This document shows positions 1 to 50,383 of a DNA stretch of 50,383 bases, piece after piece (position 1 is the stretch's first letter; each line of letters opens with the position of its first letter). The notes under the pieces were generated by a model that saw only the letters and a program-made list of their open reading frames with translations, did no database searches and was not told the origin of the DNA. A program made the position numbers and the translations under genes. This DNA is from Alphaproteobacteria bacterium (lineage in GTDB: Bacteria > Pseudomonadota > Alphaproteobacteria > TMED109): contig JAJDYI010000023.1 of assembly GCA_022825235.1 (NCBI GenBank), positions 1 to 50,383 of the forward strand, in the 5' to 3' direction.

Positions 1-277
1 AGGCCATGCCTTGATCATGTCAAGGTCTGCTTATGTAAGTATGCATCCAGGCTATGACGCCCTGCCGGCTGTAGAAAGCCATTACGGTTCAGGGCCTTGG
101 ACGCGCGAAAGGGCTGTTTACCAGCTTGAAGTTCCGTCTAGTCGCTGACGTTGGCTCGGGGCGCTTGCGGAGCTTCGGGTTCGGCGGTTTGGCGAGCTCA
201 GCACCTACATGCCGCAGAAAAGACACGAGAAGTAAGTTATTCCAAAATCAGATTTTGAATTAGCCTATTTTGCTGAG
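1..277. other. Upstream flank without a recognisable gene
   Basis: I see no recognisable coding region here. The last 40 bases before the next gene are AT-rich and hold a palindrome, so they probably contain its promoter. Confidence 0.4.
243..257. promoter_or_regulatory. Perfect 7-bp palindrome upstream of the DUF4143 ATPase gene
   Basis: CAAAATC, one base, then GATTTTG forms a perfect inverted repeat that lies in AT-rich DNA about 20 bases before the ATG at 278. Position and symmetry fit an operator overlapping the promoter. The regulator is unknown; the ATPase has no evident DNA-binding domain of its own. Confidence 0.4.
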
Positions 278-1456
278 ATGTCCACGATGATCACACGCAA
301 TCTCGCGCCGAAGCTGACGGAGGCAGCACGAACCTGGCCTTCCATCACGCTCGCCGGGCCCCGACAGAGCGGCAAGACGACCCTGTGCCGCGCCATGTTC
401 CCCGATCATCCGCACACGACATTGGAAGCCCCCGACGTCCGGGCCTTCGCCCAGGAAGATCCCCATGCCTTCCTCGAGCAATTTCCACAGGGTGCCGTCC
501 TCGACGAAGTGCAGCGGGTGCCCGAGCTTCTCTCCTACCTGCAGGGCATCATCGACGCCGAGCCGGCGCCTGGAAGATGGATCCTGACGGGTTCGCAGGA
601 CCTTTCACTGGCCGAATCGATCAGTCAGTCACTGGCCGGAAGGACCGCGCTGTACCACCTGCTTCCATTGACGCGGGGCGAGACGACACGCTTCCCCCAG
701 TACCCGGAGACCCTGGAGGAGACCCTTCTCACCGGAGCCTACCCGCGCATCTTCGACGGGGGTCTCGATGCCGGGGACTGGCTTCGTTCCTATGTCGCCG
801 ACTACGTCGAGCGCGACGTCCGGATGCTCAGCAACGTGGGCGATCTGGCGACGTCTCAGCGTTTCGTCGCCCTGTGCGCCGGCCGTACTGCCCAGTTGCT
901 CAACTACTCGGCGCTGGCCGGGGACTGCGGCATTTCGCAACCGACGGCGAAGGCCTGGCTCGGCATCCTCGAAACCAGCTTTCTGGCGTTCCGCCTGCCG
1001 GCTCTTCGCACGAACCTGCGCAAGCGTCTTGTCAAGATGCCCAAGCTGCACTTCTACGATACCGGCCTGGTGTGTTTGCTTCTGGGCATCCGCGCACCCG
1101 AAGAGCTGCGCACGCACCCGCTGCGAGGGCCCATCTTCGAGACCTGGGTGGTTTCGGAGATCGTCAAGCACCGGGCCAACAGAGGTGAAGCCAGCGGGCT
1201 GTCGTTCTACCGAGACCAGAACGGTGCGGAATGCGACCTCGTCGTCGAGGGGCCTGCCGGCTTCACGCTTCTCGAAGCCAAGTCGACCAAGACGGCGTCA
1301 GCCAGCCTGTTCGACGACTCCAGGCGCGTCCGAAAACACTTGGCCCAATCAGCCGGGCCCTGCCCCGTCGCCCTCGTCTACGGCGGTGATCAACGACAGT
1401 GCCGGGGAACCGACACCCTGATCCCTTGGCGGGAGCTGCATCACCTCGACTGGTAG
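278..1456 (+). CDS. AAA ATPase with C-terminal DUF4143 domain
   Basis: This 392-residue protein has the architecture of the AAA_14/DUF4143 ATPases. A Walker A motif (GPRQSGKTT) lies near residues 27-35, and a Walker B-like LDEVQRVPEL follows around residue 74. The C-terminal half is DUF4143-like and ends in a D...LLEAK arrangement (about residues 310-335), reminiscent of a PD-(D/E)XK nuclease-like fold. The family is widespread, often horizontally transferred and functionally poorly defined; nucleoside-triphosphate-driven DNA binding or cleavage is an inference. The gene is convergent with the AbiEi gene, and its end nearly touches the AbiEii stub, so its arrival may have helped remove that toxin. 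The start ATG follows the AT-rich palindromic region. Confidence 0.85.
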   Translation: MSTMITRNLAPKLTEAARTWPSITLAGPRQSGKTTLCRAMFPDHPHTTLEAPDVRAFAQEDPHAFLEQFPQGAVLDEVQRVPELLSYLQGIIDAEPAPGRWILTGSQDLSLAESISQSLAGRTALYHLLPLTRGETTRFPQYPETLEETLLTGAYPRIFDGGLDAGDWLRSYVADYVERDVRMLSNVGDLATSQRFVALCAGRTAQLLNYSALAGDCGISQPTAKAWLGILETSFLAFRLPALRTNLRKRLVKMPKLHFYDTGLVCLLLGIRAPEELRTHPLRGPIFETWVVSEIVKHRANRGEASGLSFYRDQNGAECDLVVEGPAGFTLLEAKSTKTASASLFDDSRRVRKHLAQSAGPCPVALVYGGDQRQCRGTDTLIPWRELHHLDW

Positions 1457-1469
1457 GCACCGGACCGTC

Positions 1470-1571
1470 GCGTCGACGTCTGATCAGCGAGATGAGGTCC
1501 TACTCGACCTGTTACTGATCGGCCCAGGGCACGATGTTGCCCCAGGCTACGAAGTTCTGCGCCGGGATCAT
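1470..1571 (-). pseudogene. AbiEii-like toxin stub (5' remnant only)
   Basis: The minus strand has an ATG at 1571 that overlaps the stop of the AbiEi gene as ATGA, the usual AbiEi/AbiEii arrangement. It reads M-I-P-A-Q-N-F-V-A-W-G-N-I-V-P-W-A-D-Q and then a TAA. The same frame continues with QVE, a TAG, then DLISLIRRR. This matches the typical start of AbiEii nucleotidyltransferases (MIPA-N-VAWG---PW-D--QVEQDL), with two codons mutated to stops and the catalytic domain missing. The toxin should therefore be dead. The assignment rests on recalled family consensus; a protein search of the frame with stops read through would settle it. Confidence 0.7.
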
Positions 1572-2395
1572 GCGTCAACCTGAGGCAGACGGCGCACGAT
1601 GATCCGCCACCGGAGATCGCGCAGGCGGGGCTCGGGCGCGAAATCCGGATCCTGCGCCAGCCGCCGGTCAAGCTCGGTCCAGGGCAACGACCCGCGTGCC
1701 CGCAACGCCTCCGACATCGGCCCCGTCAACGCTTCATGGCCGAGATGGTCCAGAAGATATCCGAGACGCTGCACGACCGGCCGCTCCACGACCGCCGATA
1801 ACGCGGCGAGCTGCTCCGGATCGATCTTCCGTCCAAGTTCGGCGACGACCGTGGCAGTACTGTCCATCCCGCCCGACGCCTGCGGATAGCGGAGCAGGTC
1901 AAGCGCGGTCAGCGCAGCCGATGAAACCTTCATTGTTCCGGCGTCGGTCTTGCGGTCTTCCATCCCCGCCGCTACGACCCGCATGTCTCTGCGGAAGTGG
2001 AAGGCGATCATGCAGCGGCCAGCGCGAATTCTGGGCAGGCGCTTCGCCGTGACCACCTGAAACTCCATGACCGCCTGGTGCGTCGCTCCGTGCAACTCCG
2101 CCGCCTTGAGCAACCCGACGTAGTAGGCCTGACCCTCATGACGCATGAGGGCGTCGATGAACCAGGCCGGTGGCGGCGCTCCCCAAGACGCATGTTGCGG
2201 CGGAACGACCACATAGAAGCCCTGCCGCGGACTGACCAACGCCTTGCGTCGTTGCAGGCGCTCTGCGGCGTCCAAGAACGCGCCGTGCCCGATGCCGAGC
2301 GTGCGTTTGGCCTCGTCGGCAGTGAACGCCACTCGGCCAGTGGACAGTAAACCACTGACATAACCTGACAGAACGGATCGTTGATCGTGAATCAT
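1568..2395 (-). CDS. AbiEi-family antitoxin / transcriptional regulator
   Basis: This 275-residue protein resembles AbiEi-type antitoxins of type IV toxin-antitoxin and abortive-infection systems. It has an N-terminal winged-helix segment (about residues 5-65), then a central domain with the motif AYYVGLLKAAELHGATHQ, typical of the family. AbiEi normally counteracts the AbiEii nucleotidyltransferase and represses its own promoter. The reading frame looks intact, and its stop overlaps the start of the AbiEii stub. Two inverted repeats just upstream fit autoregulation. With the toxin gone it may act as an orphan antitoxin that protects against AbiEii toxins brought in by other elements; that role is inference. 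Confidence 0.8.
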   Translation of the reverse strand: MIHDQRSVLSGYVSGLLSTGRVAFTADEAKRTLGIGHGAFLDAAERLQRRKALVSPRQGFYVVVPPQHASWGAPPPAWFIDALMRHEGQAYYVGLLKAAELHGATHQAVMEFQVVTAKRLPRIRAGRCMIAFHFRRDMRVVAAGMEDRKTDAGTMKVSSAALTALDLLRYPQASGGMDSTATVVAELGRKIDPEQLAALSAVVERPVVQRLGYLLDHLGHEALTGPMSEALRARGSLPWTELDRRLAQDPDFAPEPRLRDLRWRIIVRRLPQVDA

Positions 2396-2402
2396 GTCGA
2401 CA

Positions 2403-2423
2403 TATCCGCTTTTATAGCGGAAA
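2403..2423. promoter_or_regulatory. Inverted repeat, candidate AbiEi operator 1
   Basis: TATCCGC, seven bases, then GCGGAAA forms an inverted repeat with one mismatch, 8 bases upstream of the abiEi ATG. AbiEi proteins are known to bind paired inverted repeats upstream of their own gene. The AT-rich spacer between this repeat and the next would hold the promoter. Confidence 0.5.
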
Positions 2424-2463
2424 TACGAACATATATTGTCTTAATCGGATATTCGTGTCAATG

Positions 2464-2484
2464 TATCCGCATTTAGTGCAGATA
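2464..2484. promoter_or_regulatory. Inverted repeat, candidate AbiEi operator 2
   Basis: TATCCGC, seven bases, then GCAGATA repeats the layout of the site at 2403-2423: same left arm, same spacer length, one mismatch in the right arm. The left arms are 61 bases apart. Two like sites flanking a promoter fit cooperative autorepression by AbiEi. Confidence 0.5.
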
Positions 2485-2807
2485 TTACATCATGACTTGT
2501 CAGTCCAAGTCGTCGAGGGTTGAGGCATGGCCCGGTGATGGCTGCTTTCGCTGACGGGGCACTCGCGATTCACAACGGCGGGAGTTCCTGGCCTGTCTCC
2601 GTTTGACACTCCTGACCAACGTTCTCGTGATCGCGGACGGCGTGGCGCTTCACGCGCCACGGTCAGGGCGGTCCGTCGCCGCGAAATCAGCTAGCCGCTC
2701 TGCCAGACCCAGCCCGGGACGCTGTGACGACGTGACCCATCCCTGAGGTGGATCAGCCGGGTTCTTCTCATGCCGGGAGGCCCGGCGATGGCGCCCAATC
2801 GAGCCGG
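2485..2807. other. Non-coding interval with two GC hairpins
   Basis: No gene is supported between the AbiEi operators and the end of the ABC-F gene. Hairpins occur at 2641-2661 (CGTGGCG / CGCCACG) and 2772-2786 (GCCGGG / CCCGGC, 3-base loop). The second lies about 20 bases past the ABC-F stop but has no U-run, so a terminator role is uncertain. Confidence 0.4.
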
Positions 2808-4700
2808 TCATGCAGCCTGGGCGATCTCCCACTGCTCCTGCAATTGCAGCCACCGTGCCTCGGCTTCCGCCAGATCGCGAGTGACGGCCCGGAGATCCCG
2901 CCGCATCGCCACCGCCTTCTCGCCCCCGTCGTCGTACAGGTCCGGGGCGACCATTGCCGCGTCGAGTTCCGCCTTTCTCGCCGTCAGTTGCTCGACTTTC
3001 CGCTCGGCCTGCTCGAGATCGCGGCGAAGCGGTGCCAGGGCCTTGCGCTGTGCTGCCGCACGACGCCGCTGGTCCCGCTTGTTTTTCGGCTGGAGTGACG
3101 ATGCCGCCCCGTCCGCAGTGTCGTCACGCTTCCCGTTGCCGGAACCCGCCAGCAGGAGGTCCCGATAGTCCTCCAGGTCGCCGTCGAAAGGCGCCACGGT
3201 CCCGTCCGCGACCAGCCAGAAGCGGTTGGCCGTCAGCTTGATGACGTGGGGATCATGGCTGACGATGACGACGGCGCCGTCGAAAGCGTTGATCGCCTGG
3301 ATCAGCGCCTGGCGCGAATCGACGTCCAGGTGGTTCGTCGGCTCGTCGAGCAGCAGGATATGGGGCCGGTCGGCCGTCATCAGGGCAAACAGGAGACGTG
3401 CCTTCTCGCCTCCGGACAGGCTGGCGACGGTGGTCAGGGCACGGTCCTGCGAGAAGCCGAACCGGGCAAGCTGAGAGCGGATCTGCTCGGGTAAATCGCC
3501 GGGGCGCCGGCGTCCCAGCTCGCTCACCGGCGTCCCCGCCAGATCGAGCTCGTCGGCCTGGTGCTGCGCGAAGTAGCCCACCCGCAACTTAGGCGCGGCC
3601 GAAACCGTGCCCCCCATCGGCGACAGGCGGCCCGCAAGCAGCCGGATCAGGGTCGACTTGCCGTTGCCGTTCGCGCCCAGCAGCGCGATCCGGTCGTCGT
3701 CGTCCAGGTACAGCGAGAGTCGCTCCAGCACCGGCGTATCGTCGTAGCCGACCGACACGTCCCGGGCGCTGAACAGCGGCGGCGCATGGGGCTCGGGATC
3801 GGGGAACCGAAAGATGACGCTGGCTTCGTCCCGATGCTCGGGTATCGGTTCCATCCGTTCCAGCATCTTCAGCCGCGACTGCGCCTGTCGCGCCTTGGTG
3901 GCCTTGTACCGGAACCGCGCCACGAACTTCTCGATGTGGGCACGCTGCGCCTCCTGGCGCGTGCGGAGTTTCGCATCCCGCGCGAGCTGCATGCGCCGGG
4001 TCCGTTCGAAGCTGTCATAGCCGCCCTGGTAGAGCTTCAGCTGCGCGTGCTCGAGATGCAGGATCTTCTGGGCGACACTGTTCAGGAGATCGCGCTCGTG
4101 GCTGACGACGAGCACGGTGCCGCTGTAGCGCCGCAGGTACTCCTCCAGCCAAAGGGTGGCCTCGAGATCAAGGTGGTTGGTCGGCTCGTCGAGCAGCAAC
4201 AGATCGGGTCGGGTGAACAGCAGGGCCGCCAGCATGACCCGCATGCGCCAGCCACCCGAGAACGTATCGAGCGGGCGCTGCTGGGCCGCGTGATCGAAGC
4301 CGAGCCCGTCGAGGATGCGGGCCGCCCGGGCAGGCGCGCTGTGCGCCTCCTTGTCGCGCAGGCGTTCGTGGATCTCGACGATCCGCGCGTGATCCGTCGC
4401 GGTCGCGGCTTCGCGCTGCAGGGCGGTGAGTTCATGGTCGGCCGCCAGCACGGCCTCGACTGGGTTCTGTGGCCCTGAGGGTGCCTCCTGGCTCGTCATG
4501 CCGATCCGCCAGCGCCCGGACACGCTGACCGTCCCCTTTTCCGGCTCGAGGGCGCCGGTGATCAGGCGGAGCAGCGTCGTCTTGCCGGTCCCGTTGCGGC
4601 CGACGAATCCCACGCGGTGGCCGGCGTTGACCACCGCGCTCGCCCCGTCGAACAGCACCCGATCGCCGATCCGGTACTTCAGGTTGTCGATCCGCAGCAT
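2808..4700 (-). CDS. ABC-F family ATP-binding protein (YheS/Uup-like)
   Basis: This 630-residue protein has two ABC ATPase domains in tandem and no membrane segments, the hallmark of ABC-F proteins, which act on the ribosome. Domain 1 has Walker A GRNGTGKTT near residue 35, signature FSGGWRMR and Walker B LLLLDEPTNHLD. Domain 2 has GANGNGKST, signature LSGGEKARL and LLLDEPTNHLD. Between them lies a charged linker with many Arg and Lys, the position of the P-site tRNA interaction motif. A C-terminal coiled-coil stretch (about residues 545-620, rich in Arg, Glu and Ala) resembles the Uup/YheS tail. Length fits YheS. It is a housekeeping translation factor by family. It stands alone, with no operon partner. 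Confidence 0.92.
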   Translation of the reverse strand: MLRIDNLKYRIGDRVLFDGASAVVNAGHRVGFVGRNGTGKTTLLRLITGALEPEKGTVSVSGRWRIGMTSQEAPSGPQNPVEAVLAADHELTALQREAATATDHARIVEIHERLRDKEAHSAPARAARILDGLGFDHAAQQRPLDTFSGGWRMRVMLAALLFTRPDLLLLDEPTNHLDLEATLWLEEYLRRYSGTVLVVSHERDLLNSVAQKILHLEHAQLKLYQGGYDSFERTRRMQLARDAKLRTRQEAQRAHIEKFVARFRYKATKARQAQSRLKMLERMEPIPEHRDEASVIFRFPDPEPHAPPLFSARDVSVGYDDTPVLERLSLYLDDDDRIALLGANGNGKSTLIRLLAGRLSPMGGTVSAAPKLRVGYFAQHQADELDLAGTPVSELGRRRPGDLPEQIRSQLARFGFSQDRALTTVASLSGGEKARLLFALMTADRPHILLLDEPTNHLDVDSRQALIQAINAFDGAVVIVSHDPHVIKLTANRFWLVADGTVAPFDGDLEDYRDLLLAGSGNGKRDDTADGAASSLQPKNKRDQRRRAAAQRKALAPLRRDLEQAERKVEQLTARKAELDAAMVAPDLYDDGGEKAVAMRRDLRAVTRDLAEAEARWLQLQEQWEIAQAA

Positions 4701-4776
4701 GACCGGGGTTTACACGCCGTTCGCAAAATTACAACGCTCCTGCGTGACGCGTTCCCCTTGTGCCTTGAGGAAACAG
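4701..4776. other. Short spacer upstream of the ABC-F gene
   Basis: This holds the presumed ABC-F promoter region. I see no clear core promoter. Confidence 0.3.
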
Positions 4777-5046
4777 TCATCGGGGTCGGTTGCCGGCACG
4801 AGGGTCGTGGCTGCCAACCACCCTCCGGTTCAGCGCGATTGCAGCTTGGGAGATCAGTCGTGGGCAGTAAGATTCTTGCCAGGCTGCGTCATCAACCAGG
4901 GGTGTAACCGAGCCGTTCTCCATATGAACCCAGGCATCGAAACTAAATTGGGATTCGATCGTGCCGCCGCCATTCTGTGAACGCTTCACGAATGGACGAT
5001 GAGGGAGACTGACGTGCTTAACGGCCCACCGTGATGATGTGGCCAC
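4777..5046 (-). CDS. Possible small protein downstream of hamB (doubtful)
   Basis: An 89-codon frame with a GTG start begins 9 bases past the hamB-like stop on the same strand. I recognise no family. Its only support is the close spacing to the upstream gene; composition does not argue strongly either way. It could be a third cistron of the Hachiman-like operon or a chance frame. Confidence 0.2.
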   Translation of the reverse strand: MATSSRWAVKHVSLPHRPFVKRSQNGGGTIESQFSFDAWVHMENGSVTPLVDDAAWQESYCPRLISQAAIALNRRVVGSHDPRAGNRPR

Positions 5047-5055
5047 CGCCGATCG

Positions 5056-8000
5056 TCATCCTGCCTCTCCGGAAAGTACCTCCCAGACGCGCTTGTATCC
5101 GGTTCCCGACAGGGCGGCGCCTTCGGGCCTCACCCCGTCCCATTCATCTGCGCCTAGTCCCTGCAGGAAGCGGCGCGCCTCTCCGACGGAATACCGCCCC
5201 TCATCCCCGCCGCTGACATCCCGGTAGAGGCTCCCCAACGCCTCGGCCGCGCTTCGCGGCGCGGCGTTCATCCGCATGAGGACCGCATCCTCGCTGCTCA
5301 CGCCGTGGTAAATCATCGCTGGCAGCGCGTTGATCCGGCGTTTCTCCGCATCGGAAAGTGAATCGAAATCGATCCCCGACACCCGGCTCAGCGCGGAAAC
5401 GCCCCAGGTTCCGCTGTTGACGATGGTGCGATAGATGGCCCTGCATGCATCCGTGAGCGCGGCGGTCCCCGCTTCGTCGTCCTTCTCCCGGCTGAAATAC
5501 TCCCGCGCGATCGCCTCCAGACCCTTCCCGTTCACCCAGTCATTGGTGATCTCGGAAATCCGGCTCTTGTCGTAGCCCTTCCCGCCGAGCTCCACCAGGT
5601 CCTGCTTGAGCTGCGGCACTCGCAACATGACGCCGAACAGGTCCGCCATCCTGCCGCCCTCGCCGAACAGGCTCTCCGGCGCCCAATCGGACACCGTGAG
5701 CCTGCTCTCCAGGCCGCCGATGCCATACATTGCCGCCTGGACGCCTTCCGGCGAGAAGCCCGTGGAATCCGCGAGCTCAGTGATGATCTCGGGCATGTCG
5801 GCGAGCTTGCGCGCGTAGCTCTGCGTCGCGTCGAGGAGGGCATCCGCCTTCTGCCGCTGCTGCGGATCGTTCCGCATTGAGGTGTATCCGTAGGTCTGCC
5901 GCAAGAGCTGCTCGGAGTCCGCGAGCACCGCGTCCAGGTTCTTCTTCTCCGCCCACAAGTGGGCGATGTAGCAGCGGAAGTCCTCCCACTGATCCTTCCA
6001 CAGCACATCCGAGAGCTGCGCCAGCGACCCTTGCGCCGCGAGCTCGTCCAGCAGCACCACGAGACGCGAGACGAGTGCGCCGGTGCTCCGGCTCACGAAC
6101 TCGATCAACGAATCGCGATCCGTCCCCTCCGACAGACCGACCACACCAACGCTGTCGTGACCGATGCGGCCCGCGCGCCCGGCGAGGTTCCAGAACTCCC
6201 GCGGGGCGATCTCCACCGACCTCGGCCCCTGCGGCACGTAGCGCGAGGACAGGAAGACCGACGACACCGGGAAGTTGATTCCTTGCGCAATCGTCGACGT
6301 CGCGCACAGCATCCGCAGGCTCCCGGTCTCGGCGAGCCATTCCATCAGCGCCCGCACATCGTCGGACAGCCCCGCGTGGTGCACGCCCACGCCCTTCCCG
6401 AGCATGCCGACCAGCCTGAAGTCGGCGCTGATCTCCGTGCGAAGGAAATCCTGAACGAGCCGGATATCGGACGGCACCTCGTCCATCTCCGGCAGACTCC
6501 GCGCCGCTTCCCCCGCCATCTTCCAGACCGTGGGGATACGGTTGGCTACCGCAACGCTCGTGCCCCGCGCCGACATCACCGCACCGATCGCCGCCGTTTG
6601 CAACCCGAGCCCCTTCTGCTCACCCTTCGTGAGCACCTGGCTCTTCGGGACGTCGATCGGCTTCACGCCCCCCACGCGATGGGTTCCGTGCAGCGGCATG
6701 GCCTTCTCGGTCGCGGTCAGCGTCTCGAAGTCGAGGTGCCAGCCGCCGTGTGCGCTGTCATCGGCGACCGCCCGGTAGAGGCCGACGATCCGCTCGTTCG
6801 GCTTCCACGGAACGGCGCTCAGACTGATCGCATTCCCCGCGTCAATGTCCTGCGCCAGCCAGCGCGCCACCGAATCCGATCCCTCCACGTAGGGCATCAG
6901 CAACAGGAAGTTCGCCTGCGGGCAGTCGCGCTTCACCGTCGCCAGCAGCAGTTCGATCCGCAGACCCCGGCCCTCCGATTCCAGGTTGTGGGCTTCGTCC
7001 ATCACCACCAGCGCGAGAGGACGTTCCACCTTCCGGTTCCGGATCACCAGCGACAGCTTCTCGGGCGTCGCGACCAGGATGTCGAAGGGCTCGTCTCCGC
7101 CGCCGAGCAGCGCTTCCTCGAACGCGTCCACCTCGACGGCCGCGGTCAGTTGCTCGACACGCAGTCCGATTGGCGCGAAGTCCGTGCGCAGACGCCGCGT
7201 GATCTGCGCCGACAGCGCCCGCGTCGGGGCGACGTAGACGACCCATCCACCGTCGTCCCGGAACTGGTTCAGCGCCTGGAGGATGCGAAACTGCGCGAGC
7301 AGCGTCTTGCCGCCCGAGGTCGGCATGTCGACCACGATCGCGGTCTTCGCCTGATCGAGCAGCCCCTGTTCGAGCAGTGCGGCGCGCTGTGGCGGCAGAA
7401 GTTCGAACATCGCCTGGTGCTCGCGATGGGTGAGGGACCGCACGAAGTCCGAGGTCTTCGAGTTGACCGTCCGCGTCGCCCACCACAGCGAGTTGGTCAC
7501 CATGACGCGCGCCGTTGCGTGCAGCCACCGCAGCACCACTTCGTGCTGCGCGTCCCCCGACGCTGCCGCCGCCCGGATTCCCGCCTCGAAGTGCTTGTCC
7601 AGCAACCCGAACGGATCGCCCGGATCGCCCTGCAGCATGTAGCCCGCGAGCGTTTCGGTCGCCTTCGCCCAGTTGTAGAGCGCCGCCAGCCGAAGGGCGA
7701 TGGCCCTGTCCACTGCCTTGGAGCCGTTTCTGAGACGACGTTCTTCTTGGGTCGCCTGATCGTTGCGCAGGCCTGCAACGATCTCGCGGATGCGATCGAG
7801 ATCGTCCCACCCCTCTTTCCGGAAGAGCCGGACCCAGCACTCGAAGAGCCTGTACAGGAGCCTGCGATCCCATTCCGCGTCCGCGACGCTTGGCGCCCTC
7901 AGTACCTCTGCCTGCTCCCGATACCAGCGCCTCAAATCCGACCAGCGATCGCCGCAATAACCGACCGCAGAGAGTTGAAGCACGAAGAACAGCCGATCCA

Positions 8001-8334
8001 GTGTTTCTGCTGGGGCCGGAAGCAGCCGGCGAATGTCGAAGGCGCGGAACGACGCCGCCACCGCCTGGTCTCGGAGCTCCCGGTTATCGCCCGCCGGACG
8101 GCTAAGCTCGTCCACACCCTCGATAGCGGCAAGTTCGTAGGCCAGTGCAACCCTTTCGAGGAACGATTCGTCCTCCGCTTTTTCCTCGAACGAGAAGCTG
8201 ATCTGCTTGCCAACTGCCCGTCGCGCCAAGCGTTGGTTGACGAGATCACTTGCACGCGCCAGGTCCTCGGCCCCGATAGCGGCGACGGCCCAATGTTCGT
8301 TGAGCGCCTCCAATGCTCTGCCGGACAAGCTCAC
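5056..8334 (-). CDS. hamB: Hachiman-like helicase HamB (SF2, Ski2-like)
   Basis: This is a 1092-residue superfamily 2 helicase. After about 300 residues of helical N-terminal sequence come Walker A (DMPTSGGKT, near residue 340), motif Ia (APTRALSAQI), ATPEKL, the DEAH box (VVMDEAHNLE, near 446) and motif VI (NLAGRAGRIGHD, near 718), followed by a helical C-terminal region. The order and the GGKT/RAGRIG motifs are of Ski2 type. It starts within the last bases of the nuclease gene upstream (ATGA, 4-base overlap). A DUF1837-like nuclease coupled to a large SF2 helicase is the layout of Hachiman, in which HamB surveys DNA and releases HamA to degrade nucleic acid. AbpAB-type systems look similar, so the name is likely but not certain. 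Confidence 0.72.
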   Translation of the reverse strand: MSLSGRALEALNEHWAVAAIGAEDLARASDLVNQRLARRAVGKQISFSFEEKAEDESFLERVALAYELAAIEGVDELSRPAGDNRELRDQAVAASFRAFDIRRLLPAPAETLDRLFFVLQLSAVGYCGDRWSDLRRWYREQAEVLRAPSVADAEWDRRLLYRLFECWVRLFRKEGWDDLDRIREIVAGLRNDQATQEERRLRNGSKAVDRAIALRLAALYNWAKATETLAGYMLQGDPGDPFGLLDKHFEAGIRAAAASGDAQHEVVLRWLHATARVMVTNSLWWATRTVNSKTSDFVRSLTHREHQAMFELLPPQRAALLEQGLLDQAKTAIVVDMPTSGGKTLLAQFRILQALNQFRDDGGWVVYVAPTRALSAQITRRLRTDFAPIGLRVEQLTAAVEVDAFEEALLGGGDEPFDILVATPEKLSLVIRNRKVERPLALVVMDEAHNLESEGRGLRIELLLATVKRDCPQANFLLLMPYVEGSDSVARWLAQDIDAGNAISLSAVPWKPNERIVGLYRAVADDSAHGGWHLDFETLTATEKAMPLHGTHRVGGVKPIDVPKSQVLTKGEQKGLGLQTAAIGAVMSARGTSVAVANRIPTVWKMAGEAARSLPEMDEVPSDIRLVQDFLRTEISADFRLVGMLGKGVGVHHAGLSDDVRALMEWLAETGSLRMLCATSTIAQGINFPVSSVFLSSRYVPQGPRSVEIAPREFWNLAGRAGRIGHDSVGVVGLSEGTDRDSLIEFVSRSTGALVSRLVVLLDELAAQGSLAQLSDVLWKDQWEDFRCYIAHLWAEKKNLDAVLADSEQLLRQTYGYTSMRNDPQQRQKADALLDATQSYARKLADMPEIITELADSTGFSPEGVQAAMYGIGGLESRLTVSDWAPESLFGEGGRMADLFGVMLRVPQLKQDLVELGGKGYDKSRISEITNDWVNGKGLEAIAREYFSREKDDEAGTAALTDACRAIYRTIVNSGTWGVSALSRVSGIDFDSLSDAEKRRINALPAMIYHGVSSEDAVLMRMNAAPRSAAEALGSLYRDVSGGDEGRYSVGEARRFLQGLGADEWDGVRPEGAALSGTGYKRVWEVLSGEAG

Positions 8335-9128
8335 CGTCCCCCTCCTGCCCGCCGTGAAACGATCTCCTCTCCAATACTGTCCAAGCTCTCCTGCGGTAGG
8401 TAGAGCGCAAGCAGCTCAATACACGTTCCCTCGGGACATCCGGCGCCGAGCTCATCCACCCGCAGCCGTAGGTCATCCTTGCGGGGTTCCACGTCGCGGA
8501 CGAGAACCCCATAGAGCTGAACGTCGGACGGGTTCCTGAGATACCTACGTACCGCCCGCTGGAACCGTGCTCGCCACGACGCCGACCCGGCGCGGTGAGC
8601 GAGATATCTCACGAGATCGTCGCGGATGGCGTCGCTGTCACGGAGGTCCTCCAACTGCCTCTTCAGGCCCGTCCGACCGTGCATTGTCCCCGGAGGATAT
8701 CTTCCTTCTCTCGACGTCTTCACCTCGCCGAACGCAAAGCGGTCCCCGTCCCTGTCGATCCCGAATCCGACCAAGTCCGCGCCCGGCAGGCTGGACCCGC
8801 CCTTCCTCTCGTCGCGCCCGTCCGGCCAAGGAAAATTGCACGACCGATGGTCGGTGAGGTAGGCCTCCGCGATCGCTTCGCCCACCCGCCAGTCCTCGAC
8901 ACGGTCCGGGTCCTGCAGCACGCGCCGTAGCCCGGCCAGCTCGAATTCCGTCTCCGCGAGGCCTGCGAGGATGTCCTCGATGTCCGCCTTGCCCTCGTCA
9001 TCAAAGAGCACGGCCGCAACCCGGCCGTCCATCGCAGCGTTCAACTCGTCGTCCGACCATCGCAGGCCGATCCCCGAGCAAGGGAAACCGCCAATACGAT
9101 ACACAGCCGCTCCCGCGCTGATTGTCAC
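8331..9128 (-). CDS. hamA: Hachiman-like nuclease effector HamA (DUF1837-like)
   Basis: This 265-residue protein carries a PD-(D/E)XK-like core: PGADLVGFG near residue 115 supplies the acidic residue, and FGEVKTS near 131-137 supplies the E-x-K pair. Known HamA proteins have the catalytic Glu and Lys at almost the same position. The start is GTG at 9128, overlapping the stop of a small upstream frame (GTGA), and the stop overlaps the helicase start (ATGA). The gene order nuclease then helicase is that of Hachiman. In the family the nuclease is held inactive by the helicase until DNA damage or phage DNA is met. Family assignment is by motif and context. Confidence 0.72.
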   Translation of the reverse strand: MTISAGAAVYRIGGFPCSGIGLRWSDDELNAAMDGRVAAVLFDDEGKADIEDILAGLAETEFELAGLRRVLQDPDRVEDWRVGEAIAEAYLTDHRSCNFPWPDGRDERKGGSSLPGADLVGFGIDRDGDRFAFGEVKTSREGRYPPGTMHGRTGLKRQLEDLRDSDAIRDDLVRYLAHRAGSASWRARFQRAVRRYLRNPSDVQLYGVLVRDVEPRKDDLRLRVDELGAGCPEGTCIELLALYLPQESLDSIGEEIVSRRAGGGR

Positions 9129-9289
9129 TCGCGCTCCCCCGCCGCATCCGCGCGCTCGTCACCTTTCTCGACCCCGAACCACTTGTTGGGGCAGTGGAAC
9201 GCCCCCGCATCGCCCACCGCGTATTTTCCGGCGGACACCTTCTCCGCGTTGGTGTAGGCCATCGAAACCAGCCGCGCAGCGGTAGTCAT
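9125..9289 (-). CDS. Small ORF translationally coupled to hamA
   Basis: A 54-residue frame starts at ATG 9289 and ends in a TGA that overlaps the hamA GTG start. It contains an AGKYAVGDAGAFHCPNKWF stretch with one Cys and one His, but no known domain that I recognise. The 4-base overlap, repeated between hamA and hamB, suggests a third cistron. The frame stays open further upstream to 9664, but that part looks like non-coding sequence. It could also be a degraded remnant whose stop happens to overlap. Confidence 0.35.
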   Translation of the reverse strand: MTTAARLVSMAYTNAEKVSAGKYAVGDAGAFHCPNKWFGVEKGDERADAAGERE

Positions 9290-9570
9290 CGAAGGCCTGT
9301 GGTGACGGCACTCGCCGGTGAAGCGTTCTGCAATAGGTCCGTGATCCTTCGCCTGAGTTCGTGACGCGGCGCTATCACCCCGGCGTTCTCGCAGGCGGCC
9401 GGCGACCGTGTCGGTCATGTTGTCGGGCTTCTCCTCGGCAACGTCCTCGCCGAGTTGATCGAATGCATTCTCGCTCTTGCCAGCGCGGCTCGCCGATGCC
9501 GCATCCCGGTCTGGGGCCGAGGCAGTTTCCGCAGGCGAGACCATCACCATCGTGGGCTTCCACGCCTGCG

Positions 9571-9759
9571 TCACCAAGAACCGCGAGTCCAGACAATGCC
9601 ACCACCCCCGACCGCCTGTGCCGCCAAGTGCTTGGCCTGTTGCCTCGTCGGCATGGCGTTCCACACGTACCGGTAGACGCCCGCGGTACTCGCCGGCATT
9701 CTGGCGAGGATGGCCGAGCCGGGATCCAAGCGGTAGGTAATGTTCCGAAGCAACGTCAT
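9571..9759 (-). pseudogene. N-terminal fragment of a TnpB-like (IS200/IS605 OrfB) protein
   Basis: The 62-codon frame begins with a segment like the start of TnpB proteins: LRNITYRLDP at residues 4-13 and GVYRYVWNAM at residues 27-36, the usual (Y/F)RL-P ... RYVWN pattern. It then stops. No RuvC or zinc-ribbon region follows. I read it as a relic of an IS605-type element beside the Hachiman-like locus. The match is short, so it remains tentative. Confidence 0.45.
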
Positions 9760-9984
9760 GGGGTCATGATTAGAACATTATAGGTTCATATGCAATATCG
9801 GTAGCACCTTTTGATGTAATCCCCTATAGGACCCCACTACACAACCTCATTCCGAATGATTGAGTAATGACGCCGGCGTGGCACCTTGATCCCTGACGAG
9901 GGCTCGATATCAGGTATTGATCGTCATACGTCAGACTTTGCGTCGCAGGATGTAGGTTCACGTCCACGAGAAGCATCCGACCAA
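9760..9984. other. AT-rich divergent intergenic region
   Basis: This lies between the TnpB relic and bipA. It is clearly AT-richer than its surroundings from 9760 to 9860 and presumably holds the bipA promoter. An upstream in-frame extension of bipA from 9886 is possible but looks non-coding. Confidence 0.4.
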
Positions 9985-11883
9985 ATGACCGTCACAAATG
10001 CGGAGAAGCCCCACATCCGCCCCGTCCGGCCCGCGGCGGAGGAGCGCCGCGCTGCGGTGAACCTCCGTAACATCGCCATCATCGCGCACGTCGACCACGG
10101 CAAGACGACCCTGGTCGACGGCCTGCTGCGCCAAAGCGGCACCGTGCGGGCCAACCAGCCCATGCAGGAACGCGCGCTGGACAGCGGCGAGATTGAACGC
10201 GAGCGCGGCATCACGATCCTGGCCAAGTGCACGGCGATCGACTGGCGCGGTGTGCGCATCAACATCGTCGATACGCCCGGCCACGCGGACTTTGGCGGCG
10301 AGGTGGAACGGGTGCTCGGCATGGTCGACGGCGTGCTCGTCCTGGTGGACGCGGCCGAGGGCCCGATGCCGCAGACCAAGTTCGTCGTGGACAAGGCGCT
10401 CCGGCTCGGCCTGCGGCCGATCGTGGCGATCAGCAAGATGGATCGCGCCGACGCCCGGCCCGAGGCCGTGCACGAAGCGGTCTTCGACCTGTTCGACGCC
10501 CTCGGAGCGACCGACGCGCAGCTGGATTTCCCGACCGTCTACGCGTCCGCGCGCGCCGGCTGGGCCTCTCTCGACCCGGCTGTCGCCGGGACCGGGATGG
10601 ACCCGCTGATCGAGACCGTGCTGGCGCACGTCCCGGCACCGGCGACGGACCGGGACGGGCCCTTCCGCATGCTGATCAGCCTCCTCGAGTCCGACCCCTT
10701 CCTCGGTCGGCTGGTGAGCGGCCGCGTGCTCTCCGGCGGGGTGGAGACCGGCCAGACCGTGACAGCGCTCGGGGTGGACGGCGCCGTCGTCGAGGTCACG
10801 CGTCTCACCAAGCTGCTCCGCGCGCGCGGACTGGAACGGATCGCGGTCGAGCGGGCCGAGGCCGGCGAGATCGTGACGCTTGCGGGCCTCAAGACCGCGT
10901 CCGTGGGGGATACCATCGCCGGCTCTGAGCACTGCGAGCCGATACCGGCCGAGCCGATCGATCCGCCCACGATCTCGATGGTGTTCTCGATCAACACCTC
11001 ACCGCTCGCCGGGCGCGAGGGGACGCAGCTCACCTCGCGCATGATCGGTGCCCGCCTGGCGCGCGAGAGCCAGGGCAATGTCGCGATCCAGGTGACCGAG
11101 ACCGGTGAGGAGCACGCCTTCGAGGTGGCCGGCCGTGGCGAGCTTCAGCTCGCAGTGCTGATAGAGACGATGCGCCGCGAGGGCTTCGAGCTCTCGATCA
11201 GCCGCCCGCGGGTGCTCATGCGCGAGGACCCGGACGGCGGCGCGCCGCTCGAGCCCATCGAGGAAATCCAGGTCGACGTGGACGACGCGTTCGTGGGCGA
11301 CGTGGTGAACGCGCTCGCCGAGCGGCGCGCGGAACTCATCGACCTCCGGCCCTCCGGGCGCGACAAGAGCCGCGTGCGGTTTCATGGCCCGTCGCGCGGC
11401 CTGATCGGCTTCAACGGCGAGCTGCTCACCGTGACCCGGGGCACGGCGATCATGCACCGGATCTTTCACGGCTACGCGCCGTTCAGGGGCCCGATCGCGG
11501 GACGTCGGAACGGCGTGCTGGTCTCGAGTGCCGACGGGAAGGCGGTCCCGTACGCGCTCTGGAACCTGGAGCCGCGGGGGACGCTGTTCGTCAAGCCGGG
11601 CATGCCCGTCTATGGCGGGATGATCGTGGGCGAGCATTCGCGCCCGCAGGACCTCGACGTCAATCCGCTGCGGAGCAAGCAGCTGACCAACATCCGGGCC
11701 GCGGGCAAGGACGATGCCGTGCGGTTGAGCCCGCCGCGGCCGATGCCGCTCGAGATCGCGCTTGCCTACCTTGCGGATGACGAGCTGCTCGAAGTGACGC
11801 CCACGTCGATCCGGCTTCGCAAGCGGCTGCTCGACCCGTCTGCGCGCCGCCGTGCCGCCCGGGCGAAATCCGCGGCACGCTGA
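9985..11883 (+). CDS. typA: Translational GTPase BipA/TypA
   Basis: This translational GTPase is 632 residues from ATG 9985. The G1 motif AHVDHGKTT, the switch II region [15 protein letters not shown], and SKMD at the G4 position (NKxD in most members) are present, followed by domain II, the EF-G-like domains III and V, and the BipA-specific C-terminal domain ([20 protein letters not shown] region, split across the C-terminal third). BipA binds ribosomes and assists assembly and stress adaptation. The canonical family start is near [15 protein letters not shown], so GTG 10057, preceded by a GGAGGAG sequence, is a credible alternative start. The gene is monocistronic and convergent with tumA. 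Confidence 0.93.
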
Positions 11884-12032
11884 TCACCCATCGGGGGGTG
11901 AGGAGGCCTTTCGAAGCGAACCGAATACAGCGATACCTTCTCCTGCTGGCCCGGCCGTGAGCATCACCCACCGCTCCGATCCTCCACGCCCGCCGGCCAT
12001 GACCGGCTTCGCATGCCGCCCGGCTCGGCCGA
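11884..12032. other. Convergent intergenic region
   Basis: A short hairpin (CACCC / GGGTG, 11885-11900) directly follows the bipA stop. No U-run is visible. Nothing else is seen. Confidence 0.35.
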
Positions 12033-12413
12033 TCACGCCGGGTTGGGAGAGGTGGGGGTCAGTGCGACGTCGAGCCTCACCTGATCGTAAGGAACCCGCG
12101 GCACGAGCGTGCCGCGCTGTCCCTCCGTCAGCTCTACCAGTCCGTAGCGCGACATTGTCTTCAGCGTCCGCGACAAGTTCGACTTGTTGCGTCCGGCCAA
12201 CTCCGCAAGCTCCGTGAGGGAGTCTGGCTTCTCTCTGGCAATCGTTGCCAGAAGCTCGCGATTACGCCCCGAGAGCACCTTCGCAAAGCTCTCGATGGAG
12301 GTGAACCAGACCGTGGGCTCGCCCTTGGCCGGCTTGTGCTCTCCTCGCACGATCGCGATCGTGCGCTGCTTCATCCGGTCGTAGCTCGCAATACGGACCC
12401 TGAGTGTCTTCAT
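12033..12413 (-). CDS. TumA-like antitoxin, winged-helix (MarR-like) regulator
   Basis: This 126-residue protein has a helix-turn-helix in its second half (LTELAELAGRNKSNLSRTLK, then the wing YGLVELTEGQRG). It resembles the COG4190/HVO_A0114-type regulators that serve as TumA antitoxins. Its ATG overlaps the stop of the TumE-like frame (ATGA), the toxin-before-antitoxin order known for TumE/TumA. The gene is intact. In the family TumA neutralises TumE and represses the operon. Confidence 0.75.
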   Translation of the reverse strand: MKTLRVRIASYDRMKQRTIAIVRGEHKPAKGEPTVWFTSIESFAKVLSGRNRELLATIAREKPDSLTELAELAGRNKSNLSRTLKTMSRYGLVELTEGQRGTLVPRVPYDQVRLDVALTPTSPNPA

Positions 12414-12679
12414 GGGACCGATCCCCTTTCCTTCAGGACGGCGTCGACTTCATTCCAGAAGTCCAGGACCAGCGCCGCCGCACCCCGATACTCGTACGGC
12501 CCGATGGATCGACGCCGGTGTCGGTGATCGCTCTCGCGGCGCCTTCGCGTTCCCGGACCCTGTCGCTCTCTCACCGGGTGGGCGTTGTCGAAACCGACCA
12601 GCCTCTCTTCGTCCGGCGCGTGCAGTGTAAGCGAGCAATTCAGCCCGTGGCTTCAACCTTCCTCCGTGCTCGCGCCCAT
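12410..12679 (-). pseudogene. TumE-like toxin with N-terminal stop and deletion (DUF6516-like)
   Basis: Starting at ATG 12679, five bases past the DUF2188 gene, the frame reads MGASTEEG and then TGA. The same frame resumes with SHGLN, then ERLVGFDNAHP, ESDHRH, GPYEYRGAAALVLDFWNEV and ends at 12410 inside the tumA start. The LVG(F/Y)DN, DHRH and DFW-EV motifs are those of TumE (DUF6516). Against a normal TumE about 20-25 residues between the first nine codons and the SHG segment are missing and replaced by the stop. The toxin is probably dead, while tumA remains intact. Confidence 0.72.
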
Positions 12680-12681
12680 GG

Positions 12682-12906
12682 CTAACCCTTGGGCGGGAAC
12701 GGATCATTCCCGTGCGAATCGCGCTCTCGGATGCGACCGTCGCGGCCGTGCACGAAAAGCTCCGTGCGCTGGTTGCGGGCGATCTGACGTCCCGCGTCGA
12801 TGGCCTCCCGCTGGGTCTGGTGAACGGACGTGGCACGCCGGCTACCGGCACCGCGCACGGCCCACCCTTCCTCATGCGGGACAACATGCTGGCTGCGCTT
12901 CCTCAT
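12682..12906 (-). CDS. DUF2188 family small protein
   Basis: This 74-residue protein starts at ATG 12906 with a strong GGAGG site 6 bases upstream. Its motifs HVVPHEEGWAV, REAIDAGRQIARNQ and ELFVHGRDGRIRERDS, with the terminal GNDPFPPKG, are those of DUF2188. The function of the family is unknown. It heads a minus-strand operon DUF2188-tumE-tumA with spacings of 2 bases and a 4-base overlap, so it may be part of the toxin-antitoxin unit. Confidence 0.85.
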   Translation of the reverse strand: MRKRSQHVVPHEEGWAVRGAGSRRATSVHQTQREAIDAGRQIARNQRTELFVHGRDGRIRERDSHGNDPFPPKG

Positions 12907-12982
12907 TGTAACCTCCTGATGGGGAGCCCTTCTTGTACGGCATTGACTTTGTCAGGCGGGCGTTGACCAAGCCTCACTTAAG

Positions 12983-13018
12983 GTTTACATTATGGATATA
13001 GAATGAAAATACGTAAAC
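12983..13018. promoter_or_regulatory. Inverted repeat GTTTAC/GTAAAC, candidate operator of the XRE/ImmA gene
   Basis: Perfect 6-bp arms (GTTTAC at 12983-12988, GTAAAC at 13013-13018) flank an AT-rich centre 20 bases upstream of the XRE/ImmA start. This fits autoregulation by its helix-turn-helix domain and control of the divergent DUF2188-tumEA operon. Confidence 0.45.
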
Positions 13019-13037
13019 TTCAAGCCTGAGGGACAAC

Positions 13038-14249
13038 ATGTTTGGAGACCGCCTGAAGCTAGCCCGAAAGAAGGCCGGTTACTCACTGCGCGGCCTCTCG
13101 GACGCCCTGGGAGGCGCTCCGAGTGCCCAGGCAATCGGCAAGTATGAGCGCGGCGAGATGATGCCCAGTTCCGGTGTCCTACTTCAGATCACTGCTGCGC
13201 TTGGCGTCTCGATGGAATTCCTCCTCAGCGAACAGGTCGAGGAGTTGGAAGCTGCCGAATTCCGCAAACGCTCTGGCACGAGTGCCCGGGACCGCGCGCG
13301 TATCGAGGCCGCAGTCATCGATGCCCTGCAGCGCTACCTCGCAATCGAAGAAATACTGGAACTCGACAGCGGTGCCTGGAGAGCGCCCAGGTTCGGCAAC
13401 CGGTTCCTGGGACGGGAGGAAGATGGGGAGGTCTTGGCAGAGGATCTGCGCCACGGTTGGAGGCTCGGGACCGATCCCATCCCAAACATGACCTCATTGC
13501 TCGAAGACCGGGGAATCAAGGTGCTCGTCACTTCTCTGCCCGACGGCGTCTCCGGCCTTACCTGTCTCGTGCGCCGCCCGCGTCACAAGACGAAAGTGCC
13601 GGTCATTGTGGTGAACGACCGGGGCACCCTGGAACGGCGCCGGCTTACGCTCGCTCACGAGCTTGCGCATCGGCTGATCGACACGACTTCGCCCGTTGAT
13701 CACGAAAAGGCGTCAGATGTCTTCGCCGGAGCGTTTCTTGTTCCGCGAGATCACTTGGTACGCGAAATCGGCAAACATCGGAACGCCCTTGGATACCACG
13801 AACTGATCCAGCTCAAGCGCATGTACCGAGTGAGCGCGGCGGCCCTGCTGGTCCGGCTCGGCCAAGTCGGTGTCATCGATCGATCAACCCTGGCCTACGC
13901 CTTTCAGACTTACGCGCGTGGATGGAGGAGAAACGAACCTGATCCGCTGGAAGATCCGGGCCAGGAGGGAAAGTACGAACTTCCGCGACGTTTCGAGAGA
14001 CTCTGCTACTGGGCCCTCGCCGAGCAGCTCATCGGGCAGAGCAAAGCTTCCGAACTGCTGCAAAAGCCTTTGGCAGAGATCGAACAGGGACTGATGGGAC
14101 CTGCCGAGGGCCATGCGGACAGGACACCAGCTACCCGCAGAGCGGGCCTGAAGGCCCGGTCGCGCCGCGCTATGATGGGGCATGGAACAGATCCTCAACG
14201 TGCACATCGAGAAGCTGCCCGAGGGCGTGTACTTGGCAACCTCGGATGA
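13038..14249 (+). CDS. XRE helix-turn-helix protein with ImmA/IrrE metalloprotease domain
   Basis: The 403-residue frame has an N-terminal XRE helix-turn-helix (residues 4-60, with ARKKAGYSLRGLSDALGG) and an ImmA/IrrE-type peptidase with the zinc motif HELAHR near residue 206, then the second-shell FAGAFLVPR. Such proteins cleave repressors or antitoxins in response to stress, or act as antitoxins themselves. The last 45-50 residues (after about position 14100) are Arg/Ala-rich and unlike the family. They run through a hairpin and into the hicB start, so the natural C-terminus has probably been lost or replaced by read-through. No toxin gene is directly adjacent in the same unit except hicBA downstream. 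Confidence 0.8.
   Translation: MFGDRLKLARKKAGYSLRGLSDALGGAPSAQAIGKYERGEMMPSSGVLLQITAALGVSMEFLLSEQVEELEAAEFRKRSGTSARDRARIEAAVIDALQRYLAIEEILELDSGAWRAPRFGNRFLGREEDGEVLAEDLRHGWRLGTDPIPNMTSLLEDRGIKVLVTSLPDGVSGLTCLVRRPRHKTKVPVIVVNDRGTLERRRLTLAHELAHRLIDTTSPVDHEKASDVFAGAFLVPRDHLVREIGKHRNALGYHELIQLKRMYRVSAAALLVRLGQVGVIDRSTLAYAFQTYARGWRRNEPDPLEDPGQEGKYELPRRFERLCYWALAEQLIGQSKASELLQKPLAEIEQGLMGPAEGHADRTPATRRAGLKARSRRAMMGHGTDPQRAHREAARGRVLGNLG
14143..14158. terminator. GC hairpin inside the 3' end of the XRE/ImmA frame
   Basis: CGGGCC-TGAA-GGCCCG is a perfect 6-bp stem with a tetraloop. It lies 24 bases before hicB and inside the unusual tail of the XRE/ImmA frame. It may end transcription of that gene or insulate hicBA; it has no U-run. 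A TATGAT box at 14171-14176 just after it could serve as the -10 of a separate hicBA promoter. Confidence 0.3.
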
Positions 14250-14412
14250 GATTTCTGGCTTGGTGGCCCAGGGCCGAACGGTGACCGAGACGCTCGAGAT
14301 CGCCCGCGACGTAGCCAGGAAATTACTGGCCGCCCAGGCGGAGCGCCAGGGGCGGCCGGCACTGAAGGAAACTGGAGATGCCTTCGACTATCCGCTAGTC
14401 GTCAGCGGGTAG
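14182..14412 (+). CDS. hicB: HicB-like antitoxin (DUF1902-like)
   Basis: This 76-residue protein has the HicB partial RNase H-like fold: an early beta-strand LNVHIEKLPEGVYLATSDE, then GLVAQGRTVTETLEIARDVA. HicB masks the HicA toxin and usually binds its own promoter. It overlaps the long XRE/ImmA frame by 68 bases and is followed by hicA after 8 bases. The order antitoxin-toxin and small sizes fit a complete type II HicBA pair. Confidence 0.85.
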   Translation: MEQILNVHIEKLPEGVYLATSDEISGLVAQGRTVTETLEIARDVARKLLAAQAERQGRPALKETGDAFDYPLVVSG

Positions 14413-14420
14413 CGGCAAAG

Positions 14421-14648
14421 ATGGGAAGGCTGGCGGGCTTTTCCTGCCGGCAGATTGCCAGACGCCTGAGGACGCTCGGTTTCGCTTTCGACCGGCAGGC
14501 GGCAGGGTCGCATGAGATCTGGTTCCATGCGGAGACGGATCGGTACACCACGATCCCCAACCACCCCGGCGATATCCCCGAGGGCACCTTGCGCGCCATT
14601 CTCAGGCAGGCCGGTATATCGCCCGATGAATTCCTGAAGACGCGTTGA
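14421..14648 (+). CDS. hicA: HicA-like mRNA interferase toxin
   Basis: This 75-residue protein has the double-stranded-RNA-binding-like fold of HicA (YcfA-like). The catalytic GSH motif is present (AAGSHEIWF, His near residue 31), followed by TTIPNHPGDIPEGTLRAIL, which is typical of the family. It should cleave mRNA independently of ribosomes. It is the only complete classical toxin of this window with an intact antitoxin, hicB. Confidence 0.88.
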   Translation: MGRLAGFSCRQIARRLRTLGFAFDRQAAGSHEIWFHAETDRYTTIPNHPGDIPEGTLRAILRQAGISPDEFLKTR

Positions 14649-15038
14649 CGGCTCTTGAGCAACAACCCGAACGGACCGGACAGGTCTGCTTCCTTGCGGA
14701 CGGGCGCGGCCTGAGCCATTCGCCCTCGCTATACCGGACCCAGGTCCGCTACGGGCCCAGCGTCCGCCGTCAGACCGGTCCGGCGGATCAATGGGCTGAC
14801 GGTCGTCAATCCGTTTGCCTGAGAGCCGCCAAGTTGGCGAAGGAGTCGCCCGGGACCGGGACACGCCGCGTCAAAATGGCATATCCGTCGTGTCTTGGTT
14901 GGCGTGCAACGGATTCCCTGCCAGCACCGCCCGGAATCACCGCACGGCATGGTGAGGTCCGGGTCAGACCACAGACATAAGCCCCCAATAGCGCTGCCCA
15001 CACCGCTCAATTAGCATGCTCGATGACCCACGCGACCG
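14649..15038. other. Intergenic stretch, no supported gene
   Basis: Short open frames exist on both strands, but none resembles a known protein or has a convincing ribosome-binding site. It separates hicBA from the membrane protein gene. Confidence 0.4.
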
Positions 15039-16196
15039 GTGTCCGGCGCGAGCACCTGCCTGAACTCAACCGCGTTTCATTGCATGTTCTCTGTTGCGAC
15101 TGGGGATGAAGGCCTCCCCACGCTTGTGCTGATCGGGATCGGCGCTCTCGCCCTGGTCGGCGGCTACTGGCGCGGCGGGGAAGTATGGCGCCAGCGCCAC
15201 TTGATCCCCATCGGTGGGACCGCATCGAAGCTGCATATCGATGGCAGGTTCGGCGAGCTCGCCGTGTTCACGATGATGCTGATCGCCGTCGGGATCGTGA
15301 TGGTCTCCTGCCCGGACGTGGGCCTGTACTACGCGGGCGAGCCCGAGTTCGCCTACGTGCTCTTCTGGTTCGCCTGCGTCTTCGGCGCCACCGAGTTCTA
15401 CTCGCGGTGGGCGGTCAAGGCGGCCGCAAAGGACGGCCAAGGCGTCAAGGCCGGGGACGGCACCCAGCCGGCGGGCGAAACCGTCGGCGACAGGGGCCGC
15501 GGCCGGCCGGAGGCCGATGACGTCGCCACCCACCTCAAACGTGGGTACCGCATCTACAACCTCTACACCTGCGTGCTCTTCGGTTTGGGCGGACTCGCGC
15601 TTGCCAAGGTTGCACTGCAATTCCGCCACGACTGGCAGGCAAACGCGTCGGCCGCCCAGCAGCTGGTTACCAGGGCGGAAGCGCTGCTCACGATCCAGCC
15701 CGCCGTGTTCGACCTCAATGCCATTGTCGAAGTGGAAAGGGTCTACCTGGCCTTCCGGCAACTGTTGAGTGACGTGCTTGTACAGGTCGAGCCCATCGCC
15801 TTCATCTTTCTCTACGTCATGATGATGACACTGCTGATATCACTGACGCCGCTCTCGGCAGCGTTTCGTGTCGGTGCCCGCCAGTTGGGGTCGGCTGCTT
15901 CCCTGTTCATGGTGGTGAGCCTTCTGGCCATTTCGCTGGCCAGCTACTTCATTCACGCCATTACCGTCTCGCGCGTACTCGCTGAATCGCTGTCGCACAT
16001 GGAGTCATGGTCCGCCACGGACCAACGGCATTACATGCGGTATTCGGAGATCTACCAGGACGTGCAGGCGGCGGGCTCGGTCACCGGATTCATCAGGGTG
16101 CTGCTCTCCGAAGCGGTCTTCCTCGTCATCATCGTCGGGGTCGTGCAGCAGGCGGCGACCGGCATCCGCAATCTCGCGGGGCGAACCCCTTCATGA
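15039..16196 (+). CDS. Polytopic membrane protein coupled to an EEP phosphoesterase
   Basis: This 385-residue frame contains about seven hydrophobic segments: roughly residues 27-44, 73-91, 100-117, 175-192, 250-270, 290-315 and 350-370. A charged loop lies between the third and fourth (residues 120-165). I recognise no family. Its stop overlaps the start of the next gene (ATGA), so the two are translated together and probably act together at the inner membrane. The start is uncertain: GTG 15039 or ATG 15084, with no clear ribosome-binding site at either. The second start removes 15 residues and leaves all hydrophobic segments. Confidence 0.7.
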   Translation: MSGASTCLNSTAFHCMFSVATGDEGLPTLVLIGIGALALVGGYWRGGEVWRQRHLIPIGGTASKLHIDGRFGELAVFTMMLIAVGIVMVSCPDVGLYYAGEPEFAYVLFWFACVFGATEFYSRWAVKAAAKDGQGVKAGDGTQPAGETVGDRGRGRPEADDVATHLKRGYRIYNLYTCVLFGLGGLALAKVALQFRHDWQANASAAQQLVTRAEALLTIQPAVFDLNAIVEVERVYLAFRQLLSDVLVQVEPIAFIFLYVMMMTLLISLTPLSAAFRVGARQLGSAASLFMVVSLLAISLASYFIHAITVSRVLAESLSHMESWSATDQRHYMRYSEIYQDVQAAGSVTGFIRVLLSEAVFLVIIVGVVQQAATGIRNLAGRTPS

Positions 16197-17221
16197 CAGA
16201 GGCCGTCGCGGTCCTGCTGCTCCTGCTGGTCGTCGCGACCGTCATCGTCTTCCTGGCGAACCGGTGGAAGTCGCCTCGCTACGGCAGCATCGCGCTCATC
16301 GGGACAACCGACCTGCGTGCGGCTGGCGACGCCATGCAAGTCGTCACATGGAATGTCGGTTACGGATCGCTCGGGGCCGGGGCGGACTTTGTCGCGGACG
16401 GCGGAAGCAGCATCAGGGCCCTGGATCGCCGGAGCATCGTCACCGCGGTGAACGCAGTCGGCGAGACCCTGGCGCACCTGGATGCCGATCTCGTCCTCCT
16501 TCAGGAGATGGCAGGCGCGAGCTTCGTCACCCGGGGCGTCGACATCACAGCGGGTGTGCTGCGACCGCTGAGCGGCTACCGCACCGCCTCCTGGGAGGAC
16601 TTTGCCACGACGTTGCTGCCGCCGCCCCTCAGGATTTCGCACGGGATGATGACTCTCGCCCGCATCACCGCCCCGGAGTGCACGGCACACCCCCTGCCGC
16701 AGGAGCCCGGTTTCCGCCTCGGCATGCTCAAGAAGCACTACGGTGCCCTCGTCACCCGGATTCCGCTCGCGGACGGCCGCGAGTGGGTGGTCATGAACAT
16801 CCACCTCTCCGCGTTCGACGACGGCGGAGCGGTCAGGGCGCGGCAGGTATCGGCGCTGCTGACGGTGGCACAGGAGGAATACCGGCGCGGCGCCCACGTG
16901 GTGGTGGGCGGCGACTGGAACATGCGGCTCACCGCCACCTCGTTCCCGCACGACACCGAGACGAAATATCTCTCGTGGATCCACGATTTCCCCCGCGAGG
17001 CGGCTCCCGAGGGCTGGGCCTTCGGCCTCGATCCGTCCGTCCCCAGCGTGCGCACGCTGCATCGGCCCTACGAAACGGGGGTCAACTACGTGACCATCGT
17101 CGACGGATTTCTCGTCTCCCCCAACGTGACGATCGAACGGGTAGAGACCGCCGACCTCGGCTTCCGCCACACTGACCACCACCCGGTCCTGGCTTCCCTG
17201 CGCATGAGCGGTGACCGATGA
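16193..17221 (+). CDS. Membrane-anchored endonuclease/exonuclease/phosphatase (EEP) protein
   Basis: This 342-residue protein begins with one hydrophobic helix (residues 3-21), so the catalytic domain should be tethered to the membrane. The EEP (DNase I-like) fold is visible from VVTWNVGYG near residue 47, LVLLQEM with the metal-binding Glu near 104, MNIHLSAF near 202, VVGGDWNM near 238-245 and the terminal HTDHHPVLASL with the catalytic Asp-His. The substrate could be DNA, RNA, a phosphoinositide-like lipid or a nucleotide; the sequence does not say. Its ATG overlaps the stop of the membrane protein gene, so the pair forms one unit. Confidence 0.82.
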   Translation: MTEAVAVLLLLLVVATVIVFLANRWKSPRYGSIALIGTTDLRAAGDAMQVVTWNVGYGSLGAGADFVADGGSSIRALDRRSIVTAVNAVGETLAHLDADLVLLQEMAGASFVTRGVDITAGVLRPLSGYRTASWEDFATTLLPPPLRISHGMMTLARITAPECTAHPLPQEPGFRLGMLKKHYGALVTRIPLADGREWVVMNIHLSAFDDGGAVRARQVSALLTVAQEEYRRGAHVVVGGDWNMRLTATSFPHDTETKYLSWIHDFPREAAPEGWAFGLDPSVPSVRTLHRPYETGVNYVTIVDGFLVSPNVTIERVETADLGFRHTDHHPVLASLRMSGDR

Positions 17222-17238
17222 CGAAGCCTCTCCCGCAC

Positions 17239-17411
17239 TTGAACCGTCGGCACACGCATCGCCACTCGATGCGGCGCACCGCCTCGCAATGCCCCGGCGC
17301 CGGAGGAGAATCCGCCGACTCAGCCGGCCCGGTGTTCGTATAGCCCGACCCGCTGCAGGAGGTGGAAATGGATGCCCCCGAGCAAGACGGCCTGAGCGTG
17401 GCTGAAGCCCG
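17239..17411 (+). repeat. Copy A of a long direct repeat: leader and start of the small alpha/beta gene
   Basis: This stretch recurs at 24534-24694 with roughly 80 percent identity by eye. It covers the leader, the AGGAGG ribosome-binding site and the first codons of the small gene at 17368. The shared leader contains CACACGCATCGCCACTCGAT and TTCGTATAG blocks and is presumably the promoter or 5' leader of the module. Confidence 0.75.
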
Positions 17412-17670
17412 CAGAATCATCCGCAAGACCTTGGAGGATGAGTTGTTCGGGATAGACATCGTTTCAATCGCAGTGACAGAAGATCAGGACGTTGATGGGG
17501 AGCCGGTATTGCATGTCACTGTCGTGCATGACACTGACCGGGAGGAACTCGATCCGTCGCTGCTATCAGGCGTCTTAAGGCACCTGCGGCCAGCGTTGTC
17601 CGAACACGGCGAGCGTCGCTTCCCGGTGATGTCGTTCGTCGCAGCGAAGGAGCAAGCAGAAGCCCGCTGA
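17368..17670 (+). CDS. Small alpha/beta protein paired with HEPN remnant (module copy A)
   Basis: This 100-residue protein starts at ATG 17368, 5 bases after a perfect AGGAGG. It shares pattern and length with the 100-residue protein at 22180: an N-terminal helix (LSVAEARRIIRKTL versus LREVEAAIKDAV), a two-strand section around EPVLHVTVVHDTD, a C-terminal helix and FPVMSFVAAKE near the end (FPSVHLVAKAD in the other). In both a HEPN-type frame follows at once. The layout resembles minimal nucleotidyltransferase/HEPN pairs, but I see no catalytic GS-x-D motif. Function unknown; antitoxin-like role inferred. Here the HEPN partner is truncated. Confidence 0.65.
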   Translation: MDAPEQDGLSVAEARRIIRKTLEDELFGIDIVSIAVTEDQDVDGEPVLHVTVVHDTDREELDPSLLSGVLRHLRPALSEHGERRFPVMSFVAAKEQAEAR

Positions 17671-17893
17671 ATTGCTCCGCACCGCGGAGTTCCTTGCTTC
17701 AGCGAGGGGGAACCGGCTTCCGGAAGCGGGCTTCCGTGCCGCCGTCAGTAGCACCTACTTTGCACTATTCCGTGCCCAAGTACGAGGCCGGTCCCTCCCG
17801 TGCAGTAGAGACTGCATGCCACGATCCTGTCTTCTGCTGGCACCGACGACAGAACCCCGGCGATACGCCTGGGACTCGGCCGCAAGCCGCTGA
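17660..17893 (+). pseudogene. Truncated HEPN-domain protein (module copy A)
   Basis: Overlapping the stop of the small gene, the frame reads PAELLRTAEFLASARG, then FRAAVSSTYFALFRA, which matches the first 40 residues of the HEPN protein at 22427 (PSDLLTSAENLLPAG, LRRAVSTAYYALFHG). After about position 17775 the similarity ends and the frame runs into unrelated sequence. The region with the R-x(4-6)-H ribonuclease motif is gone, so a toxin function should be lost. The likely initiation codon is TTG 17672 or a codon overlapping the upstream gene. Confidence 0.65.
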
Positions 17894-18109
17894 CGCTCGA
17901 AGATCTGCTTCGGCCGCGCCAACGCATTCCGCGGCCGCGGCGCTCCCACCGGAGGGGCCGGAAGACGCTGACCGAACTCGTGGCCCGGTCGCAGTGGGGG
18001 AGGACCGGTTGCGTGCAACCGCGGTCGAGGGCATGAACCCGTGACGTGCTATCCCCTGCCCCCGGAAATCCGCCAAGTCCCCTGTCAATCCTTATCCCGG
18101 AATTGAAGC
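17894..18109. other. Degraded sequence after the HEPN fragment
   Basis: No reading frame here resembles a known protein. It precedes the SbcD-like gene and may hold its promoter. Confidence 0.35.
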
Positions 18110-19243
18110 ATGTCCGCTTATCGATTCATTCACACATCCGACCTTCATCTCGGGCGGAAATTCAGCAACCTGCCGGAGGACATCCGTGGCCGGCTGGTGG
18201 AAGCCCGGCACCTTGCGATTGACGCCCTGGCGGCGGCCGCCGGGGAACACGGAGCCACCGACATCTTCATCGCCGGCGACCTGTTCGACACGGAGACTCC
18301 GTCGGAACGGGTCCGGAAGCAGGCGCTGGCGGCGATGGGCGCGGCGGACGGGCTCCGGTGGTGGATCCTTCCCGGCAATCACGACAGCCTTGCTGCCGAG
18401 ACCCTGTGGAGCCGCTTCTCCGGGGAGGCGCCCACCTCCGTGCGGGTTCTCACCACGGCCGACCCGGTGGAGGTGGCGCCGTCAGTCACATTGCTGCCGG
18501 CGCCCGTACCCAGCCGGTTTCCGGGCCGCGACTCGACCGAAGCGATGGCGCAGTCCGCGAGCCCGGAGGGGCATCTCCGGATCGGCCTCGCGCACGGGGG
18601 CGTGGTGACCTTTGGGAGCGAGGATGACGGCCGCGAGACGATCCCGATCGACCGGGCGGAATCGGCTGGTCTGGACTATCTCGCGCTCGGCGACTGGCAC
18701 GGGTTCGTGCCGCTCTCGGACCGCGCGTTCTATTCGGGAACCCCGGAACGGGACCGTTTCAAGCATCCGGGGCGCGGGATCTGCTTGGCGGTAATCCTGG
18801 CGGGACCGCGCGCGGTGCCCGAGGTCGCGCAGGTCGAGACGGGACGGTTCGACTGGTCCGAGACGGCCCTGCACCTCACGCCGGAGCAGGACGCGGTGCA
18901 GGCGTTCCGCGCGGCCTTGCCCGAGGGCGGCCCCGCGCGCCGCGACGTGCTGCTGCGGCTCCGCGCGTCCGGCTGGGTCCGACTCCCCCAGCGGACGGCC
19001 CTGGAAACGGCGATCGCGGATACGTCGCCGGAGTTCGGGCACTTCGTGTTCGGGGACGAGGGCCTGATGACCGAATGCGTTGCCGAGGACCTGAACGCCA
19101 TCGCTACGGGGGGTGCGTTGCGCATGGCCGCCGAGCGTTTGTACGGGCAAGCGCGGAAGGAGGGGGCAGGTGACCGGGAGCGCTGCGTCGCGGACGCGGC
19201 GCTCACCCGGCTCTACGCCTTCGTCCAGGGAGAGATGCGATGA
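18110..19243 (+). CDS. SbcD/YhaO-like DNA repair exonuclease (metallophosphoesterase)
   Basis: This 377-residue protein is a calcineurin-like phosphoesterase of the Mre11/SbcD class. Metal-binding motifs are in order: HTSDLHLGR (residues 7-15), AGDLFD (near 57), PGNHDS (near 87), and the later His in LALGDWHGF (near 190). The C-terminal part should contact its ATPase partner. The stop overlaps the start of the ATPase gene by 4 bases (ATGA). Mre11/Rad50-type pairs process DNA ends and hairpins; the YhaO/YhaN variety is often in accessory DNA. It lies between two copies of the HEPN module. Confidence 0.88.
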   Translation: MSAYRFIHTSDLHLGRKFSNLPEDIRGRLVEARHLAIDALAAAAGEHGATDIFIAGDLFDTETPSERVRKQALAAMGAADGLRWWILPGNHDSLAAETLWSRFSGEAPTSVRVLTTADPVEVAPSVTLLPAPVPSRFPGRDSTEAMAQSASPEGHLRIGLAHGGVVTFGSEDDGRETIPIDRAESAGLDYLALGDWHGFVPLSDRAFYSGTPERDRFKHPGRGICLAVILAGPRAVPEVAQVETGRFDWSETALHLTPEQDAVQAFRAALPEGGPARRDVLLRLRASGWVRLPQRTALETAIADTSPEFGHFVFGDEGLMTECVAEDLNAIATGGALRMAAERLYGQARKEGAGDRERCVADAALTRLYAFVQGEMR

Positions 19244-21846
19244 AGATCCGCGCGATTCGTCTCGAGAACGTCCGGCAGTTCATCGCTCCCGTCGAAATCG
19301 CAGCCATCGGCGACGGGCTGAATGTCCTCACGGCTCCCAATGAAGGGGGCAAGTCGACGTTCTTCGAGGCCTTGCACGCCGTGTTCTTCAAGGACAGGAA
19401 GGTGTGGGACCGGGACATCCGGACCCTGGTTCCCCACGCGGGCGGCGATCCGTCGGTGACGGTGGAGGTCGAGCTTCCCGATGGCGTGTTCCGGATCGAG
19501 AAACGCTGGAACAAGGGCCGCCGGGGCGACGTCCGCATCCTGTCCGACGGCAGGGTCTTCAGGCAGGCCGACGATGCCCAAGCGTGGATCGCGGACATCC
19601 TGAAGTCGCCGAAGGACGGCGGGCCCGCGGGCCTTCTCTGGGTCCGGCAGGGGCAGCCCGGTCTCGATGAGGGGGAGGCCGCGCAACGCGCGAGGCGGGA
19701 TCTCCTGACGTCAGTTGCGGGCGAAGTCGAGGCCATGACCGGTGGGCGGCGCATGGACCTGGCCCGAGACCGGTGCCGGAAGGAACGGGACCGCTACCTG
19801 ACCAGGATGGGGCGCCCGAAGGCGGACGGTCCGCTCAAGCGCGCCGGCGACGCCGTGACGTCGCTGCAGCAAAGGCGCGAGGAGCTGGAACAGCGGTCCG
19901 GTGAGCTCCGCCGCGAACTCGATCGCCGCCGGGAACTTCGGCGGGAACTTGCCGACCTCGACGAACCGGAGGCGGAGGAGACCCGCACGAAACGGCTGTC
20001 CGAAGCCGAGGCGTTCCATGCCGTGGCGCTCCGTCACCACGAGATGCTGGAGCAGGCGCGGCAGCGTGAACTCGCGAAGGGGGCCGAACGGGACCGCGAA
20101 GCCGAACGGCTGGGGGCCCTCGAACGAAACCTCGCCGAACGGAAGGCAGCGCGCGCAGCCTGCGCCGCCGCGCAGGAGGAGGAGCGAACCGCGATGGCAG
20201 CCGCGAAAGCGGCGGCATCCGGGGTGACCGAGGCGGCGGCGGCGCACGAGGCAGCGCGGTCGGCGGCGGACGGGGCCGCGAAGACCTTGCAGATGGCCGT
20301 CCGCGTCGCGGACTCGCGATCCGCGGAGGAGCGTCGAGGCGAGCTCAAGGGGTTGCTGGAGCGCGCGGAGGACTTGCGGCAACGATCGGAGCAGGCGGCG
20401 GCCGAAGCCACGGCGGAACTCTCCGAGGACGGCCTCTCTGCCCTCGAGAAGCTGGACGAGGACCTGCGGGTCCTGAAAAGGACGCGCGATGCGGATGCCG
20501 CCGCCATCACGATGGCGTATGCCGGCGGCCGCTCAGATGGGGTCTCCCTGAATGGCCTGGGACTTCCGGACCAGGAACGCGTGCCGATCCCGGATGGCGC
20601 CACGCTGGAGATTGACCGGTTGGGGCAACTGGAGATCTCCCCCGGACGTAGAGCGACCGACGAAAGTGTTGCTGAAGCGGCAGCGGCGCTGGCGGCAGCG
20701 CTCAAGAACGCCGGCTTCGGGACCTTGGCGGAGGCTCGCGAGTCGGCCCGTCGCCGCCGCGTGGCCGACGAGCACCGCCGGGATGCGGATGCCGGGCTTG
20801 CCGGTGTGGTCCCGAAGGGAATCGACGCGTTGCGGGCCCGGATCGCAGCGCTGCCGGAGCCAGTGGAACCGCCTGACGACCTGCCATCCGTCGAGGCGGC
20901 ACAGGAACAGGATGCGGCGGCGCGGAAGGCGCTGGCCGCCGCCGGTGAGCGATGGAACGCCAGACGTAGCGCGAGTGAACAGGTACAGACGCAGGCCGCG
21001 CGCGCCGCGGCCGTGCTCGAGGGGGCGGAAGGCCGGCTGGGACGAGCGGACACACTACTTGCCGAGTTCGAGGATCCGGAGGCCGAACGAAGCAGGCTCG
21101 AGACCGTGGTGTCGGAACTCACCGCGGCGCATGGCGACGCGATGCAGGCGAGTGAAGCGCTCGCCACTGAGGCGCCCGACCTCGAGGCGGCGGGCGCCGC
21201 GCTTGACCGGGCGCGCTCCGTTGTGGCGGGCGCCGACCAGGATCGTCGACGAATCCGCGACGAACTCAACCGCCTCGACGCCGCCATCGACATCCGGGCG
21301 GGCGACGCGGTCGAAGAGGAGCTGGCCGATGCCGTGATTCGGCTTGCCGATGCGGAGCGCACGCTCGATGAGCTCGAGTTTGAAGTCGCCGTACTCGCCA
21401 GGCTCGAAGAGGCGCTGGAGGAGGCGCGGACGTCGGCGCGGGACCGGTATGTGGAGCCGGTGCTGTCGGAACTGGCGCCACTGGTGCGCTTGCTGTGGCC
21501 GGAGGGGGAACTCCGGTTCGATGCCGAGAACGTGCTGCCGGCCGCCCTGGAACGGGCCGGAACGCGAGAGCAGTTCGCCGTGCTGTCCGGGGGGACGCAG
21601 GAACAGATCGCGGTGCTGGTTCGGCTGGCGTTCGCCCGAATGCTGGCCCGTGGCGGCGCGGCGGCGCCGGTCATCTTCGACGACGCGATCGTCTTTACCG
21701 ACGATGACAGGATCGAGCGCATGTTCGATGCCCTGACCCGGCAGGCTCAGGACCTCCAGATCATCGTGCTGTCGTGTCGCCAGCGGGCGTTTCGCGAGCT
21801 TGGGGGGCGGAGGCTCGAGATCGTGCCGGCGGGAGTCCAAGCCTGA
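19240..21846 (+). CDS. SbcC/YhaN-like SMC-type ATPase
   Basis: This 868-residue ATPase has an N-terminal Walker A in the variant form APNEGGKST (residues 31-39), two long Ala/Glu/Arg-rich coiled-coil arms, and a C-terminal lobe with signature LSGGTQEQIAVL (near 780) and Walker B PVIFDDAIVF (near 808). No CxxC zinc hook occurs between the arms, which points to YhaN rather than true SbcC or Rad50. It is coupled to the SbcD-like nuclease and should form a two-subunit DNA-end processing machine. Being in a defence island, a role against foreign DNA is possible but not shown by the sequence. Confidence 0.87.
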   Translation: MKIRAIRLENVRQFIAPVEIAAIGDGLNVLTAPNEGGKSTFFEALHAVFFKDRKVWDRDIRTLVPHAGGDPSVTVEVELPDGVFRIEKRWNKGRRGDVRILSDGRVFRQADDAQAWIADILKSPKDGGPAGLLWVRQGQPGLDEGEAAQRARRDLLTSVAGEVEAMTGGRRMDLARDRCRKERDRYLTRMGRPKADGPLKRAGDAVTSLQQRREELEQRSGELRRELDRRRELRRELADLDEPEAEETRTKRLSEAEAFHAVALRHHEMLEQARQRELAKGAERDREAERLGALERNLAERKAARAACAAAQEEERTAMAAAKAAASGVTEAAAAHEAARSAADGAAKTLQMAVRVADSRSAEERRGELKGLLERAEDLRQRSEQAAAEATAELSEDGLSALEKLDEDLRVLKRTRDADAAAITMAYAGGRSDGVSLNGLGLPDQERVPIPDGATLEIDRLGQLEISPGRRATDESVAEAAAALAAALKNAGFGTLAEARESARRRRVADEHRRDADAGLAGVVPKGIDALRARIAALPEPVEPPDDLPSVEAAQEQDAAARKALAAAGERWNARRSASEQVQTQAARAAAVLEGAEGRLGRADTLLAEFEDPEAERSRLETVVSELTAAHGDAMQASEALATEAPDLEAAGAALDRARSVVAGADQDRRRIRDELNRLDAAIDIRAGDAVEEELADAVIRLADAERTLDELEFEVAVLARLEEALEEARTSARDRYVEPVLSELAPLVRLLWPEGELRFDAENVLPAALERAGTREQFAVLSGGTQEQIAVLVRLAFARMLARGGAAAPVIFDDAIVFTDDDRIERMFDALTRQAQDLQIIVLSCRQRAFRELGGRRLEIVPAGVQA

Positions 21847-22179
21847 CCCCTCCGTAGCACGACTGGAAGGATGGGGACTCGGCAAGGCACCGGGACGTCA
21901 CCCGCCCACATCAGCCGGAGATCAAGACGTAACGTGAAACTACTCGGGAACTTGAATGAGCCTGGCGTCCCGCCGGCCGGTCCGCCGACGCCGCGATGTC
22001 CCGGAGCATCCAGCGGGGGCACGCTGGAAGCGGAGGTCGTCGCCTCTCGCAGGTTCCCAACCCATTGCCGCCGTCGAGCAGAACGCGTGCCGTCCGCGAA
22101 GTTGCCCACTACCGGCTGCCCTGATTTAATCTCCGTTCCAGACGAGTCGAACCATCGACGGAGCGGCAGGGTACCTCAC
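21847..22179. other. Intergenic stretch between sbcC-like gene and HEPN module
   Basis: No gene is supported. An in-frame upstream extension of the next small gene exists (from 21871) but is not protein-like. A GGAG-containing stretch lies just before the TTG at 22180. Confidence 0.35.
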
Positions 22180-22482
22180 TTGAACGCAGACACGAACCTT
22201 CGAGAGGTCGAAGCCGCGATCAAGGACGCCGTCATCGTCTTCCACCGCGGCGTCGACTTCACCGACATCTGGGTCGAACCGCGCACCTCATGGAGCGGCG
22301 GCGACATGATCGAGGTCTGGGCGATCTACGACGGCGACACCGGCGACCTCGCCGCCCCCGCCAAGCACAGCCTTCGCACCCGCATCCAGGACATCCTGTG
22401 GGACATGGGCCTCGACGCGTTTCCGAGTGTGCACCTCGTCGCCAAGGCCGACGCCAGGGACCTCAAGCCTGAGACCGTCTGA
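22180..22482 (+). CDS. Small alpha/beta protein paired with HEPN protein (module copy B, intact)
   Basis: Reading from TTG 22180 gives 100 residues, the same length as its likely paralogue at 17368. It has an N-terminal helix (REVEAAIKDAV), a beta-hairpin section (MIEVWAIYDGDTGDL), a helix (HSLRTRIQDILWDMGL) and FPSVHLVAKADA near the end. No catalytic motif is evident. The frame overlaps the HEPN gene that follows, so the two are probably coupled. By analogy with nucleotidyltransferase/HEPN pairs it may be the antitoxin or modifier of the HEPN ribonuclease; that is inference. The start could lie a few codons away, because TTG is weak. Confidence 0.6.
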   Translation: MNADTNLREVEAAIKDAVIVFHRGVDFTDIWVEPRTSWSGGDMIEVWAIYDGDTGDLAAPAKHSLRTRIQDILWDMGLDAFPSVHLVAKADARDLKPETV

Positions 22483-22930
22483 CCTCCTCACCTCCGCCGA
22501 GAACCTCCTTCCCGCCGGCCCCGGCAGACCGCTCGAGTCGGACCTTCGGCGTGCCGTGAGCACGGCTTACTACGCCCTGTTTCACGGTCTCGCCGAGTGT
22601 TGCGCCGACGAGCTGTTCAACCGGAACATGCGCGGGCAGCCGGGCTGGGTCCGCATCTACCGGTCTGTGAACCACGGCCGGGCGCAGGAGGCTTGCCGCA
22701 GCCGGGAGACGCGTTCGCTCCCCATCGAGATCCGCGACTTCGCGAACCTGTTTGTCGACCTGCAGGACAAGCGGCACCGGGCGGACTACGACCCCTTGGC
22801 CGTTTTCTACAAGAGCGACGTCGAGCGCTTCATCCTCGACACCCGCGCCGTTCTCCGGGAATTCGAGACGGCCGACCGCCGGGAGCGGCGGTCCTTTGCG
22901 TCCCTCGTCCTGTTCCGCCCCCGGAACTGA
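22427..22930 (+). CDS. HEPN-domain protein (module copy B)
   Basis: The frame opens at GTG 22427 and overlaps the small gene; the HEPN-like region starts around 22474 (SDLLTSAENLL). Helices typical of HEPN/UPF0332-like proteins follow: LRRAVSTAYYALFHGLAE, then NHGRAQEAC and LQDKRHRADYDPLAVF, a region resembling the conserved D-x-R-x-x-A-D-Y segment of the fold. HEPN proteins are often ribonuclease toxins, and the Arg and His residues near 22667-22780 could form the R-x(4-6)-H site, but the exact motif is unclear. It is full length, in contrast to the fragments at 17660 and 24694. Confidence 0.68.
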   Translation: MCTSSPRPTPGTSSLRPSDLLTSAENLLPAGPGRPLESDLRRAVSTAYYALFHGLAECCADELFNRNMRGQPGWVRIYRSVNHGRAQEACRSRETRSLPIEIRDFANLFVDLQDKRHRADYDPLAVFYKSDVERFILDTRAVLREFETADRRERRSFASLVLFRPRN

Positions 22931-23059
22931 ACCTGCCGAATTGATCTGCAGGGACAAGGTGGTTGGTCCCGCCTCGAGCCCCCCATGACACGTTCGACGG
23001 ATTCGCGCCGGGCGATCCTTGACCAAGCGGTGCGTGGCGACGCCAGGTCCGGCGCTTCG
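22931..23059. other. Short non-coding interval
   Basis: Nothing recognisable between the HEPN gene and the ribbon-helix-helix-like fragment. Confidence 0.3.
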
Positions 23060-23156
23060 CGCCGACAGCGACGCCACCCTCCAGGCGCTGTTCAATGAAG
23101 CCGTCAACGACCTCTTTGCCAAGCACAGCCTGCTCAAATTCGTCGATTGCGACTGA
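23060..23156 (+). pseudogene. C-terminal fragment of a ribbon-helix-helix-like antitoxin
   Basis: The frame ending in TGA at 23154-23156 reads DATLQALFNEAVNDLFAKHS and then LLKFVD. This resembles the C-terminus of small ribbon-helix-helix proteins that end in an (L/F)NEAVNDLFAKH-like helix. The upstream part is absent. The fragment lies just past the broken RES toxin and on the other strand. Evidence is one short helix, so confidence is low. Confidence 0.35.
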
Positions 23157-23207
23157 CGTGACGCGCAGGATGAGCACCGCTCGCCGCCTGCCATCGGCTC
23201 CCGATGT

Positions 23208-23665
23208 GCATACAGACAACGAGATTGTTGCAGTCGTCGCGCGCGGAAGGCGCAATCGGCCCGGCACACCGCCGGACAGTTCTGGCCATCCGAAATTTCC
23301 TGCGTACGCGAGTAGTCCCGAGTTCGATATCGAGCCCGTTCCACGCCGAGTTGCTCGAGTTTCCCGAACCCCAGTTCCACAATGCGTTGGGGCCGCACTC
23401 GTAGCTTCCCGTTCAGTGCCGGTCAGTCAGGCCTCTGCTCAAACAGCAGCCAGAATGCTTCAAACTCCGCATCCGCTCCATCTGCCACTAATGACGTATT
23501 CAGGACCTCAAACTGACCATCCGGACTATTCCAACGCCCACGAGCACTGGTACTGCCCTGAATTGGACTCCGGTCTCCCCATACGACTCGATTCACAAAT
23601 CCATCGAACTGCCTCCAAGGACAGCTTTCCAGATATTCGAGCAGTGCCGGTTCGCGCTCCAGCAT
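23208..23665 (-). pseudogene. RES-domain toxin, broken by frameshifts
   Basis: From ATG 23665 the first frame gives an RES N-terminus: QFDGFVNRVVWGDRSP, GSTSARGRWNSP, EFEAFWLLFEQRPD, then a stop. Downstream in a second frame come RPQRIVELGFGKLEQLGVER and RYRTRDYSRTQEISDG (about 23365-23265), and then in a third frame GPIAPSARDDCNNLVV (about 23258-23208). Together these make a normal RES toxin, so at least two shifts and one stop have destroyed it. RES toxins deplete NAD+. The Xre antitoxin upstream is intact. Confidence 0.75.
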
Positions 23666-23683
23666 CGATGGCCAGCCCGAGGC

Positions 23684-24043
23684 CTACGTGTACGTAGGAT
23701 CAGCCATGGCTTGTATGGCATCCAGGACTTCTTCGATGCGTCCTTCCTGGATCAAGTCGGCCGGTCGAAGGCCGTCAAAGTACTTATGCCTCGAGTACAA
23801 CCATGCTCTTGCTGTCCTTGGATCGGAATAAAATTCCGAAAGCCGTTCCACGATGTATTCGAGGTCAACAAGGAGGCTCTCCTTACCCGGTCGAGGGTAG
23901 GCGCGCCCCTGATTCCACCTGGACACCGTCTCGGGTGTGGTCCCCAGCATGTTTGCCACATCGACTGCTCGAATGGCGGCTCGGCTTCTCAACAGCTCGA
24001 GTTTCTCCGCCACCACGTTCTTTTCTGCAGCTACACTCGGCAT
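23684..24043 (-). CDS. Xre/MbcA/ParS-type antitoxin with toxin-binding domain
   Basis: This 119-residue protein starts at ATG 24043 (an in-frame ATG at 24079 is less likely). It has a helix-turn-helix (VDVANMLGTTPETVSRWNQG, residues 36-55) and a C-terminal DUF2384-like toxin-binding part that ends WLYSRHKYFDGLRPADLIQ. It is the antitoxin partner of RES toxins and precedes the RES frame by 18 bases. It seems intact, whereas its toxin is destroyed. Confidence 0.78.
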   Translation of the reverse strand: MPSVAAEKNVVAEKLELLRSRAAIRAVDVANMLGTTPETVSRWNQGRAYPRPGKESLLVDLEYIVERLSEFYSDPRTARAWLYSRHKYFDGLRPADLIQEGRIEEVLDAIQAMADPTYT

Positions 24044-24079
24044 TTGCTGTATCCCATGTATTGGTGTGCCGCGCGACAA

Positions 24080-24533
24080 GACTCACGCAACCGCATTGCG
24101 CATGAAGTAGAGGTTGCTGCGACAACGACACCGCGGAACCATTTGGACAAGCGTTCCCAGGCCCGAAGACGCTCCAGTACCTTCTCCTGCCAGACCGTGA
24201 TCTTGACCCACATGCTTCGAAGAACGCCTCTGCCTCCGCTCTCATCAAGCGAAAGCGGCTCCGACCGGCTGGGGAACTGGGCCTGCGATATCGCCAACCT
24301 ACGCCTCCCACGTCACGTCGCATGACGTTGAAGTAGACATATACATAAACATTAATATTGACGTTATCAATGAAGTTCGCGATTGAAGCCACCTGCGCGA
24401 CTGTCCACGCACGGACCACCGACACTCGGTGCCGTCGCCGGAATCGGAGCGCCCGGCGCGAACGCACGGACAGCAGGCACCAGTCCGTGGAGGTTGCACG
24501 GGAGCAACCGGTTGCTGCGTGTTGCGACAATTG
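24080..24533. other. Intergenic region with AT-rich patch
   Basis: No gene is supported. A distinctly AT-rich patch at 24325-24370 contrasts with the GC-rich surroundings and may be a promoter or a fragment of foreign DNA. Open frames on the minus strand here are not protein-like. Confidence 0.35.
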
Positions 24534-24694
24534 CGTGAACCGTGGGCACACGCATCGCCACTCGATGTGGCGCGCCGGCTCGCAATGCCCCGACACCGGA
24601 GAAGAGTCCGCAGGCTCAGGCGGCCCGGTTTTCGTATAGTCCGTTTCCCTGCAGGAGATGAAAAGGATGCCGCCGAGCAACACGGCCTGAGCAA
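24534..24694 (+). repeat. Copy C of the direct repeat (matches 17239-17411)
   Basis: The stretch matches copy A through the leader, ribosome-binding site and first codons of the small gene. One base is missing in the start region (ATGAAAAG against GTGGAAATG), so the ATG is out of frame with the downstream codons. The copy ends at a GCTGAAGCCCGC sequence, where it jumps to the 3' end of the small gene. Confidence 0.72.
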
Positions 24695-24800
24695 GGCTGA
24701 AGCCCGCTGAATTGCTCCGCACGGCGAAGTTCCTTGCTTCAGCAAGGGGGAACCGGCTTCTGGAATCGGACGTGCATGTCGCCGTTCCGACGTATTTGGC
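24649..24800 (+). pseudogene. Decayed third copy of the small protein/HEPN module
   Basis: After the leader, the small-gene frame reads KDAAEQHGLSKAEAR and stops. The HEPN frame then begins at the TGA: PAELLRTAKFLASARG. Compared with copy A, everything between the first AEAR codons (near 17402) and the terminal AEAR codons (near 17659) is missing, about 258 bases, and the HEPN similarity fades at about 24800. Both proteins are dead here. Copies A and C lie 7.3 kb apart, on either side of the intact copy B. Confidence 0.65.
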
Positions 24801-24869
24801 GATGGATGCAGCCTGGCTGCGACACTGCGGCGGTATCAAGGCAGGACGGGCTGACCGGAGAGCCGCGCA

Positions 24870-24980
24870 ATGACCCCCGCTGACATCCTCGACATCATCG
24901 CCGCCGTCTGGCTGACAATCGTGATCATCGGCGCATTCGTCGCCGTGACCTACGCGGTTTGGCGCATGTGGGATCGGTGA
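24870..24980 (+). CDS. 36-residue single-span membrane protein
   Basis: An ATG at 24870, with a GGAG site 9 bases upstream, opens a 36-residue frame that is almost all one membrane helix: DIIAAVWLTIVIIGAFVAV, then a short basic/aromatic end (RMWDR). Small membrane peptides of this type include type I toxins, holin-like proteins and regulators. No antisense RNA or partner is evident. Short length limits confidence. Confidence 0.45.
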   Translation: MTPADILDIIAAVWLTIVIIGAFVAVTYAVWRMWDR

Positions 24981-25179
24981 CCGCAACGATCACGCAGGGC
25001 GAATCACCATGAAGCCGATGCTCGACCCTGTGTGGTGTGGTGTATCGGCGAAAACCCCGCTGGCTGACACAACCACCTGAATTTGAATTTGCGACTACCT
25101 GCCCCTCAAGGGCGCGTTTGTGAGTCCGGGACTCGTTGTGCGTCGGCCTCGACCCTGGACAAACTGCCGTTCATGCCGG

Positions 25180-26757
25180 CTACAAATAGATGAGCGACAG
25201 CACCGAGCGCGCCCGGCTCATGGCTACGTAATGAGCCGTCACATTTTTCGTCGCCACGTTCGGTGCAGGAAGGTCCAGGACCATGACGGCCTCGTTCTCA
25301 AGGCCTTTGAATTCGTCAATCCTCGCGAATCCCACCTTGTCAACCGGCATGCTTCGCATGGAATACTCGTCCAAGCGCCGGACCCTGTTCGCCGCGCCGG
25401 GAGGCAAAAAGGCGGCAGAAGAATCGGCGAGATCGAAAGGCGACAGGATCGTGACGGAACCCGGCGCGAGTCCTCCCAAGTCCACGAGTTCGAAAATTTC
25501 GCGGGCGGCGCGCTCGGCGGATTTGCGCTGACTCGATGCGGTGTAACAGCGCACGGCGGGGCCTGCCCCAACCCCTCGTACCCCCAGGTCCGCATCGAGC
25601 TTGTCTTGAATCCATTCAAGGATGACCCGGGTGTTGCGGCAGTTGATTCGCAACGGCATCCGCACCGGGCACAACGATTCCAGGTAGCTCTTCGCGTTCC
25701 GCTCGAAGCGGGGCGTCAGCGACTGGTTGTTGAGATCATGGAACCAGCACCAGCGCCCCTCTTCGAGACCACCGGTGAGGATCTCGTCCAAGGTTTCGAG
25801 GAAGCCCGCCTCGAACAGGTCTTGGCCTTCGTCGACGATGAGCGCATCGAAGCGCTCCAGCCCGGCTCGGCGGCAATCAAGGCGAACGCCGTCCACAAGC
25901 GATACCGTGAGCCCGGGCATCGAAAGCCGCGAAGCGAGGAAATGCCGGAGCCAGGGAGATCGGCACACCAATGCAACCTGCAAGCCGTCCTCAGCCCAGC
26001 GCCGGGCCAGCCGCTCGGCGAGGAAGGTCTTCCCCGTGCCCGCACCACCGGCGCAGAGCACCCGCGGATTTGCCTCGGCCACATCCGCCATACGCATCTG
26101 GTCGTCGGTGAACTCGTCAACGCGGCGCCGAACGTCTTCCACCTGATCCAGTAGCGGCACATCCGCTTTGCTCGACGGTACGTCGATATTGGGGCGGAGG
26201 TACGCATGGAGCGCGCTCACCACCTCATCGTCAGACGAGCCGCTACTTCCTTCCCTCTCTCTCCAGTACGCGAACAGGCGGCGCAACCAGCCTTCGAGGT
26301 CGCGGCTTGCACGAACGTCGGCGACCATCGCCTGGTCCCACTCGGCCCCCTCGCTCCTGAACTCGCAGTCTGGGAACAGCACCCCGTAGCCGACGGTGAA
26401 CCGGTCAAGAACTCCGCGTGGGAGATTGGCGCGCAGGTCGTCCCTCAGTCCGCGGAGCGCCGTCTCCGCCTGCCGGAACGGACCCTCGTGGGATTGGACG
26501 GTTCGGCCGAAGCGATCCTCGTACTGCCACACGCCGCCATGACAGGCGACCCCTCCGCCCTTGACCTCGAGGACGTACAAACCCTCGGGGCCGCAGATGA
26601 CGAAGTCGATCTCCGGGAACCCCTTGCGGGGATGCCGGGTGGGCTTCAGCGAGTGACAGGCCACATAGCGATCGTCGAAGGCGCGGCGTAGCCGGTCGAA
26701 GATCCGTTTCTCCGCCGGGCTGCCGGTTTCGTAAGGAGAGCTTGGCACCATCTGCAT
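25180..26757 (-). CDS. NERD-domain SF1-like helicase/NTPase of the DrmAB operon
   Basis: This 525-residue protein begins with a NERD nuclease-related domain (about residues 10-120) that has PEIDFVICGPEGLYVLEVKGG, the usual D-x(n)-E-x-K acidic/basic set. An NTPase module follows: Walker A CAGGAGTGKTFLA near residue 245, Walker B IVDEGQDLF near 330, a Q-R-type region NCRNTR near 390 and a UvrD_C-like end HYVAMSRARSVLSL. It is the last gene of a five-gene minus-strand operon and starts 8 bases after the stop of the 531-residue gene. The role is probably to nick or translocate on DNA; the partners suggest antiphage defence. Confidence 0.82.
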   Translation of the reverse strand: MQMVPSSPYETGSPAEKRIFDRLRRAFDDRYVACHSLKPTRHPRKGFPEIDFVICGPEGLYVLEVKGGGVACHGGVWQYEDRFGRTVQSHEGPFRQAETALRGLRDDLRANLPRGVLDRFTVGYGVLFPDCEFRSEGAEWDQAMVADVRASRDLEGWLRRLFAYWREREGSSGSSDDEVVSALHAYLRPNIDVPSSKADVPLLDQVEDVRRRVDEFTDDQMRMADVAEANPRVLCAGGAGTGKTFLAERLARRWAEDGLQVALVCRSPWLRHFLASRLSMPGLTVSLVDGVRLDCRRAGLERFDALIVDEGQDLFEAGFLETLDEILTGGLEEGRWCWFHDLNNQSLTPRFERNAKSYLESLCPVRMPLRINCRNTRVILEWIQDKLDADLGVRGVGAGPAVRCYTASSQRKSAERAAREIFELVDLGGLAPGSVTILSPFDLADSSAAFLPPGAANRVRRLDEYSMRSMPVDKVGFARIDEFKGLENEAVMVLDLPAPNVATKNVTAHYVAMSRARSVLSLIYL

Positions 26758-26765
26758 GACGGTCC

Positions 26766-28361
26766 TCAGCCCTGGAGCTGCTTGCGAGCCCTTCCCTCGG
26801 CCTTGGGATCGAGCCGCGTCTCTGCAAGGAGCTCAAGGAACCGTCCCCGATCGACCTCGGGTTCGATCTTGGGATCGCCGGGCAGCTCGATGACCGTCGA
26901 GCCGCCCTTGACGGTGAGCCGGTACTCGCCCGGCCTGAGATTGATCCGGGTGTGAACACAGTCCCACTTCTGCGTTCTGGCGAGATCCAGCGCCGCCGAC
27001 TTCTGGCCCGCGCGCCAGACTGACCCGTCGCCGAGCAGCTCCCGCAGCGGACGGATTCGCGCCGGAGGGTCGCCGAGGTCGAGGCCCGTGGCCGCGATGC
27101 GATGAGACATTCGCGCCATGCGGTGGGAGACCGCAGCGGAGAGTCCCGGTTGGCCACGGAGACCAAGCGGCAGGCTCATCCACCCGTCGCGCACGCCGAA
27201 CAGGATCGCGGCGGCCAACCAGTCCGCCTCCCCCAGCCGGTCGCTCCGGTAGTCGAAGAGGTCGGCGCAGTCACGGCGAAGGAAGAACAATGTCAGGGCA
27301 TGCGCCAAGGCCGTATCGTGCCGGTCGAAGAGCTCGCTAGCGGTGGCTTCGGCGAGCCCGGTCAGGGATTCGAGGGTGTCCCGGAGCTTCCTGGCGCCCG
27401 CTTGCAATCGCGGATCGAGGATCGTCGCTGCTTCCGCAAGATGGTCCAGCAGCACGTTCTCCGTGCTTCCGGCACGGCCGCCCTCCCTCCATCTCACCAG
27501 ACACTCGACCGCTTCCCAGAAGAGCCGCGCCTGAAACCTGTTTTGAAGCGCGATCCGGTTTGACTCGGCGTCCACGGGCGGCGGGAGCGGCGCCGTACCC
27601 TCTCCAATCCAGGTTTCGAGCCCGGCGAGAATCGGATGGTCGCTGGCCGGCCCCTGCTCTCCGCCGGACGGATCGAATGCGCCCCGGCACGCATGAACTG
27701 CCCGCTCGCCGAGATTGCCGAAGAGGAGCAGCATCGCCATGACGCCGCCGGCGGCGAGCGGACGTTCCAAGGGGACGGCCCGTTCGGCGGGTCCTTCGCC
27801 GGTCCGCCACGGGATATCCGGGGCCTTGGTGAACACCAGCTTGCTCGATGCGCGCTTGAAATCGTCCAGCGGCACGTTGCTGAACTCCTTCGCGTCCCGT
27901 TCGCATGTCTTCTTGTCGTTTATCGATTGAAAGACAATTGACTCGATTCGGGACGTGGGGAGGGGTGCCGGCACGAGGAGCACCCGTTCCGTTCCGTCGA
28001 GCTGGTCCGGGAAGTGCAGCTCCCTTACCCCGCCTTCACCGATCGCGGTCAGCTTGCCCGACAATCCGGAGAGGTCGATGCGAACGACGACCGCCTTGAG
28101 GTGCCCCGCCTCGCTGGTGGACAACGCGATCGCATCCCTCGGCGGCTTGCCGAGAAACAAGGCGATCCAGCCCGGGAAGTATTCGAGGGTGTCCCGGTAG
28201 TATTTGTCCCCGAAGCTCGAGGGCGGTATCACGAGGCCCGCCGCGAGCATGTACATGAGGTTCAGGTGATTGGTGACGAGGAGCCCCGCATCAGGGACCT
28301 CCACCGGTGCAGACGCGGGCGCGGGGGTGTCTACTGTCGTAAACAGGTCTGCGGTGGCCAT
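26766..28361 (-). CDS. Unrecognised 531-residue protein in the DrmAB operon
   Basis: The start is ATG 28361, preceded by AAGGAG at 6 bases; an open frame extends to 28610 but that part is not protein-like. I recognise no family. The N-terminal 100 residues are the most motif-like: VTNHLNLMYMLAAGLVIPP, then FGDKYYRDTLEYFPGWIALF. The centre is helical and rich in Ala, Leu and Arg; the C-terminus has a predicted beta segment (EYRLTVKGGSTVIELPGDP). There are no membrane segments or evident nucleotide-binding loop. It sits between a UvrD-like NTPase and a NERD helicase, so it may be a specificity or effector subunit. Confidence 0.75.
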   Translation of the reverse strand: MATADLFTTVDTPAPASAPVEVPDAGLLVTNHLNLMYMLAAGLVIPPSSFGDKYYRDTLEYFPGWIALFLGKPPRDAIALSTSEAGHLKAVVVRIDLSGLSGKLTAIGEGGVRELHFPDQLDGTERVLLVPAPLPTSRIESIVFQSINDKKTCERDAKEFSNVPLDDFKRASSKLVFTKAPDIPWRTGEGPAERAVPLERPLAAGGVMAMLLLFGNLGERAVHACRGAFDPSGGEQGPASDHPILAGLETWIGEGTAPLPPPVDAESNRIALQNRFQARLFWEAVECLVRWREGGRAGSTENVLLDHLAEAATILDPRLQAGARKLRDTLESLTGLAEATASELFDRHDTALAHALTLFFLRRDCADLFDYRSDRLGEADWLAAAILFGVRDGWMSLPLGLRGQPGLSAAVSHRMARMSHRIAATGLDLGDPPARIRPLRELLGDGSVWRAGQKSAALDLARTQKWDCVHTRINLRPGEYRLTVKGGSTVIELPGDPKIEPEVDRGRFLELLAETRLDPKAEGRARKQLQG

Positions 28362-28444
28362 CTGGACTCCTTGAGTGGCTGTGAAATCTACGATTGAGTC
28401 AAGTTCTGCGGAGCCGACCAAACAAGCGAGGGCGGCTCGCCTGC

Positions 28445-28469
28445 GATCGAGGGCAAGACTCCCTCGATC
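28445..28469. promoter_or_regulatory. Strong hairpin between operon genes
   Basis: GATCGAGGG and CCCTCGATC form a perfect 9-bp stem with a 7-base loop in the only long gap (181 bases) of the DrmAB operon. It may attenuate transcription or stabilise an mRNA end before the 531-residue protein and NERD genes. Confidence 0.45.
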
Positions 28470-28527
28470 CTGGGAGAATCTGCCGGTCGACCAAGCGCCC
28501 GAGAATGCACCACATGCTTCGTCGGAC

Positions 28528-28542
28528 CGAGGCGAAGCCTCG
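28528..28542 (-). terminator. Hairpin abutting the stop of the UvrD-like gene
   Basis: CGAGGC-GAA-GCCTCG is a 6-bp stem with a 3-base loop that starts at the base after the TAG stop. No U-run follows, so termination is probably partial at most. Confidence 0.35.
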
Positions 28543-29706
28543 CTACAGCTCCCTGCGCCGCAGCACATCCTCGCTCCTTGGAAGAATGCGCTCGATCTCC
28601 CGGCGTCCACCCCGCTTCATGAACAGGAACACCCGCTCCCTCGCACGTGCAACCATGACGTAGAAGAGCCGTTTCGCAACGTCTGGATCTTTCCGCCAGA
28701 CGAAGTGCTCGTCGATGTCGGCGAGGACCGCCGTGTCGAACTCAAGCCCCTTGCAGGCCTGCGCGTTGATGACCAGGATGCCGCCCTCGTCGAACGCGAT
28801 GTCGGGACGGTTATCCCCGAAGAACGTCTCGATGGTGGGCCGCGGGTTGTCGAGTTCCGCCTCTACGGTTCGAAGCGCGTCCAGATAACGCTCCCTGACT
28901 GAATTCTTGGGGGCGATGACCCCGATGAGCTGGCGTGGGTCCCGGTCGGCAAGACGAAGGATGCCCCGCGCGACCGCGTCCAGATTAGCCTCGTCGTAGC
29001 AGTACAGAAGCGGAACGGTCCCCGGAACGCGGTCCGGAATCTCGGGCGGCGGGCTCGCCGGATCGCCCGTATAGAATTCCCGCGCAAGCCGCGCCACCTG
29101 ATAGCGATTGCGATAGTTCTGCTTGAGTTCGATTACCTCGCTGGCTTCGAGGCCCAGACAGTCCTGGATTTCTTTCCGACTGCTGTTCGCCTCCGTGATC
29201 TGCTGGTTCTGGTCGGCGACGACGAAGAACCGGTCGAATCCGAGACCGATGAGCGCGCCGTAAAACATTGGCGGCATGTCCTGGCCCTCATCGATCACGA
29301 GGAACGGCCGCCGCCCGTCTTCGCCGCCGGGTAACGCCTGGACGGCTTCCTCTATGCCCGCCCAATCGATCTCCTGATAGCCATTGTCGTTGGGCTTCCG
29401 CACCGGAACCGGCTGGCCTGCCACCTTCCGGAACACGCCTCGAAACCAACTGTCCCACGTGCGGCCGACGAGACCGCCGCCAAATAACTGGCCGCTCGCC
29501 CGATCGAGGAGGCGATTGAAGACCAAGAAGAGATAATCATCCTGCTCTCGCTGGTGCCGCCGGGCGCGGAGGAGCGCGAGCACGGACTTCCCCGTTCCCG
29601 GGCCGCCGATGATGAGATGCTGCCCTTCCTTCGGCAGCGCGCGCACCCGTTCCTGCTCCTTGCTCAACTCCTCGATGCGCGGCAGCTCGAGCTTGCGCTT
29701 CGCCAT
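28543..29706 (-). CDS. UvrD/Rep-like NTPase of the DrmAB operon
   Basis: The protein has 387 residues from ATG 29706, which overlaps the drmB stop (ATGA). Walker A is GGPGTGKSVLALL near residue 33, Walker B VIDEGQDMPP near 140, then VVADQNQQI (motif III-like), LKQNYRN near 195, and a C-terminal motif V/VI region with ACKGLEFDTAVL and FYVMVARARERV. The set is that of SF1 UvrD-like proteins without accessory domains. It is probably a DNA translocase or sensor that works with DrmA/DrmB; the role is inferred from the operon only. Confidence 0.83.
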   Translation of the reverse strand: MAKRKLELPRIEELSKEQERVRALPKEGQHLIIGGPGTGKSVLALLRARRHQREQDDYLFLVFNRLLDRASGQLFGGGLVGRTWDSWFRGVFRKVAGQPVPVRKPNDNGYQEIDWAGIEEAVQALPGGEDGRRPFLVIDEGQDMPPMFYGALIGLGFDRFFVVADQNQQITEANSSRKEIQDCLGLEASEVIELKQNYRNRYQVARLAREFYTGDPASPPPEIPDRVPGTVPLLYCYDEANLDAVARGILRLADRDPRQLIGVIAPKNSVRERYLDALRTVEAELDNPRPTIETFFGDNRPDIAFDEGGILVINAQACKGLEFDTAVLADIDEHFVWRKDPDVAKRLFYVMVARARERVFLFMKRGGRREIERILPRSEDVLRRREL

Positions 29707-31568
29707 CAGCCGGCATCCTCCACAAAGTCCGCCAACGATGGGATGTCGGGTGGGGCACCCTTGACGAAGACCCGATCGAGGAGAACGTTGCCGTAGGCAC
29801 AGCTCGGTTCCGGTACGAGGGCGCAGGCGTGACAGGCGGCCCGGTTGAGGAGGTCCGGACCGTGCCCTTCCTGCTCCGCGCAGACCGGATCGAGCGAACA
29901 CCAAGAGGCCGCCTCGAACGCCCCGGTCAACAGGCGGAGAAACCGGTCGGGCTTTGCCAGCTCCATCAGGCCACCGAGGGAGCCCTCCTCGTCGGCAACC
30001 GCCACGTAGATGAGAATCCCCGCCATGGGTTCCTTGCCAGTTGCGCAGTAGATGCGTTCTTTCAGCGACGCGGCGGGATATCCCGCCTTGGCCTCGATCT
30101 CCTGGATCATCAAATGGGCAAGCGTATGGCAGAGCAGGAAACGGGGCGTCACGTCCACATCGAACTCGGGGATGCCCTGACCCGCACGATGGACATACCG
30201 CTGCGCAAATGCGTCTGCGCGTTCACGGAGTGCATCGCCGGACTCCCAACGTTGCAGCACGTCCTCGTCGAGGGTGAAGAAGAGGCCCTCGCCGTAAAGC
30301 TCAAGGGCGGGAAACCAGCCGCTCTCACCGGTGATATCCGGCGGCGCCCACCGACCGCCCGCGCGCCGAAACCCGGTGAGCACCATGATCTCCTTCAGTC
30401 GGTTGAGCCCAACGAGGCGCGAGACGGCGGTCGCGGTGCGCCGGAGATGCCCATCTTCCAGCGCACGGCGGCGTGTGATCCAGTTGTGCGTGTGGTGCTC
30501 GGTGACGAAGTCCTCTTCTTCTCCGAGATGGGGAATCTCCTCGATCAGCGCCCGGTACTCGTCGAGGAGAAGATCTTCCGAGGTGACCGCTCGTCCGTAG
30601 AGGGGGTAGTCGCGGTCGATCTCCGCGATCGCCTCTTCGATGTCGCCGCGCGTGCAGCGATATTCGCTGGCGAGCTGTGCGATGACGGCCCGCCGTGCAA
30701 GCGGGCTTCGAGCGCTCTGAATCCGCTGCTGGTTCCTGGAGCTACCGTACAGACGGTCGAGGACTGTTCCTCGCCGGATCCGTGATTCGGGCGGAATGAC
30801 GAGCGCGGTGCGCGTCACGGGAGAGTGCACCCGAACATCGTTGACCCCGATCAGCCAGCCCGGGCCTTCCGGAGCTTGCGCCGGAGGCTCTCGCATCCAG
30901 GGTTGCTGCCAGGTGCGCGGCGGAAACGGAAACCGGGGCAACGCGCCGGATCGCAGGCTTTCGTTCGACCCGCAGCGAATGCAGCGAAGCAACCGGCCCG
31001 TCCCCGTGTCGGTCAGTTGCAGGTAGGGTTCCGTCCAGTCGTGACTGCATTGACGCTGCTCCGGGTTCCGGGATCTTCCGTGGGCGAGATCGTGCCAAGG
31101 AACATCGGCGAGATAGCCATCTTCGTGAACGAGGACCCAGGGCACTTGCTCGAGCTTGCCGCCGCAGTTGTTGCATTCGCCGGCGCTTCCTCCGCTCGCG
31201 CCCTCCTCTGCTTCCCGGCGGGCCTCGCCCCCTGCTCGCCGGTTTCGCCACGGCGCCGGATGTAGCAAGCCACAACTCGAGTTCAGGCAGCGCATCCAGG
31301 TCGGGAACCGGAGCGCGGGGACCCACCCGACGACCGTCCCGTTCCGCTTCGCCGAACGAGGTGGGGCGCAGAGTGCCTGTTCGATTCCAAGCGCGCTCCG
31401 CACCCGCTCCACATAGCGAATCTGCCGGTCCATCGGATCGCTCCCCGGCCGGTCCCAGGTGCGAATGTCCTGCACCACCATCAAGCTGTCCGGACCGCGC
31501 ACGACAGCGCCTACCGCACAGTCGCGGAGGAGGTGCGAGAGCCGGACAGGAACGTACTCTTCAGCCAC
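29706..31568 (-). CDS. drmB: DISARM-type protein DrmB (DUF1998)
   Basis: This 620-residue protein has the features of DrmB: the N-terminal VRLSHLLRDCAVGAVVRGP, Cys pairs for zinc (CLNSSCG, CNNCG, CIRCG, between about residues 113 and 220), and a C-terminal DUF1998 domain with FLLCHTLAHLMIQEIEAKAG, GILIYVAVADEEGSLGGL and a final Cys-rich CSLDPVC...ACHACALVPE. In DISARM, DrmA and DrmB form the core complex that loads on DNA ends of incoming phage genomes. It lies 56 bases downstream of drmA. Confidence 0.87.
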   Translation of the reverse strand: MAEEYVPVRLSHLLRDCAVGAVVRGPDSLMVVQDIRTWDRPGSDPMDRQIRYVERVRSALGIEQALCAPPRSAKRNGTVVGWVPALRFPTWMRCLNSSCGLLHPAPWRNRRAGGEARREAEEGASGGSAGECNNCGGKLEQVPWVLVHEDGYLADVPWHDLAHGRSRNPEQRQCSHDWTEPYLQLTDTGTGRLLRCIRCGSNESLRSGALPRFPFPPRTWQQPWMREPPAQAPEGPGWLIGVNDVRVHSPVTRTALVIPPESRIRRGTVLDRLYGSSRNQQRIQSARSPLARRAVIAQLASEYRCTRGDIEEAIAEIDRDYPLYGRAVTSEDLLLDEYRALIEEIPHLGEEEDFVTEHHTHNWITRRRALEDGHLRRTATAVSRLVGLNRLKEIMVLTGFRRAGGRWAPPDITGESGWFPALELYGEGLFFTLDEDVLQRWESGDALRERADAFAQRYVHRAGQGIPEFDVDVTPRFLLCHTLAHLMIQEIEAKAGYPAASLKERIYCATGKEPMAGILIYVAVADEEGSLGGLMELAKPDRFLRLLTGAFEAASWCSLDPVCAEQEGHGPDLLNRAACHACALVPEPSCAYGNVLLDRVFVKGAPPDIPSLADFVEDAG

Positions 31569-31624
31569 GGATCTTCGCTGTCCTCCCGTTCACCGCCGGA
31601 GCTTCGCACTGCCGCATCGCCGGG

Positions 31625-34600
31625 TCATCGACCGGGCGGCCAATCATGGACCTTGAGCGACCCGGTACCTTCCACGTTCCGCATGGAGTGCAGGGTCGCC
31701 CACAGACCGGGGCGCGACTCTCCGTGTGTGTAGAGCAGCCGGTCGGCGGCCTTGTCGCGCTCCGGTGCCTCGTAGTTGAGTTGCCGGCTCCCCTCCTCGC
31801 AACGCCGCCCCTCGTCGTGCCACTCTTTGGCGAGACGGTCGACGTGGGCGGCGACGTCGGGGCCCAGACCCATCCCGTCTGCGGCACGCTCGCAGCGCCG
31901 CTTGAGCTCGGCGACGACCGTTCGGATTGCCGGTGAACTCCGGTCGAAATTTCCCGCCGACTTGTTGCTTCCCAGCCCGGGGCAGGCATGCCGGATCGCA
32001 ATGACGAGGGCGGCGTGGAGGGCGCGTGACCGAACCTGGTGGGTAAAGGGGGTCACGCTGCTCGGCTCCACGAAACGGTAGAACGATTCGTGGTAAGGAC
32101 GAAAGCTCTCGTAGTGGGACAGGCTCCGGGCCTGGTGGCGGTAGTAGTTGGCGAAGACCAGACCCGGAACGTCGGCTCGGCCGACCCGGCTCGTCGCCTG
32201 GATGTACTCCGCAGTGGTGAGAGGCTGGCCGTTGACGATCATGAGCGCGAGGCGTGCGACATCAAGGCCGACGGACACCATGTTCGTCGCCAGCACCGCG
32301 TCGAGACAGTTCTCGTCGTCCTGAGAAAGCGCGAGCCGCAGGAACGTCTCCGCATTCTCCTCGGGGGTGGGGTGACTCGTGAGCTGGGCGATGCGCGTGT
32401 TCAAGAACCGTTTGGCGGTCTCGTCCGATTCGCTGCCGGGGGCGTCCGATCCGCCGCCGGCTGCAGTGTCGCGCTCCTCCTCCCGCTCGCCGGCGAGCCA
32501 TCGCCCGAAGTCGCGTACGTCGGTCAAGAAGGCATTGTGGCTGTTGCCGACCCCCTTCAGGCTGCCGTGATACACCACCTGCGTCCACCACGCATCGAGC
32601 AGCGCGTCCCGGTCTGCGTCGCCCTCGAACACCGCGCCCGGGGCAGCGAGCAGCGCGGCGGCGAGCGGTGCGAAACAATGCTGCTGATCGAGCATGGGGG
32701 CGAGGTAACCGACGTAGCGCCGCCCTGGTCGCTCCTGATCCGTCCGCGCAAACCAGGAGTCGTCGTGGGACAGCCCAGGCGGCGGGAACACGGCAAGATC
32801 CCGCGCATAGAGGCGCCGCACCTGCTCCTCCGCCATGCGGATGGTCGCGGTGGACGCGACGTACTTGGGGCGAACGCCCCGGCGGACAAGCAGGGTCTCA
32901 AGTCCTGCCTCGTACAGCCCGGCGACCGAGCCCAGGGGGCCGGTGATGAGGTGCAGCTCGTCCTGGATGACGAGTTCCGGCGGACGCGATCCGGTGCCGA
33001 CACCGAAGAAGGCGCCGGTCCGTTCTTCCCAAGCGACTCGCGCGAACTTGTCGATAGTGCCGATGAGGAGTGATGGCGGGTGCTGGTACAGCGCCTCGTC
33101 CACCACGTTGCAGGGGAGCGGCCGCTCGTCCGCGCCGAATTCGCACCCCTCATCGACGCAGTGGAAGTGAAAATCATCTTCCCCGGCACGGTAGCCGCGA
33201 TCGGCATCGAACGATGACCCGCACCATGGACATCGTTCCAGCAGCATCCCGTATCGCGCCTCGGCATTGCCGTTGCGGATCTCCTCAACGAGTTCCCTGG
33301 CCTGATGGATGCCGTTGGGGCTGATCTCGCGGCCGACCCAGATGCCGATGTCGATGGGGGCTTCGCCGAGCCGGTCGGTGTCTCGCCGGCGGATCAGCTC
33401 CAGGGCGCCCACCATGCGCGCGGCGCGTTCGAACTGCTGGCGGGTCAGCAGGCGCAGCGTGTAGCGCATGAACGCAACGGTTCCACCTCCGGTGTCGGGG
33501 TACTTGAGGCGCCGCCAGACAATGAGGAACGCGATGAGGCCGAGGTACGCCTCGGTCTTGCCGCCGCCGGTGGGAAACCAGATGAGATCGAGCACGTCCC
33601 GATAATCGTCGTCTTCGCGAATCGCGGACTCCATGGTCGTGAGCAGGAAGGCCAACTGGAAAGGCCGCCACCGGTGGCCGCCAGCCCTGGTCTCCCTGCC
33701 GGCAACGCGGTCGATCTGGCCCATCTGGTCGAGCATCGCCCGGTTCGCGAGCCGGAACGACTCGGCCGCGAGCGGGTCGGTCCGCAGCATCTCGATGCAC
33801 CCGCGCATCCGCTCAAGGGCGGTCTGCATCCGATCGCAGATTCGATCTGCGGTAGCCCGTTCACCCGGTGTCGGAAGCGCGGCGGCGGCTCGCCGCTGCT
33901 CCGCGACCCAGTCGGAGTAACCGTCGGCGAACCGGGCAAGATCGTCCGCCATCGGTGAATCGGCGAGCCTGGCAAGGTCGAAAACCGATTCGTCGCCACC
34001 CGTGTCGACGGTCATCATCGGCACCTCGGCCTCGGGCATGAAGTCCGACCAGACTCGCGCCGGACGGCCCGGCCCCACCGCCCAGTCCGCAGCCGCGCCG
34101 TGGCCGACGGCATAGATGCGCTGCTCCCGGTACTGGAGTTCGAGTTCCTGCTCTTCGTCTGTGAGCAGGCTCGGATCAACGCGTGGATACTCGACGAGTT
34201 CACCGCTCTCGACCACACATTCAAGCCGCGCCTCAAACAGCGACTTCCCGACCCGGTCACGGGTCCGGCTGTACGACGGTGCGTCTGGGTCCAACACTCC
34301 GCGATTGCACAGGGTGATGGTGAGAATGAGGCCTTTTCCGTGCGATCGTGCGCGAACGTCTATTCCGGCCCGCCCGTCCCAGAACGGCTCCCCAGAAATG
34401 CCGCGACCCGCGCCCGCCGACCATGTGACGGTGTGCTCCGGAAGCGGGGTTCGGACGTACTCTCGAAGCACGAACTTGCCCCCCTCGCCACGCTCCCCGG
34501 TGCCCCTATAAGCGGCTGCGGAGGCGGTAATCGCAAGACGCGCATTGCCGCGAACGTAACAAGAGAAACCGACCGCCGACGGTGGCACGTACCGGCGGCG

Positions 34601-34861
34601 GCGGGCCGGCCGTGCAAGTGGCGCCTCCTCGGATCCGTCATTCCCGAACGGTGCGTCTTCAAGCTCGTCGACGAGGGCAGGATCAGCCTCTTCCTGGCCG
34701 GAGGAAGCAGGATCGACACCGGACACGTCGGGATCGATTGGATGCAGCACACCGATCGGATATCGATCCAAAGGGGATACCCGGAGACTCCCCTCGTGGG
34801 CCGGGCCAATGAGCTGGCGGCGCGACCAATTGACGAGGCGTTTTCTGGTTTCGACGTACAC
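31625..34861 (-). CDS. drmA: DISARM-type helicase DrmA
   Basis: This 1078-residue SF2 helicase matches DrmA in layout. It begins VETRKRLVNWSRRQLIGPA, a typical DrmA start (GTG codon). The helicase core has LIWFPTGGGKTEAYLG near residue 438, IQDELHLITGPLGS (DELH box) near 630, and in the second lobe NMVSVGLDVARLALM, then TAEYIQATSRVGRADVPG. A cysteine cluster CPWCGSSF lies before the DELH box. In the known systems DrmA works with DrmB. Here it opens an operon drmA-drmB-UvrD-like-unknown-NERD that has no methyltransferase. Confidence 0.88.
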   Translation of the reverse strand: MYVETRKRLVNWSRRQLIGPAHEGSLRVSPLDRYPIGVLHPIDPDVSGVDPASSGQEEADPALVDELEDAPFGNDGSEEAPLARPARRRRYVPPSAVGFSCYVRGNARLAITASAAAYRGTGERGEGGKFVLREYVRTPLPEHTVTWSAGAGRGISGEPFWDGRAGIDVRARSHGKGLILTITLCNRGVLDPDAPSYSRTRDRVGKSLFEARLECVVESGELVEYPRVDPSLLTDEEQELELQYREQRIYAVGHGAAADWAVGPGRPARVWSDFMPEAEVPMMTVDTGGDESVFDLARLADSPMADDLARFADGYSDWVAEQRRAAAALPTPGERATADRICDRMQTALERMRGCIEMLRTDPLAAESFRLANRAMLDQMGQIDRVAGRETRAGGHRWRPFQLAFLLTTMESAIREDDDYRDVLDLIWFPTGGGKTEAYLGLIAFLIVWRRLKYPDTGGGTVAFMRYTLRLLTRQQFERAARMVGALELIRRRDTDRLGEAPIDIGIWVGREISPNGIHQARELVEEIRNGNAEARYGMLLERCPWCGSSFDADRGYRAGEDDFHFHCVDEGCEFGADERPLPCNVVDEALYQHPPSLLIGTIDKFARVAWEERTGAFFGVGTGSRPPELVIQDELHLITGPLGSVAGLYEAGLETLLVRRGVRPKYVASTATIRMAEEQVRRLYARDLAVFPPPGLSHDDSWFARTDQERPGRRYVGYLAPMLDQQHCFAPLAAALLAAPGAVFEGDADRDALLDAWWTQVVYHGSLKGVGNSHNAFLTDVRDFGRWLAGEREEERDTAAGGGSDAPGSESDETAKRFLNTRIAQLTSHPTPEENAETFLRLALSQDDENCLDAVLATNMVSVGLDVARLALMIVNGQPLTTAEYIQATSRVGRADVPGLVFANYYRHQARSLSHYESFRPYHESFYRFVEPSSVTPFTHQVRSRALHAALVIAIRHACPGLGSNKSAGNFDRSSPAIRTVVAELKRRCERAADGMGLGPDVAAHVDRLAKEWHDEGRRCEEGSRQLNYEAPERDKAADRLLYTHGESRPGLWATLHSMRNVEGTGSLKVHDWPPGR

Positions 34862-35396
34862 TATGCCGGGTGTGGAATGAGCGGTCGGGCGGCTTCCTGA
34901 CGTGAACTATCGACAGCCAGCTCCACAAGCATGATTTTGCGTGAATTACATTGGCCCACGGTCGGATCGCTCCCCAGCTTCAGATCTTCTCGGAGTGATG
35001 TCGAAGGGTTTCTCACGATTGCAGCCCAGAGAGGACGAGCGCCCCACGCAGCGCGACACCATACTGAAAGAACCTGTCACCAATGAATGACGCTCGGGTA
35101 CTACGGTGACGTCAGCGCTGCGCAATAGCGTGTTGCGCCAGCTCTGACAAACTCAGATCGTCGACGACCCCCTGAACGGACTGTAGGCCGCTGACTACAC
35201 AAGGGGGACTGCGACCAGTCCGCTGCACCATCGCCGCCGCTGACCGCCCAATCCGTCCCCCGGCGGACAGACCAATGATCGAGTCTCCCCCCAGCCGATT
35301 CAGCTCGATATTCCTCGGGACGACCCCAATCGGACATCGGCCAGCGTGATCGACAAGCCGGAAATGGGCGACTTACGGCGACCGCCCATGAAAGCC
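34862..35396. other. 535-base gap upstream of drmA
   Basis: No gene is supported. It should hold the drmA promoter and any terminator of the PLD helicase gene upstream. The small open frames on both strands look like chance frames. Confidence 0.4.
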
Positions 35397-38300
35397 TCAA
35401 CCTGCGACCACTTTCCCCGCCTGATAGAGCCAGCCGGGCATGGGGCGTTCCAACTCCCACAGTATCTTCATAGGCCGTTCCGATTCATGACTTCGGTAAT
35501 GGGCGCGGCCAAGGCAGTGGTATGGAAGCGGTACGCCCCGGCCATCTCTTTTGCGTTCACGGACGAACAGGATGACATTCGTGCCACGGACCGGTTGTTC
35601 GATGTAGCGGCGTCCGGCTGACGTGCCCGGTGATGCGGTGTTCTGCGACTCCCAGTGAAACAGAGTCCGGGAGATCGGGTAATCGGCGTAGCGAGTCGTC
35701 GGAGAGTAGTCCTTGTCCGACTTCTCCAGCGTTACGAACAGCAGATCAGTTTGAGTGGCCTTGTTCCAAAGAACCCCGGCCTGCGGAACAACCAATGCAC
35801 CACGCTTATCAGTGTGACCATGTGCGGCAGTGATCTCCCCAAGGGTGTAAGTGGCATGGCTCGCCAAGGGAACTTCGCCAGCAGGATCAAGTGGCTGCGA
35901 AACCGTGCGGATGCGATCGGCGAGAATTTCCAAGAGGTCGACGATCTCGCGACACAAATCCGGAGACCCACGGACCCTTTCCAGGATCTGCTCTGCCTCA
36001 TTGATCGGCTGACGACGGCCACCCAGAACAGCAAACAACATGAGGCCCAGGCGACGCTTGCGGTCGGAAATCCCTGAGAAGCGGTCAGAATGATCCGCCT
36101 CAAACATGTCCCGCCACGCATCGATCCGCTCGCGATCGTCCACATGGATCAGCCGACCGATCGCCTGGAGGAGAGATTCGTCCGCAACACTCTGCTCGAA
36201 GCCTGCGCGTCGGCGAAGCTCGGTAAAGCAGTGTCCCGATCCGGGTCTTGCGTAAATTTCATCGAGCTCGACGCCGGCGTCGCGCATGAAGCTACCGAGG
36301 CGTGTTTCCGGACCGAGAGCACGCAAGTCACCGGCAAGACGTCTACGGGCGTTTTGGACCGCCTCTCTCAGATTGCTGAGCACCGTCGCCTTGGCAATAC
36401 GGTCGAGCTTGAGCGCGCATCCCGGCGGGAGTAGCGGGAAGTCCGCCTCAACGGCGCGCCTGACCTGATGGCGAGTGCCCCCCAACAGGGCTCGAAAACG
36501 CACATCGTACCGGTACTCGCGCCGAACCTGCCCCACGAAATCAAGGACGGTCAGGACCCGCTTGCCTTCAGCCCAACGCAATCCTCTTCCCAGCTGCTGG
36601 AGAAACACTGTGGCGCTCTCAGTCGGTCGCAGCATGAGCACGGTGTCGACTTCAGGAAGATCAACACCCTCGTTGAAGAGATCGACCGCGAAAACGGCGC
36701 GAAGTTCGCCCCGCCGCAGTCTCGCGAGCGCGGATCGCCGATCGTCCCGCGGGGTGTTGGCGTCGAGCGCCACCGCCGGGTAGCCAAAATTCGTGAACTG
36801 CCTCGCCATGAAGTGGGCGTGATTGACGCCCGCACAGAATCCCAGCGCCCGCATTTCGTACGGGTTCGTCACGAATTCCTCGACAGCCTGGCGGATCCGA
36901 ACAGCTCGAACGTGATCGCCCGTAAACACATTGTCGAGCTCACCAGGCACATATCGTCCGCGCTCGAAACGGACCGCCGAGAGATCGGTCGCGTCGTTCA
37001 CTCCGAAATAGTGAAACGGACAGAGCAATCCCTGATCGAGGGCATCCCAAAGCCGGGACTCCGACGCGATGCGGCCGTCGAACCACTGCAGCACCGACTG
37101 GCCGTCGGCGCGCTCGGGCGTGGCGGTGAGCCCGAGGAGGATTTTCGGCGTCAAACGCGACAGCAAGCGCTCGTAGCTCGCAGCCGCCGCATGATGAAAC
37201 TCGTCCACGATGACCACATCGAAATCGTCCGGTTCGATCTCGTCGATCCGGTTGGCAAGAGACTGCACCGAAGCAAATACGTGGCGGCCGGCGCGTGGAC
37301 GCTCGCCGCCGACCAGCAGTTCGCCAAACCCCGGCTCACGCAGCACGAGCTGAAAGACCTGCTGGCTTTGACGGAGTATCTCTTCACGGTGCGCGACAAA
37401 GAGCAAGGAACCGCCCGCACGCTGGTCACGCAGCTGCTTGAAATCGAATGCTGCGATCCAGGTCTTGCCGGTACCGGTCGCCGCGACCACGAGGTTGCGG
37501 TAGTATCCGCGCCGGCGCTCCGCTTCTAGTGCCTCCAACACGACAGCCTGGTGTGGCTTCGCCGCGACATCGACCAGCAGAGACAGCCAATTGCTGTCGT
37601 CCGATCCGGCATCACCGCGCTGTTTCGAGAGCGCGCGGTCGAGCCGCTCACTATCACGCTGGGGCGCATAGTCCTCGAATTCGGGTTCTTGCCAGTACTG
37701 GTCGAAGGTCGCTGCGAACCGCTCAATCACCTCAGGGTTTTCGGCCGCGCTCACGCGCACGTTCCATTCGAGACCGTCGACCTGCGCCGCGTGGGTGAGA
37801 TTTGACGAACCGATATAGGCGGTGTGCAGACCGCTGTACCGGTGGAACAGCCACGCCTTCGCATGAAGCCGGGTCCGCGCGATTTCATAGGAGACCTTCA
37901 CGTGGGCGCCGAGTTCGACAAGTGCGTCCAGCGCACGGCGTTCGGTCGAGCCGGTATAGACGCTCGCGATCACGCGCACTTGTGCGCCCTCTCGTACTCG
38001 TTCTGCAAGCTCGGAACGGAACAGCCGCAACCCCGAGTGACGCACGAACGCGCAAAGGAGATCGATCCGATCAGCGCTTGGGATCTCCCGTGCAATCTCG
38101 CTCGCGATCTGGACGTCACGGCGTCCATTGACGAGCAGCCCGGTCCGACGAAGCGAGAGCGTCGGGCGAGGGACTGCCGATTGTGTTTCGCCCAATACCC
38201 GGTGTTCGACAGCTTCCAGGAGCAGGCGCGCAGCGTCTGCGACTCGGTCATCAACCACCGCACCATGTTCTTCGAGCACTTCTACCAGTCGATTGGCCAA

Positions 38301-38522
38301 GGCGACTTGGCTGGCTGACTGTGAGCCCTCTTCGCCCGGCATCCCCTCGAGTGCGCGTCGCAGAAGGTGATAAACATGGCGGGCCAAGAACTCTGGCCGG
38401 ACGGTTGCGTCGGCCGCGACGACATCCACCCACCAGCCTTCCGCGGCACGGGCATCAATTTCTGTCTCCAGAGCGGAGGTCAGCAGATCTTCGTAAAGCC
38501 CGGAATGCAGTCGACGCGTCAT
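35397..38522 (-). CDS. PLD-domain SF2 helicase with C-terminal DUF3427
   Basis: Read from ATG 38522 (1041 residues; ATG 38588 is in frame but less family-like). After about 140 residues comes a phospholipase-D-like nuclease domain with an HxK motif TRLHAKAWLF and IGSSNLTHAAQ near residues 216-240. Next is a DEAD/DEAH helicase: ATGTGKTWIAA near 350, VDEFHHAAA near 441, QQLGRGLRWAEGK near 645. The C-terminal third resembles DUF3427. PLD-helicase-DUF3427 proteins occur in defence islands as single-gene systems or partners of restriction systems. It is upstream of drmA on the same strand and might supply the PLD activity that DrmC gives to classical DISARM. Confidence 0.85.
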   Translation of the reverse strand: MTRRLHSGLYEDLLTSALETEIDARAAEGWWVDVVAADATVRPEFLARHVYHLLRRALEGMPGEEGSQSASQVALANRLVEVLEEHGAVVDDRVADAARLLLEAVEHRVLGETQSAVPRPTLSLRRTGLLVNGRRDVQIASEIAREIPSADRIDLLCAFVRHSGLRLFRSELAERVREGAQVRVIASVYTGSTERRALDALVELGAHVKVSYEIARTRLHAKAWLFHRYSGLHTAYIGSSNLTHAAQVDGLEWNVRVSAAENPEVIERFAATFDQYWQEPEFEDYAPQRDSERLDRALSKQRGDAGSDDSNWLSLLVDVAAKPHQAVVLEALEAERRRGYYRNLVVAATGTGKTWIAAFDFKQLRDQRAGGSLLFVAHREEILRQSQQVFQLVLREPGFGELLVGGERPRAGRHVFASVQSLANRIDEIEPDDFDVVIVDEFHHAAAASYERLLSRLTPKILLGLTATPERADGQSVLQWFDGRIASESRLWDALDQGLLCPFHYFGVNDATDLSAVRFERGRYVPGELDNVFTGDHVRAVRIRQAVEEFVTNPYEMRALGFCAGVNHAHFMARQFTNFGYPAVALDANTPRDDRRSALARLRRGELRAVFAVDLFNEGVDLPEVDTVLMLRPTESATVFLQQLGRGLRWAEGKRVLTVLDFVGQVRREYRYDVRFRALLGGTRHQVRRAVEADFPLLPPGCALKLDRIAKATVLSNLREAVQNARRRLAGDLRALGPETRLGSFMRDAGVELDEIYARPGSGHCFTELRRRAGFEQSVADESLLQAIGRLIHVDDRERIDAWRDMFEADHSDRFSGISDRKRRLGLMLFAVLGGRRQPINEAEQILERVRGSPDLCREIVDLLEILADRIRTVSQPLDPAGEVPLASHATYTLGEITAAHGHTDKRGALVVPQAGVLWNKATQTDLLFVTLEKSDKDYSPTTRYADYPISRTLFHWESQNTASPGTSAGRRYIEQPVRGTNVILFVRERKRDGRGVPLPYHCLGRAHYRSHESERPMKILWELERPMPGWLYQAGKVVAG

Positions 38523-38766
38523 GACCGATCCAAACGGAAGAATATGGTTAGCCGCGCTCGTGTCAGCATGAGGTTCGCAAGTATTCATTCATGGCCTGCG
38601 TTCTCCCCTAGGGTTCACCGAGCAGCCGATCAACGACATCACACATGTTCCTTGTCCGCGAGTTTCCAATATTGTCGTGCTCGCTATTTCGTATCCTATT
38701 TGCGTTGACGCTGCTACGTCAGCGATTGCAATACAATGATGCGAAAACTGTCCGAGCTCGTTGGAA
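38523..38766. promoter_or_regulatory. Divergent promoter region
   Basis: This interval lies between the divergent PLD helicase and methyltransferase-HNH genes and must hold both promoters. It is AT-richer than the genes. I see no convincing core elements. Confidence 0.4.
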
Positions 38767-40494
38767 ATGGCGGATCCGATCGCTTGGTACGATGCGAACG
38801 CTGAGACAGCCGTAGCGCAATACGAAGGACTGACTTCTGATACGGTCCACGGCTGGCTTCGTGACTTGCTGCCCAAGGGCTCGGCGACGGTCTTGGACAT
38901 TGGTGCGGGGAGTGGCCGAGATGCTGCCTGGCTGTCAGCCAAGGGCTACGACGTCGTGGCGGTTGAACCTTCCGCATCCATGCGGGCCGCCGGAGCGGCC
39001 ATACATGCGCAGGCTCCCATCCGATGGATCGATGACCGTCTGCCGGCACTCGCCACCGTTTCCAAATCCGGTCTGTCGTTCGATCTGATCCTGCTGAGCG
39101 CCGTCTGGATGCATCTGCCTCCGGGTGATCGGCCGCGAGCATTTCGCAAGATCATCAACCTGCTCAAACCGGGCGGCCTGCTGGCGATCGCCCTGCGCGA
39201 CGGACCCGCGGACCTTGTAAGAGGTATCCACCCCGTCGTGCCGGAAGAGCTTGAAGGGCTGGCCCGCGATCACGGCGCCTTTGTCGAGAGGCATGCAGAG
39301 GCAGAGGATCACCTGGGGCGTCCGGGCATCCGCTGGCTCCAGGTGGCGATCCGATTGCCCGACGACGGAACCGGGGCACTTCCGCTGCTGCGACATGTCA
39401 TCCTGAATGATGACAAGAGCTCAACGTACAAGTTGGCACTTCTCCGCACGCTTTGCCGGCTGGCTGACGGTGCTGCAGGGTCCACCCGTGATCAGGACGA
39501 CGAATTCGTCGCCGTGCCACTTGGGCTTGTGGCTCTCACGTGGATTCGGCTGTTCAAACCTCTGTTATCCGCGAATCTCCCGCAAAACCCTTCCAATATT
39601 GGCCTGCAACGTCTCGGGTTCGTGAGGAACGCTTATCGAAGGCTTACCGACGTCTCGCACCTTGACCTGCGCGTTGGCGTCAGGTTCTCGGGCGAACCCG
39701 GCACGACCCTTCACCAGGCGCTGAAAGACGCCGCAAACACCATTGCGCGGATGCCCGCGACTTACATCACGTATCCGAATGGAGGGCCGGTATTTCCAGT
39801 CCGGAAGCCCGCGAGGACGCGTCGCCCCTCCCTGATCACATTGGATCAGGCGTACCTGTTTCAGTTCGGCGAAATGCTGGTCCCTAGGCACCTTTGGAGT
39901 GCGTTGCGGCGATTTGGCGCATGGGTCGAACCGGCCCTCGTCGCCGAGTGGAGCCGTCTCATCAAGTCCTACGCGTTACGCCAAGATGTCCGAGTGGACG
40001 ATGCAACCATTGCGGCTTCGATGACGTGGGACGAGCCCACGCGCGATGTGGGCTTGGCGAGAGAGCGGGCGCTCACCATGTTGGCCGACGGCGACTTGCG
40101 TTGCGTTTGGAGCGGCCGAAACCTGGATCGACGATCCTTGGACATTGATCATTGCTTCCCCTGGACAGCCTGGACCTGCGGCGATCTCTGGAACTTGATG
40201 CCGGCACATCGAACGGTAAACCAGCGCGAAAAAAGAGCGCTCCTGCCAACGGATCGCCTTCTTCAGTTCGCCCGGGACAGGGTTCTTGGCTGGTGGGAAT
40301 CAGCGTATGTCAAGGACCTGCCGATGGTTTCGGAACGATTCTGGCTTGAGGCGACGTCGAGTCTTCCGACCGTGGATACCGACAAGCAACGGCTAAGCGA
40401 TGTCTTCGATGCCGTATGTTTTCAGCGAATTCGTTTGAAGCATGACCAGCAAGTGCCGGAATGGGCCGGTGAGCGACACATTCAAGTCGACTGA
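38767..40494 (+). CDS. Class I SAM methyltransferase fused to an HNH endonuclease
   Basis: This 575-residue protein starts at ATG 38767. Residues 30-190 are a Rossmann methyltransferase: SAM-binding VLDIGAGSGRDAAWLSAKGY, then VAVEPSASM, and LLSAVWMHLPP with FRKIINLLKPGGLLAIALRD, a layout of Methyltransf_11/25 type rather than a DNA amino-methyltransferase (no NPPY or PCQ motif). Residues 200-420 form a linker domain. The C-terminus has an HNH nuclease: CVWSGRNL, DIDHCFPWTAW, DLWNLMPAHRTVNQREK. Such fusions are uncommon. It could modify a small molecule, tRNA or a host protein and cut DNA; the sequence does not show the substrate. It is divergent from the PLD helicase. Confidence 0.82.
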   Translation: MADPIAWYDANAETAVAQYEGLTSDTVHGWLRDLLPKGSATVLDIGAGSGRDAAWLSAKGYDVVAVEPSASMRAAGAAIHAQAPIRWIDDRLPALATVSKSGLSFDLILLSAVWMHLPPGDRPRAFRKIINLLKPGGLLAIALRDGPADLVRGIHPVVPEELEGLARDHGAFVERHAEAEDHLGRPGIRWLQVAIRLPDDGTGALPLLRHVILNDDKSSTYKLALLRTLCRLADGAAGSTRDQDDEFVAVPLGLVALTWIRLFKPLLSANLPQNPSNIGLQRLGFVRNAYRRLTDVSHLDLRVGVRFSGEPGTTLHQALKDAANTIARMPATYITYPNGGPVFPVRKPARTRRPSLITLDQAYLFQFGEMLVPRHLWSALRRFGAWVEPALVAEWSRLIKSYALRQDVRVDDATIAASMTWDEPTRDVGLARERALTMLADGDLRCVWSGRNLDRRSLDIDHCFPWTAWTCGDLWNLMPAHRTVNQREKRALLPTDRLLQFARDRVLGWWESAYVKDLPMVSERFWLEATSSLPTVDTDKQRLSDVFDAVCFQRIRLKHDQQVPEWAGERHIQVD

Positions 40495-41030
40495 ATTGAG
40501 CTTATCTGCACTTCTGCTGACGCTGGCTCAGCCGGTTGCCCAAGGCCCAAGACGTTCGTCGACAGTTGTCGCTCGTGTTCAATTCCCGAAGCATCGATCC
40601 GTCGTGGCGAGCCGTGTCGGGTAATCCGGCCATGCGGCCACGGATCGGGTTTCACGGACCCGACGTGCAGCCCATCGGCGCAACTGGCGACGCCACCGCA
40701 TTCCGGGAATCGGTTCGTTGGATGCGGGAGAAGCTGGACCTGCTGGTCAGCACCCTCCACCCCCGCCTCCAACGGATGCTGTCTGGACAGAATTGAAGGC
40801 GGACACCTGCGGGTTGCCAAGCCACTATGTCCAACGACCTCCAGCATGACGCCGGCTTCAGACGGGCCGGGCATTGCCTTGCCATGCCAGCGTCGCGCCC
40901 GACCCGCTCCACGGCTGTCGCGGGCCGCCGCCAAAGGAATGCCGGCGCATCCGGGTCCAATGACGGCGCATCATCTGGCCCACGGCAACCCTCTCCCGGG
41001 AACATCTCCCGCCCGGAAATGAGGTCGCGA
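40495..41030. other. Intergenic region with a possible coding relic
   Basis: An 86-codon plus-strand frame (40536-40796) ends with a helical stretch FRESVRWMREKLDLLVSTLH that looks protein-like, but I recognise no family and see no ribosome-binding site. It may be a relic. Nothing else is visible. Confidence 0.3.
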
Positions 41031-42020
41031 TCATTCTGAACGCGGCAAGATGTCGAGTGCTCTCAGCTCGGACTTGTCACCGGTCTTGCGGAACTTCTCC
41101 CAGGCCTTGCGCTCAGCGATCTCTCGCTCGTTCTCCGGCCTTCCGGACGCAAGATGAATCCAGCGACCGGTAGCCTGATCGAGCACCCAAGGATCCAGGT
41201 CCGCCATCCGCTCACGTAATCCGAGTAGAGCCCTCACTTTCCCGGTTTCATCGGCACGGCACTGATTCTCGTGGATGGCCTTCCCGGCCCAGTCCGCGAT
41301 CTGATCGCTGGGAGGCAAAATGATCCAACCGTCGTCGCTGTCGCCAACAGCAGTAAACCTTCCTCGCGCAACGCAAAGTGCGCTCATGGCACAGGCGAAC
41401 GCCGCGCGATCGTCGTGGTTGGTCACTGCCTCCGGATCCTGTGCCAGACTCCTGTCCGGCAGCAAGTCCACGAGGATCTTGCCGAGGGTCCCCTCCTCAG
41501 CCAGATACCTGAAATAACGATCCGATCGTTGCTTCGGCCTGCGAAGGCTCTCGGGATCATCAATCAGCGTGCCGAGAAACGTGGTCGGAAAGGCTTCGGC
41601 GATCGCACTCTGATCGATGCTCCACTCATCGCACGCGTCCTCCACGCAACAGTGGTCCTTCACGACCCTTGCTGCGAGGTTTGCCTGCTGATTCAGCTTC
41701 CGACCGTTCGGCGAGCTTGACTGCCCGGGCTTGCCGATGCGTTTCCGGATCTGTCCCCGGCTCAACAGCCGTTCGGCACTGCGATACCGTCCGATCTCGT
41801 CAAACCCCTTCCGCAGCGGGCCATCGATGGCCACCGCCAGCAGGCGAGCGTTTCCTGCGACTTGCCTGATGACGCCCACCCGGTCCTCTTCCGTTGCCCG
41901 AAAGCGGCCGATCTCCCAGCCGATCTCGCGCTGATCCCAATACAGGCGGCACACGGCACTGGTGGGCTTCACTTGCGACCAGCCGACGTCGATGCCCAAG
42001 ACGCTTCCGTCCATGTTCAT
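41031..42020 (-). CDS. DUF429-like predicted nuclease (RNase H fold)
   Basis: The protein has 329 residues from ATG 42020 (an in-frame start at 42047 adds nine residues). It opens with SVLGIDVGWSQVKPTSAVCR, the first strand and turn of an RNase H-like fold as in DUF429 proteins. LAVAIDGPL near residue 62 supplies a second acidic strand, and NHDDRAAFACAMSALCVARGR near 215 a third. DUF429 proteins are predicted nucleases of unknown biological role and are often linked with mobile DNA. It is monocistronic here. Confidence 0.72.
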   Translation of the reverse strand: MNMDGSVLGIDVGWSQVKPTSAVCRLYWDQREIGWEIGRFRATEEDRVGVIRQVAGNARLLAVAIDGPLRKGFDEIGRYRSAERLLSRGQIRKRIGKPGQSSSPNGRKLNQQANLAARVVKDHCCVEDACDEWSIDQSAIAEAFPTTFLGTLIDDPESLRRPKQRSDRYFRYLAEEGTLGKILVDLLPDRSLAQDPEAVTNHDDRAAFACAMSALCVARGRFTAVGDSDDGWIILPPSDQIADWAGKAIHENQCRADETGKVRALLGLRERMADLDPWVLDQATGRWIHLASGRPENEREIAERKAWEKFRKTGDKSELRALDILPRSE

Positions 42021-42047
42021 CCGCTCAATCCCCCCTCTTCCAGGCAC

Positions 42048-42440
42048 AACGTCGGCACGCTTGGGCGCTCCAAAAAGGATTCTCTACAAGTCTTTCTGCG
42101 CCTTGGATCCAAGTTTACCTGCCAGAATGCACTGCCATGCTGACAGCATTCACTGGAGATGCCGGTCGGCCCGGCTCCACCGTTGCAAAGACCACGAGGC
42201 ACTCGTTCCTGGCTGACACGCAGGGCATTTGCTCACGGAACACCGAAGATGTAATCCGATGCCCTGCCAGCGTATCTGGCTCCGAGACCAGAAGAGCACC
42301 GCTACCCAATCGGGTGTGAAAGATCGGCTGAAGGTGACCCGGGTCGGCTCTGTGTGCAGATTGCACTTCCGTCTCTTACCGCGAGGAGTGCTGCATGATT
42401 TACTGTCTGATCATGCAAGCTATCTGAAGGGGGAATTCCG
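42048..42440. other. Intergenic stretch, no supported gene
   Basis: Only short frames without protein-like character are present. The promoters for the DUF429-like gene and the downstream ORF must lie here. Confidence 0.35.
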
Positions 42441-42926
42441 TTGCGTCATCTCGAAGAGATCATGAGCGTGGTTCCATGCGGGATATCCATGGGGGCGAAC
42501 ATTAGGCATCAGCTCTATTTCGAGCCCTCCAAGCGATCATCGAAGGCGAGATCAAGATTCATCGGCCTGTACACTGACAAAGGTGTTCGGTACGTAGCCT
42601 CCATCGGGACAGTTGTGACCGGCGTCTGCGGCTCAGACGGCTTTGTCGTGAATAGCACCGAGAAGGGGGCGCTGACCCGAGAAGAGACAGAACGTATTGA
42701 GGGGGCAATCCGAGAACTTGACGGATGCTTCGAGAGTTTCTCTCGCGTCGATCGCCGCTTCTACCTTTTTGATGAACTTCACCGAACAAATTTTGTCAAG
42801 TCGTCGAAATACGGGCTGTGGGGGGCCCGGAACTTCGTACTCTCCCGTTGGCTGAACTATGCCAGCAAGAAGCAGTACTCGACGGCGGAGGCTGCCGCGG
42901 CGCTGGATGGCCAAGAATGGGAATAG
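42441..42926 (+). CDS. Hypothetical protein, PUA/EVE-like (tentative)
   Basis: The 161-codon frame starts at TTG 42441, 9 bases past an AAGGGGG site; ATG 42462 is the alternative. The first half holds RFIGLYTDKGVRYVASIG, which resembles a strand pair of PUA-like domains, and the second half has FYLFDELHRTNFVKSSKYGLW, a phrase I associate loosely with small PUA-like proteins near restriction or defence genes. No firm family. It ends with a helical segment. No operon partner follows within 350 bases. Confidence 0.5.
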   Translation: MRHLEEIMSVVPCGISMGANIRHQLYFEPSKRSSKARSRFIGLYTDKGVRYVASIGTVVTGVCGSDGFVVNSTEKGALTREETERIEGAIRELDGCFESFSRVDRRFYLFDELHRTNFVKSSKYGLWGARNFVLSRWLNYASKKQYSTAEAAAALDGQEWE

Positions 42927-43287
42927 GACACCATCGGTAGGTTCCTGGTAGGAGTGACGCTACGGTCTTCCCCTAGGCGAACGTGCTGGGCCGGATCCTG
43001 TTTGCGCGCGGCATGTCGCGGATTGCATGGGACCCCGTACGAATCCTATGCGCTTCGGAGTCGGGGCCAAGGGTAGACTGCGAAACATGCGACCCGTGCA
43101 CTCATCTCTTGTGCTGAGACGAAGGCGACCGCATACGCGCTTTCGAATCTAAAGTGCCACGGTGATGCGACGATCCGGCAAACTTGGAGACCATCACTTT
43201 GACACCATTAGGGGAAATTTAATCCGGCACTGACAACGTAGGCCGATCGTCTAGAAAACAATGTCCTGAACGGGTCAGATATTGCGA
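42927..43287. other. Intergenic stretch ahead of the AT-rich cassette
   Basis: No gene is supported. Base composition changes from GC-rich to AT-richer in this interval, near 43150-43260, which may mark the left boundary of a transferred cassette. Confidence 0.4.
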
Positions 43288-43316
43288 TTGACAAGGCTCC
43301 ATTACATCATTATTGT
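43288..43316 (+). promoter_or_regulatory. Sigma-70-like promoter of the DUF6932 cassette
   Basis: TTGACA at 43288-43293 and TATTGT at 43311-43316 are separated by 17 bases, a near-consensus core promoter. Transcription would start at about 43323, which coincides with the ATG at 43324, so the mRNA may be leaderless. Confidence 0.5.
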
Positions 43317-43323
43317 TGTAAGA

Positions 43324-43803
43324 ATGATTCCTGAGCTAATCACTCTTCCTGGGTCACCGTGGCCGGTATTGCCCGAAGGGATACATCCGGCAGATCTGGA
43401 GGCAATTGCGATTAGCTTTGCTACAAACCGCTGGAGACGGACACTTTTCGATGGTCTATTTGATGGAGTCCGATGTCTGTTTTCGGCTGGCTGCCTCCGA
43501 ATCTTTCTCGATGGCAGCTACGTTACCGGAAAACCGAAACCTGGAGACTTCGACGCATGTTGGGATCCTACTGGCGTAGACGTCAATAAGCTGGATCCCG
43601 TTTTTCGGGACTTTACCAATGCACGAGCTGCCCAAAAGAAGCGGTTTGGAGGTGAGTTCTTTCCCTCATCGACGACTAGCCGGAATGCCGGCAAAAGTTT
43701 CATCGACCTTTTCCAAGTAGATCGATTCTCTGGGCTCAAGAAAGGAATCCTGGTCGTGGAACTGTCCACGGATCGGTTGCTACAACAAAAAGCTGCACCA
43801 TGA
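43324..43803 (+). CDS. DUF6932-like nucleotidyltransferase-fold protein
   Basis: The protein has 159 residues from ATG 43324 (an in-frame TTG at 43282 adds 14). The core CLRIFLDGSYVTGKPKPGDF followed by DACWDP near residue 60-80 has the G-S-x(n)-D-x-D pattern of nucleotidyltransferase folds and matches DUF6932. The end carries FIDLFQVDRFSGLKKGIL, also family-like. Its stop overlaps the start of the XRE/ImmA gene (ATGA). A nucleotidyltransferase coupled to an XRE/ImmA protein resembles a toxin-antitoxin or regulatory pair. Base composition is AT-richer than the rest of the window. Confidence 0.75.
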   Translation: MIPELITLPGSPWPVLPEGIHPADLEAIAISFATNRWRRTLFDGLFDGVRCLFSAGCLRIFLDGSYVTGKPKPGDFDACWDPTGVDVNKLDPVFRDFTNARAAQKKRFGGEFFPSSTTSRNAGKSFIDLFQVDRFSGLKKGILVVELSTDRLLQQKAAP

Positions 43804-45077
43804 TTTACAGTGATAAACAATACAGTATCGCAATCAGCGAACTCACAAAGCTGAAAGACGCGCTTAGTGCAGCTAGAGCGCGAGAATATAACCAAGAATG
43901 GCTCAGAGATACTGAGACCGATGCTCTTAAGAGCCAAATTGCAGAGATTGAATCTGAGCTTATTCATTACGACATGCTAAAAGCAAAGCAAATTACATTT
44001 GCTAAAACTTTCGCATTGAATAACTTACCCTCCGTTCTAATTCAAGCCCGCGTAGCGTCCGGCATGAGCCAAAGCGAGCTTGCGAGGATGATTGGGCTCA
44101 AACCTCAGCAGATTCAACGTTATGAGGCCTCAGACTACATGGGCGCTAGCTTGGCGAAATTAATAGAAGTCTCTCGTTGTCTCGGTGTTCACATTGAGGG
44201 ATTATTTGAGGCAAACCAAGGACCGCGAGGATCTTTGTTTTCTTGGAAAGATATTGACGACGTTGTTTGGCGAAGATTTCCATACAAGGACATGATTCGA
44301 CGGAAATGGTTTACAGTGCCACGAGGCAGCAATCCGGTCGAGAAGGTGCGCGAATATTTCCTTAGTGCCGCCGGTCCGGAGTTTGTTTCGGCGTTTCATA
44401 GGAAGAAGATGCACAGTGGAACAATCCCCAATGAATACTCCCTCTTAGCATGGCAAGCTCGTGTACTCGATCGGGCGCGCACGACTGCAAACGAAGGCTC
44501 GGTATCAGAATTCGAACTTGACGATCGTTGGATAGAGTCGTTGGTAGCACTGACCCGTCGCAAAGATGGGCCCCGACGCGCGCGTCAATTGCTGGCAGAA
44601 AATGGAATTGTACTGATCACTGAAAGGCATCTGCCTGGCACGTATCTTGACGGAGCCGCAATGATGGGTGATATCGGTAGGCCCATTATCGGTCTTACTC
44701 TTCGATATGACCGGCTGGATAATTTCTGGTTCGTCTTGTTTCATGAACTCGGGCACGTGTTCCTCCATTTGATGGACGGCCTGCATCTCGATTTCTTCGA
44801 CGAAGAGGGTGCCCAGGAGAGCGACGACGTCGAGATCGAAGCTGATCGTTTCGCCCTCGATACACTTATCCCACCTGGAGAATGGGACAAGTGCCTTTCG
44901 CGTTTTGCTCTCTCGGAAAAGGCAGTTCAAACTGATGCAAGGCGGCTAGGCATTGCACCCAGCATTGTCGCCGGACGAATAAGAAAAGAGCTAGGCGATT
45001 ACACGATTTTCAACAGTTTAGTCGGCAGTGGCACTGTGCGCGCCCAATTTGAAGTGAGCAAGAACGTTGTTGAGTGA
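43800..45077 (+). CDS. XRE helix-turn-helix protein with ImmA/IrrE metalloprotease domain
   Basis: This 425-residue protein has an N-terminal coiled-coil stretch (residues 1-70), a helix-turn-helix (ARVASGMSQSELARMIGLKP, near residues 85-105), a middle region and an ImmA/IrrE peptidase with FHELGHVFLH near residue 313 and a distal EADRFALDTLIPP. The active-site HExxH and the following Asp-rich segment are present, so the protease may be active. It overlaps the DUF6932 gene by 4 bases. It may cleave a repressor or antitoxin in response to infection. AT-richer composition matches its neighbours and indicates common descent of the cassette. Confidence 0.83.
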   Translation: MIYSDKQYSIAISELTKLKDALSAARAREYNQEWLRDTETDALKSQIAEIESELIHYDMLKAKQITFAKTFALNNLPSVLIQARVASGMSQSELARMIGLKPQQIQRYEASDYMGASLAKLIEVSRCLGVHIEGLFEANQGPRGSLFSWKDIDDVVWRRFPYKDMIRRKWFTVPRGSNPVEKVREYFLSAAGPEFVSAFHRKKMHSGTIPNEYSLLAWQARVLDRARTTANEGSVSEFELDDRWIESLVALTRRKDGPRRARQLLAENGIVLITERHLPGTYLDGAAMMGDIGRPIIGLTLRYDRLDNFWFVLFHELGHVFLHLMDGLHLDFFDEEGAQESDDVEIEADRFALDTLIPPGEWDKCLSRFALSEKAVQTDARRLGIAPSIVAGRIRKELGDYTIFNSLVGSGTVRAQFEVSKNVVE

Positions 45078-45081
45078 CAAC

Positions 45082-46155
45082 ATGTACATCCCGGCCCTTC
45101 GCTGGCGACAAGGCGAGTATCAGGCGCTTCTCAAGCTTAGCGAAGCCGTAAAGAAGCAGATTGTCCCCCTGATCACCATCCCCGGCGTGGAATTCGACTT
45201 TGAGGCTCGTGAACCGAAGAAGTCAGTTCATGACCACGTACACCCTTTCGCCAAGCGATATGTTCACAAATGGGGTCGACGTCCAGCTTGGGTGACACTT
45301 GACAAGGAGATTGTAAGTGAGCGCATGAACGACGGTACTCACGTGCTCGACTATGTATTCCAAGAGCTCAGGGGGCATGGGGCTTTGGCTGCGCCCGCAC
45401 TACCGCTGAACCCCAATTCGGCTTTTCTTGCCGCTGCCCAGAGAGTGATCGCAAAAGACGGGCAAGGTTGTGGAATTCTTGTCCAGCTTGAAGATTTAAT
45501 GGCACATGGCACAAGCAAATCAATCACGAAACTAACATCTATTTTACAAATAGATCTAGACGAGAGCGATCTCATTCTTGATATGGGGGCGCCAAACTAC
45601 GAACCCTACGGTGCCTTCGCGGCTGCTTTGATTTCCAATCTGCCTCAGCTCGGAAATCTCTCGGATTACCGCAACTTCATCCTCATTGGAACTTCAATTC
45701 CCGAATCACTCGTCAAAGTTTCCATAGGTACTGACGAGATACCGCGGCATGATTGGCTATTCTATCAAGAGCTACTTCAAAAACTGCCAAAAGACGATCG
45801 GCGCCCCAACTATGGCGATTACACTACTGTTCATCCGAATTTCGAGGCCAAGGACATGCGCCTAATCAAACCAGCAGGAAAAATCGTCTACACAGCAAAC
45901 CGAATTTGGGCGACACGAAAAGGCGGATCATTTCGTGACGATCCAGATCAAATGCACACACACTGCCAAGAGATCTTACGCAATCCAAGATTCGATTTTC
46001 GGGGCCCCAGCTTCTCTTTTGGTGATGCTTACATTAGTGATTGCGCCGCCCAAAAGGTGGGACCGAGCAACCTGACTCGTTGGAAACAAGTTTCCATCAA
46101 TCATCACATGACGACTGTGGTAAATGCCCTCGCCAACTTTCCCGCTGCTTCATAG
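45082..46155 (+). CDS. sce7725 (Beta protein)-family protein
   Basis: The protein has 357 residues from ATG 45082, four bases past the stop of the XRE/ImmA gene. MYIPALRWRQGEYQALLKL at the start, VPLITIPGVEF near residue 31 and CGILVQLEDLM in the middle are typical of the family known as Beta protein or sce7725 family. Its biochemical role is unknown; members are found beside phage defence genes and often beside sce7726-family genes, as here. The 3' end overlaps the convergent sce7726 gene by 59 bases. Confidence 0.78.
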   Translation: MYIPALRWRQGEYQALLKLSEAVKKQIVPLITIPGVEFDFEAREPKKSVHDHVHPFAKRYVHKWGRRPAWVTLDKEIVSERMNDGTHVLDYVFQELRGHGALAAPALPLNPNSAFLAAAQRVIAKDGQGCGILVQLEDLMAHGTSKSITKLTSILQIDLDESDLILDMGAPNYEPYGAFAAALISNLPQLGNLSDYRNFILIGTSIPESLVKVSIGTDEIPRHDWLFYQELLQKLPKDDRRPNYGDYTTVHPNFEAKDMRLIKPAGKIVYTANRIWATRKGGSFRDDPDQMHTHCQEILRNPRFDFRGPSFSFGDAYISDCAAQKVGPSNLTRWKQVSINHHMTTVVNALANFPAAS

Positions 46156-46750
46156 AATGCTTGATTAACGCAATTAGCTCTGCCGTGCTTAGGGTTTCAA
46201 CGAGCTTCGTGTAAAGCTCTTTTCGAGTTTGACGCCGAGAACCAATCGTGGCGCCGAGGTCAAACAGCGCTGTTTCAGCCTCGCGACGCCACAGCAAATG
46301 AGCCAACAAGAAAGGATCAACGTCGGGATTAAATTGAGCTCGGCGTATTCGCTCAAACCTGATGCCCCCGCGGGACCCGGTTCTAACCACTGTTAGGCCG
46401 CACCAGCCTGGAAGCATGGTTGTCACTGACGCAAGATGGCGAACGCCCACTATGAGCGTTAGTTTCTGCAAACTACCGCTAAACAATTCAAGCTGTTGTG
46501 GCAACCGCGTAAGCGTGTCGCGGTCGCTCTTTATTTCGTAGCCGTGAATCCAGCCATTGATGACTGCAATGTCAATACGACAGCGGGCATGAATAAGCCC
46601 TAGCTCATTGACGACAATGGCATCTGAGTTTCGGCGATGATGGCTCAGTAGCTTGCGGTGAAGCGCAAAGCGAATGCTACTTTCACCGACGTCCGCCGCT
46701 CGTGTAATGCGGGTGTTTTCTTGTCCGGGGGCGCGGGACACTGTACTCAT
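46097..46750 (-). CDS. sce7726-family protein (predicted nuclease-like)
   Basis: The protein has 217 residues from ATG 46750 (GAGGA about 9 bases upstream). The N-terminal half has a PD-(D/E)XK-like set: RIDIAVINGWIHGYEIKSDRDTL near residues 60-80, with the Asp and the E-x-K, then LPQQLELF. The C-terminal half is helical and ends ALIKHSMKQR. It is the usual neighbour of sce7725-family genes. Here it is convergent and overlaps by 59 bases rather than being in one operon, so coordinate control would have to be by antisense overlap. Confidence 0.78.
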   Translation of the reverse strand: MSTVSRAPGQENTRITRAADVGESSIRFALHRKLLSHHRRNSDAIVVNELGLIHARCRIDIAVINGWIHGYEIKSDRDTLTRLPQQLELFSGSLQKLTLIVGVRHLASVTTMLPGWCGLTVVRTGSRGGIRFERIRRAQFNPDVDPFLLAHLLWRREAETALFDLGATIGSRRQTRKELYTKLVETLSTAELIALIKHSMKQRESWRGHLPQSSCDD

Positions 46751-46966
46751 TTGAACGCTTCCTCTGGCCACACATAATGCTGGTTGACAGCCGCAATTTC
46801 CATCCCAGCTCAACAAGCCAGCTCCGTTGTACCGTTGGCGTAGTCACACCATATGCTGACATACCCGACAACTTTCTGCGACGAATGTAAGGAGCGAAAA
46901 ATGCCCAGGCCTATGCGCCTTTCGAAATAACAGTTTGTTCCTGCATTTTGCTTCCCCGTCCGACCA
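46751..46966. other. Spacer between the sce7726 and coq7 genes
   Basis: This contains the sce7726 promoter region and the right boundary of the AT-richer segment (near 46920). The in-frame extension of the sce7726 frame to 46816 looks non-coding. Confidence 0.35.
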
Positions 46967-47498
46967 TCACACCCGCTCCGAAAGCCAGATCGCCAGGCGG
47001 GTCGACGCCCGCACCGATCGCCTGAGCACCCGGTATCCCGGCGCGGCCGCGGCCCCCTCCGCGCGCGCCGTGTCCCGGTGCCCGAGTTCGTCCTGCCCGG
47101 AATTCACGGATCTTCTCCCGGAGCTCCGGCTCATCATCACCCAGCGCCCGCTCCTGGCGGGCGTAGTGCCCGTCGATCACCTCCTCGACGGCCTCCGTGC
47201 AGGCCATGGCCCCCTCCCGCCCCAGCAGCGCGGTGGCGGCAGCCAGCGCGTACCCGGCCACGTGCCAGACCGGCAGCAGGACCGTGGGCCTCACCTCACG
47301 GTGCGCGAGGTCCTCCGCGAAGGAGGCGAGATGCCGCCGTTCGCCCTCGACCATCTCCCGGATGACCGGCCCCGCGGATGTCTCGCCCAGGACGGCGAGC
47401 TGGCCCTCGTAGATGCGCTTCGCCCCGTACTCGCCCGCGTGGTCCACCCGGAGGATGCGGGCGACCCGCTGCTCGGGCGTCGGATCGCCGGGGAGCAT
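46967..47498 (-). pseudogene. coq7: Demethoxyubiquinone hydroxylase Coq7, frameshifted
   Basis: From ATG 47498 the frame is a normal Coq7: VDHAGEYGAKRIYEGQLAVL (first iron-binding Glu), EMVEGERRHLASF (E-x-x-H) and CTEAVEEVIDGHYARQE. After IREFRA the frame changes. In the next frame the true end follows: DELGHRDTARAEG (last E-x-x-H, iron site), APGYRVLRRSVRAST, RLAIWLSERV and stop at 46967. One extra G around 47092-47093 explains it. The unshifted frame runs on to 46911 as a non-family tail. Coq7 makes a di-iron hydroxylase of ubiquinone synthesis. It is either a true pseudogene or an assembly error. Confidence 0.8.
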
Positions 47499-47534
47499 CG
47501 CCGGGATCCTGTCGCCTGATGAAACGTGCGCCTC

Positions 47535-47878
47535 TCACGACGCCAGGGAATGATCTCTCTGTCCGCCGTCGCCATCCTCGCCGAGTGCCTTGACCACCGC
47601 CTCAGGGTTCCGGTCCATGACGGTCAGCAGAACGCGGGCCGCCCGGTCGGGAACCCGACGTCCCTGCTCCCACTCCTGAAGCGCGCGGGCATCGAAACCG
47701 AAGCGGTCGGCGAATTTCTGACGGCTCAGCCGGAACCGCTTGCGCAAGGCGACGATTCGGAAGGCAGCGGGGAGTCGACGATCCGGCAAGGCAACTCCGT
47801 CTCGCCGCGGACATGCGCGAGAACCTCGCCCAGCGCCGTTTCGATCTCCCGCCCGAGTTCGGTGCGTTCCGCCGTCAT
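47535..47878 (-). pseudogene. HigA-like XRE antitoxin, frameshifted
   Basis: ATG 47878 opens TAERTELGREIETALGEVLAH and GETELPCRIVD, the N-terminus of NadS/HigA-like antitoxins. The next frame carries FRIVALRKRFRLSRQKFADRFG, LQEWEQGRRVPDRAARVLL and NPEAVVKAL, the helix-turn-helix part. The shift lies at about 47755-47775. The two halves together make a complete antitoxin of about 114 residues. No intact RelE/HigB toxin is next to it. Confidence 0.68.
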
Positions 47879-47880
47879 GG

Positions 47881-47991
47881 TCACGTCGTCCCCTTCTTGA
47901 TCGAGTCGACCAGGTGCAACAACGCCCGGGTGTCCGCCGGCGTCACCGGGTCGAAGTGCTCGATCCTGAAGACAGGATATTCAGTCGGCAT
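47881..47991 (-). pseudogene. Chimeric toxin stub (TacT start joined to RelE-like end)
   Basis: The 36-residue frame starts at ATG 47991 and overlaps the tacA stop by 11 bases, as GNAT toxin genes commonly do. It begins YPVFRIEHFD, like the start of TacT-type acetyltransferases, and ends DPVTPADTRALLHLVDSIKK, like the C-terminus of RelE/HigB toxins that precede NadS antitoxins. The rest of both proteins is missing. A deletion fusing two neighbouring TA loci would explain this. The assignment depends on short matches. Confidence 0.45.
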
Positions 47992-48289
47992 GAACCACGC
48001 GCGCACCGTAGTTTCTGGCTGCCTCGAGAGCGCGTGGGGTTGGAGCGGGCGGGGCGTCGAGGGCGGCAGCGAACATCTTGGCATCCGCGGGCGTCAGTGT
48101 GTGCCGAGACTGCAGGTCGAGCACACGCGTGGCCTCGCGCTCGATGGCGGCACGCAGGAACACCGACTTGTCAACGGCCAGAGCGAGCGCGGCACGCTCG
48201 ATCAGGCTCGCCAGCCGATCATCGTGGCGTACCTGGGTTGACTTGGTCTGCTTGCCCGAGATGCTCGACGCAGTATCGAGGTCCAACAT
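47981..48289 (-). CDS. TacA-like antitoxin (DUF1778)
   Basis: This 102-residue protein starts at ATG 48289 with an AGGAGG 5 bases upstream. The ribbon-helix-helix part is KSTQVRHDDRLASLIERAA, then KSVFLRAAIEREATRVLD, and LTPADAKMFAAALDAPP is the toxin-binding end; both are typical DUF1778. TacA antitoxins neutralise GNAT toxins that acetylate aminoacyl-tRNA. The toxin has been cut to a stub, so this gene is an orphan antitoxin. Confidence 0.82.
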   Translation of the reverse strand: MLDLDTASSISGKQTKSTQVRHDDRLASLIERAALALAVDKSVFLRAAIEREATRVLDLQSRHTLTPADAKMFAAALDAPPAPTPRALEAARNYGARVVHAD

Positions 48290-48516
48290 ACCGCCCTCCT
48301 TTCACGATCGCTCGCTGTGGTGCGCAATGCACTACATGTCAAGCCCAAATTACAGGTATGAGAACACCCTTTCTCGCTGCTATTCATCTCCGGCACGATC
48401 CCGTCGACGGCACGGTCGAGGCCGGCGACCTGGAAATGGGAGCGGCTCACGTGTCAGTGCCGGATGAAAACTCCCCGATAGCGCCGAAGTAAAAGTCCCC
48501 AGTCTGCCGGCTGGCG

Positions 48517-48548
48517 CACGGGCCCGGGAGCATGCCCCCGGGCCCGTG
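48517..48548. terminator. Long GC hairpin at the IS21 left end
   Basis: CACGGGCCCGGG and CCCGGGCCCGTG form a perfect 12-bp stem with an 8-base loop (48517-48528 and 48537-48548). It sits between the IS terminus and istA and may block transcription entering the element from outside. Confidence 0.5.
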
Positions 48549-48596
48549 ACCGGCAACACTCGCCACCTGTATCGAGCTCCGGGAGGCGCGCGTCAG

Positions 48597-49856
48597 GTGG
48601 TCACACTGAGGATGATCGTGGTGATTCATGATTTGCAGCGACAGGGCCTGTCGATCAGCGCCATCGCGCGGCGCACCGGCTTGGACCGCAAGACGGTGCG
48701 GAAGTACCTGCGGCGGGGGCTGGCGGCGCCGGCGTATGGCCCGCGGGCGCCGCGCCCGCGGCGGCTGGAGCCGTACGAGGACTATCTTCGCGAGCGGGTC
48801 GAGACCTGCGCCGGTCTGTCCGGGCGGCGGCTGTATCGCGAGCTCCGGACGCTCGGCTACCGGGGCGGCTACACCGCAGTGACCGACTACCTGCGGACGA
48901 TCCGGCCGGCGCTGCCGGCGCCGTTCGAGCGGCGCTTCGAGACCGCGCCGGGGCGCCAGGCGCAGGTGGACTTCGCCGAGTTCCTGGTCGAGTTTGCGGA
49001 TCAGCCGGGCGTGCGCCGCCGGGTGTGGCTGTTCGCGCTGGTGCTCGGCCACAGCCGCTGGCTGTGGGGCCGCTTCTGCCCCAGCCAGAAGCTGGACACC
49101 GTGCTGCGCTGCCATGTGCTGGCGTTCGAGGCGTGCGGCGGGGCAACCGCCGAGGTGCTGTACGACCGCATGAAGACGGCGGTGCTGGGGGAGCGGGACG
49201 ACGGCAGCGTGGTCTACCATCCGGCGCTGGTGGCGCTGCTGCGCCACTACGACTCCGCACCCCGGGCGTGCCGGGCCTATCGCGCCAAGACCAAGGGCAA
49301 GGTGGAGCGGCCGTTCCGGTACATCCGCCAGGACTTCTTCCTCGGCCGCACGTTCCGGAACCTGGACGACCTCAACGCCCGGTTCGCGACCTGGCGGGCC
49401 GACCTGGCCAACGCCCGGGTCCATGGCACCACCAACCGGGTGGTGCAGGAGGCGTTCGCGGCGGAGCGGGCGCACCTGCGCCCGCTGCCGCTCCAGGCGT
49501 ACGATGCGGTCCTGACCGTCGAGCGCCGGGTCAGCCACGAGGGCATGGTCTCGGTCAACGGCAACCTCTACTCGGTGCCGGACCGGACCCGCAAGCGGGT
49601 GCTCGAGGTCCAGCACCATCCGCTGGAGATCCGCATCTTCGAGGACGGCGAGCTGGTGGCCCGCCACCCGGTCCTCGAGGGCCGGAACCAGCGCCGCGTC
49701 GACCCCGGTCACCGCCGCTCGCCGCCGCCGGCCGCGCCCCGCCGGTGGGCGGCGTCCACCGCCCCGGCGCCGCTGGAGGCCGCGGTCGCCCGGCGCCCGC
49801 TCGCGTTCTACGACGCGGTGGCCCGGCGGCTCGCCGCCAGGGAGGCCCGCCGATGA
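48597..49856 (+). CDS. istA: IS21-family transposase IstA
   Basis: The protein has 419 residues from GTG 48597 (GGGAGG about 10 bases upstream; the frame is open from 48546). An N-terminal helix-turn-helix reads LSISAIARRTGLDRKTVRKYL. The DDE core includes QVDFAEFLVEF (first Asp), EVLYDRMKTAV (second Asp) and KTKGKVERPFRYIRQDFFLG (Glu). The C-terminal part has the Mu-transposase-like VSVNGNLYSVP. The stop overlaps the istB start (ATGA). It appears intact. Confidence 0.93.
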   Translation: MVTLRMIVVIHDLQRQGLSISAIARRTGLDRKTVRKYLRRGLAAPAYGPRAPRPRRLEPYEDYLRERVETCAGLSGRRLYRELRTLGYRGGYTAVTDYLRTIRPALPAPFERRFETAPGRQAQVDFAEFLVEFADQPGVRRRVWLFALVLGHSRWLWGRFCPSQKLDTVLRCHVLAFEACGGATAEVLYDRMKTAVLGERDDGSVVYHPALVALLRHYDSAPRACRAYRAKTKGKVERPFRYIRQDFFLGRTFRNLDDLNARFATWRADLANARVHGTTNRVVQEAFAAERAHLRPLPLQAYDAVLTVERRVSHEGMVSVNGNLYSVPDRTRKRVLEVQHHPLEIRIFEDGELVARHPVLEGRNQRRVDPGHRRSPPPAAPRRWAASTAPAPLEAAVARRPLAFYDAVARRLAAREARR

Positions 49857-50383
49857 CCGCCGTCAGCATGCGGATCCGCGACACCCTGGTCGGCCTGCGC
49901 ATGCCGCGGGCGCTCGAGGTCTTGGACCAGGTGCTGCAGCGCCTCGAGCAGGGCGAGCTCTCCGCCATCGATGCGATCGACCAGCTGCTGCTCGAGGAAT
50001 ACACCGCCCGCGAAGGCCGCCGGATCGGCATGGCGCTGCACACCGCGCGCCTGACCCCGATCAAGACCCTCGAGAGCTTCGACTTCACGTTCCAGCCGTC
50101 GCTCGACCGCCACCGGATCCTGGCGCTGGCCCAGCTCGAGTTCGTCGAGCGCGCCGAGGTGGTCCATCTGCTCGGCCCGCCCGGCACCGGCAAATCGCAC
50201 CTGGCCACCGCGCTCGGCGTCACCGCGGTCAAGGCCGGCAAGAGCGTCTACCGGGCCACCCTCGCCGAGCTGATCGAGGCCCTGGTCAGGGCCGAGCGGG
50301 AAGGCCGGCTGGCCGAGAGGCTCCGCTTCCATGCCCGCGCCGCCCTGCTCATCGTCGACGAGATCGGCTACCTGCCCATCACC
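49853..50383 (+). CDS. istB: IS21-family helper ATPase IstB (cut by window end)
   Basis: 177 codons are visible and no stop is reached. The start overlaps istA (ATGA). Walker A is LLGPPGTGKSHLATAL near residue 110 and Walker B LLIVDEIGYLPI near 170, both standard IstB. It regulates target choice by the IstA transposase. The remainder lies beyond 50383. Confidence 0.93.
   Translation, partial: MTAVSMRIRDTLVGLRMPRALEVLDQVLQRLEQGELSAIDAIDQLLLEEYTAREGRRIGMALHTARLTPIKTLESFDFTFQPSLDRHRILALAQLEFVERAEVVHLLGPPGTGKSHLATALGVTAVKAGKSVYRATLAELIEALVRAEREGRLAERLRFHARAALLIVDEIGYLPIT

Follow-up and report, generated by a model that had tools for sequence, protein, structure and literature searches.

A recurring DrmA-DrmB gene set without a recognised methyltransferase carries a protein predicted to join ADP-ribosyltransferase-like and ADP-ribosylhydrolase-like folds, whose catalytic residues may have been lost

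How is an operon to be read that encodes DrmA and DrmB of DISARM and no recognised methyltransferase? Part of the protection of DISARM hosts against self-attack is attributed to methylation, and classes 1 and 2 of the system consist of drmA, drmB and drmC together with drmMI and drmD or with drmMII and drmE. The window analysed here is a stretch of 50,383 nt from an Alphaproteobacteria bacterium (TMED109; assembly GCA_022825235.1, contig JAJDYI010000023.1, forward strand, positions 1 to 50,383), and such an operon of five genes, all on the minus strand, lies at 25180-34861:

31625..34861, minus strand: drmA, DISARM-family SF2 (YprA-like) helicase, 1078 aa (PADLOC, NCBIfam, PDB)
29706..31568, minus strand: drmB, DUF1998/MZB partner of DrmA, 620 aa (NCBIfam, PDB)
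28543..29706, minus strand: short UvrD/HelD/GajB-like SF1 helicase, 387 aa from the ATG at 29706 (Pfam, NCBIfam, PDB profile)
26766..28361, minus strand: gene of a 531-aa protein, ATG start, core gene (AF2 fold prediction)
25180..26757, minus strand: NERD nuclease-like domain with SF1 helicase, 525 aa, optional fifth gene (Pfam NERD)

The first-pass annotation had placed these genes in one minus-strand unit, with 56 bases between drmA and drmB and 8 between the 531-aa gene and the NERD gene, and the coordinates agree; the junction of drmB and the UvrD-like gene, which it gave as an ATGA overlap, is in fact TGATG, a 1-base overlap. The UvrD-like gene and the 531-aa gene are separated by 181 bases in the window, and the two ORFs overlap in a second operon of the same genome, which is 62-69% identical to that of the window. 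Defence-like genes surround the window operon. The gene just upstream (35397-38588) contains a PLD domain and is type IV restriction-like (PLD/ResIII/DUF3427); as a sixth part of the operon it was rejected, since a single locus among the 29, that of the same genus, has it.

Database matches bear out the description of the operon as DISARM-related. DrmA matches the PADLOC model (E 1.8e-195), NF038325 (E 1.9e-239; 797.8 bits, below the model cut-off of 950) and the DrmA structure in PDB 7s9v (E 5.8e-119), and DrmB matches the NCBIfam model DrmB_fam NF038324 (304.6 bits, above the cut-off of 240) and DrmB in 7s9v (E 9e-54). Among the DrmA rows that cover each place, all 25 keep TGGG and all 27 keep DEL. 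According to PMC9142583, V1296 of Serratia DrmA contacts a DNA base and is the proposed methylation sensor in DISARM, and DrmAB from Serratia binds both ssDNA and 5' overhangs; the corresponding residue, V1063 in the window, stays valine in 27 of 29 sequences. In the DrmA tree, the proteins belonging to the drmA-drmB-UvrD-531-aa set form a group of their own (support 100), and hosts of different phyla are intermixed. This tree holds 23 of the 27 drmA-bearing loci (L022, L025, L029 and L033, fragments shorter than 700 aa, were left out) and seven "classic" rows labelled from annotation, a label that L044 and L080 fit only loosely.

What is characteristic of DISARM beyond these two proteins was sought in the operon and around it. 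No methyltransferase was recognised among the five operon proteins, and none of 245 flanking ORFs from 29 loci contains an [NDS]PP[YFW] or simple C5 methyltransferase motif. An annotated cytosine methyltransferase gene lies about 2.7 kb upstream of the distantly related set of Deinococcus gobiensis, on the other strand. PADLOC found no DrmC (PLD nuclease) match among the five proteins, in keeping with the earlier statement that the operon has neither a methyltransferase nor drmC; a single HxK motif occurs in seven of the 245 ORFs in the flanks, and by eye none of the seven resembles DrmC. The gene at 35397-38588 gave a weak match to DrmC (E 1.6e-4). A DrmC search of the window's own genome picked out a 515-aa ORF and also 11 of 14 controls, and hence the model is unspecific. 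DISARM systems, too, frequently lack DrmC (PMC9142583). The DrmD (class 1) and DrmE (class 2) models of PADLOC matched none of the five proteins, nor did TPR-CSD and TBP of TALON; NERD is present.

Two different SF1 helicases had been proposed for the operon, and the searches agree. One, the UvrD-like protein, is GajB/HelD-like by PADLOC and NCBIfam; it matches Pfam UvrD_C_2 and a HelD model (E 5.7e-9), and by profile PcrA and HelD in the PDB. Its helicase motifs, known as Walker A K, DEGQ, N-R, KG-E and the last R, are kept in 33 or 34 of 34 sequences. The other carries a NERD domain (Pfam, E 2.1e-9), with RTasNERD-Hel as its closest PADLOC model. Catalytic residues of NERD nucleases follow the pattern E/D...ExK, and they are present in this protein as E49, D51, E64 and K66, kept in 17 of 17 sequences. 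Its gene was found in 14 of 29 loci and not in 12, the remaining 3 being uncalled (the count made on the DrmA tree covers 24 rows). We therefore rejected NERD as a core gene: the NERD nuclease-helicase is an optional accessory.

The remaining genes recur together. Among the 29 loci found, the order drmA-drmB-UvrD-531-aa is kept in 27 of the 27 whose contig extends far enough, and the 531-aa gene adjoins the UvrD-like gene in 29 of 29. The hosts are Alpha-, Gamma- and Deltaproteobacteria, Acidobacteria and Rhodothermales; thus the expected recurrence in unrelated hosts was seen in several phyla, and of the five genes first taken as a conserved unit all but NERD hold as one. The same order in unrelated genomes, together with the 62-69% identical second operon, indicates more than a chance arrangement. 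Two copies coexist in two genomes, that of the window and record OY282353.1 (L033 and L035), L033 being a decayed copy. Related sets occur on plasmids of D. gobiensis, Photobacterium and Streptomyces, that of D. gobiensis with a distant counterpart of the 531-aa protein. At class level (385 genomes), the set was found only in the window's genome and in one of its genus; one further match (G217, E 6.6e-4) is spurious, lying antisense within a TCA-cycle gene region. Searching plasmids, phages and viral contigs with the 531-aa protein yielded nothing useful. No description of the drmA-drmB-UvrD-531-aa set was found in the literature searched, so that the set does not appear there as a named DISARM class.

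The 531-aa protein is the part of the set that sequence searches describe least. Queried as a longer ORF of 614 aa, it had no match in PADLOC or Pfam at E 0.001, and it had none in NCBIfam and PHROGs at E 1 or among PDB sequences at E 10; its profile gave one chance match in the PDB (E 1.3). At E 1, Pfam returned 2CompART for the window's protein (E 0.081; 13.6 bits, where the cut-off is 27). This model matches 12 of 30 family members (best E 8.3e-4), but in two members UBA_4, which is unrelated, scores as well as E 1.3e-3. At the same threshold of E 1, Pfam returned nothing for the counterparts from D. gobiensis and Photobacterium, and 2CompART had no matches in 299 genomes, controls included. 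The Pfam models of DarT and of ADP_ribosyl_GH (ARH, PF03747) were silent on the window's genome, both operon copies included; the DarT model found nothing in 28 genomes of the family or, at phylum level, in the window's genome. Alignment of the 531-aa profile with DarT and ARH alignments by hhalign was not significant. From the DarT yardstick, L056 was left out (the frame picked is a macrodomain protein), L060 and L062 were unused, and L057 and L058 had their N-terminal parts cut off. An origin from DrmE was rejected after comparison with one candidate, an 801-aa gene in the L. plantarum set, which gave no match and which PADLOC failed to recognise.

Structure prediction is more telling. AlphaFold2 models of the window's protein (pLDDT 86.9) and of a Thiorhodococcus homologue (pLDDT 84) agree on a predicted DarT-like ADP-ribosyltransferase (ART) fold at about 19-178, followed by a predicted ADP-ribosylhydrolase (ARH/DraG)-like helical fold at about 197-425; a small putative C-terminal domain occupies about 430-531. 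Foldseek matches the first domain to DarT 7omx with probability 1.00 (E 1.7e-4 for the window model, 1.3e-4 for the second), and VIA gives Z 10.6 (152 aligned, rmsd 3.3) and 10.4 (152, 3.5). By predicted fold, then, the N-terminal part is an ART fold of the DarT type. For the second domain, VIA gives Z 13.0 against ARH3 (212 aligned, rmsd 3.6) and 13.8 in the second model (219 aligned, rmsd 3.8), and the ARH family heads both lists. The best Foldseek E value here is 0.03, a Z of 13 is near the tool's warning level for helical domains, and a mitoribosomal chain, not an ARH, reaches Z 10.4 and 10.6 in the two models. A viral fold library gave a best E of 0.01.

Do these putative domains retain the residues expected of enzymes? 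The structure alignments A4 and A5 comprise 29 and 22 sequences, and the reference for the ART-characteristic catalytic Glu of DarT is E152/E160. Its inferred counterpart in the window's protein is V127, an assignment reached by carrying an alignment that was not significant one residue further; the position holds V, L, G, A or C in 30 of 30 sequences and Glu in none. DarT has what is called the HxTH motif, and the place of its first His is never His (0 of 30). Two places ahead of the inferred Glu position, at E125, 22 of 30 sequences have E or D, so that a shifted catalytic acid is possible. T30, N31, L33, N34, L35, D57, W65 and N162 are invariant in 30 of 30, which indicates a region under constraint. 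In the ARH-like part, E378-x-D380 resembles the second ARH metal motif, D-x-D, with E or D at 378 and D at 380 in 29 of 30. A counterpart of the first metal motif was not seen by eye in the family sequences, and the place of the DxDT threonine is taken by W, R, L, C or Y. Thus the expected catalytic residues are probably absent, and as the DarT Glu seems to be missing, the protein is probably a pseudoenzyme, judging from its sequence.

The set shares features with several known systems. With DISARM classes 1 and 2 it has in common homologous, adjacent DrmA and DrmB and the base-contacting valine; unlike them, it has no recognised methyltransferase, drmC or drmD, it constantly includes the UvrD-like and ART-ARH-fold genes, and its DrmA forms a separate group. 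ARMADA, BRIGADE, TALON and Druantia are YprA-family systems, and the set resembles these in its YprA-type helicase, ARMADA II in a GajB-like helicase and TALON in a NERD nuclease, whereas BrxHII and a PglX-like methyltransferase belong to ARMADA, TPR-CSD and TBP belong to TALON, and in none of the four is an ART-ARH-fold protein described (PMC12458937, in the part accessible to us). Gabija GajB, HelD and RTasNERD-Hel (DRT) share the SF1 helicase modules or the NERD-helicase architecture, but GajA and reverse transcriptase are missing among the five genes and the partners are different. Known ART-ARH pairs include DraT-DraG and Tre1-Tri1. The 531-aa protein is like DarTG and DarT-NADAR in its predicted N-terminal fold and may resemble ARH/DraG in its second domain, but unlike DarTG and the ART-ARH pairs it has both domains in one chain, apparently without the expected catalytic residues, and it is tied to DrmAB and UvrD, with no macrodomain gene among the five. 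UvrD-drmA-drmB-NERD sets on Rhizobium and Azospirillum plasmids likewise combine DrmAB, an SF1 helicase and NERD with no intervening methyltransferase; they differ in having another DrmA branch, a larger UvrD ahead of drmA and no gene annotated in place of the 531-aa protein. The L045 plasmid set has a cytosine methyltransferase gene further upstream, and an annotated DarT gene follows the set on the Azospirillum plasmid.

We tentatively favour, at a little less than even confidence, a DISARM-related anti-invader system without its own methyltransferase, in which DrmAB and the UvrD-like helicase work with an ART-ARH-fold sensor. We infer the defence function, the ligand of the 531-aa protein, the order of action and the discrimination as follows. 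As in Serratia DISARM, DrmAB would load where invading or replicating DNA exposes single strands or 5' overhangs. DrmAB and the UvrD-like motor would be licensed by the ART-ARH-fold protein, acting as an adaptor or as a subunit that binds or senses without catalysis, with ssDNA, NAD+ or ADP-ribose as candidate ligands. The DNA would then be unwound and blocked, and also cut where the NERD protein is present. Discrimination would be by DNA structure and not by a mark made by the operon. A repair or genome-maintenance helicase complex, as for YprA/MrfAB, is rather unlikely in place of defence: several loci sit among housekeeping genes (judged by eye), which makes a role in DNA repair possible, and two copies coexist in two genomes, but models and structures from DISARM fit DrmA and DrmB, the distribution over the 385 class genomes is patchy, phyla are intermixed in the DrmA tree, relatives are plasmid-borne and L033 has decayed.

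The first-pass annotation had also raised a different mark, an idea that the predicted ADP-ribosylation fold makes less idle; yet the protein seems to lack the catalytic residues expected. We consider it unlikely that methylation has been swapped for ADP-ribose chemistry, the ART-ARH-fold protein reading (or, with a remodelled site, writing or erasing) the state of DNA ends with respect to ADP-ribose or NAD+ and thereby choosing the targets of DrmAB, for example by sensing DNA that phage or host enzymes have ADP-ribosylated. Still harder to credit is an active, remodelled transferase/hydrolase pair in one chain that writes and erases ADP-ribose on DNA, as effector or self mark in place of methylation. 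The adjacent domains do resemble enzymes of a single chemistry, the transferase DarT, active on ssDNA, and the hydrolase ARH/DraG, and the acidic residues at 125 and 378-380 and the Azospirillum DarT gene fit such an enzyme, but the inferred Glu and first His places and the ARH first metal motif and DxDT threonine speak against it. Ordinary DISARM, with methyltransferase and drmC elsewhere in the genome, is very unlikely. The methyltransferase search covered neighbourhoods and not whole genomes, the PLD-containing gene lies just upstream in the window and a cytosine methyltransferase gene is near the D. gobiensis set; against this stand the motif-free flanking ORFs, the single occurrence of the PLD gene, the constant UvrD-like and 531-aa genes and the separate DrmA group.

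The copies of the gene set found here encode a protein not recognised before, with a predicted fused ADP-ribose transferase/hydrolase build, whose catalytic residues may have been lost. This linking protein matched no named family above the cut-offs in the libraries searched, and through it predicted DarT-like ADP-ribosylation folds are tied to YprA-type defence helicases. With a recurring DrmAB system that has no methyltransferase recognised in its neighbourhood and keeps the base-contacting valine, the need of DrmAB for a mark becomes directly testable.

The first-pass annotation had placed five minus-strand genes at 25180-34861, and all five are present there:

Within 25180-34861, minus strand: drmA, with profile matches
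Within 25180-34861, minus strand: drmB, with profile matches
Within 25180-34861, minus strand: a 387-aa UvrD/HelD/GajB-like SF1 protein, with profile matches
Within 25180-34861, minus strand: a 531-aa protein, with no family match at the limits used
Within 25180-34861, minus strand: a 525-aa NERD helicase, with profile matches

In the window, drmB and the UvrD gene join at the sequence TGATG, and 181 bases separate the UvrD gene from the gene for the 531-aa protein.

A second complete five-gene operon lies on a different contig of the same genome (G000:C18 19026-28566 in contig coordinates, loci L005 and L006), with its order kept and 62-69% identity; a third set, in a genome of the same genus, is 92-96% identical. 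A single scan of 84,980 species genomes, queried with the alignment of the 531-aa protein, returned 29 loci, a lower bound because a relative had to retain either of two short peptides to be detected. UvrD adjoins the 531-aa gene in all 29, and same-strand drmA and drmB precede it in all 27 loci that reach that far; the two loci outside this count start less than 200 bases from UvrD. By record title, the hosts belong to Alpha-, Gamma- and Deltaproteobacteria, Acidobacteria, Desulfobacteraceae and Rhodothermales; three of them are cultured Chromatiaceae strains. Several loci are disrupted: drmA is split over two ORFs in L025 and drmB in L027, L022 and L029 are truncated by the contig end, and inserted ORFs interrupt drmB and the 531-aa gene in L033 (1745-12625), whose genome record also holds L035, a copy with all five genes. 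At locus L034 (3817-8781), drmA and drmB form a single 1654-aa ORF, a natural fusion.

The NERD gene was not found in 12 of the 29 loci; it lies downstream in 13 and upstream and diverged in one (L027), counts that leave out loci L018, L026 and L031. On the DrmA tree, its presence requires at least four changes (24 rows).

Direct search of phages, plasmids and viral contigs with the 531-aa protein gave no match. On a Deinococcus gobiensis plasmid, NERD, drmA, drmB, UvrD and a hypothetical gene stand in a row, and the profile of the 531-aa protein picks out the hypothetical one among 24 proteins (hmmsearch E 4.4e-10), in agreement with hhalign (E 3e-9, probability 96%). Photobacterium plasmids have the order drmA-drmB-UvrD-hypothetical, and their hypothetical protein shows no significant match to the 531-aa profile by hhalign (E 0.011, probability 3.9%). 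On a plasmid from Streptomyces (L041, 3126-6947), drmA-drmB-UvrD is directly preceded by a 1273-aa sigma-70-domain protein, and the position of the 531-aa gene has no annotated gene. UvrD-drmA-drmB-NERD sets on an Azospirillum plasmid (L046, 3457-13692), where a same-strand annotated DarT gene follows, and on Rhizobium plasmids (L045 and L079) form a second DrmAB group, with no methyltransferase among these genes.

A motif test for [NDS]PP[YFW] and for simple C5 motifs was negative in all 245 ORFs flanking the 29 loci; the ORFs were called in a simple way, and some loci have only short flanks. In the window, a gene with a SAM-methyltransferase fold lies outside the operon at 38761-40494, on the opposite strand, and is closest to small-molecule methyltransferase models and MADS mad2. 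On the D. gobiensis plasmid, a gene annotated as a cytosine methyltransferase lies about 2.7 kb ahead of the NERD gene, on the opposite strand and behind a transposase. In a tree of 40 DrmA proteins (a quick search without bootstrap, with one very long branch, L073), the 25 that accompany the 531-aa protein form one group (SH-aLRT 100), which adjoins Deinococcus, Streptomyces and Photobacterium DrmA and is separate from the rows labelled classical from annotation. The set is DISARM-related and, in the neighbourhoods covered, lacks the methyltransferase expected of DISARM. A survey of the YprA family defines ARMADA, BRIGADE and TALON beside DISARM, Dpd and Druantia, and the parts of it covered here contain no description of the drmA-drmB-UvrD-531-aa set (PMC12458937). 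Nor did literature searches on DISARM, NERD/UvrD, DarT/ADP-ribosylation, ART-hydrolase systems and DUF1998, mostly over non-subscription papers, list a description of the set.

Other genes lie around the operon. A PLD-ResIII-DUF3427 gene at 35397-38588 (minus strand) strongly matches a type IV restriction model; in the same-genus genome (G364), its counterpart is followed, by eye, by cysteine desulfurase-like and PAPS reductase-like genes, a pair that recalls phosphorothioation systems. Genes at 43282-46155 (plus strand), in a lower-G+C stretch, match the PADLOC PDC-M63A and PD-Lambda-2 B and C models, and a 1092-aa helicase at 5056-8334 (minus strand) matches PDC-M23B at 1374 bits, with a weaker match to HamB of Hachiman.

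Family searches at the limits used left the 531-aa protein without a match, including to the Pfam DarT and ADP_ribosyl_GH models, and it had no significant similarity to DarT or ARH alignments when profiles were compared. Pfam 2CompART matched 12 of 30 members weakly (best E 8.3e-4), near the level of an unrelated family. An AlphaFold2 model from 29 sequences (pLDDT 86.9, pTM 0.87) had four Foldseek matches with E <=0.001, all to Thermus DarT (best E 1.7e-4, prob 1.00); ARH entries reached E 0.03 at best by Foldseek alone. By VIA-align, model residues 19-178 aligned with DarT (152 residues, Z 10.6), a level that a mitoribosomal chain also reaches (Z 10). Model residues 198-424 aligned with ARH3 (212 residues, Z 13.0) and with more ARH/DraG-type entries, although Z 13 is attainable by chance for helical domains. 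A second model, of a Thiorhodococcus homologue (39% identical), behaved in the same way (Foldseek <0.001 only to Thermus DarT, E 1.3e-4; VIA-align DarT Z 10.4, ARH3 Z 13.8). To us, the strongest argument for the predicted fold is this adjacency of domains in two models, which would pair a transferase with a hydrolase of one chemistry.

The DarT-like region is conserved, apparently without the known catalytic set. T30, N31, L33, N34, L35, D57, W65 and N162 are invariant (n = 30). The DarT motif HxTHxxNL places the first DarT histidine on residue 28, and that column holds histidine in 0 of 30. DarT requires an ART glutamate, E152 in DarT1 and E160 in DarT2 (PMC11543638). This residue falls opposite V127 in a short ungapped, non-significant profile match extended by one residue, and the V127 column holds only V, L, G, A or C (30 of 30). 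These residues suggest that the 531-aa protein is likely a pseudoenzyme. A re-made active site is possible: the E125 column is acidic (E or D) in 22 of 30, and therefore a shifted catalytic acid may be present.

DrmA, UvrD and the NERD helicase keep their motor motifs, and NERD keeps its catalytic residues. DrmAB of Serratia binds both ssDNA and 5' overhangs; V1296 of its DrmA contacts a base and is a proposed methylation sensor (PMC9142583). This residue aligns with V1063 of the window DrmA, a column that is valine in 27 of 29. From the ssDNA binding of Serratia DrmAB, V1063 and the retained motifs, we infer that the system would engage exposed ssDNA. The protein with the predicted ART and ARH folds may serve as a binding or licensing subunit, the DrmA, UvrD and NERD helicases would be the motors, and NERD, where present, would be the nuclease.
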